From: an uncultured Bacillota bacterium
GTDB taxonomy: Bacteria; Bacillota_I; Bacilli_A; RFN20; CAG-288
Direction of reading: 5' to 3'
Assembly: GCA_949282275.1 (NCBI GenBank)
Contig: CASDOO010000020.1
Span: 1-64,000, forward strand
Length of the DNA stretch: 64,000 bases
Below, piece after piece: positions 1 through 64,000 of this stretch. The translations under genes and the position numbers were made by a program. The number at the start of each line of letters is the position of its first letter. The stretch's first letter is position 1. Below the pieces are notes generated by a model. That model was not told where the DNA came from. It ran no database searches and saw only the letters and a list, made by a program, of their open reading frames with translations.

Positions 1-29
1 CATGGGTTCGAGTCCCATACGAGACACCA
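1..29 (+). tRNA. 3' end of a tRNA (cut by the window edge)
   Basis: The window opens inside a tRNA. A T-arm with the GTTCGAGTC-type loop and paired ATGGG/CCCAT stem is followed by the acceptor 3' strand ACGAGAC, discriminator A and an encoded CCA at 27-29. The anticodon is outside the window. A 5' acceptor strand GTCTCGT would fit tRNA-Glu, but this is only a guess. It lies five bases before the next tRNA, so the two are probably one transcript. Confidence 0.75.
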
Positions 30-34
30 CTTCC

Positions 35-122
35 GCCCAGGTGGCGAAATCGGTAGACGCACAGGACTTAAAATCCTGCGGGCCAATAACCCGTACCGGT
101 TCGATTCCGGTCCTGGGCACCA
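35..122 (+). tRNA. tRNA-Leu (anticodon TAA)
   Basis: An 88-base class II tRNA. The acceptor GCCCAGG pairs with CCTGGGC, followed by A and encoded CCA. The anticodon stem CAGGA/TCCTG holds the loop CTTAAAA, giving anticodon TAA, which reads UUA/UUG leucine codons. A long variable arm lies between the anticodon and T arms, as expected for leucine tRNAs. Confidence 0.95.
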
Positions 123-137
123 TATAGAAACACTTGT

Positions 138-167
138 CCGATGCTCCAATGGGCATCGGTTTTTTTC
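138..167 (+). terminator. Rho-independent terminator of the tRNA operon
   Basis: The stem CCGATGC (138-144) pairs with GCATCGG (153-159) around an eight-base loop and is followed by a run of Ts. It lies 15 bases after the tRNA-Leu CCA end. Confidence 0.9.
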
Positions 168-211
168 ATTCAGAAGAAATCTTATCGTTATTGGCCGTTT
201 TAAATCTGTTG

Positions 212-1486
212 TTAGAACAAAGATATTGTTCCAAGCAAAAAATCGATTAGATTGCAATGATAGAAACCGTTGTTATCATAAAAGTCATGAGGGATATCCA
301 TACGGATTACGATTTTCTTGAAAAAATCTCCCGTAAGCTTTAAGGATCGCAACTCAGTTTCTGCCTTTTGTTTGGCGTCCATCCGATAGGCAGATTGAAT
401 ATAAATTCGCCGATCGCCATCGTTTACGACAAAGTCGATTTCACGCTGGGCACGCTTATCATGTTGTCTCTCCGTGATCACGCCAACATCGACAGAATAC
501 CCTCGCATTACCAATTCGTTATAGATGATGTTCTCCATCATATGTCCGGGATCAAACTGTCTATAATTTAAACGTGCATTACGAAGACCTAAATCCGTAT
601 AGTAATACTTGTTTGGATAATTGAAATAGGTTTTTCCTTTTATGTTATATCTCCTCGCCATTTCTATTAAAAAGGCATCCATGGCATAAGTAAGATAAGA
701 AGAAACAAGATTGTTATTGATAGGTTCATGTCTCATGGAGGATAGGGCGTTTGAAATGTTGGTTGGATTCGTAAGAGAGCCGATTTGAGATGCGATGAAA
801 TCCAAAATGGCGTTCAGAATATCTTCCCATTCCAATTTGTTTCGCTCCACAATGTCTCTCACATAGAGTTCCTCATAGAGATTGGTAAGATAGTTCTTTT
901 TATCTTTCTCATCTTCTAAAGCTACAATACGCGGCATTCCGCCATAAAGCATATATTGATCGAACGCTTTTTCTTTCTGTCCTCCGATATGGGAGTAGAA
1001 CTCATAAAACGAAAGCGGATAAACATGGATTTGTGTGGCTCTTCCTCGGAATTCTGTGGCAATATCCTTGGATAGCATTTTTGAGTTGCTTCCTGTCACA
1101 TAGACATCTAAATTTTTGTATGACTTTAATTCGTTGAGCATATCGTAAATCGTTACTTCAATATTTTCGTTTGCTTCATCATTCACTCTGATTGTGAACT
1201 GAACTTCGTCTATAAACAAATAAAATTGCTCGTCTTTCCTTTTGTTCACGATAGAATCTACGTAATCGCAGAGAGTAATCGGATTGCGGAATTTATAGTT
1301 TTTCCGTTGATCAAGCTCTAGGCGGATGATTTGTTCCTCTTTTACCCTATGAGAAAGAAGATACTCATAGAATAAATCAAAAAGTAGTACGGATTTTCCG
1401 CAACGGCGAATGCCAGTGATAACTTTGATTTCGCCATTCCACATATTGTGAATGAGTCGATTCAAATAGTAATCTCTTGTAATCAT
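212..1486 (-). CDS. AAA family ATPase with DUF4143-type C-terminal half
   Basis: An intact 424-residue ATP-binding protein of the AAA_14/DUF4143 family, widespread in gut Bacillota and of unknown biological role. The Walker A motif GIRRCGKS follows an N-terminal KVITG strand. A Walker B-like LFIDEVQ, the sensor-like YVTGSNSKML and the FRGRATQIHVYPLSF segment follow. The C-terminal half carries the YYYTDLGLRNARL and REIDFVV motifs of the DUF4143/PD-(D/E)XK-like fold. I chose the internal ATG at 1486 because AGAGGTG sits five bases upstream; the longer frame to 1519 has no ribosome binding site. It stands alone after a tRNA operon, is AT-richer than most neighbours, and is the only apparently intact copy of three or four related genes here. 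Confidence 0.85.
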   Translation of the reverse strand: MITRDYYLNRLIHNMWNGEIKVITGIRRCGKSVLLFDLFYEYLLSHRVKEEQIIRLELDQRKNYKFRNPITLCDYVDSIVNKRKDEQFYLFIDEVQFTIRVNDEANENIEVTIYDMLNELKSYKNLDVYVTGSNSKMLSKDIATEFRGRATQIHVYPLSFYEFYSHIGGQKEKAFDQYMLYGGMPRIVALEDEKDKKNYLTNLYEELYVRDIVERNKLEWEDILNAILDFIASQIGSLTNPTNISNALSSMRHEPINNNLVSSYLTYAMDAFLIEMARRYNIKGKTYFNYPNKYYYTDLGLRNARLNYRQFDPGHMMENIIYNELVMRGYSVDVGVITERQHDKRAQREIDFVVNDGDRRIYIQSAYRMDAKQKAETELRSLKLTGDFFKKIVIRMDIPHDFYDNNGFYHCNLIDFLLGTISLF

Positions 1487-1736
1487 ACGGACACCTCTAA
1501 CTTCTGCCGCATACGGCAAAAGTTAGAGATGCCAAACCGTTAGATATTAACGATGCATGACCCATGATAAGGATTCCGGATTTTGTGGATCTTTGATAAC
1601 AAGAAGAATCGTGTTGCTGAATGCGAGTATTTTTTCGAAATCTCCTCGGAATGGGCTCCAACGGAACTTTGATAAGGTTAGTGGCTGACAGCTAGGGATG
1701 GAATTCCTGTCACTGTTTGTGAAAGGCTATCTTTTC

Positions 1737-1766
1737 TTATCTTATTCTATTGCTATCGCTTATAAT
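1737..1766 (+). promoter_or_regulatory. Possible promoter in the 1487-1795 gap
   Basis: A perfect TATAAT lies at 1761-1766, 30 bases before the next gene's ATG, but the -35 (TTATCT, 18-base spacer) is weak. Apart from this and the ATPase gene's ribosome binding site I see no gene, RNA or repeat in this gap. Confidence 0.4.
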
Positions 1767-1795
1767 AAACCTATTGTCGAAAAAGAGAAAAGCAT

Positions 1796-3193
1796 ATGAA
1801 AGAAAAGCTAAAGATCGTCGGAGAGAGAATCGTCGAGCAGTATCGTCGTTTTGACGGTCTTCTTGCCAAGACGAACAACCGTTTCCTTTCTTGGTTCCAT
1901 GACCACGATCTTTTGATATTTGTCTTTGTGGTTACAATTCTTGGCGTGGTGATGCGTGTTTTGCTTTTCCCCTGCGTGCGTGGCGACTATACCAGCTTCC
2001 TTCTGCCGTGGTATACGAACATCTATGAAAACGGGGCAAGCGCCTTGGGGAAACAGTTTGGTGACTATACGCCTGCCTACAACTATTTCCTTTATTTGAT
2101 AAGCCTTTTTGGATTCGAACCTAATGTGGTCCATGAGGTTGGCCAAATGACGATCGATCCTGTCCTATGGGGAATCAAAACCATTTCTTCCCTGTTCGAT
2201 TTCGGCATTGCCATATATGCCTATCTCATCACGAAACGGCTGACACATTCCAAGACCCGTGCGGTGATGGCCTATACCCTTGTTGTCTTTGGGTTGACGG
2301 TCTTCCTCGATTCCTCGTTATGGGGACAATGCGATGCCATCTATGTCTTTTTCCTGGTGGTATCCATTTATTATTTGATAACAAACAGACAGCATCTTTC
2401 TTTTGTGTTCTTGGGATTGAGCTTCTGTTTCAAGCTTCAGGCCATCTTCGTTGTTCCGGCCTTCCTTGTCCTGTGGCTGAAGAAACAAGTCAAGCTTCGC
2501 CATTTCCTCTATGTTCCGCTCGTCTATTTCATCGTTGCCCTTCCAGCTGCCTTTGCTGCCGGGAGCGAATTTTGGGTTCGCCTTGGGGAGATATTCATGG
2601 TCTTCCCCAACCAAGTGCTCCATGGCTATACCCAGGTCACCCTCAATGCCGGAACCTTCTATGCCTTGATCTTCACCAACTTCAAGGATGAGGAATATAT
2701 TTCCATCTTCGCCCTTTTCCTTGCCCTTGTCGTCAATGGAACCCTTGCTTTCTTCTTCCAACGCTATAAGGCCCCTTTCGGGGAGAAGTCGATCGTCAAG
2801 CTGTTTTTCGTCTTTTCGATGACGATGCCATACTTCATGCCGCACATGCATGAGAGATACTTCTATCTTGCCGATATCCTTGTCGTCCTCTATATCCTCC
2901 TTAATCTCAAGAAGTTCTATGTTGCCATCCTGGCCATCCTCAATTCCATGATCGGCTACATGGTCTATCTTTGGAATGTTCCTTTCTTCAATGTCGTTCC
3001 CCAGGACGGAAGCATCAACGACCAGACAAAGGCACTTTCCTTCCGTTTCGGGGCCATTCTCTATCTCGTTGCCATCATCATTGTTCTCAAGGATTTCTTC
3101 CCAGAGCTCAAGGAAGAAGATAGACTTTACGAAGAGGAAAGGAAGAATGCCGTTGCCTCTGTGGCCATCGAACAGCCTTCCGATTCAAAATAG
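1796..3193 (+). CDS. Polytopic membrane protein, Gpi18-like (GT-C fold) glycosyltransferase family
   Basis: A 465-residue integral membrane protein with about ten hydrophobic segments. It resembles COG5542, predicted mannosyltransferases related to Gpi18, which transfer sugars from lipid-phosphate donors on the outer face of the membrane. The first extracytoplasmic loop has the acidic RGDYTSFLLPW segment followed by GDYTPAYNYFLY. A WGQCDAIY motif follows the third or fourth segment, and PHMHERYFY lies near the C-terminal third; all are typical of the family. The tail after the last segment is charged and cytoplasmic. The gene stands alone, with only a weak ribosome binding site (GAGAAAAG). 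The sugar and acceptor cannot be told from sequence. Confidence 0.7.
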   Translation: MKEKLKIVGERIVEQYRRFDGLLAKTNNRFLSWFHDHDLLIFVFVVTILGVVMRVLLFPCVRGDYTSFLLPWYTNIYENGASALGKQFGDYTPAYNYFLYLISLFGFEPNVVHEVGQMTIDPVLWGIKTISSLFDFGIAIYAYLITKRLTHSKTRAVMAYTLVVFGLTVFLDSSLWGQCDAIYVFFLVVSIYYLITNRQHLSFVFLGLSFCFKLQAIFVVPAFLVLWLKKQVKLRHFLYVPLVYFIVALPAAFAAGSEFWVRLGEIFMVFPNQVLHGYTQVTLNAGTFYALIFTNFKDEEYISIFALFLALVVNGTLAFFFQRYKAPFGEKSIVKLFFVFSMTMPYFMPHMHERYFYLADILVVLYILLNLKKFYVAILAILNSMIGYMVYLWNVPFFNVVPQDGSINDQTKALSFRFGAILYLVAIIIVLKDFFPELKEEDRLYEEERKNAVASVAIEQPSDSK

Positions 3194-3220
3194 TCATCAT
3201 ACAAACCGAACGAAAGCTTT

Positions 3221-4204
3221 TTGAATACTAAGCTTTGGAGGCTTTTGGATTGGAATCCGCACTTTGAAGTATTTCTTGCCATCGTCGACGCCCCGAACGT
3301 GACCAAGATTAGTGTCCTTTGCAACACCACCCAACCCAATCTGACCCGTCAGCTTACGGCTCTTGAACCGGAGCTTGGAAAGAGTCTTTTTGTTCGTGGC
3401 CGGCATTCTTGCCTTGACCGAGACAGAAAAGCTCCTGCAAAGTCGCACAAGGGAAATCTTTCAGCTTTATGACAAGTCCTATCAGGAAGTCCGGGAATTT
3501 GGAATGACAGAAGCGCTTTCTGGAACGATCTATATCGGAGGCGGGGAATCTTGCGCCTTTTCCTGCATCTGTCGTTCCTTCGATGATCTTCATCGGCAGT
3601 ATCCCGGAATCGGACTCGATGTCTATTCCGGAGACCATATCGATGTCGTCGAGAAGCTGGACAAAGGGCTTCTCGACTTCGGCGTCCTTGTGAAACCGGC
3701 CGACCTTGCCAACTACGATTCCCTTCGGTTGCCCGTTCGGGATACGTGGGGCATTCTTATGCGCAAGGACTCGCCATTGGCGGAAAAAAGACGATAAAAC
3801 GGGAAGATATCCTGGATAAGGAGCTGATTCTTTCCCTTCATATCCTCAGTACCGAAATGTTTTTCTCCTGGATCGGGAGAAAGGAAATCCAGCTGAACGT
3901 CGTCTCGCGATACAACCTCATATACAATGCTGCCCTGCTCGTGAAGGAAGGCGTTGGCTATGCCCTGACCCTTGATGGTCTTGCCGACACGGGTCCGGGG
4001 AGCCCCCTTCGTTTCCGCCCCCTCTATCTGGATGTCTCCTCCAACCTGGATCTTGTCTACCGCAAGTACCTTCCTCTTTCCCCGATTGCCGAAAAGTTCC
4101 TGGAAAGGATGCGCCTTCTTTGTCATGAAAAAACGAAAAAGGGAGTTGACAACGAAGAATGGGGATTCTATATTTTGGGGCGTAGAAAAAGTTGTACGAG
4201 ATAG
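3221..4204 (+). pseudogene. Broken LysR-type transcriptional regulator
   Basis: Three consecutive frame segments together make one LysR protein. The first (from a TTG at 3221) holds the winged-helix part, including a TTQPNLTRQLTALEPELG recognition region. Near 3400 it breaks just after LFVRG and continues in another frame at LALTETEKLLQSRTREI, the linker helix and first half of the effector domain. A second break near 3775, after MRKDSPLA, returns to the original frame for the rest of the effector domain, ending about 4204. Two independent frameshifts make a functional regulator very unlikely. LysR proteins commonly sit beside the genes they control, so it may once have regulated a neighbouring operon; its last codons now contain the promoter of the lysine riboswitch. 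Confidence 0.85.
4146..4174 (+). promoter_or_regulatory. Sigma-A promoter for the riboswitch-controlled ABC importer
   Basis: A -35 TTGACA (4146-4151), exactly 17 bases, then a -10 TATATT (4169-4174). Transcription would start near 4181, about 15 bases before the first riboswitch helix. It lies inside the 3' end of the LysR pseudogene. Confidence 0.85.
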
Positions 4205-4366
4205 AGGCGCGGTCGATAAGAGTAACCGGAACTGGGGGCACCCAATAGGTCCGGCGAAAGGGCAGGCCGCCGAAACCCCGAAGAGGCATCCAAGGGGATT
4301 GGACCATGGAAACAAGATTCCTATGGACTCTTTGCCGGGAGAGACCGGCATTGGCGCTATCGGTGT
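4190..4366 (+). ncRNA. Lysine riboswitch (L-box)
   Basis: The conserved core is present: GATAGAGGCGCG, then AAGAGTA, CGAAAGGG and GCCGAAA. Helices can be drawn around a five-way junction: P1 GATAG/CTATC (4200-4204 with 4357-4361), P2 GCGGTC/GGCCGC, P2a CCGGA/TCCGG, P3 CCCC/GGGG, P4 around CCATGG/CTATGG, and P5 GCCGG/CCGGC. This is the L-box architecture described for Bacillus lysC. A terminator follows at once, so lysine is expected to cause early transcription stop. The element predicts that the downstream importer carries lysine. Confidence 0.85.
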
Positions 4367-4389
4367 TTGTCCTTTCTTTGCGAAAACGG

Positions 4390-4417
4390 GCTGCATCGAT
4401 GCGATGCGGCTTTTTTT
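4390..4417 (+). terminator. Riboswitch expression-platform terminator
   Basis: A nine-base-pair stem GCTGCATCG / CGATGCGGC (one G-T pair) with a three-base loop and seven Ts (4411-4417). It ends 18 bases before the importer start codon, the normal position for a transcription attenuator. Confidence 0.9.
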
Positions 4418-4435
4418 ACAGAAAGGACCTCTCTT

Positions 4436-6196
4436 ATGAGAAGAAAGAATTTCCTCATCGCCTTCGCGACACTCTTCCTGCCGCTGTTCCTTTCCCTTTT
4501 CGGTGTCTCCTCGAACGGAACGCGGCCGACGCTTCCAACAAGGCAGGATGCCCCGGAGGGCTTCACCCTTCGGATCGGAATGGAAGCCAACTATCCTTCC
4601 TTCAACTGGACGGAGACGGCAAACGATCCCGAGTACAACTACCCCATCGCCGGACTCAACGGCCAGTATGCCGGCGGGTATGACGTCCAGATCGCCCGCT
4701 TCATTGCCGAAGACAACGGTTGGAACCTGGAAATCCAGAAGATGACCTGGGACGGTCTTGTCCCGGCGCTTCAGGCCGGAACCATCAATGCCGTCATTGC
4801 GGGCATGTCCGACACGGCGGAAAGAAGACAGTCCATTGATTTCACCGACCCTTACTACACCTCGGATCTTGTCATCATCGCCCGAAAGGATGACAATCGC
4901 TTCAGCGACAACTTCGATCCGACCACGAGCCAGGGAATCCGTTTCATTACCCAGCTTGGAACGGTGGAGGACGAGATTGCCAAGGACTGGGAAGAGACGT
5001 ATGGTTCGATCTACACCAATCCGACGACGGACTATCCCAATTCCTTCCTCAGTGTTTCCCAGAACCTTGCCGATGCCGTCATTTGCGAGTATCCCGTTGC
5101 CATGGCGATGATGGATGCCTATCCGACGCTGAATATGTATACCGTCGATCAAAGCAAGGTCGATTCCTCCTTTATCGAACAGCTCTCCGTCTCCATCGGC
5201 ATTGCCAAGAACGATAGGGATGGCATCCTTGAACAGATCAACGCCTCCCTGGCCAAGCTTAGCGACGACGATCGCAAAGGGATGATGGACCAGGCACTTG
5301 AAAGGTCGAAGAACCTTCAGAGCATGGAGGAGAACGAGGGTGGAGAAAGCAACCACCTGCTCTATCTCATCGAGAACTATTGGGTGGAATTCGGTTATGG
5401 AACCCTCAATACGCTTATCCTGGCAGTCGTCGGAACGATTATCGGACTTATTATCGGAATCTTCGTCAGTCAGGCTCGCAATATCAAGATCGAAAAGAAC
5501 GACAACATCTTCCTCAAGGGAGCAAAGTATGTCGGGAAATTCCTCTCCTGGCTTTATGTCACCTTCTTCCGTGCGACCCCGATGATGATCCAGGCGATGA
5601 TCTTCTTCCTCTTGGGGCCGGTCATTGGCATCATCTGGACGAATCTCTCCCCGGCAGGAGATATCGGAAGGATCTTCAATGGGTATATGCTCTGCGGCTT
5701 GGTCGTCATCTGCATCAACACCGGTGCCTATATGACGGAGAACATCAAGTCCGGTCTCAATGGTATCGACAAGGGCCAGGAAGAGGCGGCACGCTCCTTG
5801 GGACTTTCCAAGACGCAGACACTCTATGGCGTCGTCCTTCCGCAGGCCATCCGCAACGTGCTTCCGACCATCGGCAATGAGCTTGTCGTCAACATCAAGG
5901 ACTCTTCCGTCCTCAATGTCATCGGCCTGACCGAGCTCTACATGACGGCATCGATTGCCACCAACACCAACTATTTCCGCATCGAAGGCTATATCATCAT
6001 CTGCGTCATCTATCTTATTCTCGTCCTCTTCTTCTCCGGCATCCTCAAGCTCCTCTCCAACAAGCTTTCCTTCCCGGACGAGGTCAATTTCCTAGGTTTC
6101 CGCAAGGGAAGGATGACGAAATGTCTGGAACGGTTCCATATCGGAAAAAGACAGAAGAACCTGACTCAGGGATTGGGAGGAAACGAAAATGAGTGA
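4436..6196 (+). CDS. Amino-acid ABC importer, substrate-binding protein fused to permease (predicted lysine)
   Basis: 586 residues. A hydrophobic signal segment (about 5-24) is followed by a type 3 periplasmic-binding domain (about 38-290: [39 protein letters not shown]). A HisM/GlnP-type permease domain follows (about 320-560) with the coupling motif [23 protein letters not shown]. Such fusions are common in Bacillota. The ATG at 4436 has GAAAGGA upstream; an upstream in-frame ATG at 4367 lies inside the riboswitch leader and is not used. The lysine riboswitch immediately before it indicates control by lysine and gives the best clue to the substrate. It overlaps the ATPase gene by eight bases. 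Confidence 0.9.
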
Positions 6197-6929
6197 GAAC
6201 GAAATCCTGCTCCAGGTGCGCGACCTGAAGAAAAGCTATAACAACCTTCCCGTCCTCAAGGGCATCTCCCTGGATGTCCATAAGGGGGATGTCATCTCCA
6301 TCATCGGTTCTTCCGGCGGCGGAAAGTCGACCTTCCTTCGCTGCCTCAACCTGCTGGAGGTTCCCGATTCCGGATCCCTTCTCTTTCGGGGCGAGGATCT
6401 TCTCGACAGGAAGACGGACATCAACGAAGTCCGCATCCACATGGGCATGGTCTTCCAGCAGTTCAATCTCTTCGACAACATGGACGTCCTCAAGAACTGC
6501 ATGTATGCCCAGATGAAGGTTCTCAAAAGAAGCCGTGACGAGGCCAAGAGAAGAGCCATGACCGCCTTGGGACAGGTCGGAATGGGAAACTTCGCGACCC
6601 ATATGCCAAGAACCCTCTCCGGCGGACAGAAACAGAGAGTCGCCATCGCCCGCTCCCTTGTCATGGATCCGGAAATCATGCTCTTCGACGAGCCGACCTC
6701 CGCGCTCGATCCCGAGATGATCGGCGAGGTTCTCAAGGTCATGAAGGATCTTGCCGGCAATGGCATGACCATGGTCGTCGTCACCCATGAGCTCTCCTTC
6801 GCCCGGAATGTTTCCAACCGCGTCGTCTTTTTCGACAAGGGTGAGATTGCCGAGGAAGGAAAACCCGAGGAATTCTTCACGAACCCGAAAACGGACAGGG
6901 CAAAGGCCTTCCTCTCCCATATCCATTGA
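6189..6929 (+). CDS. Amino-acid ABC importer ATPase (GlnQ/HisP type)
   Basis: 246 residues, normal length for polar amino-acid uptake ATPases. Walker [10 protein letters not shown] (40-48), Q-loop VFQQFNLF (88-95), signature [13 protein letters not shown] (143-155), Walker B IMLFDEPT (163-170) and the switch histidine in VVVTHEL are all intact. It starts inside the end of the SBP-permease gene (ATGAGTGA overlap), so the two are translationally coupled and make a complete importer: fused receptor and channel plus a homodimeric ATPase. A terminator follows directly, closing the operon. Confidence 0.95.
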
Positions 6930-6936
6930 GAAATCC

Positions 6937-6964
6937 GGGACTGTCGTTGCGACAGTCCCTTTTT
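6937..6964 (+). terminator. Rho-independent terminator of the amino-acid importer operon
   Basis: A ten-base-pair perfect stem GGGACTGTCG / CGACAGTCCC (6937-6946 with 6950-6959), three-base loop and a T run. Confidence 0.95.
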
Positions 6965-7027
6965 CTTTCGGATATTGTTAAATTCAGGTAACCAAATGCG
7001 CTGTCATCTCTTCAAACAAGGTGGTAG

Positions 7028-7118
7028 AATTTCCCTCCGAGGGAGTAGGACGCTTCAAGAAAGCGGCGAATCAACATGCTGGAGAAATCCTGGTTCGCCT
7101 TAATGATCCGAGACTCAT
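7028..7118 (+). ncRNA. yybP-ykoY manganese riboswitch
   Basis: The hallmarks of this family occur in order: GGGAGTAG (7040-7047), a stem-loop, TCAACATGCT (7071-7080), a second stem closing with GGTTCGCC and the terminal CGAGAC (7109-7114). Families with this motif sense Mn2+ and switch on manganese exporters. The ribosome binding site AGGAG of the next gene begins a few bases after the aptamer and no terminator is visible, so control is probably at translation. A TAGAAT at 7025-7030 could be the promoter -10. Confidence 0.85.
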
Positions 7119-7134
7119 ATAGGAGCTTTGCTAT

Positions 7135-7710
7135 ATGGATTGGATCAATGTTTCTTTGACGTCCGTTTCGATGGCCGTCGATGCGATGACGGTCGGTGCC
7201 GTCGATGGCATTCAGGAAAAGAAGATGCCGATCTGGAAGGTTCTCTTCATCGGCTTTCTTTTCGGCTTCATGCAGTTTCTCATGCCGACTATCGGCTATT
7301 TCGTCGGCTATTCCTTCCGGGATGCCTTGGAAAGCTACATTCCCTGGATTGCCTTTGCCCTGTTGACGTTGCTCGCCATAAAGTCCCTTGTCGACTTCAT
7401 CAAGGAAAGACGCAAGGGAAAGGAAGAGGAGAAAGAAGAGACGAAAAAGATCAAAATTCCGGAAATCCTTCTTCAGGGCGTTGCCACAAGCATCGATGCC
7501 CTCTGCATTGGCTTTGTCTATCTCAATCTCGAAATACCGCAGGCGATGCTTGTCTTCGGTATCATCGGTATCGTTACCTTTGTCCTTACCTTCCTGACGA
7601 CGCTTTTCGGAAGCAAGGTTGCCGGAAAGCTCGAGAGATGGGCTGGACTTATCTCAGCCATAGTTTTCTTTGCCGTCGGTCTTAAGATCCTTCTGCAGGG
7701 CGTTCTCTAA
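7135..7710 (+). CDS. mntP: Manganese efflux pump MntP
   Basis: A 191-residue membrane protein with six hydrophobic segments, the usual MntP size. The first helix carries SVSMAVDAMTVGAVDG and the fourth ATSIDALCIGF, the repeated acidic helix motifs of the family, in two inverted halves separated by a highly charged loop (ERRKGKEEEKEE). The gene follows the yybP-ykoY riboswitch, the usual partner of mntP, and has AGGAG ten bases before the ATG. It exports Mn2+ to prevent overload. A weak stem-loop with four Ts (7697-7725) overlaps its stop codon and may be the terminator. Confidence 0.9.
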   Translation: MDWINVSLTSVSMAVDAMTVGAVDGIQEKKMPIWKVLFIGFLFGFMQFLMPTIGYFVGYSFRDALESYIPWIAFALLTLLAIKSLVDFIKERRKGKEEEKEETKKIKIPEILLQGVATSIDALCIGFVYLNLEIPQAMLVFGIIGIVTFVLTFLTTLFGSKVAGKLERWAGLISAIVFFAVGLKILLQGVL

Positions 7711-7993
7711 ACGGGACGCTCTTTTCGCTCCGGGCCATGATTGACATGGGAATTGTCCTTATGGCTTTTGATATTGTCATCGAATCGAGTGATGAATTGT
7801 CATGCCCCGGAATGAAAATCGAGTAGGTGGTATTTATCTATTTGGTTTTGTTTTTCGTCCTTTCCACCCAATATAGGGTGAAGCCAGGCTATTGGCTTCT
7901 GAAGGGACTCGGCGTCGGTTCTGCCTCTTTTCTTTCCTTGCTTCGTTTCCGTCTTCCGCCGACAGGGATGCTGTCGGAGAAAGGAGGTGAGTC

Positions 7994-8092
7994 ATGGATA
8001 TCTTTGATGTTCTATGGCTTCTGATTCTCTATCTCATCCTCAAGCACGACTCCGAAAAAGAAGCAGAAAAAAAGAACCGTGATGATCACTAA
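7994..8092 (+). CDS. Small membrane peptide, 32 residues, unknown function
   Basis: A very short frame with a strong ribosome binding site (AAGGAGGTGA) four bases before the ATG. It has one hydrophobic helix (about residues 3-16, VLWLLILYLIL) and a charged tail rich in Lys, Glu and Asp. A stem-loop CCGACAG/CTGTCGG (7959-7977) lies just before the ribosome binding site and could limit translation. The pattern of one short helix and a charged tail is shared with type I toxins and with regulatory micropeptides. I recognise no family. It lies alone between mntP and the MFS operon. Confidence 0.5.
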   Translation: MDIFDVLWLLILYLILKHDSEKEAEKKNRDDH

Positions 8093-8369
8093 CAGGCAAG
8101 TTTGTTGATCATGAGGCAGAGCCTCCGCCGGTTCCTTCATTGGTATTATAGAGGACTTTCTGTAGACTTTCAAGAAACCCAAAGAGGCGGGAAGACGTCA
8201 ATGACAGGGAACCTTTTAGCCGAAATGGTTATGTGGAAGCTTGGATGAGAAGGAATGTGGCATTTGGAATTCAAGAAACGATTGCATGGGAAAGGAAATT
8301 ATAATTGTCTCCCGGATTCTCTTTAACGTGAGGCTGGTGATGTTTTTTCCTTTGGCTTCACCGACCTAT
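8093..8369. other. Intergenic region without recognised features
   Basis: I see no gene, RNA or repeat here. Frames on both strands are short and lack ribosome binding sites. The 283 bases before the small peptide gene (7711-7993) likewise show only the stem-loop noted there. Confidence 0.5.
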
Positions 8370-9623
8370 CTACGATTCCGCACTTTCTTCTATCAAGGCA
8401 GTTTCTTTTTTGTCCCTTGCATAGGAAGCAATATAGCATGGTATGGATAGGGCCTGTGCCGTCACCGACACGATGACCATGGCAAGAGGCGAGAAATCAT
8501 AGAGGACGCCCAAGAGCCAGCTTCCGAGGAACCAGAATATGCCAAATGAGAATTCGAATATGCCGTATCCCGTCGCTCGGCTGTTCTTCGGGACCATCTT
8601 GGTGACAGCCGCCTTGAGTATCGATTCCTGCGCTCCCATTCCGATTCCCCACATGACAATTCCGACGAAGAGCATGGGAAGGGAATCGAATTCAAAGATG
8701 AACACCGAGAAAAGGCAAGAGCAGAGAGTGGCAAGGACCAAGGAAAACATTCCGAAGCGATCGTAAAGCTTTCCGAAGACGATGGCTGCCATGGCATCGA
8801 CTATCATCGCCCCGGAATAGACAAGGGGCAGGGTTTCTGCCGTGATGATGCTGTTTCCGCCATCGACGAACGTCTTTCCGATGTGCATGCCGACCAAGGA
8901 ATAATCGACGAAGCCGAAGGCAAAGGCACTGATGCCGATGATGTAGAGGATGAAGCTGGGTTTCATTCGGAACTTCTCTGCTTTCTTGGGCTCTGGTTCG
9001 AATTTGTCCGGATTGGGAAACTTGTGTTTCGTGAGGAAAAGCATCGCTATTGTCGCCACGGCGGGGATGAGAAGGAAAAGAAAGCAGATCGAATAGTTCC
9101 TGAAAGTATCTCCATCCGTTTGGAAAAGCATGACGAGATAAAGAAACAGCGGACCGAGGAATGCACCGATTTGGTCGAGCATCTCCTGGATACCGAAGCT
9201 TCGTCCGACTTTCCACTGACTTGCCGCAAAGGACATGATGGTATCCTTCGCCGGCTTCTTTATGGCCTTGCCGATGCGCTGGATTGCCAAAAGAACGCAA
9301 GCCCAAATCCAGCCATCGGGACCGACGAAGGCAAGCAAGGGAATCGCCAGGGTATCGATAAGATAGCCGGCGATTACCATAGGCCAGTATTTCTTTGTTT
9401 TGTCTGTTATTCTTCCGAAGAGATAGCGAAGGCTATATCCCAGGAGTTCCGCGAAACCCGAGATAAAGCCGATGGTTCCCGCGGAGGCTCCAATCAGGGA
9501 TAGGTAGGCTCCTTGGATACTGGCTGCTCCTTCGTGCGTCATGTCGGAAAGGAGACTCACGACGCCGAAAAGCAGAAGGAAGACCATCGCTTGCGATAAA
9601 CCACGCCTTGCTTTGTTCTTCAC
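8370..9623 (-). CDS. Major facilitator superfamily transporter
   Basis: 417 residues with about twelve membrane helices in two halves. After helix 2 it has the conserved loop GYSLRYLFGRITDKTKKY, equivalent to the MFS motif A. A second copy lies in the C-terminal half (IVFGKLYDRFG). The start is GTG at 9623, four bases after the stop of the MarR gene, so it is the third gene of the PAP2-MarR-MFS operon. Linkage to a MarR regulator suggests export of a toxic small molecule, but the substrate cannot be predicted. Confidence 0.8.
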   Translation of the reverse strand: MKNKARRGLSQAMVFLLLFGVVSLLSDMTHEGAASIQGAYLSLIGASAGTIGFISGFAELLGYSLRYLFGRITDKTKKYWPMVIAGYLIDTLAIPLLAFVGPDGWIWACVLLAIQRIGKAIKKPAKDTIMSFAASQWKVGRSFGIQEMLDQIGAFLGPLFLYLVMLFQTDGDTFRNYSICFLFLLIPAVATIAMLFLTKHKFPNPDKFEPEPKKAEKFRMKPSFILYIIGISAFAFGFVDYSLVGMHIGKTFVDGGNSIITAETLPLVYSGAMIVDAMAAIVFGKLYDRFGMFSLVLATLCSCLFSVFIFEFDSLPMLFVGIVMWGIGMGAQESILKAAVTKMVPKNSRATGYGIFEFSFGIFWFLGSWLLGVLYDFSPLAMVIVSVTAQALSIPCYIASYARDKKETALIEESAES

Positions 9624-9627
9624 GCGT

Positions 9628-10092
9628 TCATGCCTCTTCTTTCATTTGCTGTATCACATTGATGAATCCGCCCTTGCTTTCTTCCTTCGAACGTCGATAT
9701 ACCTTTTCGAGCAAGGCGCAGAAAACCTTTTTTTCTTCATCGGGCAAAGCCTCGAGGATATAGGAGTAGAAGGCCGTTTCGACATATCTTTTGGAAACCT
9801 TGAGTTCTTCTGCCTTCTCGGTCGGATAAATCAAGGAAGCCCTCTTGTCGGTCGGATTGCTTGTTTTCTTGAGATAGCCTTTTTTCACGAGGCTGGCGAC
9901 CTGTCTTGCGACGGCGGCCTTGTCCGTTCCGAGAATTCGGCATATTTCCGCCTGGCTGATGCCATCATGCTTTCTTACGACGTGGATAAGGTCGAATTCC
10001 GAAGTCCCTATTCCATCTCTCCGAAGTGTCCTTACGGCAAGCTTGCTTGCCTCCCGTGCAATCTTCGTAATTTGGGCGTGCGTCAAATCCAT
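9628..10092 (-). CDS. MarR family transcriptional regulator
   Basis: 154 residues with the MarR winged-helix core: EFDLIHVVRKHDGISQAEICRILGTDKAAVARQVASLVKKGYL, then the wing PTDKRASLIYPTEKAEEL. AGGAGG precedes the ATG by eight bases. It is the middle gene of an operon and probably represses it through the palindrome at 10703-10716, releasing when a ligand binds. The dimerisation helices at both ends are complete. Confidence 0.9.
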   Translation of the reverse strand: MDLTHAQITKIAREASKLAVRTLRRDGIGTSEFDLIHVVRKHDGISQAEICRILGTDKAAVARQVASLVKKGYLKKTSNPTDKRASLIYPTEKAEELKVSKRYVETAFYSYILEALPDEEKKVFCALLEKVYRRSKEESKGGFINVIQQMKEEA

Positions 10093-10104
10093 CTTGTTTT
10101 CCTC

Positions 10105-10689
10105 CTATTTTCTAAACCCAAGCATCATCTTTTCAAAGTTTTTCTTCCTGGAAAGGAAGTGGACGAGAAAGAAACTGGCCAACCCGCTGCATAGACCGAC
10201 CAAAAGACCGCCAAGGACATCGCTAAAATAATGAACACTGAAATAAATCCTGGAAAGACACACGAGAAATGGGAAGAAGAGAATGGGCCAAATATTCTTT
10301 TTGTTTTTGGATGAAATAAATATGGTAATGGAAAAACAGGTTGCCGAAGTTGTATGCCCGCTTGGGAAGGAATACTCAGTTGTCATGAGACTTCCGGTTT
10401 CCAGCCAGTATTGATAATAGATGCTTTCTTCGTCAAGAAATGGACGATCGACTGCGAGTATGTTCTTGAGTAGAAGATTTGTGATGACGAAGCCAAAGAT
10501 GGTCGCCATCAATGCGCAAGCTCCAATGGGACGCGATCTATTAAAACAGATCAGGACAATGGCAGAAAGGACGATAGGAAAACCATAGTCGCCAAGCATG
10601 GTAATTCCGCCAAGAAAGGGTGTAAAAAAGCCTTCGCTTTGGAATAGCCAGTGAACGGCCGTAGCAATTGCCAAATTTATGAACGCCAT
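10105..10689 (-). CDS. PAP2 superfamily membrane phosphatase
   Basis: 194 residues, five or six membrane helices. All three active-site motifs of the phosphatidic acid phosphatase 2 family are present: KNILAVDRP, SFPSGHTT and SRIYFSVHYFSDV. Such enzymes dephosphorylate lipid phosphates, including undecaprenyl pyrophosphate or phosphatidylglycerol phosphate. AGGAGGC precedes the ATG, and the gene is first in the operon with a MarR regulator and an MFS transporter. A cell-envelope stress or drug-resistance role is possible but inferred from context only. Confidence 0.85.
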   Translation of the reverse strand: MAFINLAIATAVHWLFQSEGFFTPFLGGITMLGDYGFPIVLSAIVLICFNRSRPIGACALMATIFGFVITNLLLKNILAVDRPFLDEESIYYQYWLETGSLMTTEYSFPSGHTTSATCFSITIFISSKNKKNIWPILFFPFLVCLSRIYFSVHYFSDVLGGLLVGLCSGLASFFLVHFLSRKKNFEKMMLGFRK

Positions 10690-10702
10690 ATCGCCTCCTA
10701 TA

Positions 10703-10739
10703 GTTGATATATCAACAATACGATAGATGATATAGCAAC
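10703..10739 (-). promoter_or_regulatory. Promoter with two MarR-type operator palindromes
   Basis: GTTGATATATCAAC (10703-10716) is a perfect 14-base palindrome 14 bases upstream of the PAP2 start codon. A second, imperfect copy (GATGATATAGCAAC, 10726-10739) lies 23 bases further upstream. On the minus strand the distal copy contains a TTGCTA -35 and the proximal one covers the -10 region, so binding would block polymerase. TTGATATATCAA-like sites are typical for MarR regulators. The adjacent marR gene is the obvious source of the ligand-responsive repressor. Confidence 0.75.
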
Positions 10740-10997
10740 TAATTTTTCAATTCAATCCTTCCTTTGTTTTTGGTCGTGTTCTGGAAAGAGGAAACGAGAC
10801 TCAAATAGGTTTCATCCAATAAGGATCTTGAACATTATGCCTTGGCCTTGTCGGACATTGGCTCGCAACCAGGCTAAATCGGTAGTCGTTCGGGCTGTTC
10901 GAGATATTCCAAAAGTCAGGGAAAGCAGGGTCTACATGACATTGGGTAGTGGATTCTGCAAATTTCAAGCGTTTGCTGTATTGTCGATTTTTCTCCG

Positions 10998-11125
10998 CCC
11001 TCCAGTAAATGATGGTAGAAAAGATTATTATGTGGAGTAGATTTGTCACATCTGCGAATGCCGGTAATTACCTTGATGATGCCATTGTTCTTTCTGTTTT
11101 TCTCAGTTTGTTCAATAGAAATTTT
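10998..11125 (-). pseudogene. Remnant of a DUF4143-type AAA ATPase gene (Walker A region only)
   Basis: Minus-strand translation gives NNGIIKVITGIRRCDKS followed by NNLFYHHLLEG, clearly the N-terminal Walker A region of the family at 212-1486 (KVITGIRRCGKS). The invariant glycine before the lysine is now Asp. There is no start codon in frame (a TAG lies upstream), and recognisable homology ends after about 40 codons; a stop follows at 10916. The remainder of the gene is gone. The surrounding bases 10740-10997 hold nothing else I can identify. Confidence 0.75.
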
Positions 11126-11194
11126 AGTGAATCCCTATTGGAAACCTCCCGGAAAGGATTTTTGCAACCTAGCACACTTTTCTGTTCTAATAGA

Positions 11195-11220
11195 AACTTG
11201 CTCAATATTTAGAGCAAGTT
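11195..11220. repeat. Nine-base-pair inverted repeat
   Basis: AACTTGCTC (11195-11203) and GAGCAAGTT (11212-11220) flank an eight-base AT loop. There is no T run on either side, so it is not a standard terminator. It lies between two decayed ATPase genes, in the otherwise empty stretch 11126-11367. Confidence 0.5.
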
Positions 11221-11367
11221 GCCTAAAAGGATGTTTATGATTGGAAATTCGTGTTTTTTGAAATGAGTATGCGAACGATGAGAAGAAGTTTAAGGTGCCT
11301 TGCGAATCTGCGTTAGCAATCATAGATAACTAATATGAAAAAGATTATTTATTCCAAACTTGTTAGG

Positions 11368-12714
11368 TTATTCACTTAGCAAAAAAGCCAAATAATACGG
11401 AATAGCTAACTTTCCGGTACTTTCTCCAATATTATATTCTCCTAATTTAATACAATTTTTAACTTTGTATAATTTATAGTTTTCTAAGATTGTGTTAGCG
11501 GATTTCGTATTTCCAGTTGTTGATTTCACTTCAACTAAAGTCACTTCGTTCTTGAAATTTGTAACAAAATCAATCTCTAAGCCAGAGTCCTTGTGAAAAT
11601 AATATAGTTTTTTCCCCATTTTGGAAAAAGAATCAGCCACTATATTTTCAAAGATTGCCCCTTTATAAATTCCTAAATCCCCACTTAAAATCGATCCAGC
11701 AGTTCCTTTGTCAAGCATTCCAATAAATAAGCCGCTATCTCGCATATAAAGTTTAAAAACATTGTCTTCTTTATTTCCTTCAAGTGGCAATTCTAAATTT
11801 GTGAGATTAAAACATTGACTCACGATTCCAGCATCGACAAGCCACTGGATTGCCTTCATGTAGTCCGAAGCTCTCTCGTTTCTTTTTATTTTTGAATATT
11901 GAAATTTCTTATTTTGTTTCGCTAACTGACTTGGTATTGAATCAAAAACTTCTTCAATTCTTGCAAGCAAAGTCTTATCGATTTCCTCATTTTCGTTCGA
12001 ATCTAAATGCTTGCCAAAATCATCCTTATATTCTTCCAGAATATCTCTTTGTTCTTGATAAACTTGGTTCATATCTCCAGTAGCAAGAAATGTATTAACC
12101 GCTTCTGGTAGACCACCTACACAAATATATTCTTTAAAATATCTTAACATTGATTCGTGTATTGCCCTTGAAATAGATTGCTTATGTATGAAACACTCTT
12201 TAAGATAATCTATGATTTGATAAGATATACCTTTTGCCCATAAAAATTCTTCAAAATCCAAAGGATACATATAAACGATTCTTTCAGAACCAGTAGGAAC
12301 GCCCTTTCCAATTTTTATATTGTACCCTCTAATTCCTAATAATGAACCGGTCGCTATAATATCAAATCTTCCGTCCTCAACAAAAGTCTTGATAGAAGCC
12401 CTTGCGTTAGCACATTCTTGGATTTCATCAAAAATAATAATTGTCTTGTATGGAACAATTTTTATTTTTGGCATTTTCGCAGATAGATCCATCAAAATTC
12501 TATTTACATCAAGATTATCATCAAAAGCAGATTTCACGTCATCGTTATTTTTAAAGTTTATGTAAATTATGTTTTCATAATTTTCTTCAGCAAATTTTTT
12601 AACAATATAAGTTTTGCCAATTTGTCATGGACCCTTAATTACCAAAGCTTTCTTTTTTGTCAAAGTATTATTTTTCCAAGAGATTAACGTGTCCATTATT
12701 TTCCTTTTTAGCAT
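11368..12714 (-). pseudogene. AAA ATPase (DUF4143 type) with an in-frame stop in Walker A
   Basis: The original start is the ATG at 12714, preceded by AGGAGGCC. Translation runs MLKRKIMDTLISW to KKALVIKGP and then meets TGA (12625-12627), continuing without other stops as QIGKTYIVKKF and 389 further codons. Family members read KGPRQxGKT here, so the stop has replaced the arginine, a one-base change from CGA or AGA. Downstream, IIIFDEIQECANA (Walker B), IIATGSLLG, MYPLDFEEFLWA and the C-terminal LEIDFVTNF and TLVEVKSTTG of the DUF4143 nuclease-like fold are intact. It is clearly AT-rich and a different subgroup from the copies at 0.2 and 40.4 kb. Readthrough or an assembly error are alternatives to recent loss. 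Confidence 0.8.
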
Positions 12715-13015
12715 AAGACAAGGCCTCCTATAACACTTTTTCAAGGGAGTTTCTAAATGTCTCAGATTTATTGATGATGTTACCCGCATTTTAATAAAGA
12801 CATACAAATCCGTCCCGTGTCTTCAGAACAACAGCGGCTATCCGTAATCCGTGGTTTCACTGAAGGGCAAATGGGGGCACGTCATGGACAAAAGGTTTAT
12901 GCATTTGCTTTGGGAATTGACGTCTGGTATTGGTCGACTTTCGGTTATGTAGTAAACGTATTCATAAGATACCGGAACTTAAATTCAGCAACACCTTCAA
13001 GCAACCCTGAAAATG
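12715..13015. other. Intergenic region, nothing recognised
   Basis: This holds the ribosome binding site of the broken ATPase gene. A GTG-initiated frame at 12817-13047 lacks a ribosome binding site and runs into the tRNA terminator, so I do not accept it. Confidence 0.5.
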
Positions 13016-13038
13016 AAAAAAAGCCCGTTTTCACGGGC
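13016..13038 (-). terminator. Terminator of tRNA-fMet
   Basis: On the minus strand GCCCGT / ACGGGC with a four-base loop is followed by seven Ts (13022-13016). It lies 15 bases beyond the tRNA CCA end. Confidence 0.85.
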
Positions 13039-13052
13039 GATTCTTGATACGA

Positions 13053-13127
<75 letters not shown>

Positions 13128-13153
13128 ATGTAATGCCTCGGGAAGGCTAAATA

Positions 13154-13182
13154 AGTATAGGCGTTATGCTTAGGAATTGCAA
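13154..13182 (-). promoter_or_regulatory. Promoter of tRNA-fMet
   Basis: On the minus strand TTGCAA (13182-13177), 17 bases, TATACT (13159-13154). The -10 lies 27 bases before the tRNA 5' end. Confidence 0.8.
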
Positions 13183-13244
13183 GTGCTATTTCAGTGAAGA
13201 AAAAGAAAGACAAGATTGTGGTTTCGAGAGTAGAATAGAGACCT

Positions 13245-14168
13245 ATGAAAGCACTGATTGTCATCAACGGTTATTCCGAAAACAGATCCCTCCTGAGGAA
13301 AGTCGGGAGGCTTATCGATGCCCTGGATGTCTATGCCATCGATGCCGACGTCGAAAAGGCGACCCGTTTGCTTGCCCTTTCGGAAGGCAACACTGGAAAA
13401 GTCCTTCTTGAGGGAAGGAAATACGACTTTTGCCTCTATCTAGACAAGGATGCCTACTTGGCTAAGGCTCTTTCCGAGGCGATGCCTCTTTTCAATTCCT
13501 ATCGTTCCCTCATTCTTTCCGACGACAAGATGAAGACGCTTCAGGCTCTTAAGGGGACAGGAATAAAGGCACCAAAGACCATCTCCGCTCCACTCTGCTA
13601 TGTGGAAAATCCCGATCCTAGGGAAGTCACCTTCTTTCTCCATCAGGTAGAAAACATTTTGTCTTTCCCGCTTGTCTTCAAGGCTTGCCATGGATCCCTA
13701 GGAAAACAGGTCGCCCTCATCAAGGACAGGCATGAGCTCTTTTCCTGCTATCGACAAAACAGGCATATTCCTCATCTCTATGAAGAATACCTGCCGTACC
13801 ATCCCGGGCACGATTACCGTCTCTTCGTCGTCGGTGAGAAAGTTGTCGCCGCCATGGAGCGGATCAACGAAAAGGACTTCCGTTCCAACATCGCCTTGGG
13901 CGGTAGGGGAGAGGACGTGACAAAGACGATTCCGGATGCCTATAAGGAAGTCGCCATCCGTGCTTCCAAAGAATTGGATCTTCTCTATGGCGGTATCGAC
14001 ATCGCCATCGGAAAGGATGGGGAACCGATCTTCTTGGAAGCCAACGGAAACGCCTTCTTCGATGAGATCGAGCGGGTGACGAAGGTCGATGTCGCCTCTC
14101 TTGTCGTCAACGAGGTCTTGGAAAGGCTGAAGAAGCCAAAGAAACGGACATCGAGAAAGAAGGACTGA
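13245..14168 (+). CDS. RimK-like ATP-grasp ligase
   Basis: 307 residues, the usual size of RimK-type alpha-L-amino-acid ligases, which join an acid to an amine using ATP. An N-terminal Rossmann-like part (LIVINGYSENRSLLRKVGRL, YDFCLYLDKD) precedes the ATP-grasp fold. In that fold are SDDKMKTLQALKGTGIKAPKT, PLVFKACHGSLGKQVALI (the glycine-rich loop), HDYRLFVVGEKVVAAMER, the RSNIALGG segment and the metal-binding GEPIFLEANGNAFFDEIE. The C-terminus is lysine/arginine-rich. The substrate is unknown. It probably forms an operon with the acetyltransferase 29 bases downstream. Confidence 0.8.
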   Translation: MKALIVINGYSENRSLLRKVGRLIDALDVYAIDADVEKATRLLALSEGNTGKVLLEGRKYDFCLYLDKDAYLAKALSEAMPLFNSYRSLILSDDKMKTLQALKGTGIKAPKTISAPLCYVENPDPREVTFFLHQVENILSFPLVFKACHGSLGKQVALIKDRHELFSCYRQNRHIPHLYEEYLPYHPGHDYRLFVVGEKVVAAMERINEKDFRSNIALGGRGEDVTKTIPDAYKEVAIRASKELDLLYGGIDIAIGKDGEPIFLEANGNAFFDEIERVTKVDVASLVVNEVLERLKKPKKRTSRKKD

Positions 14169-14197
14169 GATGCCAGAGACGTTTTGGGGAACTGGAA

Positions 14198-14710
14198 ATG
14201 CAGCTGAGGAAATTGAATCTTGAGGATGCCCGGAAGGAATACGCCTTCTTCCAGAACAACGAAGCGAATGACCATGGATTCTGCAACGAATACAAGAACG
14301 TTTCCTATGAGGAATTCCTTTTGCAGTCGATTCCCGAACGATTGGAGGCCGAGAAGGGGCTCCGTCTTAAGGAAGGCTATGTTCCCGATGTCTACTATTT
14401 CCTTTTCGATGACGAGGAGGAAATCGTCGGGGTCTACAAGCTGAGGCTGCAGCTGAACGATTTCCTGAGAGACGGCCCTGGCCATGTCGGTTACCTGATC
14501 GACAGGGACCATCGACAGAAAGGATACGGAAAAAAGGGGCTGGCGCTTCTAATCGACCTCATCAGGAAGGAGCATCTTGTCGAAGAGGACGAGCTTTATT
14601 TCGAGGCATACAACGACAACATTCCATCCATGAAGACGATTTTGGCCAATGGCGGCTATGTCCACCACAAGGACGGCAAATGCACCTATCTCCGGATAAG
14701 GCTTCGATAG
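14198..14710 (+). CDS. GNAT family N-acetyltransferase
   Basis: 170 residues with the GNAT core: IVGVYKLRLQLN (beta 4), GHVGYLIDRDHRQKGYGKKGLALLIDLI, where RQKGYGKKG is the acetyl-CoA pyrophosphate loop, and ELYFEAYNDNIPSMKTILANGGY (beta 5 to alpha 4). It probably acetylates a small molecule or protein amine; the substrate is unknown. It lies in the same direction as the ATP-grasp gene and converges with potD. No plus-strand terminator is evident. Confidence 0.85.
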   Translation: MQLRKLNLEDARKEYAFFQNNEANDHGFCNEYKNVSYEEFLLQSIPERLEAEKGLRLKEGYVPDVYYFLFDDEEEIVGVYKLRLQLNDFLRDGPGHVGYLIDRDHRQKGYGKKGLALLIDLIRKEHLVEEDELYFEAYNDNIPSMKTILANGGYVHHKDGKCTYLRIRLR

Positions 14711-14719
14711 CATCGATAC

Positions 14720-14750
14720 AAAAAGCCCCTCCGACGGCAATCGGAGAGGC
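14720..14750 (-). terminator. Terminator of the potABCD operon
   Basis: On the minus strand GCCTCTCCGA / TCGGAGGGGC with a six-base loop, then TTTTT (14724-14720), immediately after the potD stop. The complement has no T run, so it serves potABCD only. Confidence 0.9.
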
Positions 14751-14756
14751 AAAGGA

Positions 14757-16538
14757 TCAGAGACCCTCGACGAGGGTCTTTTTCAATGTCTTGGACCACT
14801 CGGCGCTATGGAGCCTCTGTTCCTTGCGCTGGCGACGTCTCTTCAGGACCTGTCTTCTTTCCACCTTGAGGCCAATTGCAAGGGCAACAAGGAGGACGAC
14901 CGCAAGAAGGATGACGATATAGGACCAGAGGGGGAGGGAGGTGTTCTTGACCGCTTCCCACATCATCAGGAGGGAGGCGTTCTGCTGGGCACCGAAGTCG
15001 GCCATGACGGCAAGCCGCGGAAGGACGCTGCTATCGGGGTACTGGGTGTCGAACTGCCTGTCCTTTTCCGTTGCGGGAAGGTAGAAGATGGCTTCCTTGG
15101 AGGCATCGACACCCTCGCCAAGCGTTCCCTCGAAGAAGTAGGAGATATCCTTCAGGTAGTAGCTTTCCGCCTTCTCTTCCTCGCTCAGGGCGTAGACGGC
15201 CTTGGGGTCGACCATCGTCAGGCCATCCAGGGCAGAAGGATCCAGTTCGCCCGTGTCCCAATAGCGGATGTCGTACCAAGAACGGACGAGATCAAGGATT
15301 TCCTGTCCGGCGATGACGGGCGTGTAGCCGATATAGTTCATGTTGACGGCGGCGTTGTCCGGACGGGAGAGGAAGTCGACGAACTTCGCGGCCAGCTCCG
15401 GATTCTTCGCGTTCTTCGGGATGACCCAGCCATCGAACCAGATGTTGGCCCCGGCATCGGGAAGGAGGTACTTGAGGGTCGTCGGGACGAAGCCTTCCTC
15501 ATCTTCGTGGAGGGCGTTGTTCTCGTCGGCAAGATCCATGGCGAAGGCGGCATCGCCCGACCAGGCGACATTGATGGCAAAGTACATGCCTCTGGCCATG
15601 TCCGTCTTTCCGGAATCGACCTCGAAGCCGAAGGCATTTTCCTTCAGGGCCTGGAGATCCTTCTCGACCCGGTCGAAGGTTTCCTGGTCGTGCATGTTGA
15701 AGAGCTGGGAGACCAATTCGTTGTAGGTGTCGGCATCATAGGTGCCGTTTTCGTATTTTTCCTTGAGCGTGGAGAAGCCCTCGTATTGCTTTCCGTCCAA
15801 CTCAAAGTCTTGGTCGTAGGTCTTCATGATGCCCACGGCATAGGTGTCGCGCATCGAATCCTTGATGGCGAGGAGGTTCCTGTAGTCCTCGCTCCAGAGG
15901 CTCGTCCAGTCGGAGAGGTCCTCGCGCATCTTGTTCTCGTCGATTCCCCGTTCCACGATCCCGGAGAAGCCGGGGTTGTAGAGAAGGCCGAGCGTTCCCC
16001 ACATGTATCCCCTGGCATAGTCGTTGACGTTGACGATGTTCCCGTCCTCGTCCTCGACCTCAATCGATTCGATCTTGGAACGGACGAAGGGAGAGACGTA
16101 CTTGTCGTAGTTGGGGGTCGAGTCCTCCGGGAAGGGCTGGACGAGATCGTCGGCGATCATCTTCTGGATGACGTAGTCGGAAGGACAGATGATGTCGTAC
16201 TCCGCCTTTCCCGTCTTCAGTTCGGCCAGCATCGTCTCGTTGGTGTCGAAGGCGGAATAGTTGACATGGACGTTGATGCCTTCTTCCAGCATCGCCTGCT
16301 CGAACAAAGTGATCAGGCCCTGCTCGCCTTCGTCGTTGGTATCGTTGTCGCCATTGAGGTCCTCGTCGTCCTGGATGTAGTCTTCCCAGTTGTAGACGTT
16401 GAGGACGACAGGCTCGCTGCTTCTTGCCCGAAGGAGCGTGGCATGGCTGTTTGCCGCCTCCTCAAGGGGAAGGGCATTTGCTCCAAGAAGGAGAAGGGCC
16501 AGAGCCATTGGCACGTACTTGGCTTTTCTGCGGTTCAT
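14757..16538 (-). CDS. potD: Spermidine/putrescine ABC importer, membrane-anchored binding protein
   Basis: 593 residues, far longer than the usual PotD (about 350). A signal segment (about 8-22) lacks a lipobox cysteine. The binding domain starts at VVLNVYNWEDYI and contains FDTNETMLAELKTGKAEYDIICPSD in the typical PotD order; an acidic insertion (DDEDLNGDNDTNDEGEQG) sits near the N-terminus. A transmembrane helix (about 545-567, YIVILLAVVLLVALAIGL) and a basic tail of about 30 residues end the protein, so it seems anchored by its C-terminus instead of by lipid. It overlaps potC by four bases (ATGA). It delivers polyamines to PotB/PotC. Confidence 0.9.
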   Translation of the reverse strand: MNRRKAKYVPMALALLLLGANALPLEEAANSHATLLRARSSEPVVLNVYNWEDYIQDDEDLNGDNDTNDEGEQGLITLFEQAMLEEGINVHVNYSAFDTNETMLAELKTGKAEYDIICPSDYVIQKMIADDLVQPFPEDSTPNYDKYVSPFVRSKIESIEVEDEDGNIVNVNDYARGYMWGTLGLLYNPGFSGIVERGIDENKMREDLSDWTSLWSEDYRNLLAIKDSMRDTYAVGIMKTYDQDFELDGKQYEGFSTLKEKYENGTYDADTYNELVSQLFNMHDQETFDRVEKDLQALKENAFGFEVDSGKTDMARGMYFAINVAWSGDAAFAMDLADENNALHEDEEGFVPTTLKYLLPDAGANIWFDGWVIPKNAKNPELAAKFVDFLSRPDNAAVNMNYIGYTPVIAGQEILDLVRSWYDIRYWDTGELDPSALDGLTMVDPKAVYALSEEEKAESYYLKDISYFFEGTLGEGVDASKEAIFYLPATEKDRQFDTQYPDSSVLPRLAVMADFGAQQNASLLMMWEAVKNTSLPLWSYIVILLAVVLLVALAIGLKVERRQVLKRRRQRKEQRLHSAEWSKTLKKTLVEGL

Positions 16539-17392
16539 TTCGTTGCCCTCCTCTTTGCGTGCTTTCCGAGCGTGTCCCTGTTCTTGGCATTGACCTTGAT
16601 GGAATAGACGATGACGATGACAAGGACGATGAGGAAGATGAGTGTCGTCAGGGCGCGCATCTCGGGCGGAACGGCGCCTTTCTTGATCTTCGCCTGGACA
16701 AGGGTCGACAGCGTCTCGATCTGTGCCTGTCCGCTAAGAAGGCCAGGACCCCTGGTGAAGGCAGTGACGATGAAGTCGTCCAGGGAAAGTGTGAAGGAGA
16801 GAAGGAGGCCGGAGAGGATTCCGGGGACGATCTGGGGAACGACGACCTTGTGGATGGCCTTTGTCGGGGAGCATCCCAGATCCATCGCTGCCTCGAAGAG
16901 AGCAGGATCCATCTGCTGGAGCTTGGGCTTGACGTTGAGATAGACAAAGGGGATGGCAAGGACGCAGTGTCCGGCAAGGAGCGTCCAGAAGGAGAAGAGG
17001 GATTCGCCCCCGAAGAAGTTCTGCCCGAGGAAGACGAACATGACCGTCAGGGACATGGCAAGGACGATCTCGGCATTGACGACGGGTATCTGATTGATGT
17101 TCTCGACAAGGGAACGGAAGCCTTTCCTGCAATAGTAGACGCCGATGGCGCCGAGGGTCCCGATGACGGTCGAGACAAGGGCGGAAATGGCGGCAAGGAT
17201 GAGGGTATTGCCAAGGGCGGTCATGATCTCGGCATCCCGGAAGAGGTCGGCATAGAGCTGGAGGGAGAAGCCTTGCCACTGGCCGGCAAGCTCGGCCGCG
17301 GTGAAGGAATAGACAATCAGGTAGAGGACGGGAAGATAAAGGAGAAGGAGGATAACGTAGATATAGCAATAGGACAGGATTTTCCTTACCAT
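16535..17392 (-). CDS. potC: Spermidine/putrescine ABC importer permease PotC
   Basis: 285 residues with six membrane helices and the ATPase-coupling motif EAAMDLGCSPTKAIHKVVVPQI, normal for PotC. It overlaps potB by seven bases and potD by four, showing translational coupling. With PotB it forms the polyamine channel driven by PotA. Confidence 0.95.
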   Translation of the reverse strand: MVRKILSYCYIYVILLLLYLPVLYLIVYSFTAAELAGQWQGFSLQLYADLFRDAEIMTALGNTLILAAISALVSTVIGTLGAIGVYYCRKGFRSLVENINQIPVVNAEIVLAMSLTVMFVFLGQNFFGGESLFSFWTLLAGHCVLAIPFVYLNVKPKLQQMDPALFEAAMDLGCSPTKAIHKVVVPQIVPGILSGLLLSFTLSLDDFIVTAFTRGPGLLSGQAQIETLSTLVQAKIKKGAVPPEMRALTTLIFLIVLVIVIVYSIKVNAKNRDTLGKHAKRRATK

Positions 17393-18195
17393 GACGAAGA
17401 CCTCCTTTCCCCGCCGTCGCCCTGGAACTTGCGGGTGGCAAGCATGACCAGGAAGATGATGATCAGCATCAGCAGGGACATGAACGAACCGCCGTTCCAG
17501 TCGGAGTTGGAGAAGGAAAGGTAGATGGAGTTTCCGAAGAGCATGATCTTGCCTTCGCTAAGCGTATCGGAGATGACATAGGAGGAGATTGTCGGCATGA
17601 AGACCATCATGGCCGCGGATACGATTCCAGGCATCGCCTGGGGAATGATGGAACGCGTAAACGTGCGGAAAGGATTGCATCCAAGATCCTGGGCCGCCTC
17701 GATTTGGCTATGGTCGAGCTTGAGCATCGTCGAATAGAGAGGCAATACGGTGAAGGGAAGGTAGTTGAGAACCATGCCGATCATCGTGCAGAGAAGCGGA
17801 TGTTCGCCGGTCGTCGTTCCCATCCACCCAAGGACCACGGAAAGAAGGTCTCTCAAGGCACCGGTACGGAGAACGAAATTGATCCACATCGGCATGACGA
17901 AGAGCATGACGAGCATGTAATTCTTGTTGATCTTCGGATTGGCGAGAAGATAGGAGAGCGGGAAGGCGATAAGAAGGCAGATGACGGTGTTGAGGATACC
18001 AATGAGGAGGGAGATGAGAAGGACGTTGAGCTTGACCGTCGAGGTGAAGAAGGACTTGAAGGCGTCAAGGGTGAAGTAGCCGTTGCTGTCGGTGAAGGCA
18101 TAGTAGACGATGAAGAGGATCGGGACGAGGATGAAAAGGATGAGAAAGAGCGTGAAGGGCAGGGCGAGGGCCTTGCGGAAAGACTTATATCTCAT
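17386..18195 (-). CDS. potB: Spermidine/putrescine ABC importer permease PotB
   Basis: 269 residues with six membrane helices. Family features include [20 protein letters not shown] and the coupling motif [25 protein letters not shown]. The start overlaps the end of potA by 11 bases, with AAGGAGAG upstream. It pairs with PotC in the membrane. Confidence 0.95.
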
Positions 18196-19867
18196 AGTCC
18201 TCGATCTCTCCTTTCAGCTTCATCTTGATGTCTTCCTTGCGGACGGTAAGGCCGACGATATCGCCGGGATTGAAGGTGTAGGGCGTGGCGACGAAGAAGT
18301 CTTCCTCGTTCTCGGTGCGGACAAGGATGAGGTAGTGGTCGCCCTTATAGACGGCGGTGATGACCTCACCGGTGATGTTGGCTTCGGAAGTATCGTCGGA
18401 AATCTGGAGTGCCCTTGGGTCGATGGTGGCGATGACGTCCGCATTGGCGAAGTCATAGCGTTTCTTGTCATAGGTGACGATGCCGTCCTCGTCGACGCTG
18501 GAAGAGGCAAAGAGGCAGGAGAGGTCGCAATCGAATGGGGCATCGTCGATATAGACGCGATGGTCCTTTCCGATATAGCTGTCGGTATAGACGTTGAGAT
18601 CGTTTGCCCTCTTCATCAGGTGGATGCCAGCCGGACGGATGTCCAGATAGATTGGCTTGTCCTGGTCGAAATCCTTGATGGACTGGGCGAGAAGCTCGTC
18701 GTGGCCGATCATGATGACGTATTGATAGTGGATGCCCTTGAAGACCTTGGCGGCGATGCGGCCCTGGATATAGTTTTCCTTGGGGAAGTCGGAGAGGTGG
18801 ACATCTTCCGGACGGACGATGACATCGACCCTTTCGTTGACGGGGAAATCGTCCAGGCAGTCATAGGCGTGGTTGAGGAAGCGGACCTTCCTCGGGGCGA
18901 TGACCGTCGCATTGTAGATGTTGGAGGAACCGATGAAGTCGGCGACAAAGGCGTTCTGCGGTTCGTTGTAGATTTCTTCGGGCGTTCCGATCTGCTGGAT
19001 GACGCCATCGTTCATGACGATGATCGTGTCGGACATGGTCAAGGCCTCTTCCTGGTCGTGGGTGACGTAGATGAAGGTGATGCCAAGACGCTTGTGCATT
19101 TCCTTGAGTTCCAATTGCATGTCCTTGCGCATCTTGAGGTCCAGGGCGCCAAGGGGCTCGTCAAGAAGAAGGATGAGCGGTTCGCAGGTGATGGCCCTGG
19201 CGATGGCGACCCTTTGCTGCTGGCCGCCGGAAAGCGTCGAGATGTCCCTGTCTTCCAGCTCGTCGAGATCGACGACGGAGAGGGCATGAACGACTTTCTC
19301 GTCGATTTCCTGCTCGGTGAGATGGCGGAACTTGTAGGCCTGGACCGGAGTCTGCAGGACTTCCTGGAGCCGTGCCTGGAGTTCCTTGAGTCTCTTTTCC
19401 TTCTCTTCCTTGTCGATGATCTTGTCGTGGCGGATTCGGCGGATCTGGCTCTTGAGATCCTTGGCCTTTGCCTTGTCCACCTTCATGACGGGATGGCCTT
19501 CCTTGTCTTTCAAAGGCATCGGGATCTTCTTGTTGCGAAGGCCGAAGGCGACGTTGTCATAGACGTCGAGGTTCGGGAAGAGGGCGTAATGCTGGAAGAC
19601 GGTATTGACCGGTCTCCGATAGGGCGGGATGGTCGTGATGTCCTTTCCATTGAGAAGGATATCGCCGGATGTCGGTATCTCGAAACCGGCAATCATGCGG
19701 AGCGTCGTAGACTTTCCGCATCCAGATGGTCCCAGAATGGTGACGAACTCGCCTTTCCGGATGTTGAGGTTCATCTTGTCGATGACGGTAGTGCCGTCGA
19801 AAATCTTCGTCACGTTCTTCATCTCGATGATGAAGGATGATTCGGATTTGCCCTGCAGCTGTTCCAT
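18185..19867 (-). CDS. potA: Spermidine/putrescine ABC importer ATPase PotA, enlarged form
   Basis: 560 residues, against about 370 for typical PotA. Walker [11 protein letters not shown]-loop [10 protein letters not shown], signature [14 protein letters not shown], Walker [14 protein letters not shown] and the H-loop [10 protein letters not shown] are intact. Between Q-loop and signature there is an extra lysine-rich, probably helical insert of about 80 residues (from [12 protein letters not shown] through [13 protein letters not shown] to EQEIDEKV). The C-terminal TOBE-type regulatory region is also enlarged. As I recall, mycoplasma PotA proteins are similarly long. The internal ATG at 19867 has GGGAGGAAA upstream; an in-frame extension to 20002 crosses the promoter and is not coding. 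Confidence 0.9.
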
Positions 19868-19908
19868 TTGGTTTCCTCCCACTTTTTTCGTCAAAAATAA
19901 ACGTCCAA

Positions 19909-19937
19909 AATATAGGGTCTCGACCCCCAAAATGCAA
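19909..19937 (-). promoter_or_regulatory. Promoter of potABCD
   Basis: On the minus strand TTGCAT (19937-19932), 17 bases, TATATT (19914-19909), 42 bases before the potA ATG. The spacer contains a small palindrome GGGTC-GA-GACCC that could bind a regulator or form a hairpin in DNA only. Confidence 0.7.
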
Positions 19938-20207
19938 TCCTTTTTTTCAAAAAAAATCCCCCTGAAAAACGCATTTGAAATATCTTTCGTTAATCTCATC
20001 AAGTTTTGAATCGAAAATCATTGACGGGAATTGTCAAAATCGCTAAAAGCGTATAGGAAAAAACCTTTTCCAATAAATGAAAGACGTCATGAAAAAAACA
20101 CAAAAGGTCCTTTTCTCTCGCAATCGTAAAGAAACGGCGAGGAAAATGATGGGGCATTTTGCATCGAAATCTGCTATGATTCTCTTGCAAGTCATGGAGG
20201 TAGGAGA
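19938..20207. other. Divergent intergenic region between potA and the HAD phosphatase gene
   Basis: Rich in A and T runs. It includes TTGAC-7-GTCAA (20021-20037), an inverted repeat that could be an operator or a -35 for the plus-strand gene, and a TATGAT at 20174-20179 about 30 bases before its start codon. No small gene is evident. Confidence 0.4.
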
Positions 20208-20879
20208 ATGAAGGGAAACGATTATCAGGCATTCGTCTTCGACATGGACGGGACGATCGTCTCTTCCATCGAGGATATCGGCGATGCGGTCAATTATTCC
20301 CTTGCCTTCCATCACCTTCCGATACACCCCATGTCGGATTTCCCGGGCTATCTCGGAAACGGCTCCGTGAAGCTTATCCAACGGGCCTTGGGAAAGGAAC
20401 ATCAGGACTGTTTCCAGAAGGTCTTCGATACCTACTATGCCTATTATCTCGAGCATTTCTGCGTCAAGACGCATCCCTATGAAGGAATCGTCGAAAGCCT
20501 AAGCTGTGCCAAGAAGGAAGGCATCCTTCTTTTCGTCTATACCAACAAGCCCGAGAAGATAGCTCTCGAGGTGGCCGACAAGTGCTTCGGGAAGGGGTTC
20601 CTCGATGGCCTTGTCGGAATACCCCTTGGCGGCAAGGTCAAGCCCGATCCGGAAGCCTTTGTCGAAAGGGTCATGAAACCCTATCATCTCGATCCAAAAC
20701 GTTGTGCCTACTTCGGGGATTCCGTCACCGACATCTTGACCGCCAGGAACCTTTCCATCGAAAAGGCCTATGCCGTTTCTTGGGGCTATGTTCCAAGAGA
20801 AAGGCTTCTTGAGTCGAAACCTTATCGCCTGCTTGAGAACCCACTTCAGATCAAGGACGTAGCCCAAGGACTTCTCTAG
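20208..20879 (+). CDS. HAD family phosphatase, phosphoglycolate phosphatase-like
   Basis: 223 residues. HAD motif I FDMDGTIV (11-18) has the nucleophile and acid Asp residues. An alpha-helical cap follows, then motif II VYTNKPE, the lysine in KVKPDPEAF and motif III FGDSVTDI. This is the Gph/PgmB-like subgroup, acting on small sugar or organic phosphates. GGAGGTAGGAG precedes the ATG. Its last four bases overlap the convergent 855-residue gene, and no terminator separates them. Confidence 0.85.
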   Translation: MKGNDYQAFVFDMDGTIVSSIEDIGDAVNYSLAFHHLPIHPMSDFPGYLGNGSVKLIQRALGKEHQDCFQKVFDTYYAYYLEHFCVKTHPYEGIVESLSCAKKEGILLFVYTNKPEKIALEVADKCFGKGFLDGLVGIPLGGKVKPDPEAFVERVMKPYHLDPKRCAYFGDSVTDILTARNLSIEKAYAVSWGYVPRERLLESKPYRLLENPLQIKDVAQGLL

Positions 20880-23443
20880 GCCCTGTTTTGGAGGTCGGAT
20901 AGATTCGGTGCCTGGCCTAGCCAGGCCTTTTTCGTTTCATCTAAGGGAGCAAAGCGATAAGGGTGGAAGCCGGTGATGTTGCTTGCCGCTCTTAGCATGG
21001 CAATCTTCATCGCCTGGTATTTTCCGATTGGACTGGTGTTGAAGTCCGGGACGGGATCCTGTTTCAGGTCGAGGGAGTAGAGATAGGGATCAAGAGTGAA
21101 TTCCGTTCCGAAGCTTTCCGCCAGTGTCTTGGAAAGGAAGACATCGGATGCATTGTATCCGCCTCCGTTGAGGAAGACGGGGAGGTTGACATAGTGGCTT
21201 CCTTCCCTTTCGACCAGGACATGGGATTGTTGTTCCGCAATCATTTTCTTCAGGGGCAGGTAGTCGTCCTCGGTGACGGAGACGGAAAAGCCATCGCCAA
21301 GTCCGCCATGGGCAAGGATGAGCGAGGCGATGTTCTCTAGAAGCAGGGACTCAAAGGAAAGGTCGTCGAATTTCTTCCAGTCATAGAAACGGCAATCCCC
21401 TTCAAGGCTAAGCAAGACGGGATAGGAGGTCCTTGCCATGTTCGAAGGCTGGACATCGCCAAAATACATGCCCGTGATGAGGGAGAGCAGCGAGGTGATA
21501 TTGGAATGGAGGAAGCTTCCCTGCGGAATCGTGTCCAGGAAGAGGGCGGAAATGCCGGAGTTGTAGAAGAAGCAGTCCGAAATCGCCGTCGTTCCTTTAT
21601 AGACCTTGTTTCCCGAGCCATCGAAGAAACCTTCCGTGTTGGTCAGGCTGTCAGCAATCGTCGGGATTGCGTTGGCATAGTCTTCCTTGGAATAAAGCCC
21701 TTCGTCCACCCCGACGAATTCGTTGGCCTGGGTGTTGTAGATGGCTCCGTAGGAAAGAAGGGAATCGGCTTTGTAATTGAAGTCCTGAAGGGATTCCAGG
21801 CTCTGTCGGGAAAGATAGTCCTTTGCCGTCGTTCTGTGCTTGACGCCGTTCCCGTCCGTATAGACGACTTCCTTGTCTTCGTTGACCTCGTTGAATTCGT
21901 TCGCCCCCAGCTTGACGAGGAATTCCATCGCATTCTGGAGAAGGCAGTTTTCGACTGTCAGGCCTTGGCTGGAATAGCTTCGCAGGACGTTTCTTCCTTT
22001 CTCGATGACGGAATTCTGGACACGGACATTGTCGCCGTTGACTTCGAGGACGGTTCCCGTATAGGCGAGGTTCGTGAGATTCCCGGCGATATTGTCGGCG
22101 TTTGCGAAATGGACATCGTCCAAGGTGATATCGTCTCCATCCACGTAGAAGCCGACATTGTCCTGGCCATAGAGGGCGAAGATGGGAAGGCCACCATTGG
22201 TAATGCTTGTTCCGGGCGTGTTGGGGTCGCCAAGACTGACGTAGAGAAGCGGGCCCCGATAGAGGTCGCTTTCACCGAGGATTGCATTGGTCGTCTGGTT
22301 TCCGAGACTGTCGGTGATGGTCTGCTCCTGGGACGGATAGCAAAGGTCGTGAAGGTTTATCTCGAAGCCGTTTCCATGGAAGTCCTTCTGGATGTGGACG
22401 GCGGCATAGCGGAGCAAGGAGACGGGTGTCTCCGGTTTCTTCTCGTTCCAGAAGTCGAGATAGGTATGGTCATAGGTTGTCGTGAAGCGATAGAGGTCGG
22501 AAGGTTCAAACGGACGTGGAGAAGTTCCTGACATATGGCCAAATAAGGAAGCACCTTTGTCGGAAAGGACAAGGTTGCCGTCATTGTCGATAATGGCGGA
22601 CCCATCGGAAGTCGTTTCATATGTTCTTTCGAAATTGAGAAGATTCTTTCTTAGGACAATAGGGATTCCCGTTGCGGAGTCATTCGTTGCTGCCATCAAG
22701 TCGTCATAATCATAGACATTCATGGCTTCCTCGATGGCAAAGGCAATCGTCCCGTTTCCTTTGGAAGAGACGGGATTGATGAAGGTGACGGAAGCTTCCC
22801 CTTCCTCAAGGAGTGTGATTTCATGGTTGGGAAGGTCGACTTCCACGTTTGGACTGCTTTCGATTTTGATCTCGTTTTCCTGGAAACTTGAGGTTCCGAA
22901 AATCTCGATGTCAAACGAGAGGGTCGCATCGGGAGTCTTTCTATCATAGGCATCGACGCTATCGTAGAGACCGACATGGTTGATTCCGGAGATGGATTGG
23001 CTCGAGAAGGGGATCGTCGGGGTGATGATGATGGCTCCGGAATCGCCGACGATACGGGCAAGGAAATAGTCGGAGACGTTTCCTTTTTGGTTTCGGCATT
23101 CCACACGGCACGTTCCTTCATCGTGGAAGACGAGATAGTTATCCTCGCCTTCTTTCTCGATTGTCGCAATGTCGCTTTCCTCTTTCGTCACGGGATCCAA
23201 GCTCGACCAGACGAGGTCATTTCCATCGCTTAGAGGATAGCGTTCATCATAGACGGGATTGGCCTTCAGAAGTGTCCTTCTCTGGGAAAGGGAGAAGGGA
23301 TTTTCTTCGCCGCTTTGGTACTCCCAGCTTATTCCCGTGATGTCCGTCTCAACCGACCGGATGATGACTGTCGAGGTGACGAAGGCAAAGATGGCGATGA
23401 GGAAGGGAAGGAAAAGGAGGAAGATGATGGCTTTCTTTCTCAT
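20876..23443 (-). CDS. Large surface protein, predicted right-handed beta-helix, last gene of the SipW operon
   Basis: 855 residues. An N-terminal hydrophobic segment (about 4-30) acts as signal or anchor. Residues about 30-240 look like all-beta, Ig-like repeats (ATLSFDIEIF, NHEITLLEEGEASVTF). From about 300 to 560 the spacing of short strands and Asn/Val turns (VGFYVDGDDITLDDVHF, VLEVNGDNVRVQNSVIEKG, GLTVENCLLQN) resembles pectate-lyase-like beta-helix coils. No sortase motif or C-terminal anchor is seen. It overlaps the ABC permease gene by four bases with AGGAGG before its ATG, so it is translationally coupled to the exporter. Function unknown; it may be cargo or a surface scaffold of the system. 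Confidence 0.75.
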   Translation of the reverse strand: MRKKAIIFLLFLPFLIAIFAFVTSTVIIRSVETDITGISWEYQSGEENPFSLSQRRTLLKANPVYDERYPLSDGNDLVWSSLDPVTKEESDIATIEKEGEDNYLVFHDEGTCRVECRNQKGNVSDYFLARIVGDSGAIIITPTIPFSSQSISGINHVGLYDSVDAYDRKTPDATLSFDIEIFGTSSFQENEIKIESSPNVEVDLPNHEITLLEEGEASVTFINPVSSKGNGTIAFAIEEAMNVYDYDDLMAATNDSATGIPIVLRKNLLNFERTYETTSDGSAIIDNDGNLVLSDKGASLFGHMSGTSPRPFEPSDLYRFTTTYDHTYLDFWNEKKPETPVSLLRYAAVHIQKDFHGNGFEINLHDLCYPSQEQTITDSLGNQTTNAILGESDLYRGPLLYVSLGDPNTPGTSITNGGLPIFALYGQDNVGFYVDGDDITLDDVHFANADNIAGNLTNLAYTGTVLEVNGDNVRVQNSVIEKGRNVLRSYSSQGLTVENCLLQNAMEFLVKLGANEFNEVNEDKEVVYTDGNGVKHRTTAKDYLSRQSLESLQDFNYKADSLLSYGAIYNTQANEFVGVDEGLYSKEDYANAIPTIADSLTNTEGFFDGSGNKVYKGTTAISDCFFYNSGISALFLDTIPQGSFLHSNITSLLSLITGMYFGDVQPSNMARTSYPVLLSLEGDCRFYDWKKFDDLSFESLLLENIASLILAHGGLGDGFSVSVTEDDYLPLKKMIAEQQSHVLVEREGSHYVNLPVFLNGGGYNASDVFLSKTLAESFGTEFTLDPYLYSLDLKQDPVPDFNTSPIGKYQAMKIAMLRAASNITGFHPYRFAPLDETKKAWLGQAPNLSDLQNRA

Positions 23444-25050
23444 GATTGGGCCTCCTTTTCATATCGCAGGAATAGTTTCTCCGTCTTCAGGAAAAAGAGC
23501 AGGAAAAGAACTCCGGAAAGAATTAGGAGAAGAATCAGCGCACAGAGATAGAACGTCAGGACGCTTTGACTGTTGAAGGGCTTCAGGAGGGAAAGAAGGA
23601 AGGAAAAGGCAAGGAAAATAACGGGAAGGAGGAAATCGACGACGAGCGAAAGGAAATCGCCTTTCTTCATCCTCAAGTCCAAATGGATCGAGGAGAAGGA
23701 GAGGGCAAGAAGGAAGACAAGGCCGATGGGAAGGAGGAAGGCAAAGGAAAGGGCGGAAATCTCGTTCGTCGAGACCAACACGATGATGGCGACAAGATAG
23801 GAAACAGCGGAGAAGAGGAAGGGGACGAAAAGCTTGACCAGGAGCTGCTTTCTCGGGGATACGGGCAAGGTCTTCATCGTAACGATGTTGTTTCCTTCTT
23901 TCTTCAGGGAAAGGGAGGAGGTGGCATTGATGACGGCAAGGAAGAGAAGGATCAGAAGGGAATCCATAAACAAAAGGAAGTTCGGAAAGAGCGTCTGGAT
24001 GAAGCTGAGGTTTCCCGTATGGAAGATGACGTTGATTGCCGAGACGACCAAATAAATCAGGAATGGCTCCACGGCAACAAGGGAAATGAAGGAAAAGAAG
24101 CCATCGCTTCGGCTTAGGACAAGGGAGAGCTCCTTCTTGACCAAGGCCATGAAAGGCGTGTCCAATGTGACAGGAAGGACCAGGAAATCCTTTCTCTCCT
24201 CCCCCTTTACGCCTTGACGATAGTAACGTTCCAAATAGGGATAGAAGATAGGTAAGGAAAGAAGGGGAAAGCCAATCGTCATCAAAAGGAACCAAAGGAA
24301 GGCGATGGCGCTTTCCGTGAGCAAAGTCTGGGAAAGAAAGGATGTCGGGACAAGGTATCGGGCGATATGGGACATGGATTCCATCCTTTCCGTGGTGAAG
24401 AGCATGTCCAACGAGGAATTCTGAATCAGATCGACGAAGAGACCGAGGAACAAGGAATAAAGATAGGCAAGAAGGAAGGAGATGGCGATGGTAAAGAGGA
24501 AGGCAAGGATGGGATAGCGCTTGAGGAAAAGGTAAAGGACGCGGTAAGGAAGGAGGAAAAGAAGGGCAATGCCAGTCAGAAGCACGGCGAACAAAGGAAG
24601 GAAAAGCAGGAGAAGGAAATAGAAAATACCACCGCTTCCGGATTCGGCACCATAGACGATGGATAACGGAAAATAGGTGATGAAAAGGAACAAGGCATTT
24701 CGAAGAAGAGAGTAAAGCGTTTTTGAAATAAGAATATCCTTCCTCGATACGGGCCTCGATCCCAGGATTATCCTTTCCTTCTCGTTTTGGAAAAATGTCT
24801 TGTGCATCGTCGGGACAGCAAAGACGATGCCGAGAACAAAGACGAAGAAGAGGACGAAATCGTAGAAGGAGCGGTTGAATCCGGAATAGATGGCAAGCTG
24901 TCCATAGAGCCTGTCGTAGACGAAACAGAGGATGGTCACGAGAAGTCCGGCAAAAAGGACGGTCGATGCTATCGACAGGATTCTTTTCGTGCCGCGTTTA
25001 TGGAAGACGGAAGAGGAGAACAGTTCCCGCTTAAATAACGTCCGGATCAT
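23440..25050 (-). CDS. ABC-2 type exporter permease, double length
   Basis: 536 residues with about twelve hydrophobic helices in two sets, separated by a hydrophilic stretch (about 275-310). The first set follows the ABC-2 pattern of a cytoplasmic N-terminus, then NEKERIILGSRPVSRKDILISK, a loop typical of ABC-2 permeases; an equivalent KEGNNIVTMKTLPVSPRKQLLVK lies in the second half. It thus looks like two fused permease units. It overlaps the ATPase gene upstream by 20 bases and the beta-helix gene by four. It probably exports or helps assemble a product of this operon. Confidence 0.8.
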   Translation of the reverse strand: MIRTLFKRELFSSSVFHKRGTKRILSIASTVLFAGLLVTILCFVYDRLYGQLAIYSGFNRSFYDFVLFFVFVLGIVFAVPTMHKTFFQNEKERIILGSRPVSRKDILISKTLYSLLRNALFLFITYFPLSIVYGAESGSGGIFYFLLLLFLPLFAVLLTGIALLFLLPYRVLYLFLKRYPILAFLFTIAISFLLAYLYSLFLGLFVDLIQNSSLDMLFTTERMESMSHIARYLVPTSFLSQTLLTESAIAFLWFLLMTIGFPLLSLPIFYPYLERYYRQGVKGEERKDFLVLPVTLDTPFMALVKKELSLVLSRSDGFFSFISLVAVEPFLIYLVVSAINVIFHTGNLSFIQTLFPNFLLFMDSLLILLFLAVINATSSLSLKKEGNNIVTMKTLPVSPRKQLLVKLFVPFLFSAVSYLVAIIVLVSTNEISALSFAFLLPIGLVFLLALSFSSIHLDLRMKKGDFLSLVVDFLLPVIFLAFSFLLSLLKPFNSQSVLTFYLCALILLLILSGVLFLLFFLKTEKLFLRYEKEAQS

Positions 25051-25798
25051 TTTCCTCTTCCTTTTCCTTGGCGTTTTCCAGGAAGTACTGGTTGAGATGG
25101 TAGCGTTCCCTCGGGTTTTCTTTCAAAGAGAAGATCTTTTGGATCGTTCCCTTGTTGATGATGGCAACCCTGTCGCACAGACGGGCGATGAGGTCGATGT
25201 TGTGGCTTGCCACGAAGACGGTCTTGTCGTGATCGGCAAATTCCCGCATCATCCGGCACAGCTCGTTGGACGTGAAGGCATCCAGTCCAACGGTTGGTTC
25301 ATCAAGAATCCAGATCTTCGGGTTGTGAATCAGAGAGGCAATCAAGCAGAGCTTTTGCTTCATTCCGTGGGAGTATTCCTTGATTGGTCTATAGAGATCG
25401 TTCATGGAAAGATCGAGACGTTTTGCCAAATATTCGAAATTCGTCTTGAAACGATTCTTGTTTATCCTGTAGATGGAGGCGATGAATTCCACGTAGCCAA
25501 GCCCACTCATCTCCTCATAGCTTGTCGGTTCGCTCGTGACATAGCCAAAGGTTTCCTTGGCCTTGTTGGCTTCCTTGCGGATATCAAATCCGCCAATCTG
25601 GATCGTTCCGCTTTGGAAATCCTTGATTCCGATGGAGCATTCGATGGTGGTTGACTTTCCGACGCCGTTCTTTCCGATGAATCCGAAAAGCTCGCCTTCA
25701 TAGACATCAAGGTCTATACCCTTAAGGACTTCATGTGTTCCGTAGCTCTTGTGGAGGGAGTGGATGGCGATTGCGATATGTTTTTCTGCTTCAGGCAT
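25031..25798 (-). CDS. ABC-2 type exporter ATPase
   Basis: 255 residues. Walker A GKNGVGKST (42-50), Q-loop VTSEPTSYEEM, signature SHGMKQKL, Walker B IWILDEPTVGLD and H-loop FVASHN are intact; this is the CcmA/NatA-like export class. AAGGAG precedes the ATG, which overlaps the 950-residue protein gene by eight bases. The acidic tail (KEKEEENDPD) is unusual but short. It powers the permease encoded just downstream. Confidence 0.9.
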   Translation of the reverse strand: MPEAEKHIAIAIHSLHKSYGTHEVLKGIDLDVYEGELFGFIGKNGVGKSTTIECSIGIKDFQSGTIQIGGFDIRKEANKAKETFGYVTSEPTSYEEMSGLGYVEFIASIYRINKNRFKTNFEYLAKRLDLSMNDLYRPIKEYSHGMKQKLCLIASLIHNPKIWILDEPTVGLDAFTSNELCRMMREFADHDKTVFVASHNIDLIARLCDRVAIINKGTIQKIFSLKENPRERYHLNQYFLENAKEKEEENDPDVI

Positions 25799-28643
25799 TT
25801 TCAGCAGCTCCTTTGAGAGTCCAAACGTTGTTTGAAAAGCTTAACGAGTATAGACGTGTTCGAGAATCACCAGTATCTCCACCTGCGTAACGGTATAAAT
25901 ATGTTGTGGCAGTGTTGCCGTTTATTGAATCTTGGACATAAACAAAACTTCCTCTGTAAAAAACATTAATCGGCCGATTGAAAGTTAACCCGTCACCATA
26001 GTCTGTGCCGTTGATAGAAATATAGTTTCCGTTGTTGGTTACTTGGAAAAAGGAACCAGAAAGATCGTCTGGGGAATCGGCGGATGTTTGAAGATTCACT
26101 GTACCATAGAAATTGGCTTTATTTGTTTTGTCCCATGAGTGTGACCAAGAATAATCAGGAATAAATGCATAGGTTGATGTTCCATTGTCAATCAAACCAG
26201 TGATTGAGTCATAGTGATATTCCGGTTTGTTAGACAAAGAAATTCCAGCGGATGATTCTGGGGTAACGCTAGATGAGGAAGAACCGCCCACAACGGAATA
26301 GTCGACTGTCGTTACATCAACCAACACTTCGCGTTCTGTGTTCATTAGCGGTGGTGTATAGAACCCTCGAACATAGAAATAGTTTTGCCCTATGGATGTC
26401 TTTCCAGGAGCCGTGTTTGGTCCAAGCATAAAATAATTACCAAATAAACTAACCTTTCGATGAGAAGAAATAGAATTCCAGTCATTTATTGATCTTCTGA
26501 AGGCGGACATGTTTTCAATATCCATCATGCCCCCAAAACGAAAAGAATGGTACATAGGTATGAGATTATTAGAAGAGTCCCGATTTTCTCTAAATATAAT
26601 TTTTCCATCGAAATCGGCATAGGCAGGAGTTGCTGCAAGAGATTTCCAAAGAGGCGCATAGGAAGAATTCGAGAGGAGATTCGTGTTTCTTGCATCATAG
26701 AGAGGATAATTTGTTGTTCCAGGTTCGGAATAATAAAAGGTGTCCAGAAAAGTCAATCCACCAACGCTTTGGTATGTCTGATAATCAATAAATGAGTCGT
26801 TGTTTGTCATTAAATCTGCCGAAGAATAGGAAAGAATCAAATTGCTATTTCTATCAAAATCCAAATAGGAACCGGCCATAAACACGATTTCTTGGTTGAG
26901 ATAAATCGTTGAATTTAAGATATGGGCTTTGAAATAAAAGGGCAGGAAAAACTGATATTTCCGTGAATCCATCGTAATATGATTTCCAGCGACATTAAAA
27001 TCCAAGAGCCAGTTGGCAAAAGTCAATTCAGCATTTTCAATATAGTAATGGATTTCTTGATTGAACAAGTCAGATGCATATTTTGTCAATGACTCGTTAT
27101 AGCGGACATCTCGTATTATTTTCCCGTTTGATAGTTGAAGAAGGTTATTTTCTTCATTGGCGGCTCCTATAAATGAAACCAATCCGGTGACACCTAAACA
27201 GACATTTCCATTATTCCCAAGGCCTATATTGGTGATTCCGGCAAGATCAACCTTATATTCTCCGCTAAAATATGAGCCGGCATAAAAAACAATTTTGCAG
27301 TCCAAATAGGGGCATCTGTAGAAATTAAAAGGAGAATTGTTGTTGAAAAAAGATACTGGAGCCGACATTGGGAGAAAAACATCCTCTATCACAAAAGGGG
27401 ATTGAAGGCTGGAGCCAGGAAGCATTATAAGAGTTCCAAAAGAACTTGAATCGTTGAATCTTGAACTATCGGTAATAGACCCATAGGAGATGATTTTGCT
27501 CCCATTGGGCATGATAAGATCATATCCGTTTAAGTCAATTTCACAATAATTGCCAATGATAAAACCTTGATATCCAGATTGGGAAAAATCTAAGTTGTTG
27601 CCAAAATAGCCTGTGATTCCTCCCAACGTTATGTTAGCGCTGAAAATGATATCGTTTTGTAATGAAAAACGCGTGACACAATAGTTTCGAGAATAAGAGT
27701 TAGCAGACGAATTATATGTTTTGGTTCCACTATTTGAGGATGCGTTTTGATATTTATACGGGGTTCTTTTTGAAGAATCACCGCCTTCGGAGGAGTTGGC
27801 TTCGGGATTTGAAAGTCCTATCGTTGAATCTCCGCCATAGGAAATGAATTTGTCACTGCTATCATGATAGCCATATCCGTTGGTTTGATTTTTAAGCCAC
27901 GAGTCATCTTTATGTGATAATCTGTAATTAACAGAATTCCCCCGTGCCATATCAGCATCCCTTGTTTGTTTGACATGAGATGTCAAGAAATATTGCCCAT
28001 TTGTAAAGCTTGGTGTAATGCCGGCATTTTTTTCCGAAGCCGTAATTCCCATCACCCTTGTCTCAACGCTTTGATTGTATCCTTCTGATGTTAGATGAAT
28101 GATATTGTCCGGCGTTCCGATGAATTGTTCGCCGTAATCAAGTGTTTCGTCATAGGTGCTTTGTAGTGTTGTCGTCTGGTACGTGGATTCCGTTCTTGAG
28201 GCAAAGCTGGTATTGTTGGCACCCAAACAGCTGGCGCTTACCGTATTCGTATAATTCGCTGCCGTGCCTGTGAGAAGCATATCTTCCGTCACATCAATAT
28301 GCTTGCTTAGGGACTGCCCGTTATAGGTGCCGCCGCTTGCCTTCCAGGAAAGATATTGATTGCCTGAGACATACATTGTGTTGGGGTCGTTGTTCGTGGC
28401 ATCGGCAAGATCGGCCATGCTCAAAATATAGCCATCCTCAAAATAGCGTGTCGTTGTTTCTTCCGTGGCGGTGTTTTGGAAGGTAACCTTGTGGTAGTCC
28501 TTATTGGTATCCTTGTTTTCGTCGACATTGCTCACACCGGTTTCGGGACCATCTTCCTGAATCTGATACCCGGCATAGCCATTTGTGATAGGCATGATGA
28601 GGAAGGTCAGGAAGAGAAATGTTTTCAAGAGTTTCTGTTTCAT
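25791..28643 (-). CDS. Large secreted protein of unknown function (950 residues)
   Basis: A cleavable-looking signal peptide (LLKTFLFLTFLIMPITNGYAG) is followed by about 925 residues rich in Asn, Ser, Thr, Tyr and Gly, without membrane helices, cysteine pattern or sortase motif. The middle part has many short strands ending in Asn or Asp (IIGNYCEIDLNGYDLIM, ITLGGITGYFGNN, GNHITMDSRKY), which suggests a beta-helix or adhesin-like solenoid. The gene is clearly AT-richer than its neighbours, a hint of separate origin. AAAGGAG precedes its ATG. It sits between the SipW-substrate-like gene and the ABC exporter, so it may be exported and displayed by this system. Confidence 0.7.
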   Translation of the reverse strand: MKQKLLKTFLFLTFLIMPITNGYAGYQIQEDGPETGVSNVDENKDTNKDYHKVTFQNTATEETTTRYFEDGYILSMADLADATNNDPNTMYVSGNQYLSWKASGGTYNGQSLSKHIDVTEDMLLTGTAANYTNTVSASCLGANNTSFASRTESTYQTTTLQSTYDETLDYGEQFIGTPDNIIHLTSEGYNQSVETRVMGITASEKNAGITPSFTNGQYFLTSHVKQTRDADMARGNSVNYRLSHKDDSWLKNQTNGYGYHDSSDKFISYGGDSTIGLSNPEANSSEGGDSSKRTPYKYQNASSNSGTKTYNSSANSYSRNYCVTRFSLQNDIIFSANITLGGITGYFGNNLDFSQSGYQGFIIGNYCEIDLNGYDLIMPNGSKIISYGSITDSSRFNDSSSFGTLIMLPGSSLQSPFVIEDVFLPMSAPVSFFNNNSPFNFYRCPYLDCKIVFYAGSYFSGEYKVDLAGITNIGLGNNGNVCLGVTGLVSFIGAANEENNLLQLSNGKIIRDVRYNESLTKYASDLFNQEIHYYIENAELTFANWLLDFNVAGNHITMDSRKYQFFLPFYFKAHILNSTIYLNQEIVFMAGSYLDFDRNSNLILSYSSADLMTNNDSFIDYQTYQSVGGLTFLDTFYYSEPGTTNYPLYDARNTNLLSNSSYAPLWKSLAATPAYADFDGKIIFRENRDSSNNLIPMYHSFRFGGMMDIENMSAFRRSINDWNSISSHRKVSLFGNYFMLGPNTAPGKTSIGQNYFYVRGFYTPPLMNTEREVLVDVTTVDYSVVGGSSSSSVTPESSAGISLSNKPEYHYDSITGLIDNGTSTYAFIPDYSWSHSWDKTNKANFYGTVNLQTSADSPDDLSGSFFQVTNNGNYISINGTDYGDGLTFNRPINVFYRGSFVYVQDSINGNTATTYLYRYAGGDTGDSRTRLYSLSFSNNVWTLKGAAENA

Positions 28644-28648
28644 GGTCT

Positions 28649-29440
28649 TTAGACTCCTTTCGAGGTGGTGATGGATAGAGTCACGCCAGAGAAGTCCGCC
28701 AAGGTCAGGTTTTCCATTTTGGATAGGTCAAAATCCAATACCAAGGAATACTTGTTCATGGTGGCGATATAAGTCGTCAGGACATCGGCGAAGGAATAGA
28801 GATAGTAGTCATCGGGAATGGTGGCACCGCCCAAGGTATGATCGGTGATGAGTACGGAAAGGGTGATTGTCTTGTTTGCGGTGTCTCCCTTGAGATAGGT
28901 TCTTTCGGTCCCGCTTTCGGAAATGCGATTGTTTTCCACATGCCAATTGGATAAAGGAAGGGTGAGATCCTCATTCGGATTTGAAATGGGCCGATATTGG
29001 AAATAGGCATCGGCATTGTCGACAAGGGCGTTGATGTCGACAGTGGCGCTTTCGGGGAAGGAAAAGACGAAATCGATCGTCCCGGTGCATCCAGCATTTC
29101 CGCCAATTGAGTTGTTTATCTGTGCCAAAACGACAGATGCCTTTTCTGTAGTCGTGAAGGAAATGGTGAAATTGTCTTTATCAGTACTTCCTATGCCATC
29201 GGTATCAATCGTGTTTTGCAAATCCATCAATTCGTTTCCGTCGGAATAATAGTGGATTCCTTCGCAGGATATGGTCGTGAAAAGATAGTTGAGATAGCTT
29301 GGGACAGTTGTCACTTGTATGGCTCCAGGGTTTGTGCTTGCGCCGGAGATGTTGCCTGTCACGGAAAAAGCGGCAAAGGAAACGGACATGGTCATGAGGA
29401 TGCCGGTAGCCAGAATCAAAGACAATGTCCTTTTTCTCAT
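28649..29440 (-). CDS. Exported protein with SipW-type signal peptide (TasA/camelysin-like)
   Basis: 263 residues. The N-terminus RKRTLSLILATGILMTMSVSF followed by AAFSVTGNISG resembles the signal region of SipW-processed proteins, with a hydrophobic stretch then an aromatic residue and a beta-strand. The rest is all-beta (DNFTISFTTTEKASVVLAQI, GTIDFVFSFPESATVDI, KTITLSVLITD) with no membrane segment, consistent with a TasA-like jelly-roll fibre subunit. GAGGAG precedes the ATG, and it starts two bases after the lipoprotein gene ends. I am confident about export, less about the TasA relation, which rests on the signal, fold pattern and the sipW gene in the same operon. Confidence 0.6.
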   Translation of the reverse strand: MRKRTLSLILATGILMTMSVSFAAFSVTGNISGASTNPGAIQVTTVPSYLNYLFTTISCEGIHYYSDGNELMDLQNTIDTDGIGSTDKDNFTISFTTTEKASVVLAQINNSIGGNAGCTGTIDFVFSFPESATVDINALVDNADAYFQYRPISNPNEDLTLPLSNWHVENNRISESGTERTYLKGDTANKTITLSVLITDHTLGGATIPDDYYLYSFADVLTTYIATMNKYSLVLDFDLSKMENLTLADFSGVTLSITTSKGV

Positions 29441-29442
29441 GT

Positions 29443-30579
29443 TTAGTTCTCCTCAAAGCATGCGAATAGCCTTGTGTATTGTTTTGTGACAGGAGTCAGG
29501 TCCGTGAATTTCCCCGCCCTAGGATCGTTAGGCCCTTGGGCGGAGGTGTACCATCCGATGAAGGTGGCCCCGTCCTTGGAAGCGGTCGGTATTTGGCTGA
29601 TGTCGAGGCTTTCTCCCTTCAGACAGGTGACCCGGGAAAGATAGGAGCCATCCAGGATGCCGCCATTCGTCGTGGCATCGAACTCGACCGTGCAGGGAAT
29701 CGTCTCATTCTTCAGATTTGCGATGAGATCCCAAGTGAAACCATTGAAAAGATAGATGGCAAAGTTGGTGAGGTCATAATAGAAGTCGCCCTGCTTTGCC
29801 TGCATGGAAATCTCGAATGTGGGTTCGCCGTTCCCGCTGAACCACTTCGTCGATTCGGGCATCGGGAATTCCAGGACGTCGATGTTTTCCTGATTGGGGT
29901 CATCGGTATATGTGACATAGATGTAATAGGTTCCGTTGGCGCTTTGAGTCGTGATGCTGGAAATCCCTCTTCCGTCCTCGCCGTCGTTCCCCTTGATATA
30001 CGGTATTGTGATTGTTGTCGGGTTCTTGCCTTCGTCGGTGTAGGAAATGGTGATCGTCGTGTTTCCTTCCTCGTCTCTCGTGCTTTCGATGTTCTCGATT
30101 CCGATGCCATCCTTCCCGTTCTGGAGAACGAACTGTTTTTCCGTGCCGTCCGTCAGGCGAATGGTGACCGTTGTCGTTTCGGTGGTGCTATCGAAGTCGG
30201 TAAGGATTTCCTCTATGCTGACGGCATCTTCAAGTTCGATACGCTCCTGTTCCATCGTCTCGTCCGTGAAGGTGATGACGAGATAGGTCTTCCCGGTTTC
30301 AGGGTCGGTAACCTTCTCGATCTTTTCGATTCCGTTGCCAATTGGTCCCTGAGGTCCCATTTCTCCATTCTCCGGCGCAGGTATGGTGAATTCGACAGGT
30401 TGGTAATAGTCATCGGTGAAGGTGATGGTAATGGTGGTGTTCCCTTCCTCGTCCATCTTCGTCGCGATGTTCTCGATCTGCATTCCGCCATCGTCAAAGA
30501 AGGACCCGCAGGAGGTCAACGGCAACAGGAAGAGGAAGGCAAGGATGAAGAGCCTAAGACGTCTAAAGATTCTTTTCAT
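29443..30579 (-). CDS. Lipoprotein with collagen-like patches and repeated beta-units
   Basis: 378 residues. The signal ends in the lipobox LTSC, with Cys about residue 24, so it is lipid-anchored. Repeats of a beta-unit with NTTITITFTDDYYQPVEFTI-like strands alternate with glycine-rich GEMGPQGPIG and GNDGEDGRG patches, as in phage and Gram-positive collagen-like surface proteins. The C-terminal part (FIGWYTSAQG, KQYTRLFACFEEN) matches the InlB B-repeat/Listeria-Bacteroides repeat pattern. AGGAGG lies inside the end of the DUF2357-like gene, with a 17-base overlap. It may anchor the surface structure to the membrane. Confidence 0.75.
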   Translation of the reverse strand: MKRIFRRLRLFILAFLFLLPLTSCGSFFDDGGMQIENIATKMDEEGNTTITITFTDDYYQPVEFTIPAPENGEMGPQGPIGNGIEKIEKVTDPETGKTYLVITFTDETMEQERIELEDAVSIEEILTDFDSTTETTTVTIRLTDGTEKQFVLQNGKDGIGIENIESTRDEEGNTTITISYTDEGKNPTTITIPYIKGNDGEDGRGISSITTQSANGTYYIYVTYTDDPNQENIDVLEFPMPESTKWFSGNGEPTFEISMQAKQGDFYYDLTNFAIYLFNGFTWDLIANLKNETIPCTVEFDATTNGGILDGSYLSRVTCLKGESLDISQIPTASKDGATFIGWYTSAQGPNDPRAGKFTDLTPVTKQYTRLFACFEEN

Positions 30580-31681
30580 GTTGGCCTCCTATCTTCAGGA
30601 ATGGAACGTTCGTGACGAAGTCAATGCCATCCTCTTCTTCCTGGATGTTGGCATGGCAGAGAGGACAATGGCCGTCAATCGCCGGGGAGTGGCAGATGGG
30701 ACAGATGCCATCCTTTTCTCTCTTGGTCAGTGCCGTCCAGGAGACGATGAAGGAAAGAAGATCGTTGACTTCGAGGAAGGAGAACGTCCTTTCGTCTTTT
30801 CCGTTTCGGATCGTCAACGCCGGGAAGAAGAAACTGAAGCCGACTTCCAAGGCATAGAGAGTCTTCTTGTCGCCATGACGGATCTCGATTGTCATATCCT
30901 CGTCTGTCCGGAGCCTGTACTCCATTCTTCCGTCTGTTCCGACAAGGAATCCGTCTTTCTCCACGGCATGGAGTCTTTCGTGGAAGAGGGCAAGGAGGTT
31001 CTTCCGGAATTCTTTTCTCATGAGTCTTCTTTCGTCTTGTCTTCTGAGGAAGAAGTCGAGGCAGGTTCGGTAATCCTTCTGCTCCATGAGAAGATTTGTC
31101 GGTTCGACGCTTTCGAAGGGACGGAGAGGGATTCCCATTCCATCGGCGGCCTTCTTGAGGAATGCTGCCTTTCGATAGAGGGCAAAAAGGTTGTTCGTGA
31201 TATCTTCCGTTCCCCTTTTTTTGGAATCCTCATCCTTGAGAAAGTCGTCAAGGAGACGGATCGTTCCATAGGGGCCATAGGAGATACCGTTCTTAAGGAA
31301 GGGGAGGAAGGAATCGCCCCTGCGGATGAAATCCAATGCCTTTTCGGAGTCCTTTGCTATTAGGCTGAGGACGAAGAGGGCAAAGCGATTCTCGTAGGTA
31401 TCAAAACTCTCCTCCGGCATTTCGTCATAGGCTTTTTCAAGGGACAGCCTTCCACTGGAATCCCGTCGGAAGAGCCGAGGATCCCGATAAGTCTTTTCCA
31501 TGAGGGAGCGGTCGTAGTGTCGGATCTGCTCGATTCGGGAAAGCTGTTCCGAAGCGAAAAGGCGAGATTTCTGGAGACGAAGGATATTCTCGATTGCCTC
31601 CAGGACGAGCCGATGATTGGCAAGCCTGTCCTTTATGACAAGGGGGCTATCCCTGCCATCGGACTTTCTTTCCGCGATCAT
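30563..31681 (-). CDS. DUF2357/McrC-like protein with C-terminal zinc ribbon
   Basis: 372 residues. The segment SFDTYENRFALFVLSLI is the T-x-ENRF motif typical of DUF2357 and McrC-associated proteins, which normally partner McrB-like ATPases. I cannot find a clear PD-(D/E)XK nuclease site: the C-terminal region TIEIRHGDKKTLYALEVGFSF has no convincing catalytic triad. It ends with CPIC-x8-CPLC, a zinc ribbon near residue 345. The gene overlaps the AAA+ gene by four bases (ATGA), so the two proteins are probably made together and interact. The family assignment is moderate, from motif memory only. Confidence 0.55.
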   Translation of the reverse strand: MIAERKSDGRDSPLVIKDRLANHRLVLEAIENILRLQKSRLFASEQLSRIEQIRHYDRSLMEKTYRDPRLFRRDSSGRLSLEKAYDEMPEESFDTYENRFALFVLSLIAKDSEKALDFIRRGDSFLPFLKNGISYGPYGTIRLLDDFLKDEDSKKRGTEDITNNLFALYRKAAFLKKAADGMGIPLRPFESVEPTNLLMEQKDYRTCLDFFLRRQDERRLMRKEFRKNLLALFHERLHAVEKDGFLVGTDGRMEYRLRTDEDMTIEIRHGDKKTLYALEVGFSFFFPALTIRNGKDERTFSFLEVNDLLSFIVSWTALTKREKDGICPICHSPAIDGHCPLCHANIQEEEDGIDFVTNVPFLKIGGQHEKNL

Positions 31682-33564
31682 AAACCGATCCTCTGGATTG
31701 TCCTTTCGATCTGCTTTCTGGAAAGAGAGAAAGATTCCTTTCCGTAGAGGGCATCGATCTTTTCGAGAAGACGCCTCAAGGAGAGGCCAAGGGAGGAATC
31801 CATCCTTCCTTGGAGTTTTCTTAGGACCTTTGTGGCAAAGAGGTAGTCGAGGAGTTCCTCCTTCTTTCTTCCCATTGCCTGATAGACGGGAACCATCTTG
31901 TCGATTTGACGAAGGAGACGGTTTCCGATGGCAATGGCGAATTCCGTTTCCATGAAGGCGAGCAAATCGAGGAAAGCTTTTCTATCGTTCTCATCGAAGC
32001 GAAGGTCCATGTCTTCTTCCGCCTTGGCAAAGAGGTCGCTTAGGCCATCATAGGAAAGCAGGATGGGATTGACATCCTTTTCGACCACGATTTCCCGTTG
32101 ATAGTTCTCGAAATCGATGACGATGGCACGGTCGATGACCTTGTCCGTGACCGTATAGGTCGAATCGTCCTTGTTGCACGTTCCGACGAAGTAGGTGTTG
32201 GGAAGGAGGTCGATGCATCCATTGCGAAGATGCCTTGGGCAATCGTAGTCATCCGGAAGCGAGAGAAGGGGAATGCGTCTTTCGTCCTCCGGGAATTCCA
32301 GGACGGAAAGGAAGTCGGCGAAGTAGTACTCGACACGGGAGATGTTCATCTCGTCGAGGACCATCAGGTTGAGACGGCTAGAAGAATAGGACGCCTGGTA
32401 GAGCCTTCTTAGGAAGGGTGTCTCCATGTATTTCCTCGTGAATTCGTTGTAATAGCCAAGAAGGTCGGATTTCTCTTTGTAGGTCACTTGGATTGATTCG
32501 AAGAAAGCTTCCTCGCCGATGAACTTGGCAAAATATCTTGGGAGGGAGGACTTTCCGGTTCCGGAGATGCCTTCCAGGATGATGAGATGGGTGGCATTCA
32601 TCGCCGAGACAAAGAGGGCAAGCTCCTTTTTCTCATAGAAGAGATGTTCTTTCTTCGCAAGATAGGCCTGCAAGTCATCGATGAGAGAGGAAAGGGTAAT
32701 GTTGGGACTATCCATGGCGACGAAGTTGGCCGATACGTTTGCCTCGTCAATCTGTGAGAGGGCGGGGAAAAGCTTTTCCTTTTCGGGAAGGACGACCTCG
32801 TCATGATTTTCTTGAGTTGGAACAACCTTTAATTCAATTGGTGAATCGCTTGCGATAGTTCCTTCTGTAGGGTCGTTTTTCCCGGATGAATTGGCTTGAA
32901 CTGTCGTTTTTTTGGAATCAACTTCCCCGAAGGAGGAGACGACATCCTTTCCATCATCCTGAAGTTCACCGGGTTCTTCCTTTTCCTCTTTCTCGATTTC
33001 CTGCCTTTCCTTCTCTTCTTTCCTGATTTGCTCCTGGCTGTAGCTTGTGAGATTGACCTTGGCAAATCCGATGCAATAGACGCAGATACCGATGAGCGCG
33101 AAGACGAAAAGGCCAAGGATGACGAAGAAGAGGGCGGATAGGACAATGACCTGACTGACGAAGGTCATCGTCGTCGGATAGCTATCCATGCCGACGGCAA
33201 GATGGAAGAGGCTTCCAAGGCCGAGGGAGAGGGCGACTGCGACAAGGAAGGCGATTCCATAATAAAGCCATGCCTTTCTCGAATAGACCTTCTCGCCGTG
33301 ACGCCTCATCCAATACATGATGTAGCAACAGGCCATGTCGAAGAGGACGATGTAGACAAGGATAAAGATGAGCATCAGCCACATGATCGGCGTTGCCGCA
33401 ATTGCCGGGAATCCGAAGAGGGCTCCCAGTGCGGCAATGGGATTGGTCCTGGCAAAGATCGTATAGCTTGCATCCAGCCCGAAGGCCGTGACCAAGGCGA
33501 TGACGGCATAGAATACCGCTAGGCATATGCTCAGCTTGTTGGCCCTTGTCAGCTTGTTCTCCAT
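31678..33564 (-). CDS. Membrane-anchored McrB-like AAA+ ATPase
   Basis: About 628 residues. Four membrane helices fill residues 12-170, followed by a charged linker (180-270). The AAA_5/McrB-type ATPase follows: Walker A GISGTGKSS (334-342), the LGYYNEFTRKY segment, Walker B LMVLDEMNIS (402-411), sensor 1 FVGTCNKDDS (461-470) and VIDRAIVIDF with the arginine finger. McrB uses DExN and the same IDRA region. The ATG at 33564 has AAAGG five bases upstream; a GTG two codons earlier overlaps the signal-peptidase stop and is possible. Anchoring at the membrane beside a signal peptidase suggests a protein-remodelling role instead of DNA restriction. Confidence 0.8.
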   Translation of the reverse strand: MENKLTRANKLSICLAVFYAVIALVTAFGLDASYTIFARTNPIAALGALFGFPAIAATPIMWLMLIFILVYIVLFDMACCYIMYWMRRHGEKVYSRKAWLYYGIAFLVAVALSLGLGSLFHLAVGMDSYPTTMTFVSQVIVLSALFFVILGLFVFALIGICVYCIGFAKVNLTSYSQEQIRKEEKERQEIEKEEKEEPGELQDDGKDVVSSFGEVDSKKTTVQANSSGKNDPTEGTIASDSPIELKVVPTQENHDEVVLPEKEKLFPALSQIDEANVSANFVAMDSPNITLSSLIDDLQAYLAKKEHLFYEKKELALFVSAMNATHLIILEGISGTGKSSLPRYFAKFIGEEAFFESIQVTYKEKSDLLGYYNEFTRKYMETPFLRRLYQASYSSSRLNLMVLDEMNISRVEYYFADFLSVLEFPEDERRIPLLSLPDDYDCPRHLRNGCIDLLPNTYFVGTCNKDDSTYTVTDKVIDRAIVIDFENYQREIVVEKDVNPILLSYDGLSDLFAKAEEDMDLRFDENDRKAFLDLLAFMETEFAIAIGNRLLRQIDKMVPVYQAMGRKKEELLDYLFATKVLRKLQGRMDSSLGLSLRRLLEKIDALYGKESFSLSRKQIERTIQRIGL

Positions 33565-33566
33565 AG

Positions 33567-34469
33567 TCACCTTTCACTTTCCGGAAGAGCTATCCTTTCC
33601 TTGTCGATGAGAAGATAGCTTTCCCCTTCATATTCCTTTTCTTCGTTGTAATCGTATTCGCCTTCCTTTACGACCAATGTCCCGTCTTCCGAAACGATCT
33701 CATATTCCTTTGCTTTCCCTACTTTTTCGAAAAGCATTGCCTTCCGTTCCTCTTCCTTCTTCTGCTGGATACGCATGCACTGATCATAGAGGATAAGGAC
33801 ATAGAGGATTCCGCAGAAAGCAAGGATGCCATAGTTGGATTGGACGAAGAGGACGAGGATTCCTAGCTTCGGTATTCGGAAGTGCGTGTAGACACCGACC
33901 AGATTGTCCATCGTCACCATGGTCGGATCGCTCGTATCGTTGGCATCGCCTCTCGTGACAAGGAAATTCTCCTTCTTTTCGATGACCCGGTGGACGATTG
34001 GTCTTCCTTCCTCATCAATATAGCAAACGATGTCGTAAAGCTGGATTTCATCCAAGGAGTCGACACGTCTAACGGCAATCATGTCGTTGACCTGAATCTG
34101 GTCATTAAGATTATTTTTGAAGAGATAGTCGTTTCTTTCGTTCTTCTCCGACATGGAGCCTGTCACGATGACCATCGTCTCATATGGAAGATGGAAGGCA
34201 TTGATGACGCGGGTCGTCAGAGAAAGAAGGAAGAACAAAGATAAGACGATTACAAGAACATCCAGAAGGATGCCGGCAATCTTGCGTATCCTCCTGGATG
34301 TCCGATTCTTCTCTTTTTCTTCTTCGAGATGCACTCCGTAGACAAGATAGGCATCTCTTTTCCCTTTCTTCACTTCCTCGATACTCTTTTTGACATAGTA
34401 GATAAGCAGGCAGGTCAAGCCGGCAAGAAAGAACAGCGTTATGGCGAGGACGATCCAAAAGAGGTTCAT
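33567..34469 (-). CDS. SipW-like (ER-type) signal peptidase I
   Basis: 300 residues. Two membrane helices (1-25 and about 65-88) precede the catalytic MVIVTGSMSEK, with Ser105 as nucleophile. The general base is a histidine in PIVHRV (His160), as in archaeal, ER and SipW enzymes, and not lysine. The GDANDTSD box (174-181) follows. A third membrane stretch (about 203-230) and a charged cytoplasmic tail of 70 residues end the protein. SipW enzymes cleave the special signal peptides of fibre subunits such as TasA. The TasA-like gene ends 14 bases upstream. No good ribosome binding site precedes the ATG, so translation may be coupled. Confidence 0.85.
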   Translation of the reverse strand: MNLFWIVLAITLFFLAGLTCLLIYYVKKSIEEVKKGKRDAYLVYGVHLEEEKEKNRTSRRIRKIAGILLDVLVIVLSLFFLLSLTTRVINAFHLPYETMVIVTGSMSEKNERNDYLFKNNLNDQIQVNDMIAVRRVDSLDEIQLYDIVCYIDEEGRPIVHRVIEKKENFLVTRGDANDTSDPTMVTMDNLVGVYTHFRIPKLGILVLFVQSNYGILAFCGILYVLILYDQCMRIQQKKEEERKAMLFEKVGKAKEYEIVSEDGTLVVKEGEYDYNEEKEYEGESYLLIDKERIALPESER

Positions 34470-34483
34470 ATCAATGGGAGGGG

Positions 34484-35092
34484 TTAAGCGGTGGCGTCAG
34501 TGACCGTAACGACAAATTTAATCGTTGTTGCCTGAAGAGCTGTGTTGAAGGCATTCATAGCAGTGCTAATTGTTTCCTTGTCTTCTTCGGCAGAATAGAA
34601 GGCAACAGGATCGGTGTTACCGAATTTTTCACCCCAACCAAAAGTAAAGGTGTAGTTGAGAGATTCGGCAAAGGTCTTACTCAGCGAGGTTGGATCGGGA
34701 AGAGTGATGTAGCCTGAGGTTACTGCATTTCCTTCTCCATCAGCAGAGACCGTGACGGTAATGTTCTTTCCCGATAAATCTTCGCCTCCAGTGGCAGTGA
34801 CATCAATTTGAAGATCTAAGTTGGCCTCCGGGATTCCGTCATATTGGAGAACCGCATTGTCCGTATCGGCTGTGGTAGGATAGAAGGCTAATTTCTCGTT
34901 TTCATGAATGGTGGCAGTGATGTCATAGCTTTCGTCCACAATGATGACTGGTTCAAGCTGAGTGTCTCCAGGGTTGGTGATGTTGGTATCGGCGAGAACG
35001 TATCCGGCAAACGCAGCCGTGCCGACTCCGGCAAGCCCGAACAAGAGACCGAGGGTGAGGAAGAGTTTCTTCCGATTCTTCTTCTCCTTCAT
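34484..35092 (-). CDS. TasA-like exported protein, first gene of the operon
   Basis: 202 residues. The basic N-terminus and hydrophobic segment (KKLFLTLGLLFGLAGVG) ends in TAAFAGYVLADTNITNPG, similar to SipW-dependent signals that carry an A-x-F near the cut. The remainder is a beta-rich acidic domain (YDITATIHENEKLAFYP, LDLQIDVTATGGED, KNITVTVSADGEG, TIKFVVTVTDATA) without further membrane segments, consistent with a TasA/camelysin-type subunit. AAAGGAGG precedes the ATG, and a good promoter is 30 bases upstream. Being promoter-proximal, it would be the most strongly made product, as expected for a structural subunit. Confidence 0.65.
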   Translation of the reverse strand: MKEKKNRKKLFLTLGLLFGLAGVGTAAFAGYVLADTNITNPGDTQLEPVIIVDESYDITATIHENEKLAFYPTTADTDNAVLQYDGIPEANLDLQIDVTATGGEDLSGKNITVTVSADGEGNAVTSGYITLPDPTSLSKTFAESLNYTFTFGWGEKFGNTDPVAFYSAEEDKETISTAMNAFNTALQATTIKFVVTVTDATA

Positions 35093-35121
35093 GGTTTTTC
35101 AACCTCCTTTTTGGTCGCTTC

Positions 35122-35150
35122 ATTCTAATCTATCAAAATAGGCGATTCAA
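35122..35150 (-). promoter_or_regulatory. Promoter of the ten-gene SipW operon
   Basis: On the minus strand TTGAAT (35150-35145), 17 bases, TAGAAT (35127-35122), 30 bases before the first start codon. No comparable promoter is obvious inside the operon. Confidence 0.75.
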
Positions 35151-35372
35151 TCAATTACAAATTTACGAAAACGAAAATGCGGAGGGGGGTTATGTGAAAA
35201 GATAAAGGAAATTTTGCAATATAAGTATTTATTTATTCCACTTTTGGTTTTTGACTTTTACGTTGTTCTTGTTTTGAAAAGGCAAAAGCTGTTTTAAGAA
35301 AGGACACGCCTTAAATTGTAAATACTGCAAGAGAACTTTCGAAACTTGGGATATGTCGGCGCAATATGGCAC
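35151..35372. other. Intergenic region upstream of the SipW operon
   Basis: AT-rich in its first half. At 35285-35375 a short plus-strand stretch reads CFKKGHALNCKYCKRTFETW before a stop; the CxxC pattern recalls transposase N-termini, but it is too short to claim a remnant. Confidence 0.35.
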
Positions 35373-36134
35373 TTAGTCCAATTTTGAATGATTCCGTCGA
35401 ATCCATGGATAGATGCCCCATTCGATGGGATCAGGTTCGTAGTAGCGGAAGAGAGAACGGTTGATGGTATAGAAGGCAAAGGAGAGGAGGATGGCCAATG
35501 CCAGGATGAAGACCGTCGTTAGGCTTTGGACAAGAGGGGAGACTATCATCTCCGGGAAGATATAGCTAAGCAATGTTCCGTCGACCATCTTGAGGACGAC
35601 GTAGCTTCCTTTCGGGATGCCGGGATAGAGGATGTCTTCCTTGACGAGATAGGCAAAGAGAAGGACAAGGAGGATGCCTGTCGTGGAATAAAGCAATGCC
35701 CGTTTCTTGTAGCGCCTTATGCCAAAGAGCATGACAAGGCCGCAGAAGAGAAGGAGACCATGAATTACCATGCCCTGGATGATCGTGAACTCGTCGAGTC
35801 CGGACATCATCGAGTCTGGACTTGCCATGGCACCGATGAAATAGCCAATGGCACAGACCGTGGAAAGGAAGCCGGCGAAGAACTGAAGCTGCGGAATGCC
35901 GGAAAGAAGGATACCGGCCTGGGTAAAGTAGGCGATATGGCTGATTTCGATGGGATAGACCGATTGGCCGTCGATGGCATAATAGGAAAACTGGATGGCA
36001 CGATAGATGCCAAGCGAAAGGGCGACGATGAAGACGATAGGAAGGGCGATGCGTCTCTTCATCAAAGGAATGGACAAAAGGGCAAGGACAAGGAAGATGC
36101 CGATGATGAGGAGGCGATAAGACATATGATCCAT
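35373..36134 (-). CDS. Seven-helix integral membrane protein (TIGR02206/YwaF-like)
   Basis: 253 residues with about seven evenly spaced hydrophobic helices and short loops. A long loop (PGIPKGSYVVLKMVDGTLLSYIFPE) precedes the last helix pair. The organisation resembles TIGR02206 membrane proteins of unknown function. AAGGAG six bases before the ATG supports the first of two nearby ATGs. It lies in the same direction as the SipW operon but upstream of that operon's promoter, so it is a separate unit. Confidence 0.6.
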   Translation of the reverse strand: MDHMSYRLLIIGIFLVLALLSIPLMKRRIALPIVFIVALSLGIYRAIQFSYYAIDGQSVYPIEISHIAYFTQAGILLSGIPQLQFFAGFLSTVCAIGYFIGAMASPDSMMSGLDEFTIIQGMVIHGLLLFCGLVMLFGIRRYKKRALLYSTTGILLVLLFAYLVKEDILYPGIPKGSYVVLKMVDGTLLSYIFPEMIVSPLVQSLTTVFILALAILLSFAFYTINRSLFRYYEPDPIEWGIYPWIRRNHSKLD

Positions 36135-36384
36135 AATGGCACTCCTTTTTCAATGAAAGCACAAAAACGAAAGGATGGAAAGGAAAATCATGAATCCCCA
36201 ACAATCCAAAACGGAGATTCCGAAATGAAATATGGAAAACGAAAAGAACGAAAATGACGATAGCATCCGCATAAATCAGCCTTTCCCGAAAACAAAGAAG
36301 GAAATCCATCATGACGGCAATTTCCTTGTTGCAACATCAAGAGGGCGACATTAGAATATTTCCTAATAATTTGAGAGGTTCCAC

Positions 36385-36960
36385 ATGATCGTAATCACAG
36401 GACCGTCGGCTTCCGGAAAGACCGCAACGTGCCTCTTCCTTCAAGCCCATTTCGGAATTCGCAAGGTCGTCACCCATACGACACGTCCGCTGCGTACTGG
36501 GGAAAAGGACGGCATCGACTACCATTTCGTCGACAAGGAAGAATTCCTGAGGATGAAGGAAAACGACGAATTCGTCGAGACGGTCTTTTACAATGGAAAC
36601 TACTATGGAACCTCCCGCAAGGAAGTCCGCATCGACAAGTGCCTTGCCGTCGAGCTCAACGGCGCCAAGGTCTACAAGTCCCTGGATGACCCAAGGATCG
36701 TTCTCTTCTATCTTTGTGCCAACGAGAAGCAGAGAGAGGAGAGGATGAAGGAAAGGGGCGATGCCCCGGAGAAGATCGCTGCCCGTCTTGTCAACGACAG
36801 GGATGCCTTCCAGATGGACGAGGACATGAAGGAAATGGTCGATTGCTTCATCGATACGGAAAAGCATGACCTTGAGGAGGTCAGCCGCATCATCTTCGCC
36901 AAGTATCTCGAGATCCTCAAGGAACGGAACATCGAATTCCATCCGGATTGCCAGGACTAG
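36385..36960 (+). CDS. Guanylate kinase-like protein
   Basis: 191 residues, about the size of Gmk (roughly 200). The P-loop is GPSASGKT (6-13), one residue different from the usual GPSGxGKS/T. The GMP-binding part VVTHTTRPLRTGEKDGIDYHFVDKEEF is well conserved, followed by FVETVFYNGNYYGT. The LID-like segment ERMKERGDAPEKIAARL and a C-terminal helix complete the fold. It would convert GMP to GDP, but the shortened P-loop region and lone position leave room for a specialised kinase. A terminator follows at once. Confidence 0.8.
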   Translation: MIVITGPSASGKTATCLFLQAHFGIRKVVTHTTRPLRTGEKDGIDYHFVDKEEFLRMKENDEFVETVFYNGNYYGTSRKEVRIDKCLAVELNGAKVYKSLDDPRIVLFYLCANEKQREERMKERGDAPEKIAARLVNDRDAFQMDEDMKEMVDCFIDTEKHDLEEVSRIIFAKYLEILKERNIEFHPDCQD

Positions 36961-36980
36961 CCGATAAATCTTGAGCTGTC

Positions 36981-37004
36981 GCCCCTTGTTATGAGGGGCT
37001 TTTT
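36981..37004 (+). terminator. Terminator after the guanylate kinase-like gene
   Basis: GCCCCT / AGGGGC with a seven-base loop, then TTTTT. Confidence 0.85.
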
Positions 37005-37501
37005 CAATGTTGGGAGATAAAAAGCAACCTCTTTCTAAATAAGATGAATGGAATAAGTATTAAAGACGATAAAAAAAGAAAAGAAAATCAAAAGCCGTAC
37101 CGATAAAATACATAAATATCATGACATTGTTTTGTCAAACTATCTCTATTGGACAAGGAAAGTCCAATCCTTTTCGACCGGGATTCGGAGATGAACGATT
37201 CCTGGATGGCTGTTGTTGGCCATAGAAGCCTTTCCTTGGCGGATAGCAACCTAAAACTAAGAATGTGGCTGTTTGGGAAACAACCTCCGTCAACTTGTAC
37301 ATTGTTTCGCGAAAATGCGACAAACACTTGATAAAAAGCTGCCTTGAACGCTGTCAAGCGAGGGAGAGATTTCTTTTTGGCGGCCCCTTTGCGATGGCTG
37401 AATCGGCAAAAATGGCTGATGGTTAGGCATTCTTTCCGCTAGCGCAGTCTTTCCTTGCTCGAAGTTGTTTCCACGTACCGGGTTGTTTGCGAAATGCGCC
37501 C
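37005..37501. other. Long intergenic region, nothing recognised
   Basis: About 500 bases without a convincing gene, RNA or mobile-element remnant. Frames on either strand lack ribosome binding sites and family resemblance. A TATAAT at 37502-37507, at its right edge, is likely the -10 of the polymerase gene, though no good -35 is seen, and I find no LexA-type GAAC-N4-GTTC site. Confidence 0.5.
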
Positions 37502-37526
37502 TATAATGGGGACACAGGTGATCGAC

Positions 37527-38786
37527 ATGACAATACAGGACAGAGTGATTCTTGCCATCGATTTGAAGTCCTTCTACGCTTCCGTGGAATGCCTCTCCAG
37601 AGGACTCGATCCTTTCAGGACGCCCCTTGTGGTTGCCGATCTCTCAAGAGGGGACGGGACAATCGTCCTGGCTTCCTCGCCCTATATCCGCAAGAAATAC
37701 CATGTCCCGTCCCGCTGTCGGCTAAGGGAGGTCGACAAGACGATTCCTGGATTGATCGTGGCAAGGCCGCACATGGAGACCTATCTGGAATACAGCGCCA
37801 AGGTGAACGCCATCTATCTGGACTATATCGACGAAAAGGACATGCATGTCTATTCCATCGACGAATCCTTCCTCGACGTGACCCATTACCTCAAGAGGCA
37901 TGGGGATACGCCGGAAAGCTATGCCCGGAAGATCATCGCCGACATCCGCCGCAAGCTCGGCCTTGTCGTTACCTGCGGCATCGGAAAGAACCTGTTCATG
38001 GCAAAGGCATGCATGGACATCGAGGCCAAGAAGAAAGAGGACTTCCTTGCCCAATGGGACTATCGGGACATTCCCGAGAAGCTCTGGCCTGTGACGCCCT
38101 TAAGCCGCATGTGGGGGATTGGGACCCGCCTTGAAAGGAGGCTCAATGCCCTTGGCTTCCATTCCATCGGGGACATCGCCATGGCGGACAGGAACTACCT
38201 CGTTTCCAAGTTCGGCGTCATCGGCGAGGAAATCTACTATCATTCCCTGGGCTATGACGACGCCCGGATCCAGGAGAAGTATGTGCCGAAGGAAAGTTCC
38301 CTCTCTGTCGGCGAGGTCCTTCTTCGGGACTATGGCCGTGATGAGATACCGCGCGTGTTGAACGACCTTTCCATCGAGCTTGCCGACCGATTGCTCATGG
38401 AGGGGAAGAAGGCCAAGGAAATCCACGTCGGAATCGGCTACAAGGATCATGACGGCTATGCCTTTCGCCTTCTCTTCCAGGACCCCGTCGATTCGCCAAG
38501 TCCCATCGCCCGCAAAGCCATCCGCCTTTTTCTTTCCCGGAAGGAAGCAGAGGAGAAAAGCTATCGGCAGGTCCACCTTGTCGCCGTCGATGTCGTTTCC
38601 GCATATTGCTATCAGGGAAGCCTCTTCGAAGACTACGAAAAGGAGAGAAGGCAAGCCGACCTGGAGAAGACGCTGATGACGATCCGGAAGACATACGGGA
38701 CGATGAAGGCCATGCCCTGTTCGGCATTGTGCCTGGGTTCGACATTCATCCAAAGAGACAACCAGATAGGAGGACACCATCGATGA
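37527..38786 (+). CDS. Y-family DNA polymerase (UvrX/UmuC-like)
   Basis: 419 residues. The catalytic palm begins AIDLKSFYASVECLSRGLDP, with the first Asp and the steric-gate Tyr, and continues with VYSIDESFLDVT, the second acidic pair. A thumb helix-hairpin-helix (RMWGIGTRLERRLNALGFHSIGD) and little-finger domain follow. It performs error-prone synthesis across DNA damage. The internal ATG at 37527 has ACAGGTG upstream; a longer in-frame start at 37455 runs over the -10 and is unlikely. It is followed by a yolD-like gene overlapping by four bases, the arrangement of Bacillus uvrX/yqjW with yolD/yqjX. Confidence 0.9.
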   Translation: MTIQDRVILAIDLKSFYASVECLSRGLDPFRTPLVVADLSRGDGTIVLASSPYIRKKYHVPSRCRLREVDKTIPGLIVARPHMETYLEYSAKVNAIYLDYIDEKDMHVYSIDESFLDVTHYLKRHGDTPESYARKIIADIRRKLGLVVTCGIGKNLFMAKACMDIEAKKKEDFLAQWDYRDIPEKLWPVTPLSRMWGIGTRLERRLNALGFHSIGDIAMADRNYLVSKFGVIGEEIYYHSLGYDDARIQEKYVPKESSLSVGEVLLRDYGRDEIPRVLNDLSIELADRLLMEGKKAKEIHVGIGYKDHDGYAFRLLFQDPVDSPSPIARKAIRLFLSRKEAEEKSYRQVHLVAVDVVSAYCYQGSLFEDYEKERRQADLEKTLMTIRKTYGTMKAMPCSALCLGSTFIQRDNQIGGHHR

Positions 38787-39088
38787 GAGGCATGGCAAAA
38801 TGGCTGCCGTTCAAGTCACTCAAGGGACAGTACGACATTCTCGACAGGTCCAAAAGGGAAAGAAGGAAAGTCGAACGACCGGAGCTTTCCGAGGATGGCG
38901 AAGAGGAGATCGACCATGTCCTTCGTCTTCTTCGGAAGGGAGACAGGACCATGGTGACCTTCTATTGCAACGGCGAGATACTGACGCGCGAGGAGGTCTT
39001 CCTTAGGACGGACAATCAGGAAAGGCGCATCTATTTCCTCGGCTTTTCCCTGACGCTTGGAAACCTTCTTTCCCTGAAGAAGGCATGA
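38783..39088 (+). CDS. YolD-like protein
   Basis: 101 residues, the usual size. It reads RGMAKWLPFKSLKGQYD at the N-terminus, the typical YolD start, and contains VTFYCNGEILTREEVF, a two-strand unit of the family. AGGAGG precedes the ATG. YolD proteins accompany Y-family polymerases in Bacillota and probably act as UmuD-like partners in damage tolerance. Start and polymerase stop overlap as ATGA. Confidence 0.8.
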   Translation: MRGMAKWLPFKSLKGQYDILDRSKRERRKVERPELSEDGEEEIDHVLRLLRKGDRTMVTFYCNGEILTREEVFLRTDNQERRIYFLGFSLTLGNLLSLKKA

Positions 39089-39174
39089 GAGATTTCGAAA
39101 ACGTGTTTGCATTTTGGATGGTTGCGGAAAAAAGAAGGTGAAGGAGGCAATAGTGACGGGAAGGAAAGTAATTC

Positions 39175-39204
39175 TTTACTTCTGTATATAGAATAATCTA
39201 TACT
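39175..39204 (+). promoter_or_regulatory. Likely promoter of rpsF-ssb-rpsR
   Basis: TTTACT (39175-39180), 18 bases, TATACT (39199-39204). A second TATACT at 39230-39235 could be a downstream promoter. An inverted repeat GGCTTT/AAAGCC (39212-39229) lies between. Confidence 0.55.
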
Positions 39205-39241
39205 ACTCGTTGGCTTTCCTTTGAAAGCCGTATACTTTCTT

Positions 39242-39265
39242 GCCGATCCCTGATGTAGGACCGGC
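39242..39265 (+). promoter_or_regulatory. Leader hairpin of rpsF, candidate S6:S18 autoregulatory site
   Basis: GCCG (39242-39245) pairs with CGGC (39262-39265), an internal loop separates an upper stem, and the strand carries an ACCGGCCGA stretch. rpsF leaders of many bacteria hold a conserved CCG-containing motif bound by the S6-S18 complex, repressing the operon. The position, 15 bases before the ribosome binding site, fits. Confidence 0.5.
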
Positions 39266-39292
39266 CGAGAAGACCATAGGGAGGTATAACGC

Positions 39293-39574
39293 ATGAAGAA
39301 TTACGAAATCATGTACATTCTTGCGCCGACCCTCGATGAAGCTGGCATCAAGACCACGATCGAGAGCCTTCACAAGATCCTCACCGACAATGGTGCCAAG
39401 ATCACCGGCGTCAAGGAGTGGGGCATGAAAGACCTGGCCTATCCGATCAAGAAGCAGACGAAGGGCTATTATGCCATCGTCAACTTCGAGGCCGAGCCCG
39501 TTGCCGTCAACGAGTTCGACCGCATCGTCAAGCTGGATACCAGAGTCTTGAGATTCCTTGTCACTGTCTGCTGA
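39293..39574 (+). CDS. rpsF: Ribosomal protein S6
   Basis: 93 residues, matching the normal S6 length. It starts KNYEIMYILAPTLDEAGI and contains GVKEWGMKDLAYPIKKQTKGYY, the diagnostic S6 signature, ending TRVLRFLVTVC. GGGAGG precedes the ATG. It is the first gene of the conserved rpsF-ssb-rpsR operon and binds S18 in the small subunit platform. Confidence 0.98.
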   Translation: MKNYEIMYILAPTLDEAGIKTTIESLHKILTDNGAKITGVKEWGMKDLAYPIKKQTKGYYAIVNFEAEPVAVNEFDRIVKLDTRVLRFLVTVC

Positions 39575-39596
39575 CAGAATCAAAGGAGAAAAGAAA

Positions 39597-40019
39597 ATGG
39601 CTGGACTCAATCGTGTCGTGTTGGTCGGTAGGATGGTTCGCGATCCGGAACTGAAGAGAACGAATTCCGGAACGTCGGTCACGTCCTTCACCATCGCCGT
39701 CGACAACCTCACCAAGGCCGGCAACGAAAGGAGCGCAAGCTTCATTCCTTGCACGAGCTGGAACAAGACTGCCGAGAATGTCGCCAAGTATTGCTCCAAG
39801 GGCACCTTGGTCGGCGTGGACGGCAGGCTCAACCAGAGAAGCTACGAGGACAAGAGCGGACAGAAGCGCTCGGTCGTGGAAGTCATTGCCGAGTCTGTCC
39901 AGTTCCTTGAGCGCAAGGGAGCCAATGAGGAAGGCGAGTCCCAGCCCGAAGAAACCACTGCCAAGAGCACGGTCGCCCATGAGGGCATCGATTCCTCGGA
40001 CGACGACCTGCCCTTCTAG
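39597..40019 (+). CDS. ssb: Single-stranded DNA-binding protein
   Basis: 140 residues. The OB-fold starts AGLNRVVLVGRMVRDPEL, followed by SVTSFTIAVDN, ASFIPCTSWNKTAENVAKYCSKG and GQKRSVVEVIAES. A short acidic linker ends in DSSDDDLPF, the C-terminal tip that recruits repair and replication partners. The ATG at 39597 has AAAGGAGAAA upstream; the longer frame from 39558 overlaps rpsF and lacks support. Flanked by rpsF and rpsR as in most bacteria. Confidence 0.97.
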   Translation: MAGLNRVVLVGRMVRDPELKRTNSGTSVTSFTIAVDNLTKAGNERSASFIPCTSWNKTAENVAKYCSKGTLVGVDGRLNQRSYEDKSGQKRSVVEVIAESVQFLERKGANEEGESQPEETTAKSTVAHEGIDSSDDDLPF

Positions 40020-40056
40020 CCAATCCATAGGTATTGGCGGAAAGGATTGAACAAGA

Positions 40057-40281
40057 ATGTATCGTAGACCCAAGCCCAGAAAGAAGATCTGCTACTTCTG
40101 CAAGAATCACGTCGACCATGTCGACTACAAGGACGTCGAGCTCCTCAGGAAGTACATCTCTCCTTCCGGAAAGATCACGGCCCGTCGTATCACGGGAACC
40201 TGCAGCAAGCACCAGAGAATGATCGCCACCGCGATCAAGCGTGCTCGCTTCATGGCTCTTCTTCCTTACGTCGCCGACTAA
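40057..40281 (+). CDS. rpsR: Ribosomal protein S18, cysteine-containing form
   Basis: 74 residues. The core [20 protein letters not shown] and [27 protein letters not shown] is diagnostic. The N-terminus reads [10 protein letters not shown], and a further Cys and His occur at TCSKH, so this is the zinc-ribbon (C+) type. Some genomes carry a second, Cys-less S18 for use in zinc shortage. It ends the operon before a strong terminator. Confidence 0.98.
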
Positions 40282-40304
40282 TCCCACAGAAGAACGAAAA
40301 CAAG

Positions 40305-40331
40305 ACCCGGCTTGCATCGGCCGGGTTTTTC
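40305..40331 (+). terminator. Terminator of rpsF-ssb-rpsR
   Basis: ACCCGGC (40305-40311) / GCCGGGT (40320-40326) with an eight-base loop and five Ts. Confidence 0.9.
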
Positions 40332-40376
40332 TGTTGTCTTAAGCGCCAGTGTCTATGCGTCTTCAATCCATTCCGA

Positions 40377-41635
40377 CTAGAAGTCCAGGCTGTATTCGTA
40401 TTCGTTCATGAGAAAATCATAGATGCCCATTGTCGTTATTCCGTTCTCGTCTCTTGTGACATGGATGACGTCTTTGACGACGATGATTTTCTTGAAGGAA
40501 TCCTTTACGTTTATCAAAGGAAACTTTCTTGATGTTGTTTTTCGATAGTCGGCATGGAAAAGGCGGATTGGATGTAATAGCGTTTGCTTCCTAAATTGGC
40601 AATGAAATCAATCTCATAGGATCTTCGGACTTGTTTATCCCCAGCATAGGTCTCTCTTCTTTCTACGACGCCAACGTCAACATTAAAACCTCGATACCGC
40701 AGTTCATTATAGATGATGTTTTCCATAAGATGATTTTCTTCTGTTTGTCGGAAACCAAGTCGGGCATTTCGAAGGCCTATGTCTTCGAAATAGAATTTCA
40801 TTGGTGTCCCAATATGTTTTCTGCCTTTCACATCATAGCAATGGGCCTTGGAGATAATGAAGGCATCCTCCAGACAATCGATATATTCTCTAATGGTATT
40901 GATACTTATTTTTGATTTCAAAACACTCTTGAATGTCTGTTGCATCTTAGGGGCATTGGACAAAGAACCGGCCTGTGAAGCCAAAATGTTGATTAGATCA
41001 TCCAATTCTTGGCTTTTCAAAATGTGATGGTGTTCAAGGATATCTTTTATATAGGTCTCTTTGAACAAATTTGTCAAATAATCAATTTTTTGTTTTTCGG
41101 ACTTCATTGTCGATATAAGGGGCAATCCACCATATAGGACATAGTCCGCCCAGGCGTGATAGATATCTCCTTCATAAACCTGCATAAACTCTTTGAAGGT
41201 CAAGGGATAGACATGAATCTCGTCTCCTCTTCCTCGAAATTCCGTGATGATATTTTTTGAAAGAAATCTGGAATTGCTCCCGGTTACATAAATATCGACA
41301 TTTGGTATATGAAGCAGGGAATTCAATACCTCCTCAAAATCGTTTAGCATCTGGACTTCATCCAACAGAATGAAGTATTGCCCATTGTCCTGAATCAAAG
41401 ATTCAAGATGTTCCAAAAGGATATCCGGATTTCGGTATTTTCTGTTCTTCCGCAAATCCAATTCGATTTTGATTATGTGGGAATCCGGGACGTTTTGGGC
41501 CAAAAGATAATCATAGAATAACTTGAACAACAAGTAGGATTTGCCGGATCGTCTAATGCCGGTTATTACCTTTATCATCCCGTTGTTCATTCGGTTGATC
41601 AAATCCGTCAAATATCTGTGTCTGGCGATTTCCAT
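40377..41635 (-). pseudogene. AAA ATPase (DUF4143 type) with a C-terminal frameshift
   Basis: The reading frame from the ATG at 41635 (GGGGGA upstream) gives 373 residues: GIRRSGKSYLLFKLFYDY (Walker A), FILLDEVQML (Walker B), YVTGSNSRFL and the DUF4143 part with YFEDIGLRNARL and YEIDFIANLG. It stops at 40514 after KQHQESFL. In another frame, the missing end follows at once: KFPLINVKDSFKKIIVVKD, then TTMGIYDFLMNE to a TAG at 40377. Adding one A to the run in CAAGAAAG (near 40530) restores the full frame, so this is a single-base deletion. The lost strand-helix end is part of the nuclease-like domain. It is closely related to the copy at 212-1486 and may be recently inactivated, or be a sequencing error in a homopolymer. 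Confidence 0.8.
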
Positions 41636-41793
41636 GTCCCCCTTTTTTTGATTATTTTTGTCAGTTCTGCCGTTTTTAGTCAAAGTGACTTTGCTGAGGA
41701 ATTTGGGTTATTGAATGGATTTTATTATGAATATATCAAACGTATTGTTTCTCTTGTGGATGATGAGTCGGATATAAGGCTTTCTGGCACAAA

Positions 41794-41826
41794 GAAAAAG
41801 CCACTGTCCCGAAAGGAACAGTGGCT
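41794..41826 (-). terminator. Terminator of the GPH transporter gene
   Basis: On the minus strand AGCCACTGT-TCC / GGG-ACAGTGGCT with a TTTC loop, followed by TTTTTCTTT. Confidence 0.9.
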
Positions 41827-41844
41827 GTGCGGATGGGAATGCGT

Positions 41845-43836
41845 TTACTGCAGGTTGGCCTGGCGAATGGCGGCGCTTTCCTCTCTTAGGACGAGGAATT
41901 CCTCCTCGATGCGTCTTTCCTTCTGGGCCTTCCTTTCGGCTTTTCTGTCATAGGCCTGTTTTTCTTCAGGACTCATGGCGGCAAGGCGAGACTGGAGTTC
42001 TTCTTCCTTCAGGCGCTTCTGCTCTTCTTTCTTGGCCTGAGCCTCGGCCTTTCTCTTGGCGTTGGCTTCGGCCTTGATACGTCTGTCTTCCTCGAACTTC
42101 TTCAGTTCTTCCTCGAAGTCGAGTTTCTTCAGTTCGCCAGTCGGCTTTCCTTCCTGGACGAGCTTGTCGTATTTGGCGTTGTTCGTTTCGCAGCGCTTCT
42201 TGAGAAAGGCGATCTTTTCCTGATGGACGGCTTCCTCGGCCTCGGCCTGTTCCTGAAGCATGCGGGTTTCCGGCTCGATCCATTCGGCACCGTTCTTGAG
42301 GGCGACGGTCTTCTGGTCCTCAAGGATGACCTTCTTGTCGAGCAGGGAGAACTTCTCGACGTTCATGAAGAGGAACATGATGGCGATGATCAGATAGCAG
42401 ATGGATTCGCCGCCGAAGAAGAGGAAGGTGTTGGCAAGCTGCTGGTTGGCGACGCTGTTGACGATGGAAGGCATGGTGTTGACGAGGTTGATGATGGCAT
42501 TGGCAATACCGGGCATGGCGACCATGATGGAACCATAGACGGCCATCGTGAAGCCGTCGGTTCTCTTTCCGTAGAGGGCTTCCTGGTGTTCGAGGACATC
42601 GGAGAGAAGGGCCATGGAGATGTACATGGCAGGGACGGTGCCAAGGGCCTTGAGGCAGAAGCTGGCAATGGAGATGCCCCAGACAGCGGTTTCGTTGGCG
42701 CTGAAGGGGAGAACGAGGAAGCCAAGGCATCCCAGGACGAAGGCCATGATGCCACCGACCTTGATGCAATTGGCCTTTCCGAACTTGCGGGCGAGAGGCC
42801 AGATGACGAGCATGCCGAGCGCTGTCGGAATGGCACCGACCGTATTGATCGTGCCGGAGAGCTTCATGTCGCCGTTGGTGAAGGCTTGGGAGAACCAAGA
42901 GGCATCGTTGTTCTTGAGCATGCCACCGAGCTGGTAGAGGAAGTAGAAGACGATGATGAACCACCAGAACTTGTCCTGGACACAGATCTTGGCCTGGGCC
43001 TTCATCGGAATCTTCTTTTCCTGAAGGGCAGGGTTGTCGGGGTTGGCCATGCGAAGCTTGACCTTCTCTTCGGTGATTCTTTCGCGGGTAAAGAAGTATT
43101 CGACAAGGCAACCGATGACGAGGGCAACGATCATGATCACCATGATGATGACCCATTTGCCATTGGCAGCTTCTCTGGCGGCTTCGTCGGCAAGACTATT
43201 GTTCGGGCCGGTCGGAAGCAGACCGAGGGCGCTGACAAGGAAGGGGCCGATCATGCCGGCAATGCCGGAAGCGACAAGCTGGGCAGCATTGGAAGCCGTG
43301 GCGAGGAGCGAACGTTTCGAACTGTCTCTGGTGGAAAGGTTGACGAGGGCGGAATGGGAAGTGTAATAGAACGGATAGGCGAAGGCATAGTAGAGGTTAT
43401 AGCCGACGGCGATGAAGATGATCGTCAGCCAATTGGGGTTTTCCACCGTCGCGCCTTTCGGGAAGGGGACGAGGAAGAGAAGGAGAAGGGCGATGGCAAT
43501 AAGAGGCATGCCAACAAGAAGCAAAGGTCTTGCCTTGCCGGCAATGGAAGGCTTTCTTTCGATCAGCCTGCCGATGGAAAGGTTGCCGATGACGATGATG
43601 ATGGCCGAGATGATGGGAAGGAGGGTGGGGAAGAGATTCATCCATTGTCCAAGGCCAAGGACGCGGACCCAATACTGGGAAAGATAGGTGTTGACGATAC
43701 CGTTTGCCATTAAGGCTAAGGCGGGGCCGAGCAGATAGCCAAGGGCAGTCTCCGGGAACAGCTTGACATCCGCCGTCTTGATCTTGGTCGAGAGCAGCGG
43801 CGTTTCGAATAGGCTCTTCTTCTGAGTTTTTTCCAT
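41845..43836 (-). CDS. GPH-family sugar:cation symporter with long coiled-coil tail
   Basis: 663 residues. About twelve membrane helices fill residues 20-510; family features include YLLGPALALMANGIVNTYLSQYW, YAFAYPFYYTSHSALVNLSTRDSSKRS and VLEHQEALYGKRTDGFTMAVYGS, placing it with glycoside-pentoside-hexuronide transporters. The last 150 residues are a highly charged Lys/Glu/Ala-rich helix (KKLDFEEELKKFEEDRRIKA, KRKAEAQAKKEEQKRLKEEE), unusual for the family. The ATG at 43836 has AAAGGGA upstream; a longer frame to 43899 has none. A cre-like operator overlaps its promoter, so it is probably repressed by preferred sugars or by a LacI regulator. Confidence 0.85.
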   Translation of the reverse strand: MEKTQKKSLFETPLLSTKIKTADVKLFPETALGYLLGPALALMANGIVNTYLSQYWVRVLGLGQWMNLFPTLLPIISAIIIVIGNLSIGRLIERKPSIAGKARPLLLVGMPLIAIALLLLFLVPFPKGATVENPNWLTIIFIAVGYNLYYAFAYPFYYTSHSALVNLSTRDSSKRSLLATASNAAQLVASGIAGMIGPFLVSALGLLPTGPNNSLADEAAREAANGKWVIIMVIMIVALVIGCLVEYFFTRERITEEKVKLRMANPDNPALQEKKIPMKAQAKICVQDKFWWFIIVFYFLYQLGGMLKNNDASWFSQAFTNGDMKLSGTINTVGAIPTALGMLVIWPLARKFGKANCIKVGGIMAFVLGCLGFLVLPFSANETAVWGISIASFCLKALGTVPAMYISMALLSDVLEHQEALYGKRTDGFTMAVYGSIMVAMPGIANAIINLVNTMPSIVNSVANQQLANTFLFFGGESICYLIIAIMFLFMNVEKFSLLDKKVILEDQKTVALKNGAEWIEPETRMLQEQAEAEEAVHQEKIAFLKKRCETNNAKYDKLVQEGKPTGELKKLDFEEELKKFEEDRRIKAEANAKRKAEAQAKKEEQKRLKEEELQSRLAAMSPEEKQAYDRKAERKAQKERRIEEEFLVLREESAAIRQANLQ

Positions 43837-43916
43837 AGGGATTTCCCTTTCGAGTTCCTTTCTGCCGAAAAGGAAAGAACCCTTTCCGACGGACGGCATA
43901 CAAAACGTCGGAACTA

Positions 43917-43944
43917 ATTATAATAAGCGCTTACATCATTACAA
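43917..43944 (-). promoter_or_regulatory. Promoter with cre-like operator, GPH transporter
   Basis: On the minus strand TTGTAA (43944-43939), 16 bases, TATAAT (43922-43917). The spacer contains TGTAAGCGCTTA with the perfect palindrome TAAGCGCTTA (43924-43933), matching the CcpA/LacI-family site TGTAAGCGCTTACA. Confidence 0.8.
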
Positions 43945-44067
43945 TTGCAATAAATAATATCAAATATTGCAAAACATATCCTATTTATGGAACGATGCTA
44001 TTTTCCGCTCTCCTTTTGCCATGGCAAAGCCTTTCCTTCTCGTCATGGACAAGGTAAAATCCACCAT

Positions 44068-44772
44068 ATGAAAAACTATTCGAAGGAACAGGAAACCAGC
44101 TTCGCGATTGGTTTCTTCAGCGTTATCCAGCTTCTGGAAAGCCACCCCGAAAAGGTCGTTTCCGTCTATGTTGCCGAGGATAGCCTCGAAAGCGACGGCT
44201 ATCAAAAGATTCTTTCGCTTATTGACAAGAAAAAAATCATCATCTCTTCAAAAGCAATCGAAAGAATCAGCAAAAAAGAGAATGGCCATGTCATGGCGGA
44301 ATTCCGGAAATGGCACGAGAATCTCTCTCCTGATGCCGATCATCTTGTGATGGTCAATCCTATGGACAAGGGGAATCTTGGCAATGCGATGCGCTCCCTT
44401 CTGGCTTTCGGTTTTCATGATCTTGCCATCATCGAGCCCTGTGCCGACGACATGGACCCGAAGACGATCCGTGCCTCCATGGGCGCTATCTTTCATATCC
44501 GGGTCGAACGCTTTCCTTCCTTTGAGGCCTATCTTGCCAAGTATCCCCGGCCTTACTATCCCTTCGTTCTGCGGAATGCCAAGCCGATGAAGGCCGTTGT
44601 CTTCTCCTCGCCGCTTGCCTTGGTCTTCGGAAACGAGGCGACAGGACTTCCCGACGCCATCGGAAACGAGAACAACGTCTTCATCGAACAATCCGACGAA
44701 GTCGATTCCCTTAATCTCACGACATCCATCGCCATTGCCCTTTATCGTCTGAGAATGGACAGGGGATACTAG
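44068..44772 (+). CDS. SpoU/TrmH family RNA 2'-O-methyltransferase
   Basis: 234 residues. The three SPOUT motifs are present: motif 1 PMDKGNLGNAMRSLLAFG, motif 2 LALVFGNEATGLPD, motif 3 DSLNLTTSIAIALYRL, forming the knotted S-adenosylmethionine site. The N-terminal part (SKEQETSFAIGFFSVIQLLE) is a substrate-binding extension. It methylates a ribose in tRNA or rRNA; which one is unknown. The ATG at 44068 begins the conserved region; longer frames do not match. It converges with the SRAP gene, with the stop codons overlapping. Confidence 0.85.
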   Translation: MKNYSKEQETSFAIGFFSVIQLLESHPEKVVSVYVAEDSLESDGYQKILSLIDKKKIIISSKAIERISKKENGHVMAEFRKWHENLSPDADHLVMVNPMDKGNLGNAMRSLLAFGFHDLAIIEPCADDMDPKTIRASMGAIFHIRVERFPSFEAYLAKYPRPYYPFVLRNAKPMKAVVFSSPLALVFGNEATGLPDAIGNENNVFIEQSDEVDSLNLTTSIAIALYRLRMDRGY

Positions 44773-45311
44773 AAGAGAGTCATTTGGTCGCTTTCGCCGA
44801 CGACTTTCAGGCCTTTCGTCCGATAGGAGAGAAGATCTTCCTTCGTTGTCTTTCCTTCGAGATAGGAGCGGACATGGTCGCGTGGAAGTATAAGAGGCAT
44901 CCTTTTATGGTAGAAGGCGATTTCCTCTTCCGGTTTTGTCGTTATGATGGCAAATTCGCCATCCTTGTATAAGCCGGCAAGATAGAGAATGCCATCCGAG
45001 AAGAATTCCCTGTCGATGCCGTTTCCATCCGTTTCGAAGAACGAGGAACAGAAAAGGACGCACCGTCTTTCCTTGAAAGAGGCAAGAAAGAAATCCTTTT
45101 GGTCGATGGTCTCGATCCGGGCGTTGAGAACCCTTTTCTGGACGATGTCGAAACCAAAGGAGAGGGCTCGGATTCGATAATGTCCCTTTTCCAGAATCAA
45201 GGCCGGTGCGATGCTTCCTTCCGTGATTTCTTCCTGGAAGTCCTTGTGAAAGCCGGGGATGGAATCGAACTTGTTGAGGCTGTCCTTGTCAATGCGATAC
45301 CGTCTGCACAT
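44769..45311 (-). CDS. SRAP domain protein (YedK/HMCES family)
   Basis: 180 residues, shorter than typical (about 220). Catalytic Cys2 follows the initiator Met (MCRRYRI). NARIETI, RRCVLFCSSFFETD and the histidine in AFYHKRMPLIL correspond to the DNA-binding and crosslink-handling residues of the family. SRAP proteins attach covalently to abasic sites in single-stranded DNA. The gene follows the HAD gene with an 18-base gap and ends on the stop of the SpoU gene. Confidence 0.8.
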   Translation of the reverse strand: MCRRYRIDKDSLNKFDSIPGFHKDFQEEITEGSIAPALILEKGHYRIRALSFGFDIVQKRVLNARIETIDQKDFFLASFKERRCVLFCSSFFETDGNGIDREFFSDGILYLAGLYKDGEFAIITTKPEEEIAFYHKRMPLILPRDHVRSYLEGKTTKEDLLSYRTKGLKVVGESDQMTLF

Positions 45312-45329
45312 GTTTTGCCGCTCTTTCTT

Positions 45330-45980
45330 TCATAGCAGGCAATGGATGCATGCCTTGAGTTCATCGATCGTGGAGACGACGTTTCCGGGATTGGCTTCCT
45401 CAAGTTTCCATCGATAGGCCACATCATGCGAATAGCCGGCGGAAAGAAGGTCGACACCGGCCTTTTTCATCGAATCAACATCGGCAAGGGTATCGCCGAT
45501 ATAGAGGACCTTTTCCTTGTCGAGGGAATGCTCCTTGAGAAGCGTCGACATGTTTTCCGTCTTGTTGACGCCGTCAAGGCTTCCTGTATAGTAGGATTGG
45601 AAAAAGTCACGAAGACCCATTCTGTCAAGTGACATGTCAAGGGTTCTACGACTGCGCCCAGTGAGAAGGAAGAGGGATTTTCCATGCTTCTTGATGTCCT
45701 CAAGAAGCGGAATGATGCCATCGAATGGGACGAGAAGATCGTCCTGTCTTTGGCGATAGTAGTCGAAGAAGAAGGAAAGGCCTTCCTCGATTTTGTCTTG
45801 TGGCAGGATCTTCCTCAAAATTCCATCCTCCGTGGGACCGTAGTAGGAAAAGATTCTTTCGGACGGAAAGTCCTTGTCAAAATAGCGCCGGACGGTTTCG
45901 ACCATGGTTGTTTGCTCCAATAAGTCGGAATCGGCAAGCGTTCCATCGAAATCAAAGACAAAACACTCTTTCTTTTTCAT
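45330..45980 (-). CDS. HAD family hydrolase
   Basis: 216 residues. Motif I FVFDFDGTLADSD has nucleophile and acid Asp; motif II LLTGRSRRTL, and motif III LYIGDTLADVDSMKKAG completes the site. The small helical cap (from LEQTTMVETVRRYF) is of the phosphoglycolate-phosphatase class. The ATG at 45980 starts immediately before the hydrophobic first strand; the frame extended to 46079 would run through the divergent promoter region. First gene of an operon with the SRAP gene. Confidence 0.8.
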   Translation of the reverse strand: MKKKECFVFDFDGTLADSDLLEQTTMVETVRRYFDKDFPSERIFSYYGPTEDGILRKILPQDKIEEGLSFFFDYYRQRQDDLLVPFDGIIPLLEDIKKHGKSLFLLTGRSRRTLDMSLDRMGLRDFFQSYYTGSLDGVNKTENMSTLLKEHSLDKEKVLYIGDTLADVDSMKKAGVDLLSAGYSHDVAYRWKLEEANPGNVVSTIDELKACIHCLL

Positions 45981-46136
45981 TTGCTTTGATTTTAAATGCA
46001 GAAAGAAAAGAAAGGAAGGGGACGGACGATTCTTGTCGAAGGGAAGTTTTCGGTTTGTCGTGTCCGCCATTTTCCGCATTCAGTGGGAATGTTCGCCTCA
46101 AGGAACTATAATGTTTTGGAAAAAGGGGGATGTCCC

Positions 46137-47396
46137 ATGGAAAGAGAATTCGACTGGATCCAGGACGAGGAGGTCTTTTCTGCCATCGATGCCGAAAGAA
46201 GGCGGCAGGAGGATTCCACGGAGCTTATCGCCAGCGAGAATTACGTATCGCTTGCCGTCCTCAAGGCCCAAGGCAGCATTCTGACGAACAAGTATGCGGA
46301 AGGCTATCCCGGGAAGCGATACTATGGCGGATGCGGGAATGTCGACACGGTCGAGGACATCGCCCGGGAACGGGCAAAGGCGCTTTTCCATTGCCGATTC
46401 GCAAATGTCCAGCCCTATTCGGGATCGACGGCGAACATGGCTGCCATCCGTTCCCTCCTTAATCCCGGGGACAGGATCATGGGCATGAGCGTCAATGGTG
46501 GGGGCCATCTGACCCACGGCTATTCCCTTTCCTTTTCGGGCAGGGACTATGAGTCTCAGTCCTATGACGTCGATAGGGAGACCTTCCTCTTGGACTATGA
46601 CGCTATCCTAGAACAGGCACGCCAATTCCGTCCGAAGCTGATTGTCTGTGGCGCAAGCGCCTATTCCAGATTCATCGACTTCAAGGCCTTCCGGAGAATC
46701 GCGGATGAGGTCGGCGCCTATCTTATGGCAGACATCGCCCATATTGCCGGCCTTGTCGCGACAGGGGAGCATGAATCGCCAATCGGACTTGCCGACATCG
46801 TCACGTCCACGACCCACAAGACGCTTCGCGGACCGAGGGGCGGACTGATCCTGACGAACGACGAAGAGCTTGCCAAGAAAATCGACAAGAACGTCTTCCC
46901 GGGAATCCAGGGCGGGCCTTTGGAACATGTCGTTGCCGCCAAGGCAGTTGTCTTCAAGGAAGACTTGACGTCGGAATACCAGAACTATATTCGCAATGTC
47001 GTCAAGAACGCCAGGAGGATGGCCAAGGAATTCGTCGACATGGGCTACAAGGTCCTTACTGGCGGAACGGACAATCACCTCTTCCTCATCGACGTCCTCT
47101 CCTCGAGGAACATCACGGGCATGGCTTGCCAAAAGCTTTTGGAATCGGTGAACATCACGGCCAACAGGAATTCCATCCCCTTCGACACCCAAAAGCCTTA
47201 TATCTCTTCCGGAATCCGCATCGGGACCCCTGCCATGACGACAAGGGGATTCGGCGAGGAGGAATTCGTCGCCATTGCCCACTATATCGACGAGGCTATC
47301 GAAAACAGGGACGATCTCAGGAAACTGGACGAAATCAAGGAAAAGGTGACTGCTCTCAACAGAAGCTTCCCTCTTCCCTATGAGGTTCGCCGATGA
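46137..47396 (+). CDS. glyA: Serine hydroxymethyltransferase
   Basis: 419 residues, the standard length. STTHKTLRGPRGG carries the pyridoxal phosphate lysine (K228); NKYAEGYPGKRYYGGC, MADIAHIAGL and SGIRIGTPAMTTRG are family signatures. It makes glycine and methylene-tetrahydrofolate from serine. AAGGGGG precedes the ATG, and a TATAAT lies at 46107-46112. It is coupled to the addB-like gene by an ATGA overlap, an unusual linkage of one-carbon metabolism with recombination. The frame reaching back to 45996 overlaps the divergent gene and is not used. Confidence 0.97.
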   Translation: MEREFDWIQDEEVFSAIDAERRRQEDSTELIASENYVSLAVLKAQGSILTNKYAEGYPGKRYYGGCGNVDTVEDIARERAKALFHCRFANVQPYSGSTANMAAIRSLLNPGDRIMGMSVNGGGHLTHGYSLSFSGRDYESQSYDVDRETFLLDYDAILEQARQFRPKLIVCGASAYSRFIDFKAFRRIADEVGAYLMADIAHIAGLVATGEHESPIGLADIVTSTTHKTLRGPRGGLILTNDEELAKKIDKNVFPGIQGGPLEHVVAAKAVVFKEDLTSEYQNYIRNVVKNARRMAKEFVDMGYKVLTGGTDNHLFLIDVLSSRNITGMACQKLLESVNITANRNSIPFDTQKPYISSGIRIGTPAMTTRGFGEEEFVAIAHYIDEAIENRDDLRKLDEIKEKVTALNRSFPLPYEVRR

Positions 47397-49807
47397 CTCT
47401 TTCCCATAACACGTCCTATCTTTTCATAGCCGATTCGTGCTATCGGAACATCCTTCTCGATCTCAAGACGATGGACCCTGAGCTGGACATCAAAATCGTC
47501 AACAGGCAAGAGGCCATTGGCATGTTGTCTTTTTCCTATGCCAAGGACCCGATACCATATCTTCTTCGAAAGAGGAAATATAACTACACGAATCTTAAGC
47601 AACTTTCCTCTCTCCTTTGCTTTGCCGATTTTCCTGATGAAAGCGAATTTGCTCTCATTCGTCAGGAATTGGCAAGGAAAGGCTATCTTGTCAAGGATCC
47701 TATCGGACGATATCAGCTCCATGAGAAGAACATCGTTCTCTTCGAGGATGACGAGGACAGGGAACTACAGTGTCTTTTGGAGAAAGAGGGTCTTTCCTTT
47801 GCCAAACTCCATTTCGAAGATATTGGCTATCGGAAAAGATATGACGACCATCCCGCCATCTATCTGTTCCCCGACAAGATCCATCAGTTCGCTTCCGTCT
47901 TTGCTTCCATGCGCAAAAGAGTACTCCGGGGCGGAAAGGACATCGAATCCTTCGCCATCATCGTCCACGACGACAAGGATCGATATTTCGTCGATCTGTT
48001 CTCGGATCTGTTTGGCGTCCCAAGCCGCTTCGACTATCGCTATCCGCTTCTTTCCGATGGATCCGTCAAGAAGGCGATGGATGCCTTCAGCCGGGAAAGG
48101 GAGATTGTCTTTCAAAAGACACTTGATGAAAGCACGAAGAGACTGAAGGAGCTTGTCGACTATTATGGACTTGCCGAACTCTCGCATGATGATTTTGACT
48201 ATGCTTTTTCCAACTTGATGGAAATCGTCAAAAGCGAAAGCATCTTGGAGAATTTAGAGGAGGGTGTATTGGCATCGACCCGAATTACGTTCGACAATAG
48301 AAAGACCTATTTCGTGACGAATTTCCAACACGGGGATTTCTATGGTGTCGCAAGCGACAGGGGAATCTTCTCCGATGAGGAACTCTGTGCCATCAAAGCC
48401 AATCCCAGCTATGTCAAGACCAAGCTTGACAAGAGGAAGAAGGAAAACTTCTTCAAATACATGGATGTCGTCTTTTTCTCGCGGGTCGAACTGCATCTTT
48501 CCGACAAGATCTTCCCGTCCCAGCTTCTCGAGGAGGTTCCTTCTGAGGACGGAAAGAAGGCCTTTAAGGAGGAAAAGAAAACCCTTCTGGAGAACGGACT
48601 CTATACCCAAAGGGCACGAAACGTCGTCCTGTCCCTGCTCAAGGACAAGTATTTCCTTCCACCAGACAAGACGTACCGCTGTTACGACAATTCCTATTCG
48701 ATAGTCAAGTCCCTGAACCTCAAGACGACCTATAGCATCACAGGCTTCTCGAAATACTACGACTGTCCCTTCCAATATTACCTGGACAAGGTCCTTGCCG
48801 TGGATAGCCAAGACCCCGAACAGGATTATTTCCAGAGGAAATTTGGCGAATTCGTCCATGTCATCTTCGAGAATATCTATGCCGACGATTATGATTTCGA
48901 GGAAGCCTTCGAAAGGGCCCGTCTTTTTTTCGAGAAGGAAAGCCAGGAAAACCCCGAGAAGGCAACGAATGCCCGGGAACGTGCTCTTCTTCTAGCCAGC
49001 AAGGAATACATCCGTCGCTTCGTCGACAATGTCCGGACACAGAAGACGATCATTCCCTTTGTCAAAGAAGAACATGAAAAAAGCATTTCCTTTGGTCTCC
49101 ATTCCGAAAACAGCGGAAGGGACTATACGCTCAAAGGCAGGATCGACAAGCTTCTTTACACGAAATGGAACGACAATGTCTTCTACTCGATTATCGACTA
49201 CAAGACGGGAAGCGAATCCTTCGACTACAGCACCGTCTTCCTTGGAAACTCCCTTCAGTTGCCACTCTATTGCCTTGGCATGGCGGAAGAGGAGAGCAAT
49301 GCCCGATTCGCCCTTTTCGGTATCGAGAAGATCTTCAAGAAGGGACCTTTGCGCAACGACAAGACCAACAGCTACGACAAGGATGCCGTTTCCAAGTACA
49401 TGAAGATAAATGGCATCGCCATGGAAAGCGCGGACTTTTTCCACTCCATCGACGACGAAAAAGCGTTCAAGGGAAGGGGCGAACTTACCGCCCGCGGCGG
49501 AACCTATGTCAACAAGAGCCTGTCCTTCTCCGATGAGTCCGAAAAAGGACTCAAGAAGGGAATCGCCTATTCCTTTAAGGATCTTCTCGAGGATGCCAAG
49601 AAGGCTGCCATAGAGACGATGGACCGGACGCAGGAAAAGATCTTCCCGATTGCACCGACGATTGCCAAGGACAGCGAGGAGCCAAGCTGCAAGTTCTGCT
49701 CCTATCGCGATATCTGCTTCCGCAAGGTTTCCGATATTCGCGATGTCCAAGGCGAGATAAAGGAACATCTTGGCTCCTATACTGGGAAAGGGGACGAGGA
49801 GGAATAG
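47393..49807 (+). CDS. AddB-like nuclease subunit with iron-sulfur cluster
   Basis: 804 residues. The C-terminal part is a RecB-type PD-(D/E)XK nuclease: GRIDKLLY (about 582-589), YSIIDYKTGSESFDY (about 599-613). Four cysteines (Cys458 in YYDCPFQYYL; Cys766, Cys769 and Cys775 in SCKFCSYRDIC) are placed as in AddB, where they hold a 4Fe-4S cluster that pins the domain. The N-terminal half is helicase-like but without an intact Walker A (it begins with SYLFIADSCYRN), so it is shorter than B. subtilis AddB and probably a degenerate helicase. It precedes the AddA gene by one base and forms a two-subunit double-strand-break repair enzyme. Confidence 0.85.
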   Translation: MTLSHNTSYLFIADSCYRNILLDLKTMDPELDIKIVNRQEAIGMLSFSYAKDPIPYLLRKRKYNYTNLKQLSSLLCFADFPDESEFALIRQELARKGYLVKDPIGRYQLHEKNIVLFEDDEDRELQCLLEKEGLSFAKLHFEDIGYRKRYDDHPAIYLFPDKIHQFASVFASMRKRVLRGGKDIESFAIIVHDDKDRYFVDLFSDLFGVPSRFDYRYPLLSDGSVKKAMDAFSREREIVFQKTLDESTKRLKELVDYYGLAELSHDDFDYAFSNLMEIVKSESILENLEEGVLASTRITFDNRKTYFVTNFQHGDFYGVASDRGIFSDEELCAIKANPSYVKTKLDKRKKENFFKYMDVVFFSRVELHLSDKIFPSQLLEEVPSEDGKKAFKEEKKTLLENGLYTQRARNVVLSLLKDKYFLPPDKTYRCYDNSYSIVKSLNLKTTYSITGFSKYYDCPFQYYLDKVLAVDSQDPEQDYFQRKFGEFVHVIFENIYADDYDFEEAFERARLFFEKESQENPEKATNARERALLLASKEYIRRFVDNVRTQKTIIPFVKEEHEKSISFGLHSENSGRDYTLKGRIDKLLYTKWNDNVFYSIIDYKTGSESFDYSTVFLGNSLQLPLYCLGMAEEESNARFALFGIEKIFKKGPLRNDKTNSYDKDAVSKYMKINGIAMESADFFHSIDDEKAFKGRGELTARGGTYVNKSLSFSDESEKGLKKGIAYSFKDLLEDAKKAAIETMDRTQEKIFPIAPTIAKDSEEPSCKFCSYRDICFRKVSDIRDVQGEIKEHLGSYTGKGDEEE

Positions 49808-49808
49808 C

Positions 49809-52800
49809 ATGTCATTCAACAAGGAACAGCAGCAGGCTATCGACAGCCGCGTAGACGAGAATGTCCTCATTTCCGCCGGAGCCGGAAGCGGAAAGACGAA
49901 GACCCTTTCCAGCAAGGTCTATAAGGTCTGTGCCAAGGATGGCATCAAGCCCAGTCAGCTTTTGGTTCTGACCTTCACCAACAAGGCGGCCTTCGAGATG
50001 AAGGAAAGGATCATCGCCCAGTTCCGGGATGCGGGGGATGAGAATTCGATGACGGACGAGATTCTCTCCAGCCATATCCAGACCTTCGATTCCTTCTCCC
50101 TCTATCTTGTCCAGCAGTACAGCAAGATACTCAATGTCCCTTCGACGATATCCATCATGGACGACAATATCCTTACTGCGAAGGCAAACGAATATCTGGA
50201 TGAAATATTCAATGAATACTATGAAAGGCAGGACAGCCGATTTCTTTCGATGATTGCGAAGTTCAACATGGCAAACGATGCCTCGACGAAACGTGTCGTC
50301 CTGGATCTGGAGAAAAAACTGAAGAATCTCCTGCCGAGCGAAAAAGAGGAATTTGTCACCGATTATGACCGGAAATTCCTTGACTGGGGATTTCTTGCAA
50401 AAAAGAAGGATGCGTTCCTTTCCGGCTTGAAGAGGAAACTTCTTGTCGGACTGAAGAAGGCTGTCCTTCTCTTTGAGCTCGACGATCCGGAGATGGACGT
50501 CCTTGCCGTGCTTGAGAACCTCAGGCATGTCGACTATTCCTGTCCAGAACTGAAGAGCTTTTCCTTTGGCGAGGAGAAGCTTGACGAAATGCTCCGACTC
50601 GCCCTTTTCTGCCTTGATGCCGACGAGGACGCCTTGATGGAAATGGTCCGTGGCTATACGACCGAGGATGCCAACAAGTCATTCTGGAATGCCAAGGGTT
50701 ATCCTGACGATGTCGATGATGAGGTGGTGAAAGAGCGCCTCAAGGCCTGTTTCTATCAGGTCCGTGCCGCTTTCCGCGACGATTTCCTCATGGTATTGAA
50801 GAAGCTTGGTCCTTTCGATAGGCAGTTTGAGAGCATCCTTTCCTTTAGGGAGGATATTCACCTTCTTTTCGATATCGTCAAGGAGCTCGACGACCGACTT
50901 GAGCGATACAAGTTCCTTTCCAATGCCTATTCCTTCCAGGACATATCCAATATGGCCCTTGCCCTCCTTGTCGATTCCAAGTACAAGGAAGCCGGCGATA
51001 GCATCAAGAATCGCTTCCGCTATGTCCTCGTCGATGAATACCAGGACACGAACGACTTCCAGGAAGCCTTCCTCAACGCCATTTCCGAGAAGGCGACCCT
51101 CTTTACCGTCGGCGATGCCAAGCAGGCCATCTATGGCTTCCGCAATTCCAATTGCCAGCTCTTCCTGGACAGGAAGGCACGTTACGAAAGGGAAGGGGAT
51201 GGAAAGCATACCGTCATCGACATGAACAAGAACTATCGTTCGGTCGAGAAGATCCTTTCCGATGTCAATGCCATCTTCGTCAACTACATGTCCAAGGAAC
51301 ATGGCGGAATCCTCTATACCGACATGGAGATGCTCGACTATGACAAAGGGGCAGATGTTTACGGATTGGCAAGGACGAACGACAGGGGCGAATATGGAAT
51401 CCATATCCTGGACTATAAGGATGCCGATGCAAACTGCGGAAAGGTCGAGGCCGAGTGCCTTACCATTATCCGGGACATCCAGGAGAAGATCGAGACGGGC
51501 TATCCTGTCCTGGACTTCGTAAACGGAGAGCTTACTCTTAGGCCTTGCCGGTACAAGGACTTTGCCGTCCTCATCCGCAAAAGGAGCCATTTTGACGTCT
51601 ATCAAAAGCTCTTCCTGGACAATGCCGTTCCTCTCAACAACGAAATCGAGACCGGATTCCACGACATCGATGCCATCCTGACCATCCAATCCCTCATTCG
51701 CCTTATCTCCTGGCGCATGGGAGAGACCAAGGAAAACTTCCGACACCTCTATCTCTCCATCGCCCGCAGCTATCTTTTCGGAAAGAAGGAAGGCTATGAC
51801 GACGAGCAGATTTACGGGACCTTGAACGATCCCGGATGCTGGAAGACGGACAGGATCCTTTTGATGGTTGACGCCTTCATCGAGCAAGAGAAGGACAAGC
51901 CCTTTTCGCGCATCTTCCTGGACATGCTTGCAACCTTCTGCGTCGTGGAGAAGCTTCCCTACCTTGGCGATGTCAGCAACAACGTCTCGAAGATCGAGTC
52001 CTACTATCAGCTTCTTGTCGGACAGGAGAACATCGGGGAAGGCCTTAAGGACTTCGTCGCTCTCTTCAAGAGCATCGACAAGTACGATATTTCCGTTTCG
52101 GCTTCCTCGGTCACGTCGCTCGAGGATGCCGTCAGTCTCATGACCATCCACCAGTCCAAGGGCCTTGAGTTCAAGATCGTCTACATGCCTCTTTGCGACA
52201 ATGCCATGGCCGGCGGAAACAACATGACAAAGCCCGACTATCTTTTTACGAGGAACTATGGTCTTCTTCTTCCCGACTATGGCTATGGAAAACCAGTCGA
52301 CACCTTCCTCAAGAAAGTCTATCTCGAGACGGAGGGGAGCCAGAGCGGCGAAATCAGCGAGCACGTCCGCCTCTTCTATGTTGCCTTGACTCGTCCCAAG
52401 GAGACGCTCTACCTTGTCGGAAGGAAGACGGATGTCTCAAGCCGCGGCAAGGAAAACCTGATGGACATGCTCGACTATACCTTCCACTACGACGGCCTTG
52501 CCACGCAGCTCTACGCGCATTTTCAGTCCTTCTTCGATATTGGCACGAAAGGCGAGTATCAACGGCTGATCCAAAGAAGCAAAATCCAGGCGAAGGAAAG
52601 GCAGATTTTCCTCAATGTCTTTACCGACGAAGAGAAAAGGGAGATTGCGACTTTCATTTTCGACAAACTCATTACGGAAAGGACAAGAAAGAAGATATCC
52701 GATTGCATCGATGAATTTTCGATTGCCATCTATGATGCCCTTGTCGAGGACGTTTCCATGGATGAGGACAAGGCGATAAGGCTTCTCGTCCATTATTATT

Positions 52801-53705
52801 CCGGGATGGATATCCAGAAGGACCTTTCCTCCTTCCTTTCCGAAAACGGGAGAATCCTTTCCCGGCTTGGTCTCGGAACGGACAGGACGAGCCTTCTTCG
52901 TCAGGCGAGAAGCTTCGTCTCCGCCCTTGTGGAAGCCAAGCCCAACGATTTCATCAAGGCCCACAAGGCCATTCGGGATCCTAGACTTCTCGCCAATGGC
53001 AAGAAGGGAGCAAGCGAGGAGGAAAGCCTCCTCTTTCGAAAGAAAAAGGCCGTTCCTTCTTTCCTTCCCTCTCTCCTTCTTGTATGCGAGGGATGGGATG
53101 GGGACATCGTCGAAACCTTCTATCCTCTTTTTGAAAAACGGACTGTTTCTCTTAAGGACATGGAGAAAGGGGTGCTTTCTTCCTATCGCCTTCCTTCGCC
53201 GGACGTGGACGAAAGAAAAATCGTCTATCCGCAAAGGGAAAGGAAAAGGGCAAGCAAGTTCCTCTCCGACGAGGACAGCCCAAAGGACAGGGTATTGGAA
53301 AAAGGCGTCCTTCTTCACCGCTACCTCGAAGTCGTCGACTTCAAGACGAAGGAACTCCCCGCCAACCTGTTTGGGAACGAACGGGACCGTGCCATCATCC
53401 AAAAGGTCCTTTCCCTGCCGCTCTTTGCCAATCTCGAAAAGACGAAAATCTACAAGGAATATCCCTATTTTGACGATGTCCTGAAAAGCCAAGGAGTCAT
53501 CGACCTTCTTCTCGTCCATGAGGACCATATCGACATCGTCGACTACAAGCTCAAGAACATCGACGACGAAGCCTATCGGGAACAGCTTTCGACCTATCGA
53601 CGGAACGTCGAGTCGCTCTTCGGAAAGGACAGGACGATCCACACCTACCTTCTTTCCATCCTGGAGCATCGCCTGGAAGAGGTGAATACGAAAGATAGAA
53701 GATAG
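49809..53705 (+). CDS. AddA-like helicase-nuclease subunit
   Basis: 1298 residues. Walker A SAGAGSGKTKTL (22-33), UvrD-type motif II VLVDEYQDTNDFQ (about 406), motif III FTVGDAKQAIYGFR, MNKNYRS and motif V/VI VSLMTIHQSKGLEFKIVY and FYVALTRPKETLYLVG are intact. A C-terminal RecB nuclease domain (GVIDLLLVHEDHIDIVDYKL, about 1228-1247) completes it. With AddB it unwinds and trims broken DNA ends for RecA. The ATG at 49809 follows the AddB stop by one base; a longer frame from 49770 is a shadow start. The convergent ABC gene begins four bases after its stop. Confidence 0.92.
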   Translation: MSFNKEQQQAIDSRVDENVLISAGAGSGKTKTLSSKVYKVCAKDGIKPSQLLVLTFTNKAAFEMKERIIAQFRDAGDENSMTDEILSSHIQTFDSFSLYLVQQYSKILNVPSTISIMDDNILTAKANEYLDEIFNEYYERQDSRFLSMIAKFNMANDASTKRVVLDLEKKLKNLLPSEKEEFVTDYDRKFLDWGFLAKKKDAFLSGLKRKLLVGLKKAVLLFELDDPEMDVLAVLENLRHVDYSCPELKSFSFGEEKLDEMLRLALFCLDADEDALMEMVRGYTTEDANKSFWNAKGYPDDVDDEVVKERLKACFYQVRAAFRDDFLMVLKKLGPFDRQFESILSFREDIHLLFDIVKELDDRLERYKFLSNAYSFQDISNMALALLVDSKYKEAGDSIKNRFRYVLVDEYQDTNDFQEAFLNAISEKATLFTVGDAKQAIYGFRNSNCQLFLDRKARYEREGDGKHTVIDMNKNYRSVEKILSDVNAIFVNYMSKEHGGILYTDMEMLDYDKGADVYGLARTNDRGEYGIHILDYKDADANCGKVEAECLTIIRDIQEKIETGYPVLDFVNGELTLRPCRYKDFAVLIRKRSHFDVYQKLFLDNAVPLNNEIETGFHDIDAILTIQSLIRLISWRMGETKENFRHLYLSIARSYLFGKKEGYDDEQIYGTLNDPGCWKTDRILLMVDAFIEQEKDKPFSRIFLDMLATFCVVEKLPYLGDVSNNVSKIESYYQLLVGQENIGEGLKDFVALFKSIDKYDISVSASSVTSLEDAVSLMTIHQSKGLEFKIVYMPLCDNAMAGGNNMTKPDYLFTRNYGLLLPDYGYGKPVDTFLKKVYLETEGSQSGEISEHVRLFYVALTRPKETLYLVGRKTDVSSRGKENLMDMLDYTFHYDGLATQLYAHFQSFFDIGTKGEYQRLIQRSKIQAKERQIFLNVFTDEEKREIATFIFDKLITERTRKKISDCIDEFSIAIYDALVEDVSMDEDKAIRLLVHYYSGMDIQKDLSSFLSENGRILSRLGLGTDRTSLLRQARSFVSALVEAKPNDFIKAHKAIRDPRLLANGKKGASEEESLLFRKKKAVPSFLPSLLLVCEGWDGDIVETFYPLFEKRTVSLKDMEKGVLSSYRLPSPDVDERKIVYPQRERKRASKFLSDEDSPKDRVLEKGVLLHRYLEVVDFKTKELPANLFGNERDRAIIQKVLSLPLFANLEKTKIYKEYPYFDDVLKSQGVIDLLLVHEDHIDIVDYKLKNIDDEAYREQLSTYRRNVESLFGKDRTIHTYLLSILEHRLEEVNTKDRR

Positions 53706-53708
53706 TTT

Positions 53709-55571
53709 CTATGCGAGCTCCCTTCTTCCGGTATAGAGGTCGTAATAGGCGCCTCTCTTTTCGAGGAGCTCGTCCTGGTTTCCCCTCTCGATGATCCTTC
53801 CATCGTCGAGAACGCAGATCTCGTCGGCATCCTTTATGGTGCTCAATCGATGGGCAATGACCAAAACGGTCCTTTCCTTCATCAGCTGGGAGAGGCCTTC
53901 GTGGATGAGTTTCTCGCTTCTTGTGTCGATGTTGCTCGTGGCTTCGTCCAGGATGAGGACGGGCGGCTTGTTGAGGGATGCCCTCGTCAGGCCAAGAAGC
54001 TGTCTTTCGCCCTCAGAGAGGTTTCCGCCGTCATCGTGGAGGATGGTGTCGTACTTCTGGGGAAGACGGCGGATGAAAGAGTCGGCATGGCTCTTGAGGC
54101 TGGCTTCCAGGATTTCCTCGTCCGTGGAATGCCGTCGGACATAGCGGATGTTGTCCTTGACCGAGCCGGTGAAGAGGTGCGTGTCCTGGGTGACCATGGA
54201 GATGGCCCTTCTTAGGGATTCCAGCTCGATGTCCGTGATGTCGATCCCGTCATAGGCGATAGTGCCGCTATCGATAGGATAGAAGCGGGCGAGAAGGGAG
54301 ATGATCGTCGTCTTGCCGGCACCGGTTGAACCGACGAAAGCAATCTTCTTGCCGGGCTCGGCGACGAAGGAGATTCCCTTGAGGATTTCCTTTCCGGGAA
54401 CATAGGAGAAATGGACATCCTTGAAGACGATCCGGCCGACGAGGGGAATCGTCTTTTCTTCGCCAGGCTTCTTCCAGGCATAGCGGTCGTTGAAGGAACC
54501 GTCCTCTCCTACCTTGACCAGGACGACCTTGCCATTGTCTTCTTCCTCCTTTTCGTCGAGGAAGGCGAAGATCCTTTCCGCGCCGGCACTGGCAGAGAGG
54601 ATGCTGTTGAGGTGTTGGGTGAAGAAGTTGAATGGCTGGCAGGACGTACGGACGAAGACGAGATAGGAGGATAAGCCGCCAAGGCCGGTGGCGATCATGC
54701 CATTGCAGAGGAAGACGACGCCGACCACGGCCGAGACGGAAAAGTTGAGATAGCTCAGGGAGACGAAGACGGGAATCGTCAATTGGGTGAAGAAGAAGGC
54801 GTTCTCGCTGGCATTGCGCCAATGCGTGTTGCCGACAAGGAACTTGGAATAGCTCTGTTCCTCGTGGGAGAAAGCCTTGATCACCTTGACGCCGAGGATG
54901 TCTTCCTCGACGGCGGAATTGACTTCCGCAAGGCCTATCTGTTGGGCGCGGAAGTATTTTCTCGCCTTGTGGGAGTTGAAGAACATGAAGAAGAACATCA
55001 CGGCGATGAAGAAAAGAACGATCAGGGAAAGATAGACATTGATGAGGAAGAGGGAAACGATCGTGCCGATGATGTTGGAAAGGGAGAGGACGATGTTGGC
55101 GAAGGAATCGTTCATGGCCTGTATGAGGGAATCGATGTCGTTGGTGAAATAGGTCATGATTTCCCCATGGGTATGCCTGTCGAAATAGGCGATGGGAAGC
55201 TTCTGCGTCTTTGCCATCAGGTCCTTGCGGATAAGATAGAGGATCTTCTGCGTCAGGCGGACCATAATCTGGGCATAGAGGATGTTGCTGAGAACGCCGA
55301 AGGCATAGATGGCGACAAGGACGAGCGATTGTCTGGTCAGGATATTGAGTCCTTCTTCAAGGGGCGTTCCGTTTGCCAGGTTCTCCTCCAAGGTATGGAT
55401 GACAACCGTTCCGGAAAGATAGGTGCCGAGGATGTTTGCCACGCTTGAGTAGATGGCTAGAAGGACAACGACGAAAAGGAGGAAAAGGCTCTTTCCGGTG
55501 AAGTAGGAGAAAAGGCGCTTCATGGTCCCGAAGAAATCCTTCGGCCTGGCGCGGTTCAGGCTTGCCGGCAT
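53709..55571 (-). CDS. Heterodimeric ABC exporter subunit, consensus catalytic residues
   Basis: 620 residues: six membrane helices (about 15-325), then an ATPase domain. Walker A GSTGAGKTT, Walker B VLILDEATSNID and the H-loop IAHRLSTIKD are intact, but the signature is LSEGERQLLG in place of LSGGQ. It overlaps the next gene upstream by 16 bases. Together with the degenerate partner it forms a TM287/288-like or LmrCD-like exporter of drugs or lipids. AGGAGGA precedes the ATG. An insert with charged residues (EEEDNGKVVLVKVGEDG) joins the membrane and ATPase domains. Confidence 0.9.
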   Translation of the reverse strand: MPASLNRARPKDFFGTMKRLFSYFTGKSLFLLFVVVLLAIYSSVANILGTYLSGTVVIHTLEENLANGTPLEEGLNILTRQSLVLVAIYAFGVLSNILYAQIMVRLTQKILYLIRKDLMAKTQKLPIAYFDRHTHGEIMTYFTNDIDSLIQAMNDSFANIVLSLSNIIGTIVSLFLINVYLSLIVLFFIAVMFFFMFFNSHKARKYFRAQQIGLAEVNSAVEEDILGVKVIKAFSHEEQSYSKFLVGNTHWRNASENAFFFTQLTIPVFVSLSYLNFSVSAVVGVVFLCNGMIATGLGGLSSYLVFVRTSCQPFNFFTQHLNSILSASAGAERIFAFLDEKEEEDNGKVVLVKVGEDGSFNDRYAWKKPGEEKTIPLVGRIVFKDVHFSYVPGKEILKGISFVAEPGKKIAFVGSTGAGKTTIISLLARFYPIDSGTIAYDGIDITDIELESLRRAISMVTQDTHLFTGSVKDNIRYVRRHSTDEEILEASLKSHADSFIRRLPQKYDTILHDDGGNLSEGERQLLGLTRASLNKPPVLILDEATSNIDTRSEKLIHEGLSQLMKERTVLVIAHRLSTIKDADEICVLDDGRIIERGNQDELLEKRGAYYDLYTGRRELA

Positions 55572-57337
55572 TCTTTTCCTTCCTCCTGTAGTCGATAGAT
55601 GTCGCGATAGATGGCATTTCTCTCAAGAAGAGTGGCGTTGGTTCCGATGGCATCGACTTTTCCTTGGTCAAGGACGATGATCCTATCGGCGTCCTTGATC
55701 GTGGAGACCTTCTGGGCGATGACGATCTTCGTCATATCCTTGAGACGAGTCTTCAGGTTCTCCTTCAGTCGACCCTCCGTGATTCTGTCCAGGGCAGAGA
55801 AGGAGTCATCAAGAATGAGAATCTTTGGTCTCCTGAGGATTGCCCTGGCAATGCAAAGCCTCTGCCGCTGCCCGCCGGAGACGTTGGATCCCGATTGGCC
55901 GATTGGCGTATCAAGTCCTTGAGGGAGCTTTTCGAGGACGAAATCCTTGGAACAGCAGATGTCCAGTGCCTTCAGGATTTCCTCATCCGTTGCCTTCTCG
56001 TTTCCCCAAAGGAGATTCTCGCGAACGGTGCCGGAGAAGAGACATGGGCTCTGGAAGGCGATGGCGATGTTCTTCCTCAGCTCGGCAAGCGGATAGTCGC
56101 GGATGCTCTTCCCCGCAATCTCGATTTGGCCTTGGTCGACTTCGTAGAAGCGTTCCAAAAGATAGGCGAGGGTCGATTTGCTCGAGCCCGTCTGGCCGAT
56201 GATACCGACAAACTGGCCCGATTCGATACGGAAGGAGATGTTTTCAAGGACGAGGCTTTCCTTGGCGTAGGCAAAAGAGACGTTTTTGAATTCGATGGCG
56301 CCGTTTTCGATCTTGTTTTCCGGATTGCCGTTGTCGAGGATCTCGCTCTCCGTTTCCATGACTTCCTTGATGCGGTAAAGCGATGCTTCCGAGCGCGTGA
56401 AGGACATGAAGACATTGGAAACCATTGTCAGGGAAGCCAGAAGCTGGGCGACATAGCTGAGGAAGGAGGCCATGTCGTTGATGAAGAGGGCATCTTGGGC
56501 CGTCAAGGCAAGGTTTCCGCCGACAAGGAGGATGCCGATCGTGCAGGAATAGGTCATGAACTGCATGATGGCGTGGTTGTAGGCGATGAATCCCAAGGAT
56601 TTCTTGCTGACGGTGGCGAGATTGGAATTGACCGTCCGGAATTTCTCGTTCTCGTAGTCGGCCTTGTCGTTGGCCCGGATGAGCTTCATCGCGACGAGGC
56701 TTTCCTGGGTGACCCTGTTGATGCTGTCTAGGGATTTCTGGACCTTGATGAAACGCGGCCTTGCCTTGATGGTCATGAAGACAAGGATGCCGGCCATGAG
56801 CGGGAGGATGATGGCGAAGACCACGGAAAGACGGGCGGACATGGTTATGGCGAAGGCAAGGGCGAAAATCAACTGTATCGGCGAACGCAAAAGGGGACGC
56901 ATCACCTGGCAGAAGGTGTCCGAGACGATTTGGACGTCGTTAGTCATCCTTGTGACGAGAGAGTTGGTCCGGAAACTGTCGATGTTGCGGAAGGAGAAGG
57001 ATTGTATCTTCCGGTATTCCGCTTTCCGCAATTCGTATCCGAGGGCCCTTCCGGTCTTGGCAGTGTATTTTGCCGTGATGATTCCCAAAGCGAGGGAAAC
57101 GATGGCAAAGGCGACCATGATTCCTCCGATCATAAGGACAAAGGGGAGGTTCAGGTCGTAGAGAACTTTGCCGTCCTCTTCATACCTTTCCATGCCGTTG
57201 CCAAGGAGAATGTTCATCAGGAAAGGGATGGTGATTTCAAGGGCGCATTCCGCGACGATGGCAAAACAGGCCGGAAAGAAATAGCGTCGATAGGGCCGGA
57301 CATAGGCCCAAAGATGGAAACCGTTGGCTTTCTTCAT
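55556..57337 (-). CDS. Heterodimeric ABC exporter subunit, degenerate site
   Basis: 593 residues with six membrane helices and an ATPase domain. Walker A is GQTGSSKST (Ser in place of the usual Gly before Lys), Walker B ends ILILDDSFSALD (Asp replaces the catalytic Glu), and the H-loop reads IAQKVSTIKD (Gln replaces His). The signature VSGGQRQRL is intact and serves the partner's site. Thus one of the two composite ATP sites is impaired, the normal asymmetry of heterodimeric exporters. The two genes overlap by 16 bases and are an operon. No ribosome binding site is obvious. Substrate unknown. Confidence 0.9.
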   Translation of the reverse strand: MKKANGFHLWAYVRPYRRYFFPACFAIVAECALEITIPFLMNILLGNGMERYEEDGKVLYDLNLPFVLMIGGIMVAFAIVSLALGIITAKYTAKTGRALGYELRKAEYRKIQSFSFRNIDSFRTNSLVTRMTNDVQIVSDTFCQVMRPLLRSPIQLIFALAFAITMSARLSVVFAIILPLMAGILVFMTIKARPRFIKVQKSLDSINRVTQESLVAMKLIRANDKADYENEKFRTVNSNLATVSKKSLGFIAYNHAIMQFMTYSCTIGILLVGGNLALTAQDALFINDMASFLSYVAQLLASLTMVSNVFMSFTRSEASLYRIKEVMETESEILDNGNPENKIENGAIEFKNVSFAYAKESLVLENISFRIESGQFVGIIGQTGSSKSTLAYLLERFYEVDQGQIEIAGKSIRDYPLAELRKNIAIAFQSPCLFSGTVRENLLWGNEKATDEEILKALDICCSKDFVLEKLPQGLDTPIGQSGSNVSGGQRQRLCIARAILRRPKILILDDSFSALDRITEGRLKENLKTRLKDMTKIVIAQKVSTIKDADRIIVLDQGKVDAIGTNATLLERNAIYRDIYRLQEEGKECRQA

Positions 57338-57443
57338 ATCCGAAATTTTAAGCCATGGGAGAAAAGGATTTCAACGTGCATCTAGGTGGAAATAAAAAGC
57401 CTTTTCCCTTATAATTTAATTGTTCAGGAGGTTATTCAGAACA

Positions 57444-58001
57444 ATGAAAGATTTGAAGGGTACGCAGACAGAGAAGAATCTTCAGGCTGCCTTTGCCGGC
57501 GAGAGCCAGGCCCACACCAAGTATCGTTACTATTCCGAAGTCGCTGCCAAGGAAGGCCACAAGGAATTCGCCGATCTTTTCCTCGAGACCGCCCTCAACG
57601 AGAGCGAGCATGCCGAGCTGTGGTTCAAGTATCTCCATGGCGGTTCCATCCCCACGACCGAGGTCAACCTCGAGGATGCCGCTGCCGGAGAGAACTATGA
57701 GCACACCGAGATGTATCCGGAGTTCGCCAGGATCGCCAGGGAGGAAGGCTTCCCCGAGATTGCCGCCAAGTTCGAGCTCGTCGGCAAGATCGAGGCCCGT
57801 CACGAAGCACGCTACAAGGCCCTTCTCGAGGCCCTGAAGACGGACAAGCTCACCATCAAGGAAGGCGTCGTCGTTGTCTTCAAGTGCCAGATCTGCGGCC
57901 ATATCCATGTCGGTAGCACCGCTCCCAAGATTTGCCCCGTCTGCGGCCACAAGAATACGTTCCTTCCCGAAACCCTCTACTACGATTGGAAGGCCGAATA
58001 A
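57444..58001 (+). CDS. Rubrerythrin
   Basis: 185 residues. The ferritin-like part has LQAAFAGESQAHTKYRYYSE and the later EXXH motifs (NESEHAEL, EARHEARY) that bind the di-iron centre. The C-terminal rubredoxin domain carries CQICG and CPVCGH for one iron. It reduces hydrogen peroxide in anaerobes. AGGAGG precedes the ATG at 57444, and TATAAT lies at about 57409. It stands alone with its own terminator. Confidence 0.96.
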   Translation: MKDLKGTQTEKNLQAAFAGESQAHTKYRYYSEVAAKEGHKEFADLFLETALNESEHAELWFKYLHGGSIPTTEVNLEDAAAGENYEHTEMYPEFARIAREEGFPEIAAKFELVGKIEARHEARYKALLEALKTDKLTIKEGVVVVFKCQICGHIHVGSTAPKICPVCGHKNTFLPETLYYDWKAE

Positions 58002-58022
58002 GCCGTCTCTCATTTGATATCG

Positions 58023-58046
58023 ACCGCCGGGAAACCGGCGGTTTTT
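58023..58046 (+). terminator. Terminator of rubrerythrin
   Basis: Perfect eight-base-pair stem ACCGCCGG / CCGGCGGT with a GAAA loop, then five Ts. Confidence 0.95.
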
Positions 58047-58211
58047 CCATGCCTAAAAATTGGATAGGGACTGCTTTTCCTTGATAACGGAAACGGAAAA
58101 GCAACAGCATAAATAAAAGCCCTTTCATTTCTTATTGATATATTGACTGAAATTGAAAAATGGCGATAAATAAAGAGAATTTTACATCTTTAACAATCGA
58201 CTCAAAGCTTA

Positions 58212-58240
58212 TTAACAATCAAAAATGTAAGTGCTATCAT
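58212..58240 (+). promoter_or_regulatory. Promoter of the regulator/acyl-CoA synthetase operon
   Basis: TTAACA (58212-58217), 17 bases, TATCAT (58235-58240). It lies 46 bases before the start codon. Confidence 0.7.
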
Positions 58241-58285
58241 AGTCTCAGGTTCGCTTCTATTCCAGTATCGCTAGGAGGATAATCA

Positions 58286-59479
58286 ATGGAGAAACAGAAG
58301 CAGTATCGAATCGGGACCGATGAGCAGCAGGCCTACCTGAGGGACTATAATTTCCCGCCCAAGGGGTATGGCTATCTTGAGCCTGGTGTCGTCAGTACCG
58401 ATTCCAACGATTTCGTCGCCTTCCAAGTCGCCAAGTCGTTCTATCAGGTCTATCCGGAAGTCTTTAATCTTGCCTACATCGAGAAGAAGACGGGCATTAA
58501 GAAGGCCGAGATCAAGAAGCGGCTTTCCAGGATGTATCGCGACCATGAGATCATGCTGGTCTTCAATCCGGCAGTCTCCATCATGGGATGGGGTCTTTAC
58601 TATTGGATTGTCAAGCTGAAGAAGACGGCTACGAAGGAACAGCGCGAGGAACTGACGAAGTGGTTCCAGGACAATGATCAGATTTGTACCGGCTATATGA
58701 TGGAGGAAGGCGGGGAGTTTGACTACTTCAACGGCAACCACATGCGCAACCTCGACAACCTGATCGCCGGCGTCCTCGACAAGTTCCGGAACAAGGACTA
58801 TATCGAATACGTCCACCTCTGCCCCATCCGCCGTTGCGTCCGCGAAAGCCATGTCAACCAGTTCGATAGCCGCAAGGACTACCGCCGCTATTGCTGGAGC
58901 GAGGAGCAGAAGAAGAACGTCCTCAAGTTCCAGAAGAAGATGGACAAGGACGACTTTGCCATCATCGATGCCATCAACAATACCAAGAGCATCGGCGACA
59001 TGTTCGATTATGATGTCCTGGCCAAGCTTTCCGGCCTCGATGCCAAGGAGATGAAGGAAAACCTCTGCCGCGTCGTGGACAAGGAGAAGAGCATGCTTCC
59101 GATGATCTATTTCAACTACATGGCCGTCGGGCTGAAGATGCACTTCTTTGCCGTGACCCTTTTCCAGAATACGCCGACCTTCCGCGCCGAACAGATTCTC
59201 GACGAGCTTTGCGAGGAAGAGGCGTTCGAGAACATCTTCGACATCGGCGATGCCCACCACAACTATATCCTGAGCGCCTACGAGGATATCACCGACATCG
59301 ACAGGCTCCGGAAGAAGATTCTCTCCTATGGCGAGGTCACCGAGGTCCTCGAGGCCACTTCGCCCAGGCAGTTCCGGCGGTGGACATGCCGTCTGGATGC
59401 CCAGAATGGCTATTGGGAGGAATGTGTCTTCACGGACGACGTCCTCTTGGACAGGACGACGGAAAAGGAGGGCAAGTAG
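58286..59479 (+). CDS. Tandem Lrp/AsnC-like regulator or sensor
   Basis: 397 residues in two similar halves. Each has a winged-helix-like segment (VFNLAYIEKKTGIKKAEIKKRLSR, 59-82; IGDMFDYDVLAKLSGLDAKEMKENLCR, 236-262) and then an alpha/beta segment of RAM type. The order resembles two Lrp/AsnC units joined head to tail, as in fused transcription factors or siroheme-decarboxylase-like proteins, but I see no distinctive active-site motif for the latter. It starts an operon and is followed after one base by the acyl-CoA synthetase-like gene, so it may sense its metabolite. GGAGGATAATC precedes the ATG. Confidence 0.55.
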   Translation: MEKQKQYRIGTDEQQAYLRDYNFPPKGYGYLEPGVVSTDSNDFVAFQVAKSFYQVYPEVFNLAYIEKKTGIKKAEIKKRLSRMYRDHEIMLVFNPAVSIMGWGLYYWIVKLKKTATKEQREELTKWFQDNDQICTGYMMEEGGEFDYFNGNHMRNLDNLIAGVLDKFRNKDYIEYVHLCPIRRCVRESHVNQFDSRKDYRRYCWSEEQKKNVLKFQKKMDKDDFAIIDAINNTKSIGDMFDYDVLAKLSGLDAKEMKENLCRVVDKEKSMLPMIYFNYMAVGLKMHFFAVTLFQNTPTFRAEQILDELCEEEAFENIFDIGDAHHNYILSAYEDITDIDRLRKKILSYGEVTEVLEATSPRQFRRWTCRLDAQNGYWEECVFTDDVLLDRTTEKEGK

Positions 59480-59480
59480 G

Positions 59481-60887
59481 ATGAAAATCGAAAAGGCAAG
59501 ACCATACGTCGTCAAGAACCTGAAATACGCGCTCAATCCCTCTTCCATCGCCGTCGTCGGGGCCTCACGCTATCCCACGAAGGTCGGAAACAAGGTCATC
59601 TACGAGCTGGTCAAATGGGGATACAAGGGGAAAATCTATCCGGTCAATCCAAGGGCCGAGGAAGTCCTGGGCTTCAAGGCCTACCATACCCTCAAGGACA
59701 TCAAGGACCCTATCGACCTGGTCTTCGTTGCCGTTCCGGCCCATCTTGTCCGTTCCATCGTCGAGGATGCCGTCAGCATCAAGGCGAAGATGATGGTCAT
59801 CGCCACTTCGGCCTTCAAGGAGATCGGAAGGGGCGGATTGCAGAACGAGATCACGGAATACTGCCGCGAGCATGAGCTTCCTCTCATCGGCCCGAACCTC
59901 GTCGGCATGGGTTCGCCCTATCAGCACTTTAACTGCGGCTTCATTCCCTATCTTCCCGTCCCGGGACCGGTTGCCATGATCTCCCAGTCCGGTGCCAACC
60001 TTCTTGCCGCACTCGGCACAAGCCAGATGAGCCATTTTGGCATGTCTTTCTTCGTCGGCCTCGGAAACAAGGCCGATGTCGACTTCTCCGAATTCATCGA
60101 ATATGCCAATGAGGATCCCAACACGAAGTGCCTTGCCATCTATATCGAGGGCTTGGACTGTCCGGAAGCCTTCGTCGACTCCTGCCACAAGGTCAGCAAG
60201 CCGATTGTCGTCATCAAGGTCGGACGTTCCAAGATCGGCGTCAAGGCGGCCTTTGCCCATACGGCCAGCGAAAACCCCAACAGCGACGAATACTATGACA
60301 AGATCATCAAGGATGCGGGCGCCATAAGGGCGACGACGTGGCAGGAATTCCTCGACATCTCCCTTGCCCTGGGAAACCAGCCGGCCCTGAAAGGCGACAA
60401 CATCGTCATGATTACCAACGGCGGCGGAGCGGGCCTTCTTAGCTGCGACCACTTCGAGCGTCTTGGCCTTCCGCTCCATGAGCTGAAGCAGATTTCCCCG
60501 ATGCTCGAGCAGCGCATCCGTGCCTATATGCCGATGTTCGGTTCGCCGCTCAATCCCGTCGACATCTCCGGCACGGCAAGCGTCATCCAGTACAAGGGTG
60601 CCTTCCAGCAGGCACTCAGGGATCCCAATGTCCATGGCGTCCTTGGCGCCATCTGCCCCACCGCCGTCACCGATGTCCTTGGCACGGCAAAGGCGGCCAT
60701 CGAGGTCTATGACTCCTGCAAGGATTTGGGCAAGCCCTTCCTCATGATCTGCCAAGGCGGCGAGGAGTGCCGCGATGCCATCATGCTCCTACGGGACCAC
60801 GGAATCCCCGCCTATCCCACCGCGGAGCAGACCGTCAATGCGATGGTGGCTCTCTATCGTTACGGCACCCAGAAGAAGGCAAAGTAG
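59481..60887 (+). CDS. ADP-forming acyl-CoA synthetase, alpha-subunit-like
   Basis: 468 residues. It contains a CoA-binding Rossmann domain (AVVGASRYPTKVGNKVIYEL), a succinyl-CoA-ligase-like domain (GPVAMISQSGANLLAALGT) and AFAHTASENPNSDE, where the His should be the phosphorylated catalytic residue (usually GHTGS/A). The C-terminal part has GFAG-like NGGGAGLLSCDHFERLGL. No ATP-grasp beta subunit follows in the window, so the partner must be elsewhere or the protein works alone in another role. It forms an operon with the regulator before it and ends in a terminator. Confidence 0.8.
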   Translation: MKIEKARPYVVKNLKYALNPSSIAVVGASRYPTKVGNKVIYELVKWGYKGKIYPVNPRAEEVLGFKAYHTLKDIKDPIDLVFVAVPAHLVRSIVEDAVSIKAKMMVIATSAFKEIGRGGLQNEITEYCREHELPLIGPNLVGMGSPYQHFNCGFIPYLPVPGPVAMISQSGANLLAALGTSQMSHFGMSFFVGLGNKADVDFSEFIEYANEDPNTKCLAIYIEGLDCPEAFVDSCHKVSKPIVVIKVGRSKIGVKAAFAHTASENPNSDEYYDKIIKDAGAIRATTWQEFLDISLALGNQPALKGDNIVMITNGGGAGLLSCDHFERLGLPLHELKQISPMLEQRIRAYMPMFGSPLNPVDISGTASVIQYKGAFQQALRDPNVHGVLGAICPTAVTDVLGTAKAAIEVYDSCKDLGKPFLMICQGGEECRDAIMLLRDHGIPAYPTAEQTVNAMVALYRYGTQKKAK

Positions 60888-60918
60888 TTTCGAAATTCCA
60901 TTCCGACAATGTCGATGG

Positions 60919-60953
60919 ACGGCAGGGCTTTCCTCCAACCCCTGCCGTTTTTT
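60919..60953 (+). terminator. Terminator of the acyl-CoA synthetase operon
   Basis: ACGGCAGGG / CCCTGCCGT (60919-60927 with 60940-60948) and six Ts. Confidence 0.9.
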
Positions 60954-61149
60954 CGTGCCCTCTTCCTTATAAAAGCCTTTTCAGGAAATCCATGATATAA
61001 GAGGAAAGAGAAGAGGAGACAAAAAGTCCATTTCCAGTGTCAAAAAGGGTTCTTTCCGTCCTAAAAAGCCTTTTCACTTTCTTAGTTTGCGTCGCACAAC
61101 TTGGATTTTGCGCCGTTCGGATTGCTCGAAAAGAGCCTTTTGACAATGA

Positions 61150-61163
61150 TGGAAGCGTTTCCA
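61150..61163 (+). promoter_or_regulatory. cre-like operator before the lipoprotein/GH3 operon
   Basis: TGGAAGCGTTTCCA is close to the CcpA/LacI consensus TGNAARCGNTTNCA and lies just before the ribosome binding site AAGGAGGA. A possible promoter (TTGCTC-17-AATGAT) ends at its left edge. Binding would block transcription in the presence of preferred sugars, or until a specific sugar inactivates a LacI regulator. Confidence 0.7.
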
Positions 61164-61179
61164 CAAGGAGGAAATCACG

Positions 61180-62427
61180 ATGAAAAAAAGAAGAACGCTT
61201 CTCACCCTCACGGCCATCCTCGGCTGCTTCGGCCTTTTGGCATCCTGCAACAACGGCGAAGAACCCTCTTCCCCGATCAGCGGCGATAGCCAAACGACGC
61301 AGGACGGCAGCTCGAACACCGGAACCGGAGGCGGCACGACAACCGGCGATAAGACTCTTGTCGGAGCTTATACTTCGCCGGCGGAGCTCGTCTATAGGAA
61401 CATGCGCCCGACCTACAACTACTATATGACCTACTTCAACTTCGAATCCCTGGAACTTTTCTCCGACTACACTTATGCCCTGAGCTATTCCTCGATGATG
61501 TTCTCGGCCGTCGTCCTTCCCGATGTTGGAAGCGATGCGACCTCCAACGAGAGGGACAATACGGTCGAGACCTACTATGGCACCTATGAATCCGTCGTCA
61601 ATGATCTCGATGAGGATTCCCTCGACATCACCCTCTCCATCCCCAACCGCGTCGTCGTCAGCTACGATTCCAAATACTTCATCGATACGGCCCAGTGGAC
61701 GGATGCAATGGCCGATGCCGTTGCCGTCAAGGATGCCGATGGCAATGTCACAAAGTCCTTTACGGCCGAAAGCTATCTTGCCAGCAAGGCCTTCCATGAA
61801 AAGACCATCCTTGCCAGCAAGAGCAACTATTCCTTCGACTTCTTCGAACTGCGGGGCGCCGATGAGGCGGATCCGGACGTCACCGTTTCTACCGATACCC
61901 AAGGCCTTGTCGCAGCCTATCTGACGCCGGCGAAGTTCTTCTATCAGAACATGCGTCCGAACTTCAACTACTACATCACCAGCTTCACCCAGCAGCAGCT
62001 CCTCGTCTATTCCGACAACACCTATGAGATGAACGTCTTCTCCTCCCAGTTCTCCGGCCTAATCCTTCCTGAGGAAGGAAGCAATGCTTCGGGCAGCGAG
62101 CGCGTCAACTATGTCCAGAAGTTCAACGGCGACTGCACATCTCAGACCGATGACCTCGACGAGGACTCTCTGGATATCTCCCTGAGTGCGCCGGAAAGGG
62201 CCCGCATCTACTTCAACTCCCTCTACTACCTTGACACCGAAAAATGGACCGAGGAGATGACCGAGAAGACCAACACGACCAACGAGGATCAGACCGTTAC
62301 CGTCAATTACCCCGATGGCGAAAGCTATCTCAAGGCCGTGGCCTTCGACGCCCAGGAAATCCTTGCCAGCAAAACCAACTATTCCTTCGACTACATCGAC
62401 GACCTCGTTGCGCCGATTCTCGTCTAA
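61180..62427 (+). CDS. Lipoprotein with two tandem repeats, unknown function
   Basis: 415 residues. The signal ends in LLASC with Cys23 as the lipid site, then a Ser/Gly/Thr-rich linker. Two copies of a domain of about 160 residues follow (about 59-220 and 242-405): VGAYTSPAELVYRNMRPTYN and VAAYLTPAKFFYQNMRPNFN open them, DLDEDSLDITLS and DLDEDSLDISLS occur in the middle, and LASKSNYSFDFF and LASKTNYSFDYI end them. AAGGAGG precedes the ATG. It is co-transcribed with the GH3 enzyme and may bind carbohydrate on the cell surface; function is inference from neighbours. Confidence 0.75.
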   Translation: MKKRRTLLTLTAILGCFGLLASCNNGEEPSSPISGDSQTTQDGSSNTGTGGGTTTGDKTLVGAYTSPAELVYRNMRPTYNYYMTYFNFESLELFSDYTYALSYSSMMFSAVVLPDVGSDATSNERDNTVETYYGTYESVVNDLDEDSLDITLSIPNRVVVSYDSKYFIDTAQWTDAMADAVAVKDADGNVTKSFTAESYLASKAFHEKTILASKSNYSFDFFELRGADEADPDVTVSTDTQGLVAAYLTPAKFFYQNMRPNFNYYITSFTQQQLLVYSDNTYEMNVFSSQFSGLILPEEGSNASGSERVNYVQKFNGDCTSQTDDLDEDSLDISLSAPERARIYFNSLYYLDTEKWTEEMTEKTNTTNEDQTVTVNYPDGESYLKAVAFDAQEILASKTNYSFDYIDDLVAPILV

Positions 62428-62445
62428 GGTAAAGGAGATTCCGAA

Positions 62446-64000
62446 ATGAATTTCAGAAAGCTCAGAGGAGGAAGTGCCATTTGCGTAAGCGTTCTTTCGC
62501 TTGCCATCTTCGCCTCCATCCTTGCCTTCGATAATGCCGGACAAGTCAATATCGCCCTCGGCATCACTTCCGGCGCCAACTTTGGCCGGAGCGACTACGA
62601 TTCCGTCGAGGAAATGCGCGAAGCCGAAAGGGAAAACGAAATACAGACCCAGGAAGAAGGCTCCGTCCTGCTTTTCAACAACAACGATGCCCTGCCTTTG
62701 AAGTCCACCGACAAGGTTACTCTGCTTGGAAGGACTTCTGCCGACAACATCTTCCGCGGCGGTTCCGGCGGCAGCGCAACGACCGATGCCGATGCCGTCA
62801 ATCTCTATGAAGCGATGACCGCCAAGGGCTTTTCCATCAACAAGACCGTCTATGATGCCTTGGCTTCAAGCGGAATGGCGCGGGCAAGAGGCGATATCGC
62901 CGAAGTCTCTTCTTCCTTCTATGGCGATTATCAGGACACCTTTACCCAATATGGCGATGCCGCTATCATCACGCTTGGCAGATATTCCGGCGAACAGCAG
63001 GACTATGCCGCCGGAGGCGATAGCAACCAGCCGGTCGAGACGAACGAAGAAGGCAATCCCGTCGACGTCGATGGCCTTCCGATGCTCTCCCTCCATCCGG
63101 AGGAAAGGGATGTCATCAAGATGGCCAAGGATTCCGGCAAGTTCAAGAAGATCATCGTTCTCCTCAACACCGGAACCTCCATGGATGTCGGTGAGCTGCA
63201 ATCCCTTGGCGTCGATGCCTGCCTGTGGATCGGCTATCCCGGGTATACGGGCTTTGATGGCGTTGCCAACGTCCTTGCCGGCGATGCCGACCCTTCCGGA
63301 AGGCTTGTCGACACCTATGCCACAGATTCCCTTTCAAGCCCGGCGATGCGAAACTACGGCAACTTCACCTTCACGAACGTCACCACCACAAGCCAAGACC
63401 ACTATCTTGTCTATGCCGAGGGCATCTACATCGGATACAAGTACTACGAAACCCGATACTATGATCAGGTAAAGAACCAGAACAACGCCACCTCCAGCAA
63501 GGGTGCCTATGCCTCCGATGGCGGCTGGGACTATGCCGACGAAATGGTCTACACCTTCGGACATGGTCTCTCCTACGCCTCTTTCACCCAGACGCTGAAG
63601 GAGGTCGAGTGGGATCAGGAGAACAATACCGTCACCGCGACTGTCAACGTCAAGAACAACGGCGTCGGCGAAGCAAGCACCTACGAAGGGCCTTCCAAGG
63701 ATGTCGTTGAACTCTACGTCAATCTCCCCTATGCCAAGGGACAGGCCGAAAAGAGCGCCATTCAGCTAATTGGCTTTGCCAAGACCGGGGACCTTAATCC
63801 CGGTGAGGATCAGGACGTCACGATCACGGTCGACGACTACCTCTTTGCCACTTATGACGAAAATGCCGTAAACGGCGCCGATACGTCCAAGAAGGGCTGT
63901 TATGTCTTCGACCCCGGCGACTACAACTTCGCCATCGGAAAGGATGCTCACGATGCCCTGAACAACGTTCTGGCAAAGGAAGGCGTCAAAGGTCTCTTCG
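62446..64000 (+). CDS. Glycoside hydrolase family 3, domain-permuted (partial)
   Basis: The gene runs off the window after 518 codons. A signal anchor (about 12-28) is followed by the GH3 C-terminal alpha/beta sandwich domain: EGSVLLFNNNDALPLKSTDKVTLLG in the normal position of GH3_C, then RGGSGGSATTDADAVNLYEA, IIVLLNTGTSMDVGEL and WIGYPGYTGFDGVANVLAGDADPSGRL, and a fibronectin III-like domain (YTFGHGLSYASF, VTATVNVKNNG). In ordinary GH3 enzymes the TIM barrel precedes these parts; here they come first, so the barrel must lie beyond the window, the permuted order known from Ruminococcus beta-glucosidase. AAAGGAG precedes the ATG. It probably acts on plant or host beta-glycans. Confidence 0.85.
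   Translation, partial: MNFRKLRGGSAICVSVLSLAIFASILAFDNAGQVNIALGITSGANFGRSDYDSVEEMREAERENEIQTQEEGSVLLFNNNDALPLKSTDKVTLLGRTSADNIFRGGSGGSATTDADAVNLYEAMTAKGFSINKTVYDALASSGMARARGDIAEVSSSFYGDYQDTFTQYGDAAIITLGRYSGEQQDYAAGGDSNQPVETNEEGNPVDVDGLPMLSLHPEERDVIKMAKDSGKFKKIIVLLNTGTSMDVGELQSLGVDACLWIGYPGYTGFDGVANVLAGDADPSGRLVDTYATDSLSSPAMRNYGNFTFTNVTTTSQDHYLVYAEGIYIGYKYYETRYYDQVKNQNNATSSKGAYASDGGWDYADEMVYTFGHGLSYASFTQTLKEVEWDQENNTVTATVNVKNNGVGEASTYEGPSKDVVELYVNLPYAKGQAEKSAIQLIGFAKTGDLNPGEDQDVTITVDDYLFATYDENAVNGADTSKKGCYVFDPGDYNFAIGKDAHDALNNVLAKEGVKGLF

What the first reader, a model, noticed from the sequence alone, without database searches (positions are those of the whole stretch)
20876..35092. Ten-gene SipW/TasA-like/AAA+/DUF2357/ABC operon: candidate undescribed surface-assembly system
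Ten minus-strand genes follow one promoter, with overlaps of 4-20 bases or gaps of at most 14. They encode two candidate SipW substrates, a SipW-type peptidase, a membrane AAA+ ATPase, a DUF2357-like protein, a collagen-patch lipoprotein, a 950-residue secreted protein, an ABC-2 exporter and a beta-helix protein. TasA/SipW fibres, McrB-like ATPases and ABC-2 exporters are known separately. I know of no system that joins them. The coupling suggests one machine that makes, processes, exports and anchors surface polymers.
Basis: partly seen in the sequence, partly recalled or inferred. Interest (0 to 1): 0.88.

Follow-up and report, generated by a model that had tools for sequence, protein, structure and literature searches.

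The report
Conserved SipW–McrB–ABC surface-assembly operon
In gut bacteria that appear to have no cell wall, a block of about ten co-inherited genes joins a dedicated signal peptidase, a membrane-bound relative of a DNA-restriction motor, an ABC transporter and secreted beta-sandwich proteins, and probably builds and anchors protein filaments or a coat on the cell surface.

Summary
The ten-gene block is real, at the stated coordinates, and much more than a chance arrangement. Its core (SipW-type peptidase B, membrane AAA protein C, DUF2357 protein D, ABC ATPase H, permease I, membrane-anchored Ig/beta-helix protein J), with secreted proteins A/F/G and lipoprotein E, keeps its neighbourhood in 82 distinct loci. 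The core genes diverge in step (distance correlations 0.63-0.90). In 392 genomes, all 23 with C also have J; only two have J without C. Two corrections: (1) C is a McrB-type NxD GTPase homologue, and D its McrC-type partner without a conserved nuclease. A McrBC–signal-peptidase pairing ('CoCoPALM') was named in one paragraph of PMC11090510; I recovered apparent members as a separate tier. (2) A and F are not demonstrably TasA: no Pfam, NCBIfam or PDB-fold match. They carry the SipW-type cleavage signature, and A models as a beta-sandwich. New here are the ABC–beta-helix module, lipoprotein, subunit family and extra membrane helices. H-I-J also occurs alone beside giant surface proteins and beside type IV pilus genes. 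The genome lacks sortase, penicillin-binding transpeptidase and MurG. Best reading: an NTP-driven surface filament/coat assembly machine, a new variant of CoCoPALM.

The parts
34484..35092 (-). A: secreted/membrane-anchored beta-sandwich subunit candidate (202 aa) with SipW-type signal; 1-7 paralogues in this position in most relatives
   Evidence: family with WG...F..NP motif; pLDDT 81; sandwich, N-terminal residues ~26-55 low-confidence; signature in 165 of 181 A proteins with an N-terminal hydrophobic segment; no TasA match
33567..34469 (-). B: SipW/ER-archaeal-type signal peptidase (300 aa); S105, H160, D175, D181 invariant in 79 homologues
   Evidence: (TIGR02228 over cut-off; SipW NF046067 1.2e-16, below its equivalog cut-off)
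31678..33570 (-). C: McrB-like NxD GTPase homologue with about 5 N-terminal TM segments (630 aa, GTG start)
   Evidence: McrB 6hz4 E 0.17; hhalign to E. coli McrB, prob 90%, E 1.5e-6; NKDDS motif, tier gap 380 vs 471 bits
30563..31681 (-). D: DUF2357 (McrC N-terminal-type) protein with C-terminal zinc ribbon (4 invariant Cys), no conserved nuclease residues
29443..30579 (-). E: lipoprotein with ~45-aa beta repeats linked by short Gly-rich patches
   Evidence: conserved after D (alpha layout) or after J (beta layout)
28649..29440 (-). F: second SipW-signal secreted protein (263 aa); in several other loci this slot holds a protein matched by the A profile
25791..28643 (-). G: large SipW-signal secreted protein (950 aa), putative tip/adhesin or coat protein
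   Evidence: homologues in 60 of 93 loci (E<=1e-3)
25031..25798 (-). H: ABC ATPase
   Evidence: ABC_tran 5.2e-24
23440..25050 (-). I: 12-TM-like ABC-2-type permease
20876..23443 (-). J: N-terminally membrane-anchored protein with tandem Ig domains (resembling S-layer Ig domains) and a beta-helix region
   Evidence: (pLDDT 89.5, pTM 0.88)
35103..35150 (-). probable promoter (TTGAAT-17-TAGAAT) and RBS of the block
   Evidence: consensus match only

Best explanation
The block encodes one surface-assembly machine of a sortase-free, apparently peptidoglycan-deficient bacterium. A, F and G are exported and cut by the dedicated SipW-type peptidase B (signature shown; cleavage inferred) and assemble into a filament or coat, with A/F the repeating small subunits and G the large outer component (inferred). 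C, a membrane-embedded McrB-type NTPase ring, stimulated by the nuclease-less McrC-type partner D, powers a step at the membrane such as handing over or pulling subunits during assembly (homology shown; function inferred). H-I-J is a separable ABC module whose ATPase and permease act on or through the membrane-anchored Ig/beta-helix protein J to export, fold or seat the surface polymer (module shown; action inferred). Lipoprotein E helps hold the structure at the membrane (inferred). It is a new variant of the barely described CoCoPALM class.
For: Gene order kept in 82 distinct loci (all six core genes in 69; C-D adjacent in 82/82, H-I in 72/74, I-J in 67/70; median gaps -4 to +4 nt). C (tier 1) and J, searched separately in 392 genomes, co-occur 23/23 with two J-only genomes (Fisher 3e-35, not corrected for relatedness). 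The six core genes diverge in step, r 0.63-0.90, permutation p 0.001. SipW-type signature in 190 of 216 A/F/G proteins with an N-terminal hydrophobic segment against 191 of 880 other such ORFs. B has invariant S/H/D. C has the NxD motif and McrB homology. H-I-J recurs beside giant surface proteins and, in one genome, a type IV pilus locus. No sortase, transpeptidase or MurG in the own genome; 24 of 25 carriers lack the transpeptidase domain.
Against: No direct evidence of filaments or polymerisation. A's fold has no significant PDB match (best E 0.01), so donor-strand assembly is untested. The role of C/D could differ (defence, quality control). H-I-J exists without A-E, so it may be an accessory module. 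The permease assignment is weak. The own genome is 84% complete, so absences there are provisional, though the other carriers in the sample are at least 94% complete.
Confidence: 0.6

Rival explanations
1. C and D are an anti-phage (type IV restriction-like) module that travels with a surface operon, defending against or triggered by surface-binding phage.
For: C and D are homologues of McrB/McrC, and NxD-clade relatives are predicted defence systems (PMC11090510).
Against: D has no conserved nuclease residues and ends in a zinc ribbon. C is multi-spanning in the membrane. The pair is always within the surface operon, in fixed order and co-diverging; I saw no nuclease, methylase or HEPN gene inside the block.
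Confidence: 0.12
2. Two neighbouring but independent systems: a SipW/McrBC surface unit (A-B-C-D) and an ABC exporter unit (H-I-J with E/G).
For: H-I-J occurs without A-E in three full-length cases and in four diverged modules; E and G move between layouts.
Against: Every tier-1 C genome in the 392 sample has J. H-I-J directly follows D or the E-F-G insert in nearly all loci, often with overlapping genes. Core distances correlate across B/C/D and H/I/J.
Confidence: 0.2
3. A simple TasA/TapA/SipW-type biofilm-fibre operon with bystander genes.
For: SipW-type peptidase beside short secreted beta-sandwich proteins with an aromatic residue at P2' (PMC10269814).
Against: No PF12389, NCBIfam or fold match to TasA; six further genes are conserved in place.
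Confidence: 0.08

Closest known systems
[quoted passage not shown]
   Same: McrB-like GTPase with NxD motif fused to transmembrane segments, DUF2357 McrC partner, signal peptidase of the SipW/archaeal type; my tier-2 loci (L143-L151) fit that description and add 'FAWF'-type signal-peptide proteins.
   Different: Here the GTPase has about 5 TM segments and forms its own sequence tier (471-578 bits against 330-380); and the operon adds the H-I-J module, lipoprotein E and the A subunit family, none of which was detected in the tier-2 loci shown. One-sided in the tree, support 76/100.
B. subtilis TapA-SipW-TasA
   Same: Dedicated SipW-type peptidase next to short secreted substrates with an aromatic residue at P2'.
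   Different: No TasA/TapA sequence or fold match; adds a McrBC-type motor, ABC module, lipoprotein and large secreted protein.
McrBC type IV restriction
   Same: AAA GTPase domain and DUF2357 partner.
   Different: Membrane-embedded, NxD instead of NxxD, no methyl-DNA-binding domain seen, no conserved nuclease residues in D.
NosDFY (ABC ATPase, ABC-2 permease, beta-helix protein; recalled from memory, not tested)
   Same: The trio of parts resembles H-I-J.
   Different: J has tandem Ig domains and an N-terminal anchor; no NosD family or fold hit among those listed.
Type IV pilus / type II secretion-type filaments
   Same: An H-I-J-like module sits directly beside such genes in one genome (L164).
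   Different: The block itself has no pilin N-methylation motif, prepilin peptidase or PilB/PilC.

Membership tests
CoCoPALM (PMC11090510) | McrB-like GTPase with the shortened NxD motif | tested here: met
   GTxNKDDS and close variants in tier-1 C proteins; NKDD in the window protein
CoCoPALM (PMC11090510) | GTPase fused to an FtsB-like (TM plus coiled coil) domain | tested here: inconclusive
   About 5 TM-like segments plus acidic linker, not one; no FtsB/DivIC Pfam hit in C, but none in my tier-2 relatives either
CoCoPALM (PMC11090510) | Adjacent signal peptidase family protein | tested here: met
   B, TIGR02228 over cut-off; B-C adjacent in 75 of 80 loci
CoCoPALM (PMC11090510) | Coiled coils fused to both McrB and McrC homologues | not tested
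   No coiled-coil prediction was run
CoCoPALM (PMC11090510) | McrC homologue with DUF2357 | tested here: met
   PF09823 5.5e-10; 28 of 41 homologues
TasA (PF12389, Peptidase_M73) | Sequence match to the family | tested here: not met
TasA (PF12389, Peptidase_M73) | TasA fold | tested here: not met
   no PDB match at E<=0.001 and no TasA among the 50 listed; model pTM 0.68
SipW-type signal peptidase | Ser-His-Asp residues of the ER/archaeal type | tested here: met
   S105, H160, D175, D181 invariant in 79 sequences
SipW substrates | Aromatic residue at P2' after small P1/P1' | tested here: met
   190 of 216 A/F/G against 191 of 880 other N-terminally hydrophobic ORFs; cleavage itself not shown
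McrBC restriction | PD-(D/E)xK nuclease in the McrC partner | tested here: not met
   No conserved acidic/lysine nuclease columns among the invariant and near-invariant residues of 41 D proteins
McrBC restriction | GTP hydrolysis stimulated by the partner | not testable with these tools
   needs biochemistry

The most novel reading that the evidence does not exclude
A previously undescribed nucleotide-powered cell-surface assembly machine, in which a restriction-type AAA motor was repurposed to build and membrane-anchor protein filaments or a coat in bacteria that have lost peptidoglycan and sortases, together with a modular ABC/beta-helix device that is also shared with type IV pili and giant adhesins.
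Probability: 0.35. Interest if true: 0.9.

Novelty: new variant of a known kind. Interest (0 to 1): 0.73.

Why it matters
It gives a McrB-type motor a concrete non-defence context with a complete, testable parts list, and turns a one-paragraph lead in the literature (CoCoPALM) into a defined operon class with subunits, peptidase, motor, ABC module and anchor. PMC10868615 infers that the sortase-less, peptidoglycan-deficient relatives probably express fewer surface proteins; this operon suggests some of them instead have a dedicated surface-assembly route.

Tried and rejected
TasA membership of A/F: rejected by Pfam, NCBIfam, PDB sequence and fold searches. NosD identity of J: the listed PDB fold hits are mostly Ig-type domains, not NosD; Pfam gives only Beta_helix in 7 of 47; kept as an analogy only. 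D against E. coli McrC by profile: no alignment, so the McrC link rests on DUF2357 alone. PDB relatives of the permease: none. Promoter/terminator scans are only modestly above shuffled expectation (24 against 15; 27 against 18) and prove nothing about transcription. Repeats in the region look like low-complexity codon runs, apart from the beta repeats of E. No scan of viral or metagenome contigs was made.
Full report
Observation. The ten minus-strand ORFs A-J span exactly 20876-35092, with junctions between -20 and +14 nt. I did not measure transcription.

Is it a system or an accident of position? Searching D in about 100 relatives found homologues whose flanks held the other genes. A profile of C found 156 relatives in 84,980 species genomes; 80 loci were returned with up to 20 kb of context. 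After removing duplicates there are 82 distinct loci: 69 hold all six core genes B, C, D, H, I, J (many others are cut by contig ends), C-D is adjacent in 82 of 82, B-C in 75 of 80, H-I in 72 of 74, I-J in 67 of 70, with median gaps of -4 to +4 nt. Two layouts exist: alpha, A-B-C-D-E-F-G-H-I-J (the window and nine further complete loci), and beta, A(1-7)-B-C-D-H-I-J-E, often followed by an F-like and a G-like gene. The window's own genome has a second, beta-type copy on contig C27, and G010 has both types. Because the 80 loci were picked by C, I searched J independently in the same 392 genomes used for C: 23 genomes have a tier-1 C, 25 have a strong J, and all 23 are shared (Fisher 3e-35, not corrected for relatedness). 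Pairwise distances of the six core proteins correlate (r 0.63-0.90, permutation p 0.001) although mean identities are only 23-55%. The genes are inherited as a unit.

What C and D are. C has about five N-terminal TM-like segments, an acidic linker and an AAA domain. Against E. coli McrB, fetched from the K-12 record, the profile aligns at 90% probability, E 1.5e-6, and McrB is the plausible PDB hit, though weak. Its sensor motif is N-K-D-D, the NxD form of one McrB clade in PMC11090510. D matches DUF2357, the McrC N-terminal domain, with four invariant cysteines at its C-terminus and no conserved nuclease residues. It does not align directly with E. coli McrC, so that link rests on DUF2357.

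Relation to known systems. PMC11090510 names, in one paragraph, 'CoCoPALM' systems: an NxD McrB GTPase fused to a TM/coiled-coil domain, DUF2357 McrC, and signal peptidases thought to be pilus-assembly factors, with details promised elsewhere. I found no later paper on them in the library. My phylum scan recovered a second tier of C homologues (AAA scores 330-380 bits against 471-578 for tier 1, nothing between) whose neighbourhoods hold SipW-like peptidases, DUF2357 proteins and 'FAWF' signal-peptide proteins, but no detected H-I-J, E or A in the loci shown. I take these to be CoCoPALM by description; I could not check them against that paper's own list. In an AAA tree tier 1 sits on one side of a branch (support 76/100). 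The operon is therefore a distinct variant of that class.

The secreted parts. A-family proteins share an N-terminal hydrophobic segment, a small-small-aromatic motif and a C-terminal WG..F...NP motif. The aromatic P2' residue is a mark of SipW processing in TasA (PMC10269814, abstract); 190 of 216 A/F/G proteins have it against 191 of 880 other N-terminally hydrophobic ORFs in the same loci. Many E lipoproteins also match the pattern because of their lipobox, so the control is not clean. AlphaFold gives A a beta-sandwich with a low-confidence stretch after the membrane segment (pLDDT 81, pTM 0.68). No PDB fold reaches E 0.001, and TasA is not among the 50 listed. No TasA family model matches. 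So 'SipW substrate' is supported and 'TasA-like' is not. J models confidently (pLDDT 89.5, pTM 0.88): an N-terminal anchor, two Ig-like domains whose nearest folds include S-layer Ig domains, then a strand-rich region with weak beta-helix family matches.

H-I-J as a module. Three loci have full-length H-I-J without A-E, following a G-like ~1000-aa or a >2000-aa protein (L161-L163). Four more diverged copies exist: three beside a lipoprotein-like protein of at least 1880 aa (L165-L167) and one directly beside PilB/PilC, N-methylated pseudopilins and a prepilin peptidase (L164). A trio that pairs with several surface-protein systems is best read as a surface-assembly or export module. This also feeds the rival that it is an accessory.

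Cell-envelope context. The own genome shows no sortase, no penicillin-binding transpeptidase and no MurG; it is 84% complete. Of the 25 carriers of C or J in the 392 sample, 24 lack the transpeptidase domain (Fisher p 0.004 against the rest, not corrected for relatedness). PMC10868615 predicts peptidoglycan loss and missing sortases in families of the RFN20 order of Bacilli. The carriers named in NCBI include Candidatus Scatoplasma, Alloenteromonas, Onthovivens and a genome labelled Anaeroplasma. I did not establish the window's own order by name.

Mechanism. Shown: composition, order, co-inheritance, signal type, homology of C, D and H, the predicted fold of J. Inferred: export and cleavage of A/F/G by B; assembly into a filament or coat; C with D as the NTP-driven motor at the membrane; H-I-J exporting, folding or seating the polymer; E as anchor. 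I put this at 0.6 overall, with the independent-units rival at 0.2 and defence at 0.12. Interest is high because the parts list makes the question testable, tempered by the prior naming of CoCoPALM and the lack of any functional data.

Noticed in passing
G000 contig C27:24001-44000 (L140): The window's genome carries a second copy of the system in the beta layout (A-A-B-C-D-H-I-J-E-E-F-like).
   Followed up: partly
L164 (G083:C2), about 493-13892: A diverged H-I-J trio sits directly beside type IV pilus-type genes (PilB, PilC, N-methylated pseudopilins, prepilin peptidase).
   Followed up: partly
L152-L155: Systems with two McrB-like GTPases flanking a DUF2357-like or uncharacterised gene, followed by very large membrane or secreted proteins: another layout of the same clade.
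   Followed up: no
L156 (G086:C17), 106-4451: A ~920-aa NxD-clade McrB homologue and a DUF2357-like protein lie immediately upstream of an A-A-B-C-D operon.
   Followed up: no
G000 whole genome: No sortase, PBP transpeptidase or MurG found: probably a peptidoglycan-deficient bacterium.
   Followed up: partly
window 20910-20926: A strong hairpin-plus-T terminator-like site for the convergent + strand phosphatase-like gene (20208-20879) lies inside the 3' coding end of J.
   Followed up: no
L165-L167: H-I-J-like trio followed by a lipoprotein-like protein of at least 1880-3226 aa, with a divergent ABC transporter pair next to it.
   Followed up: no
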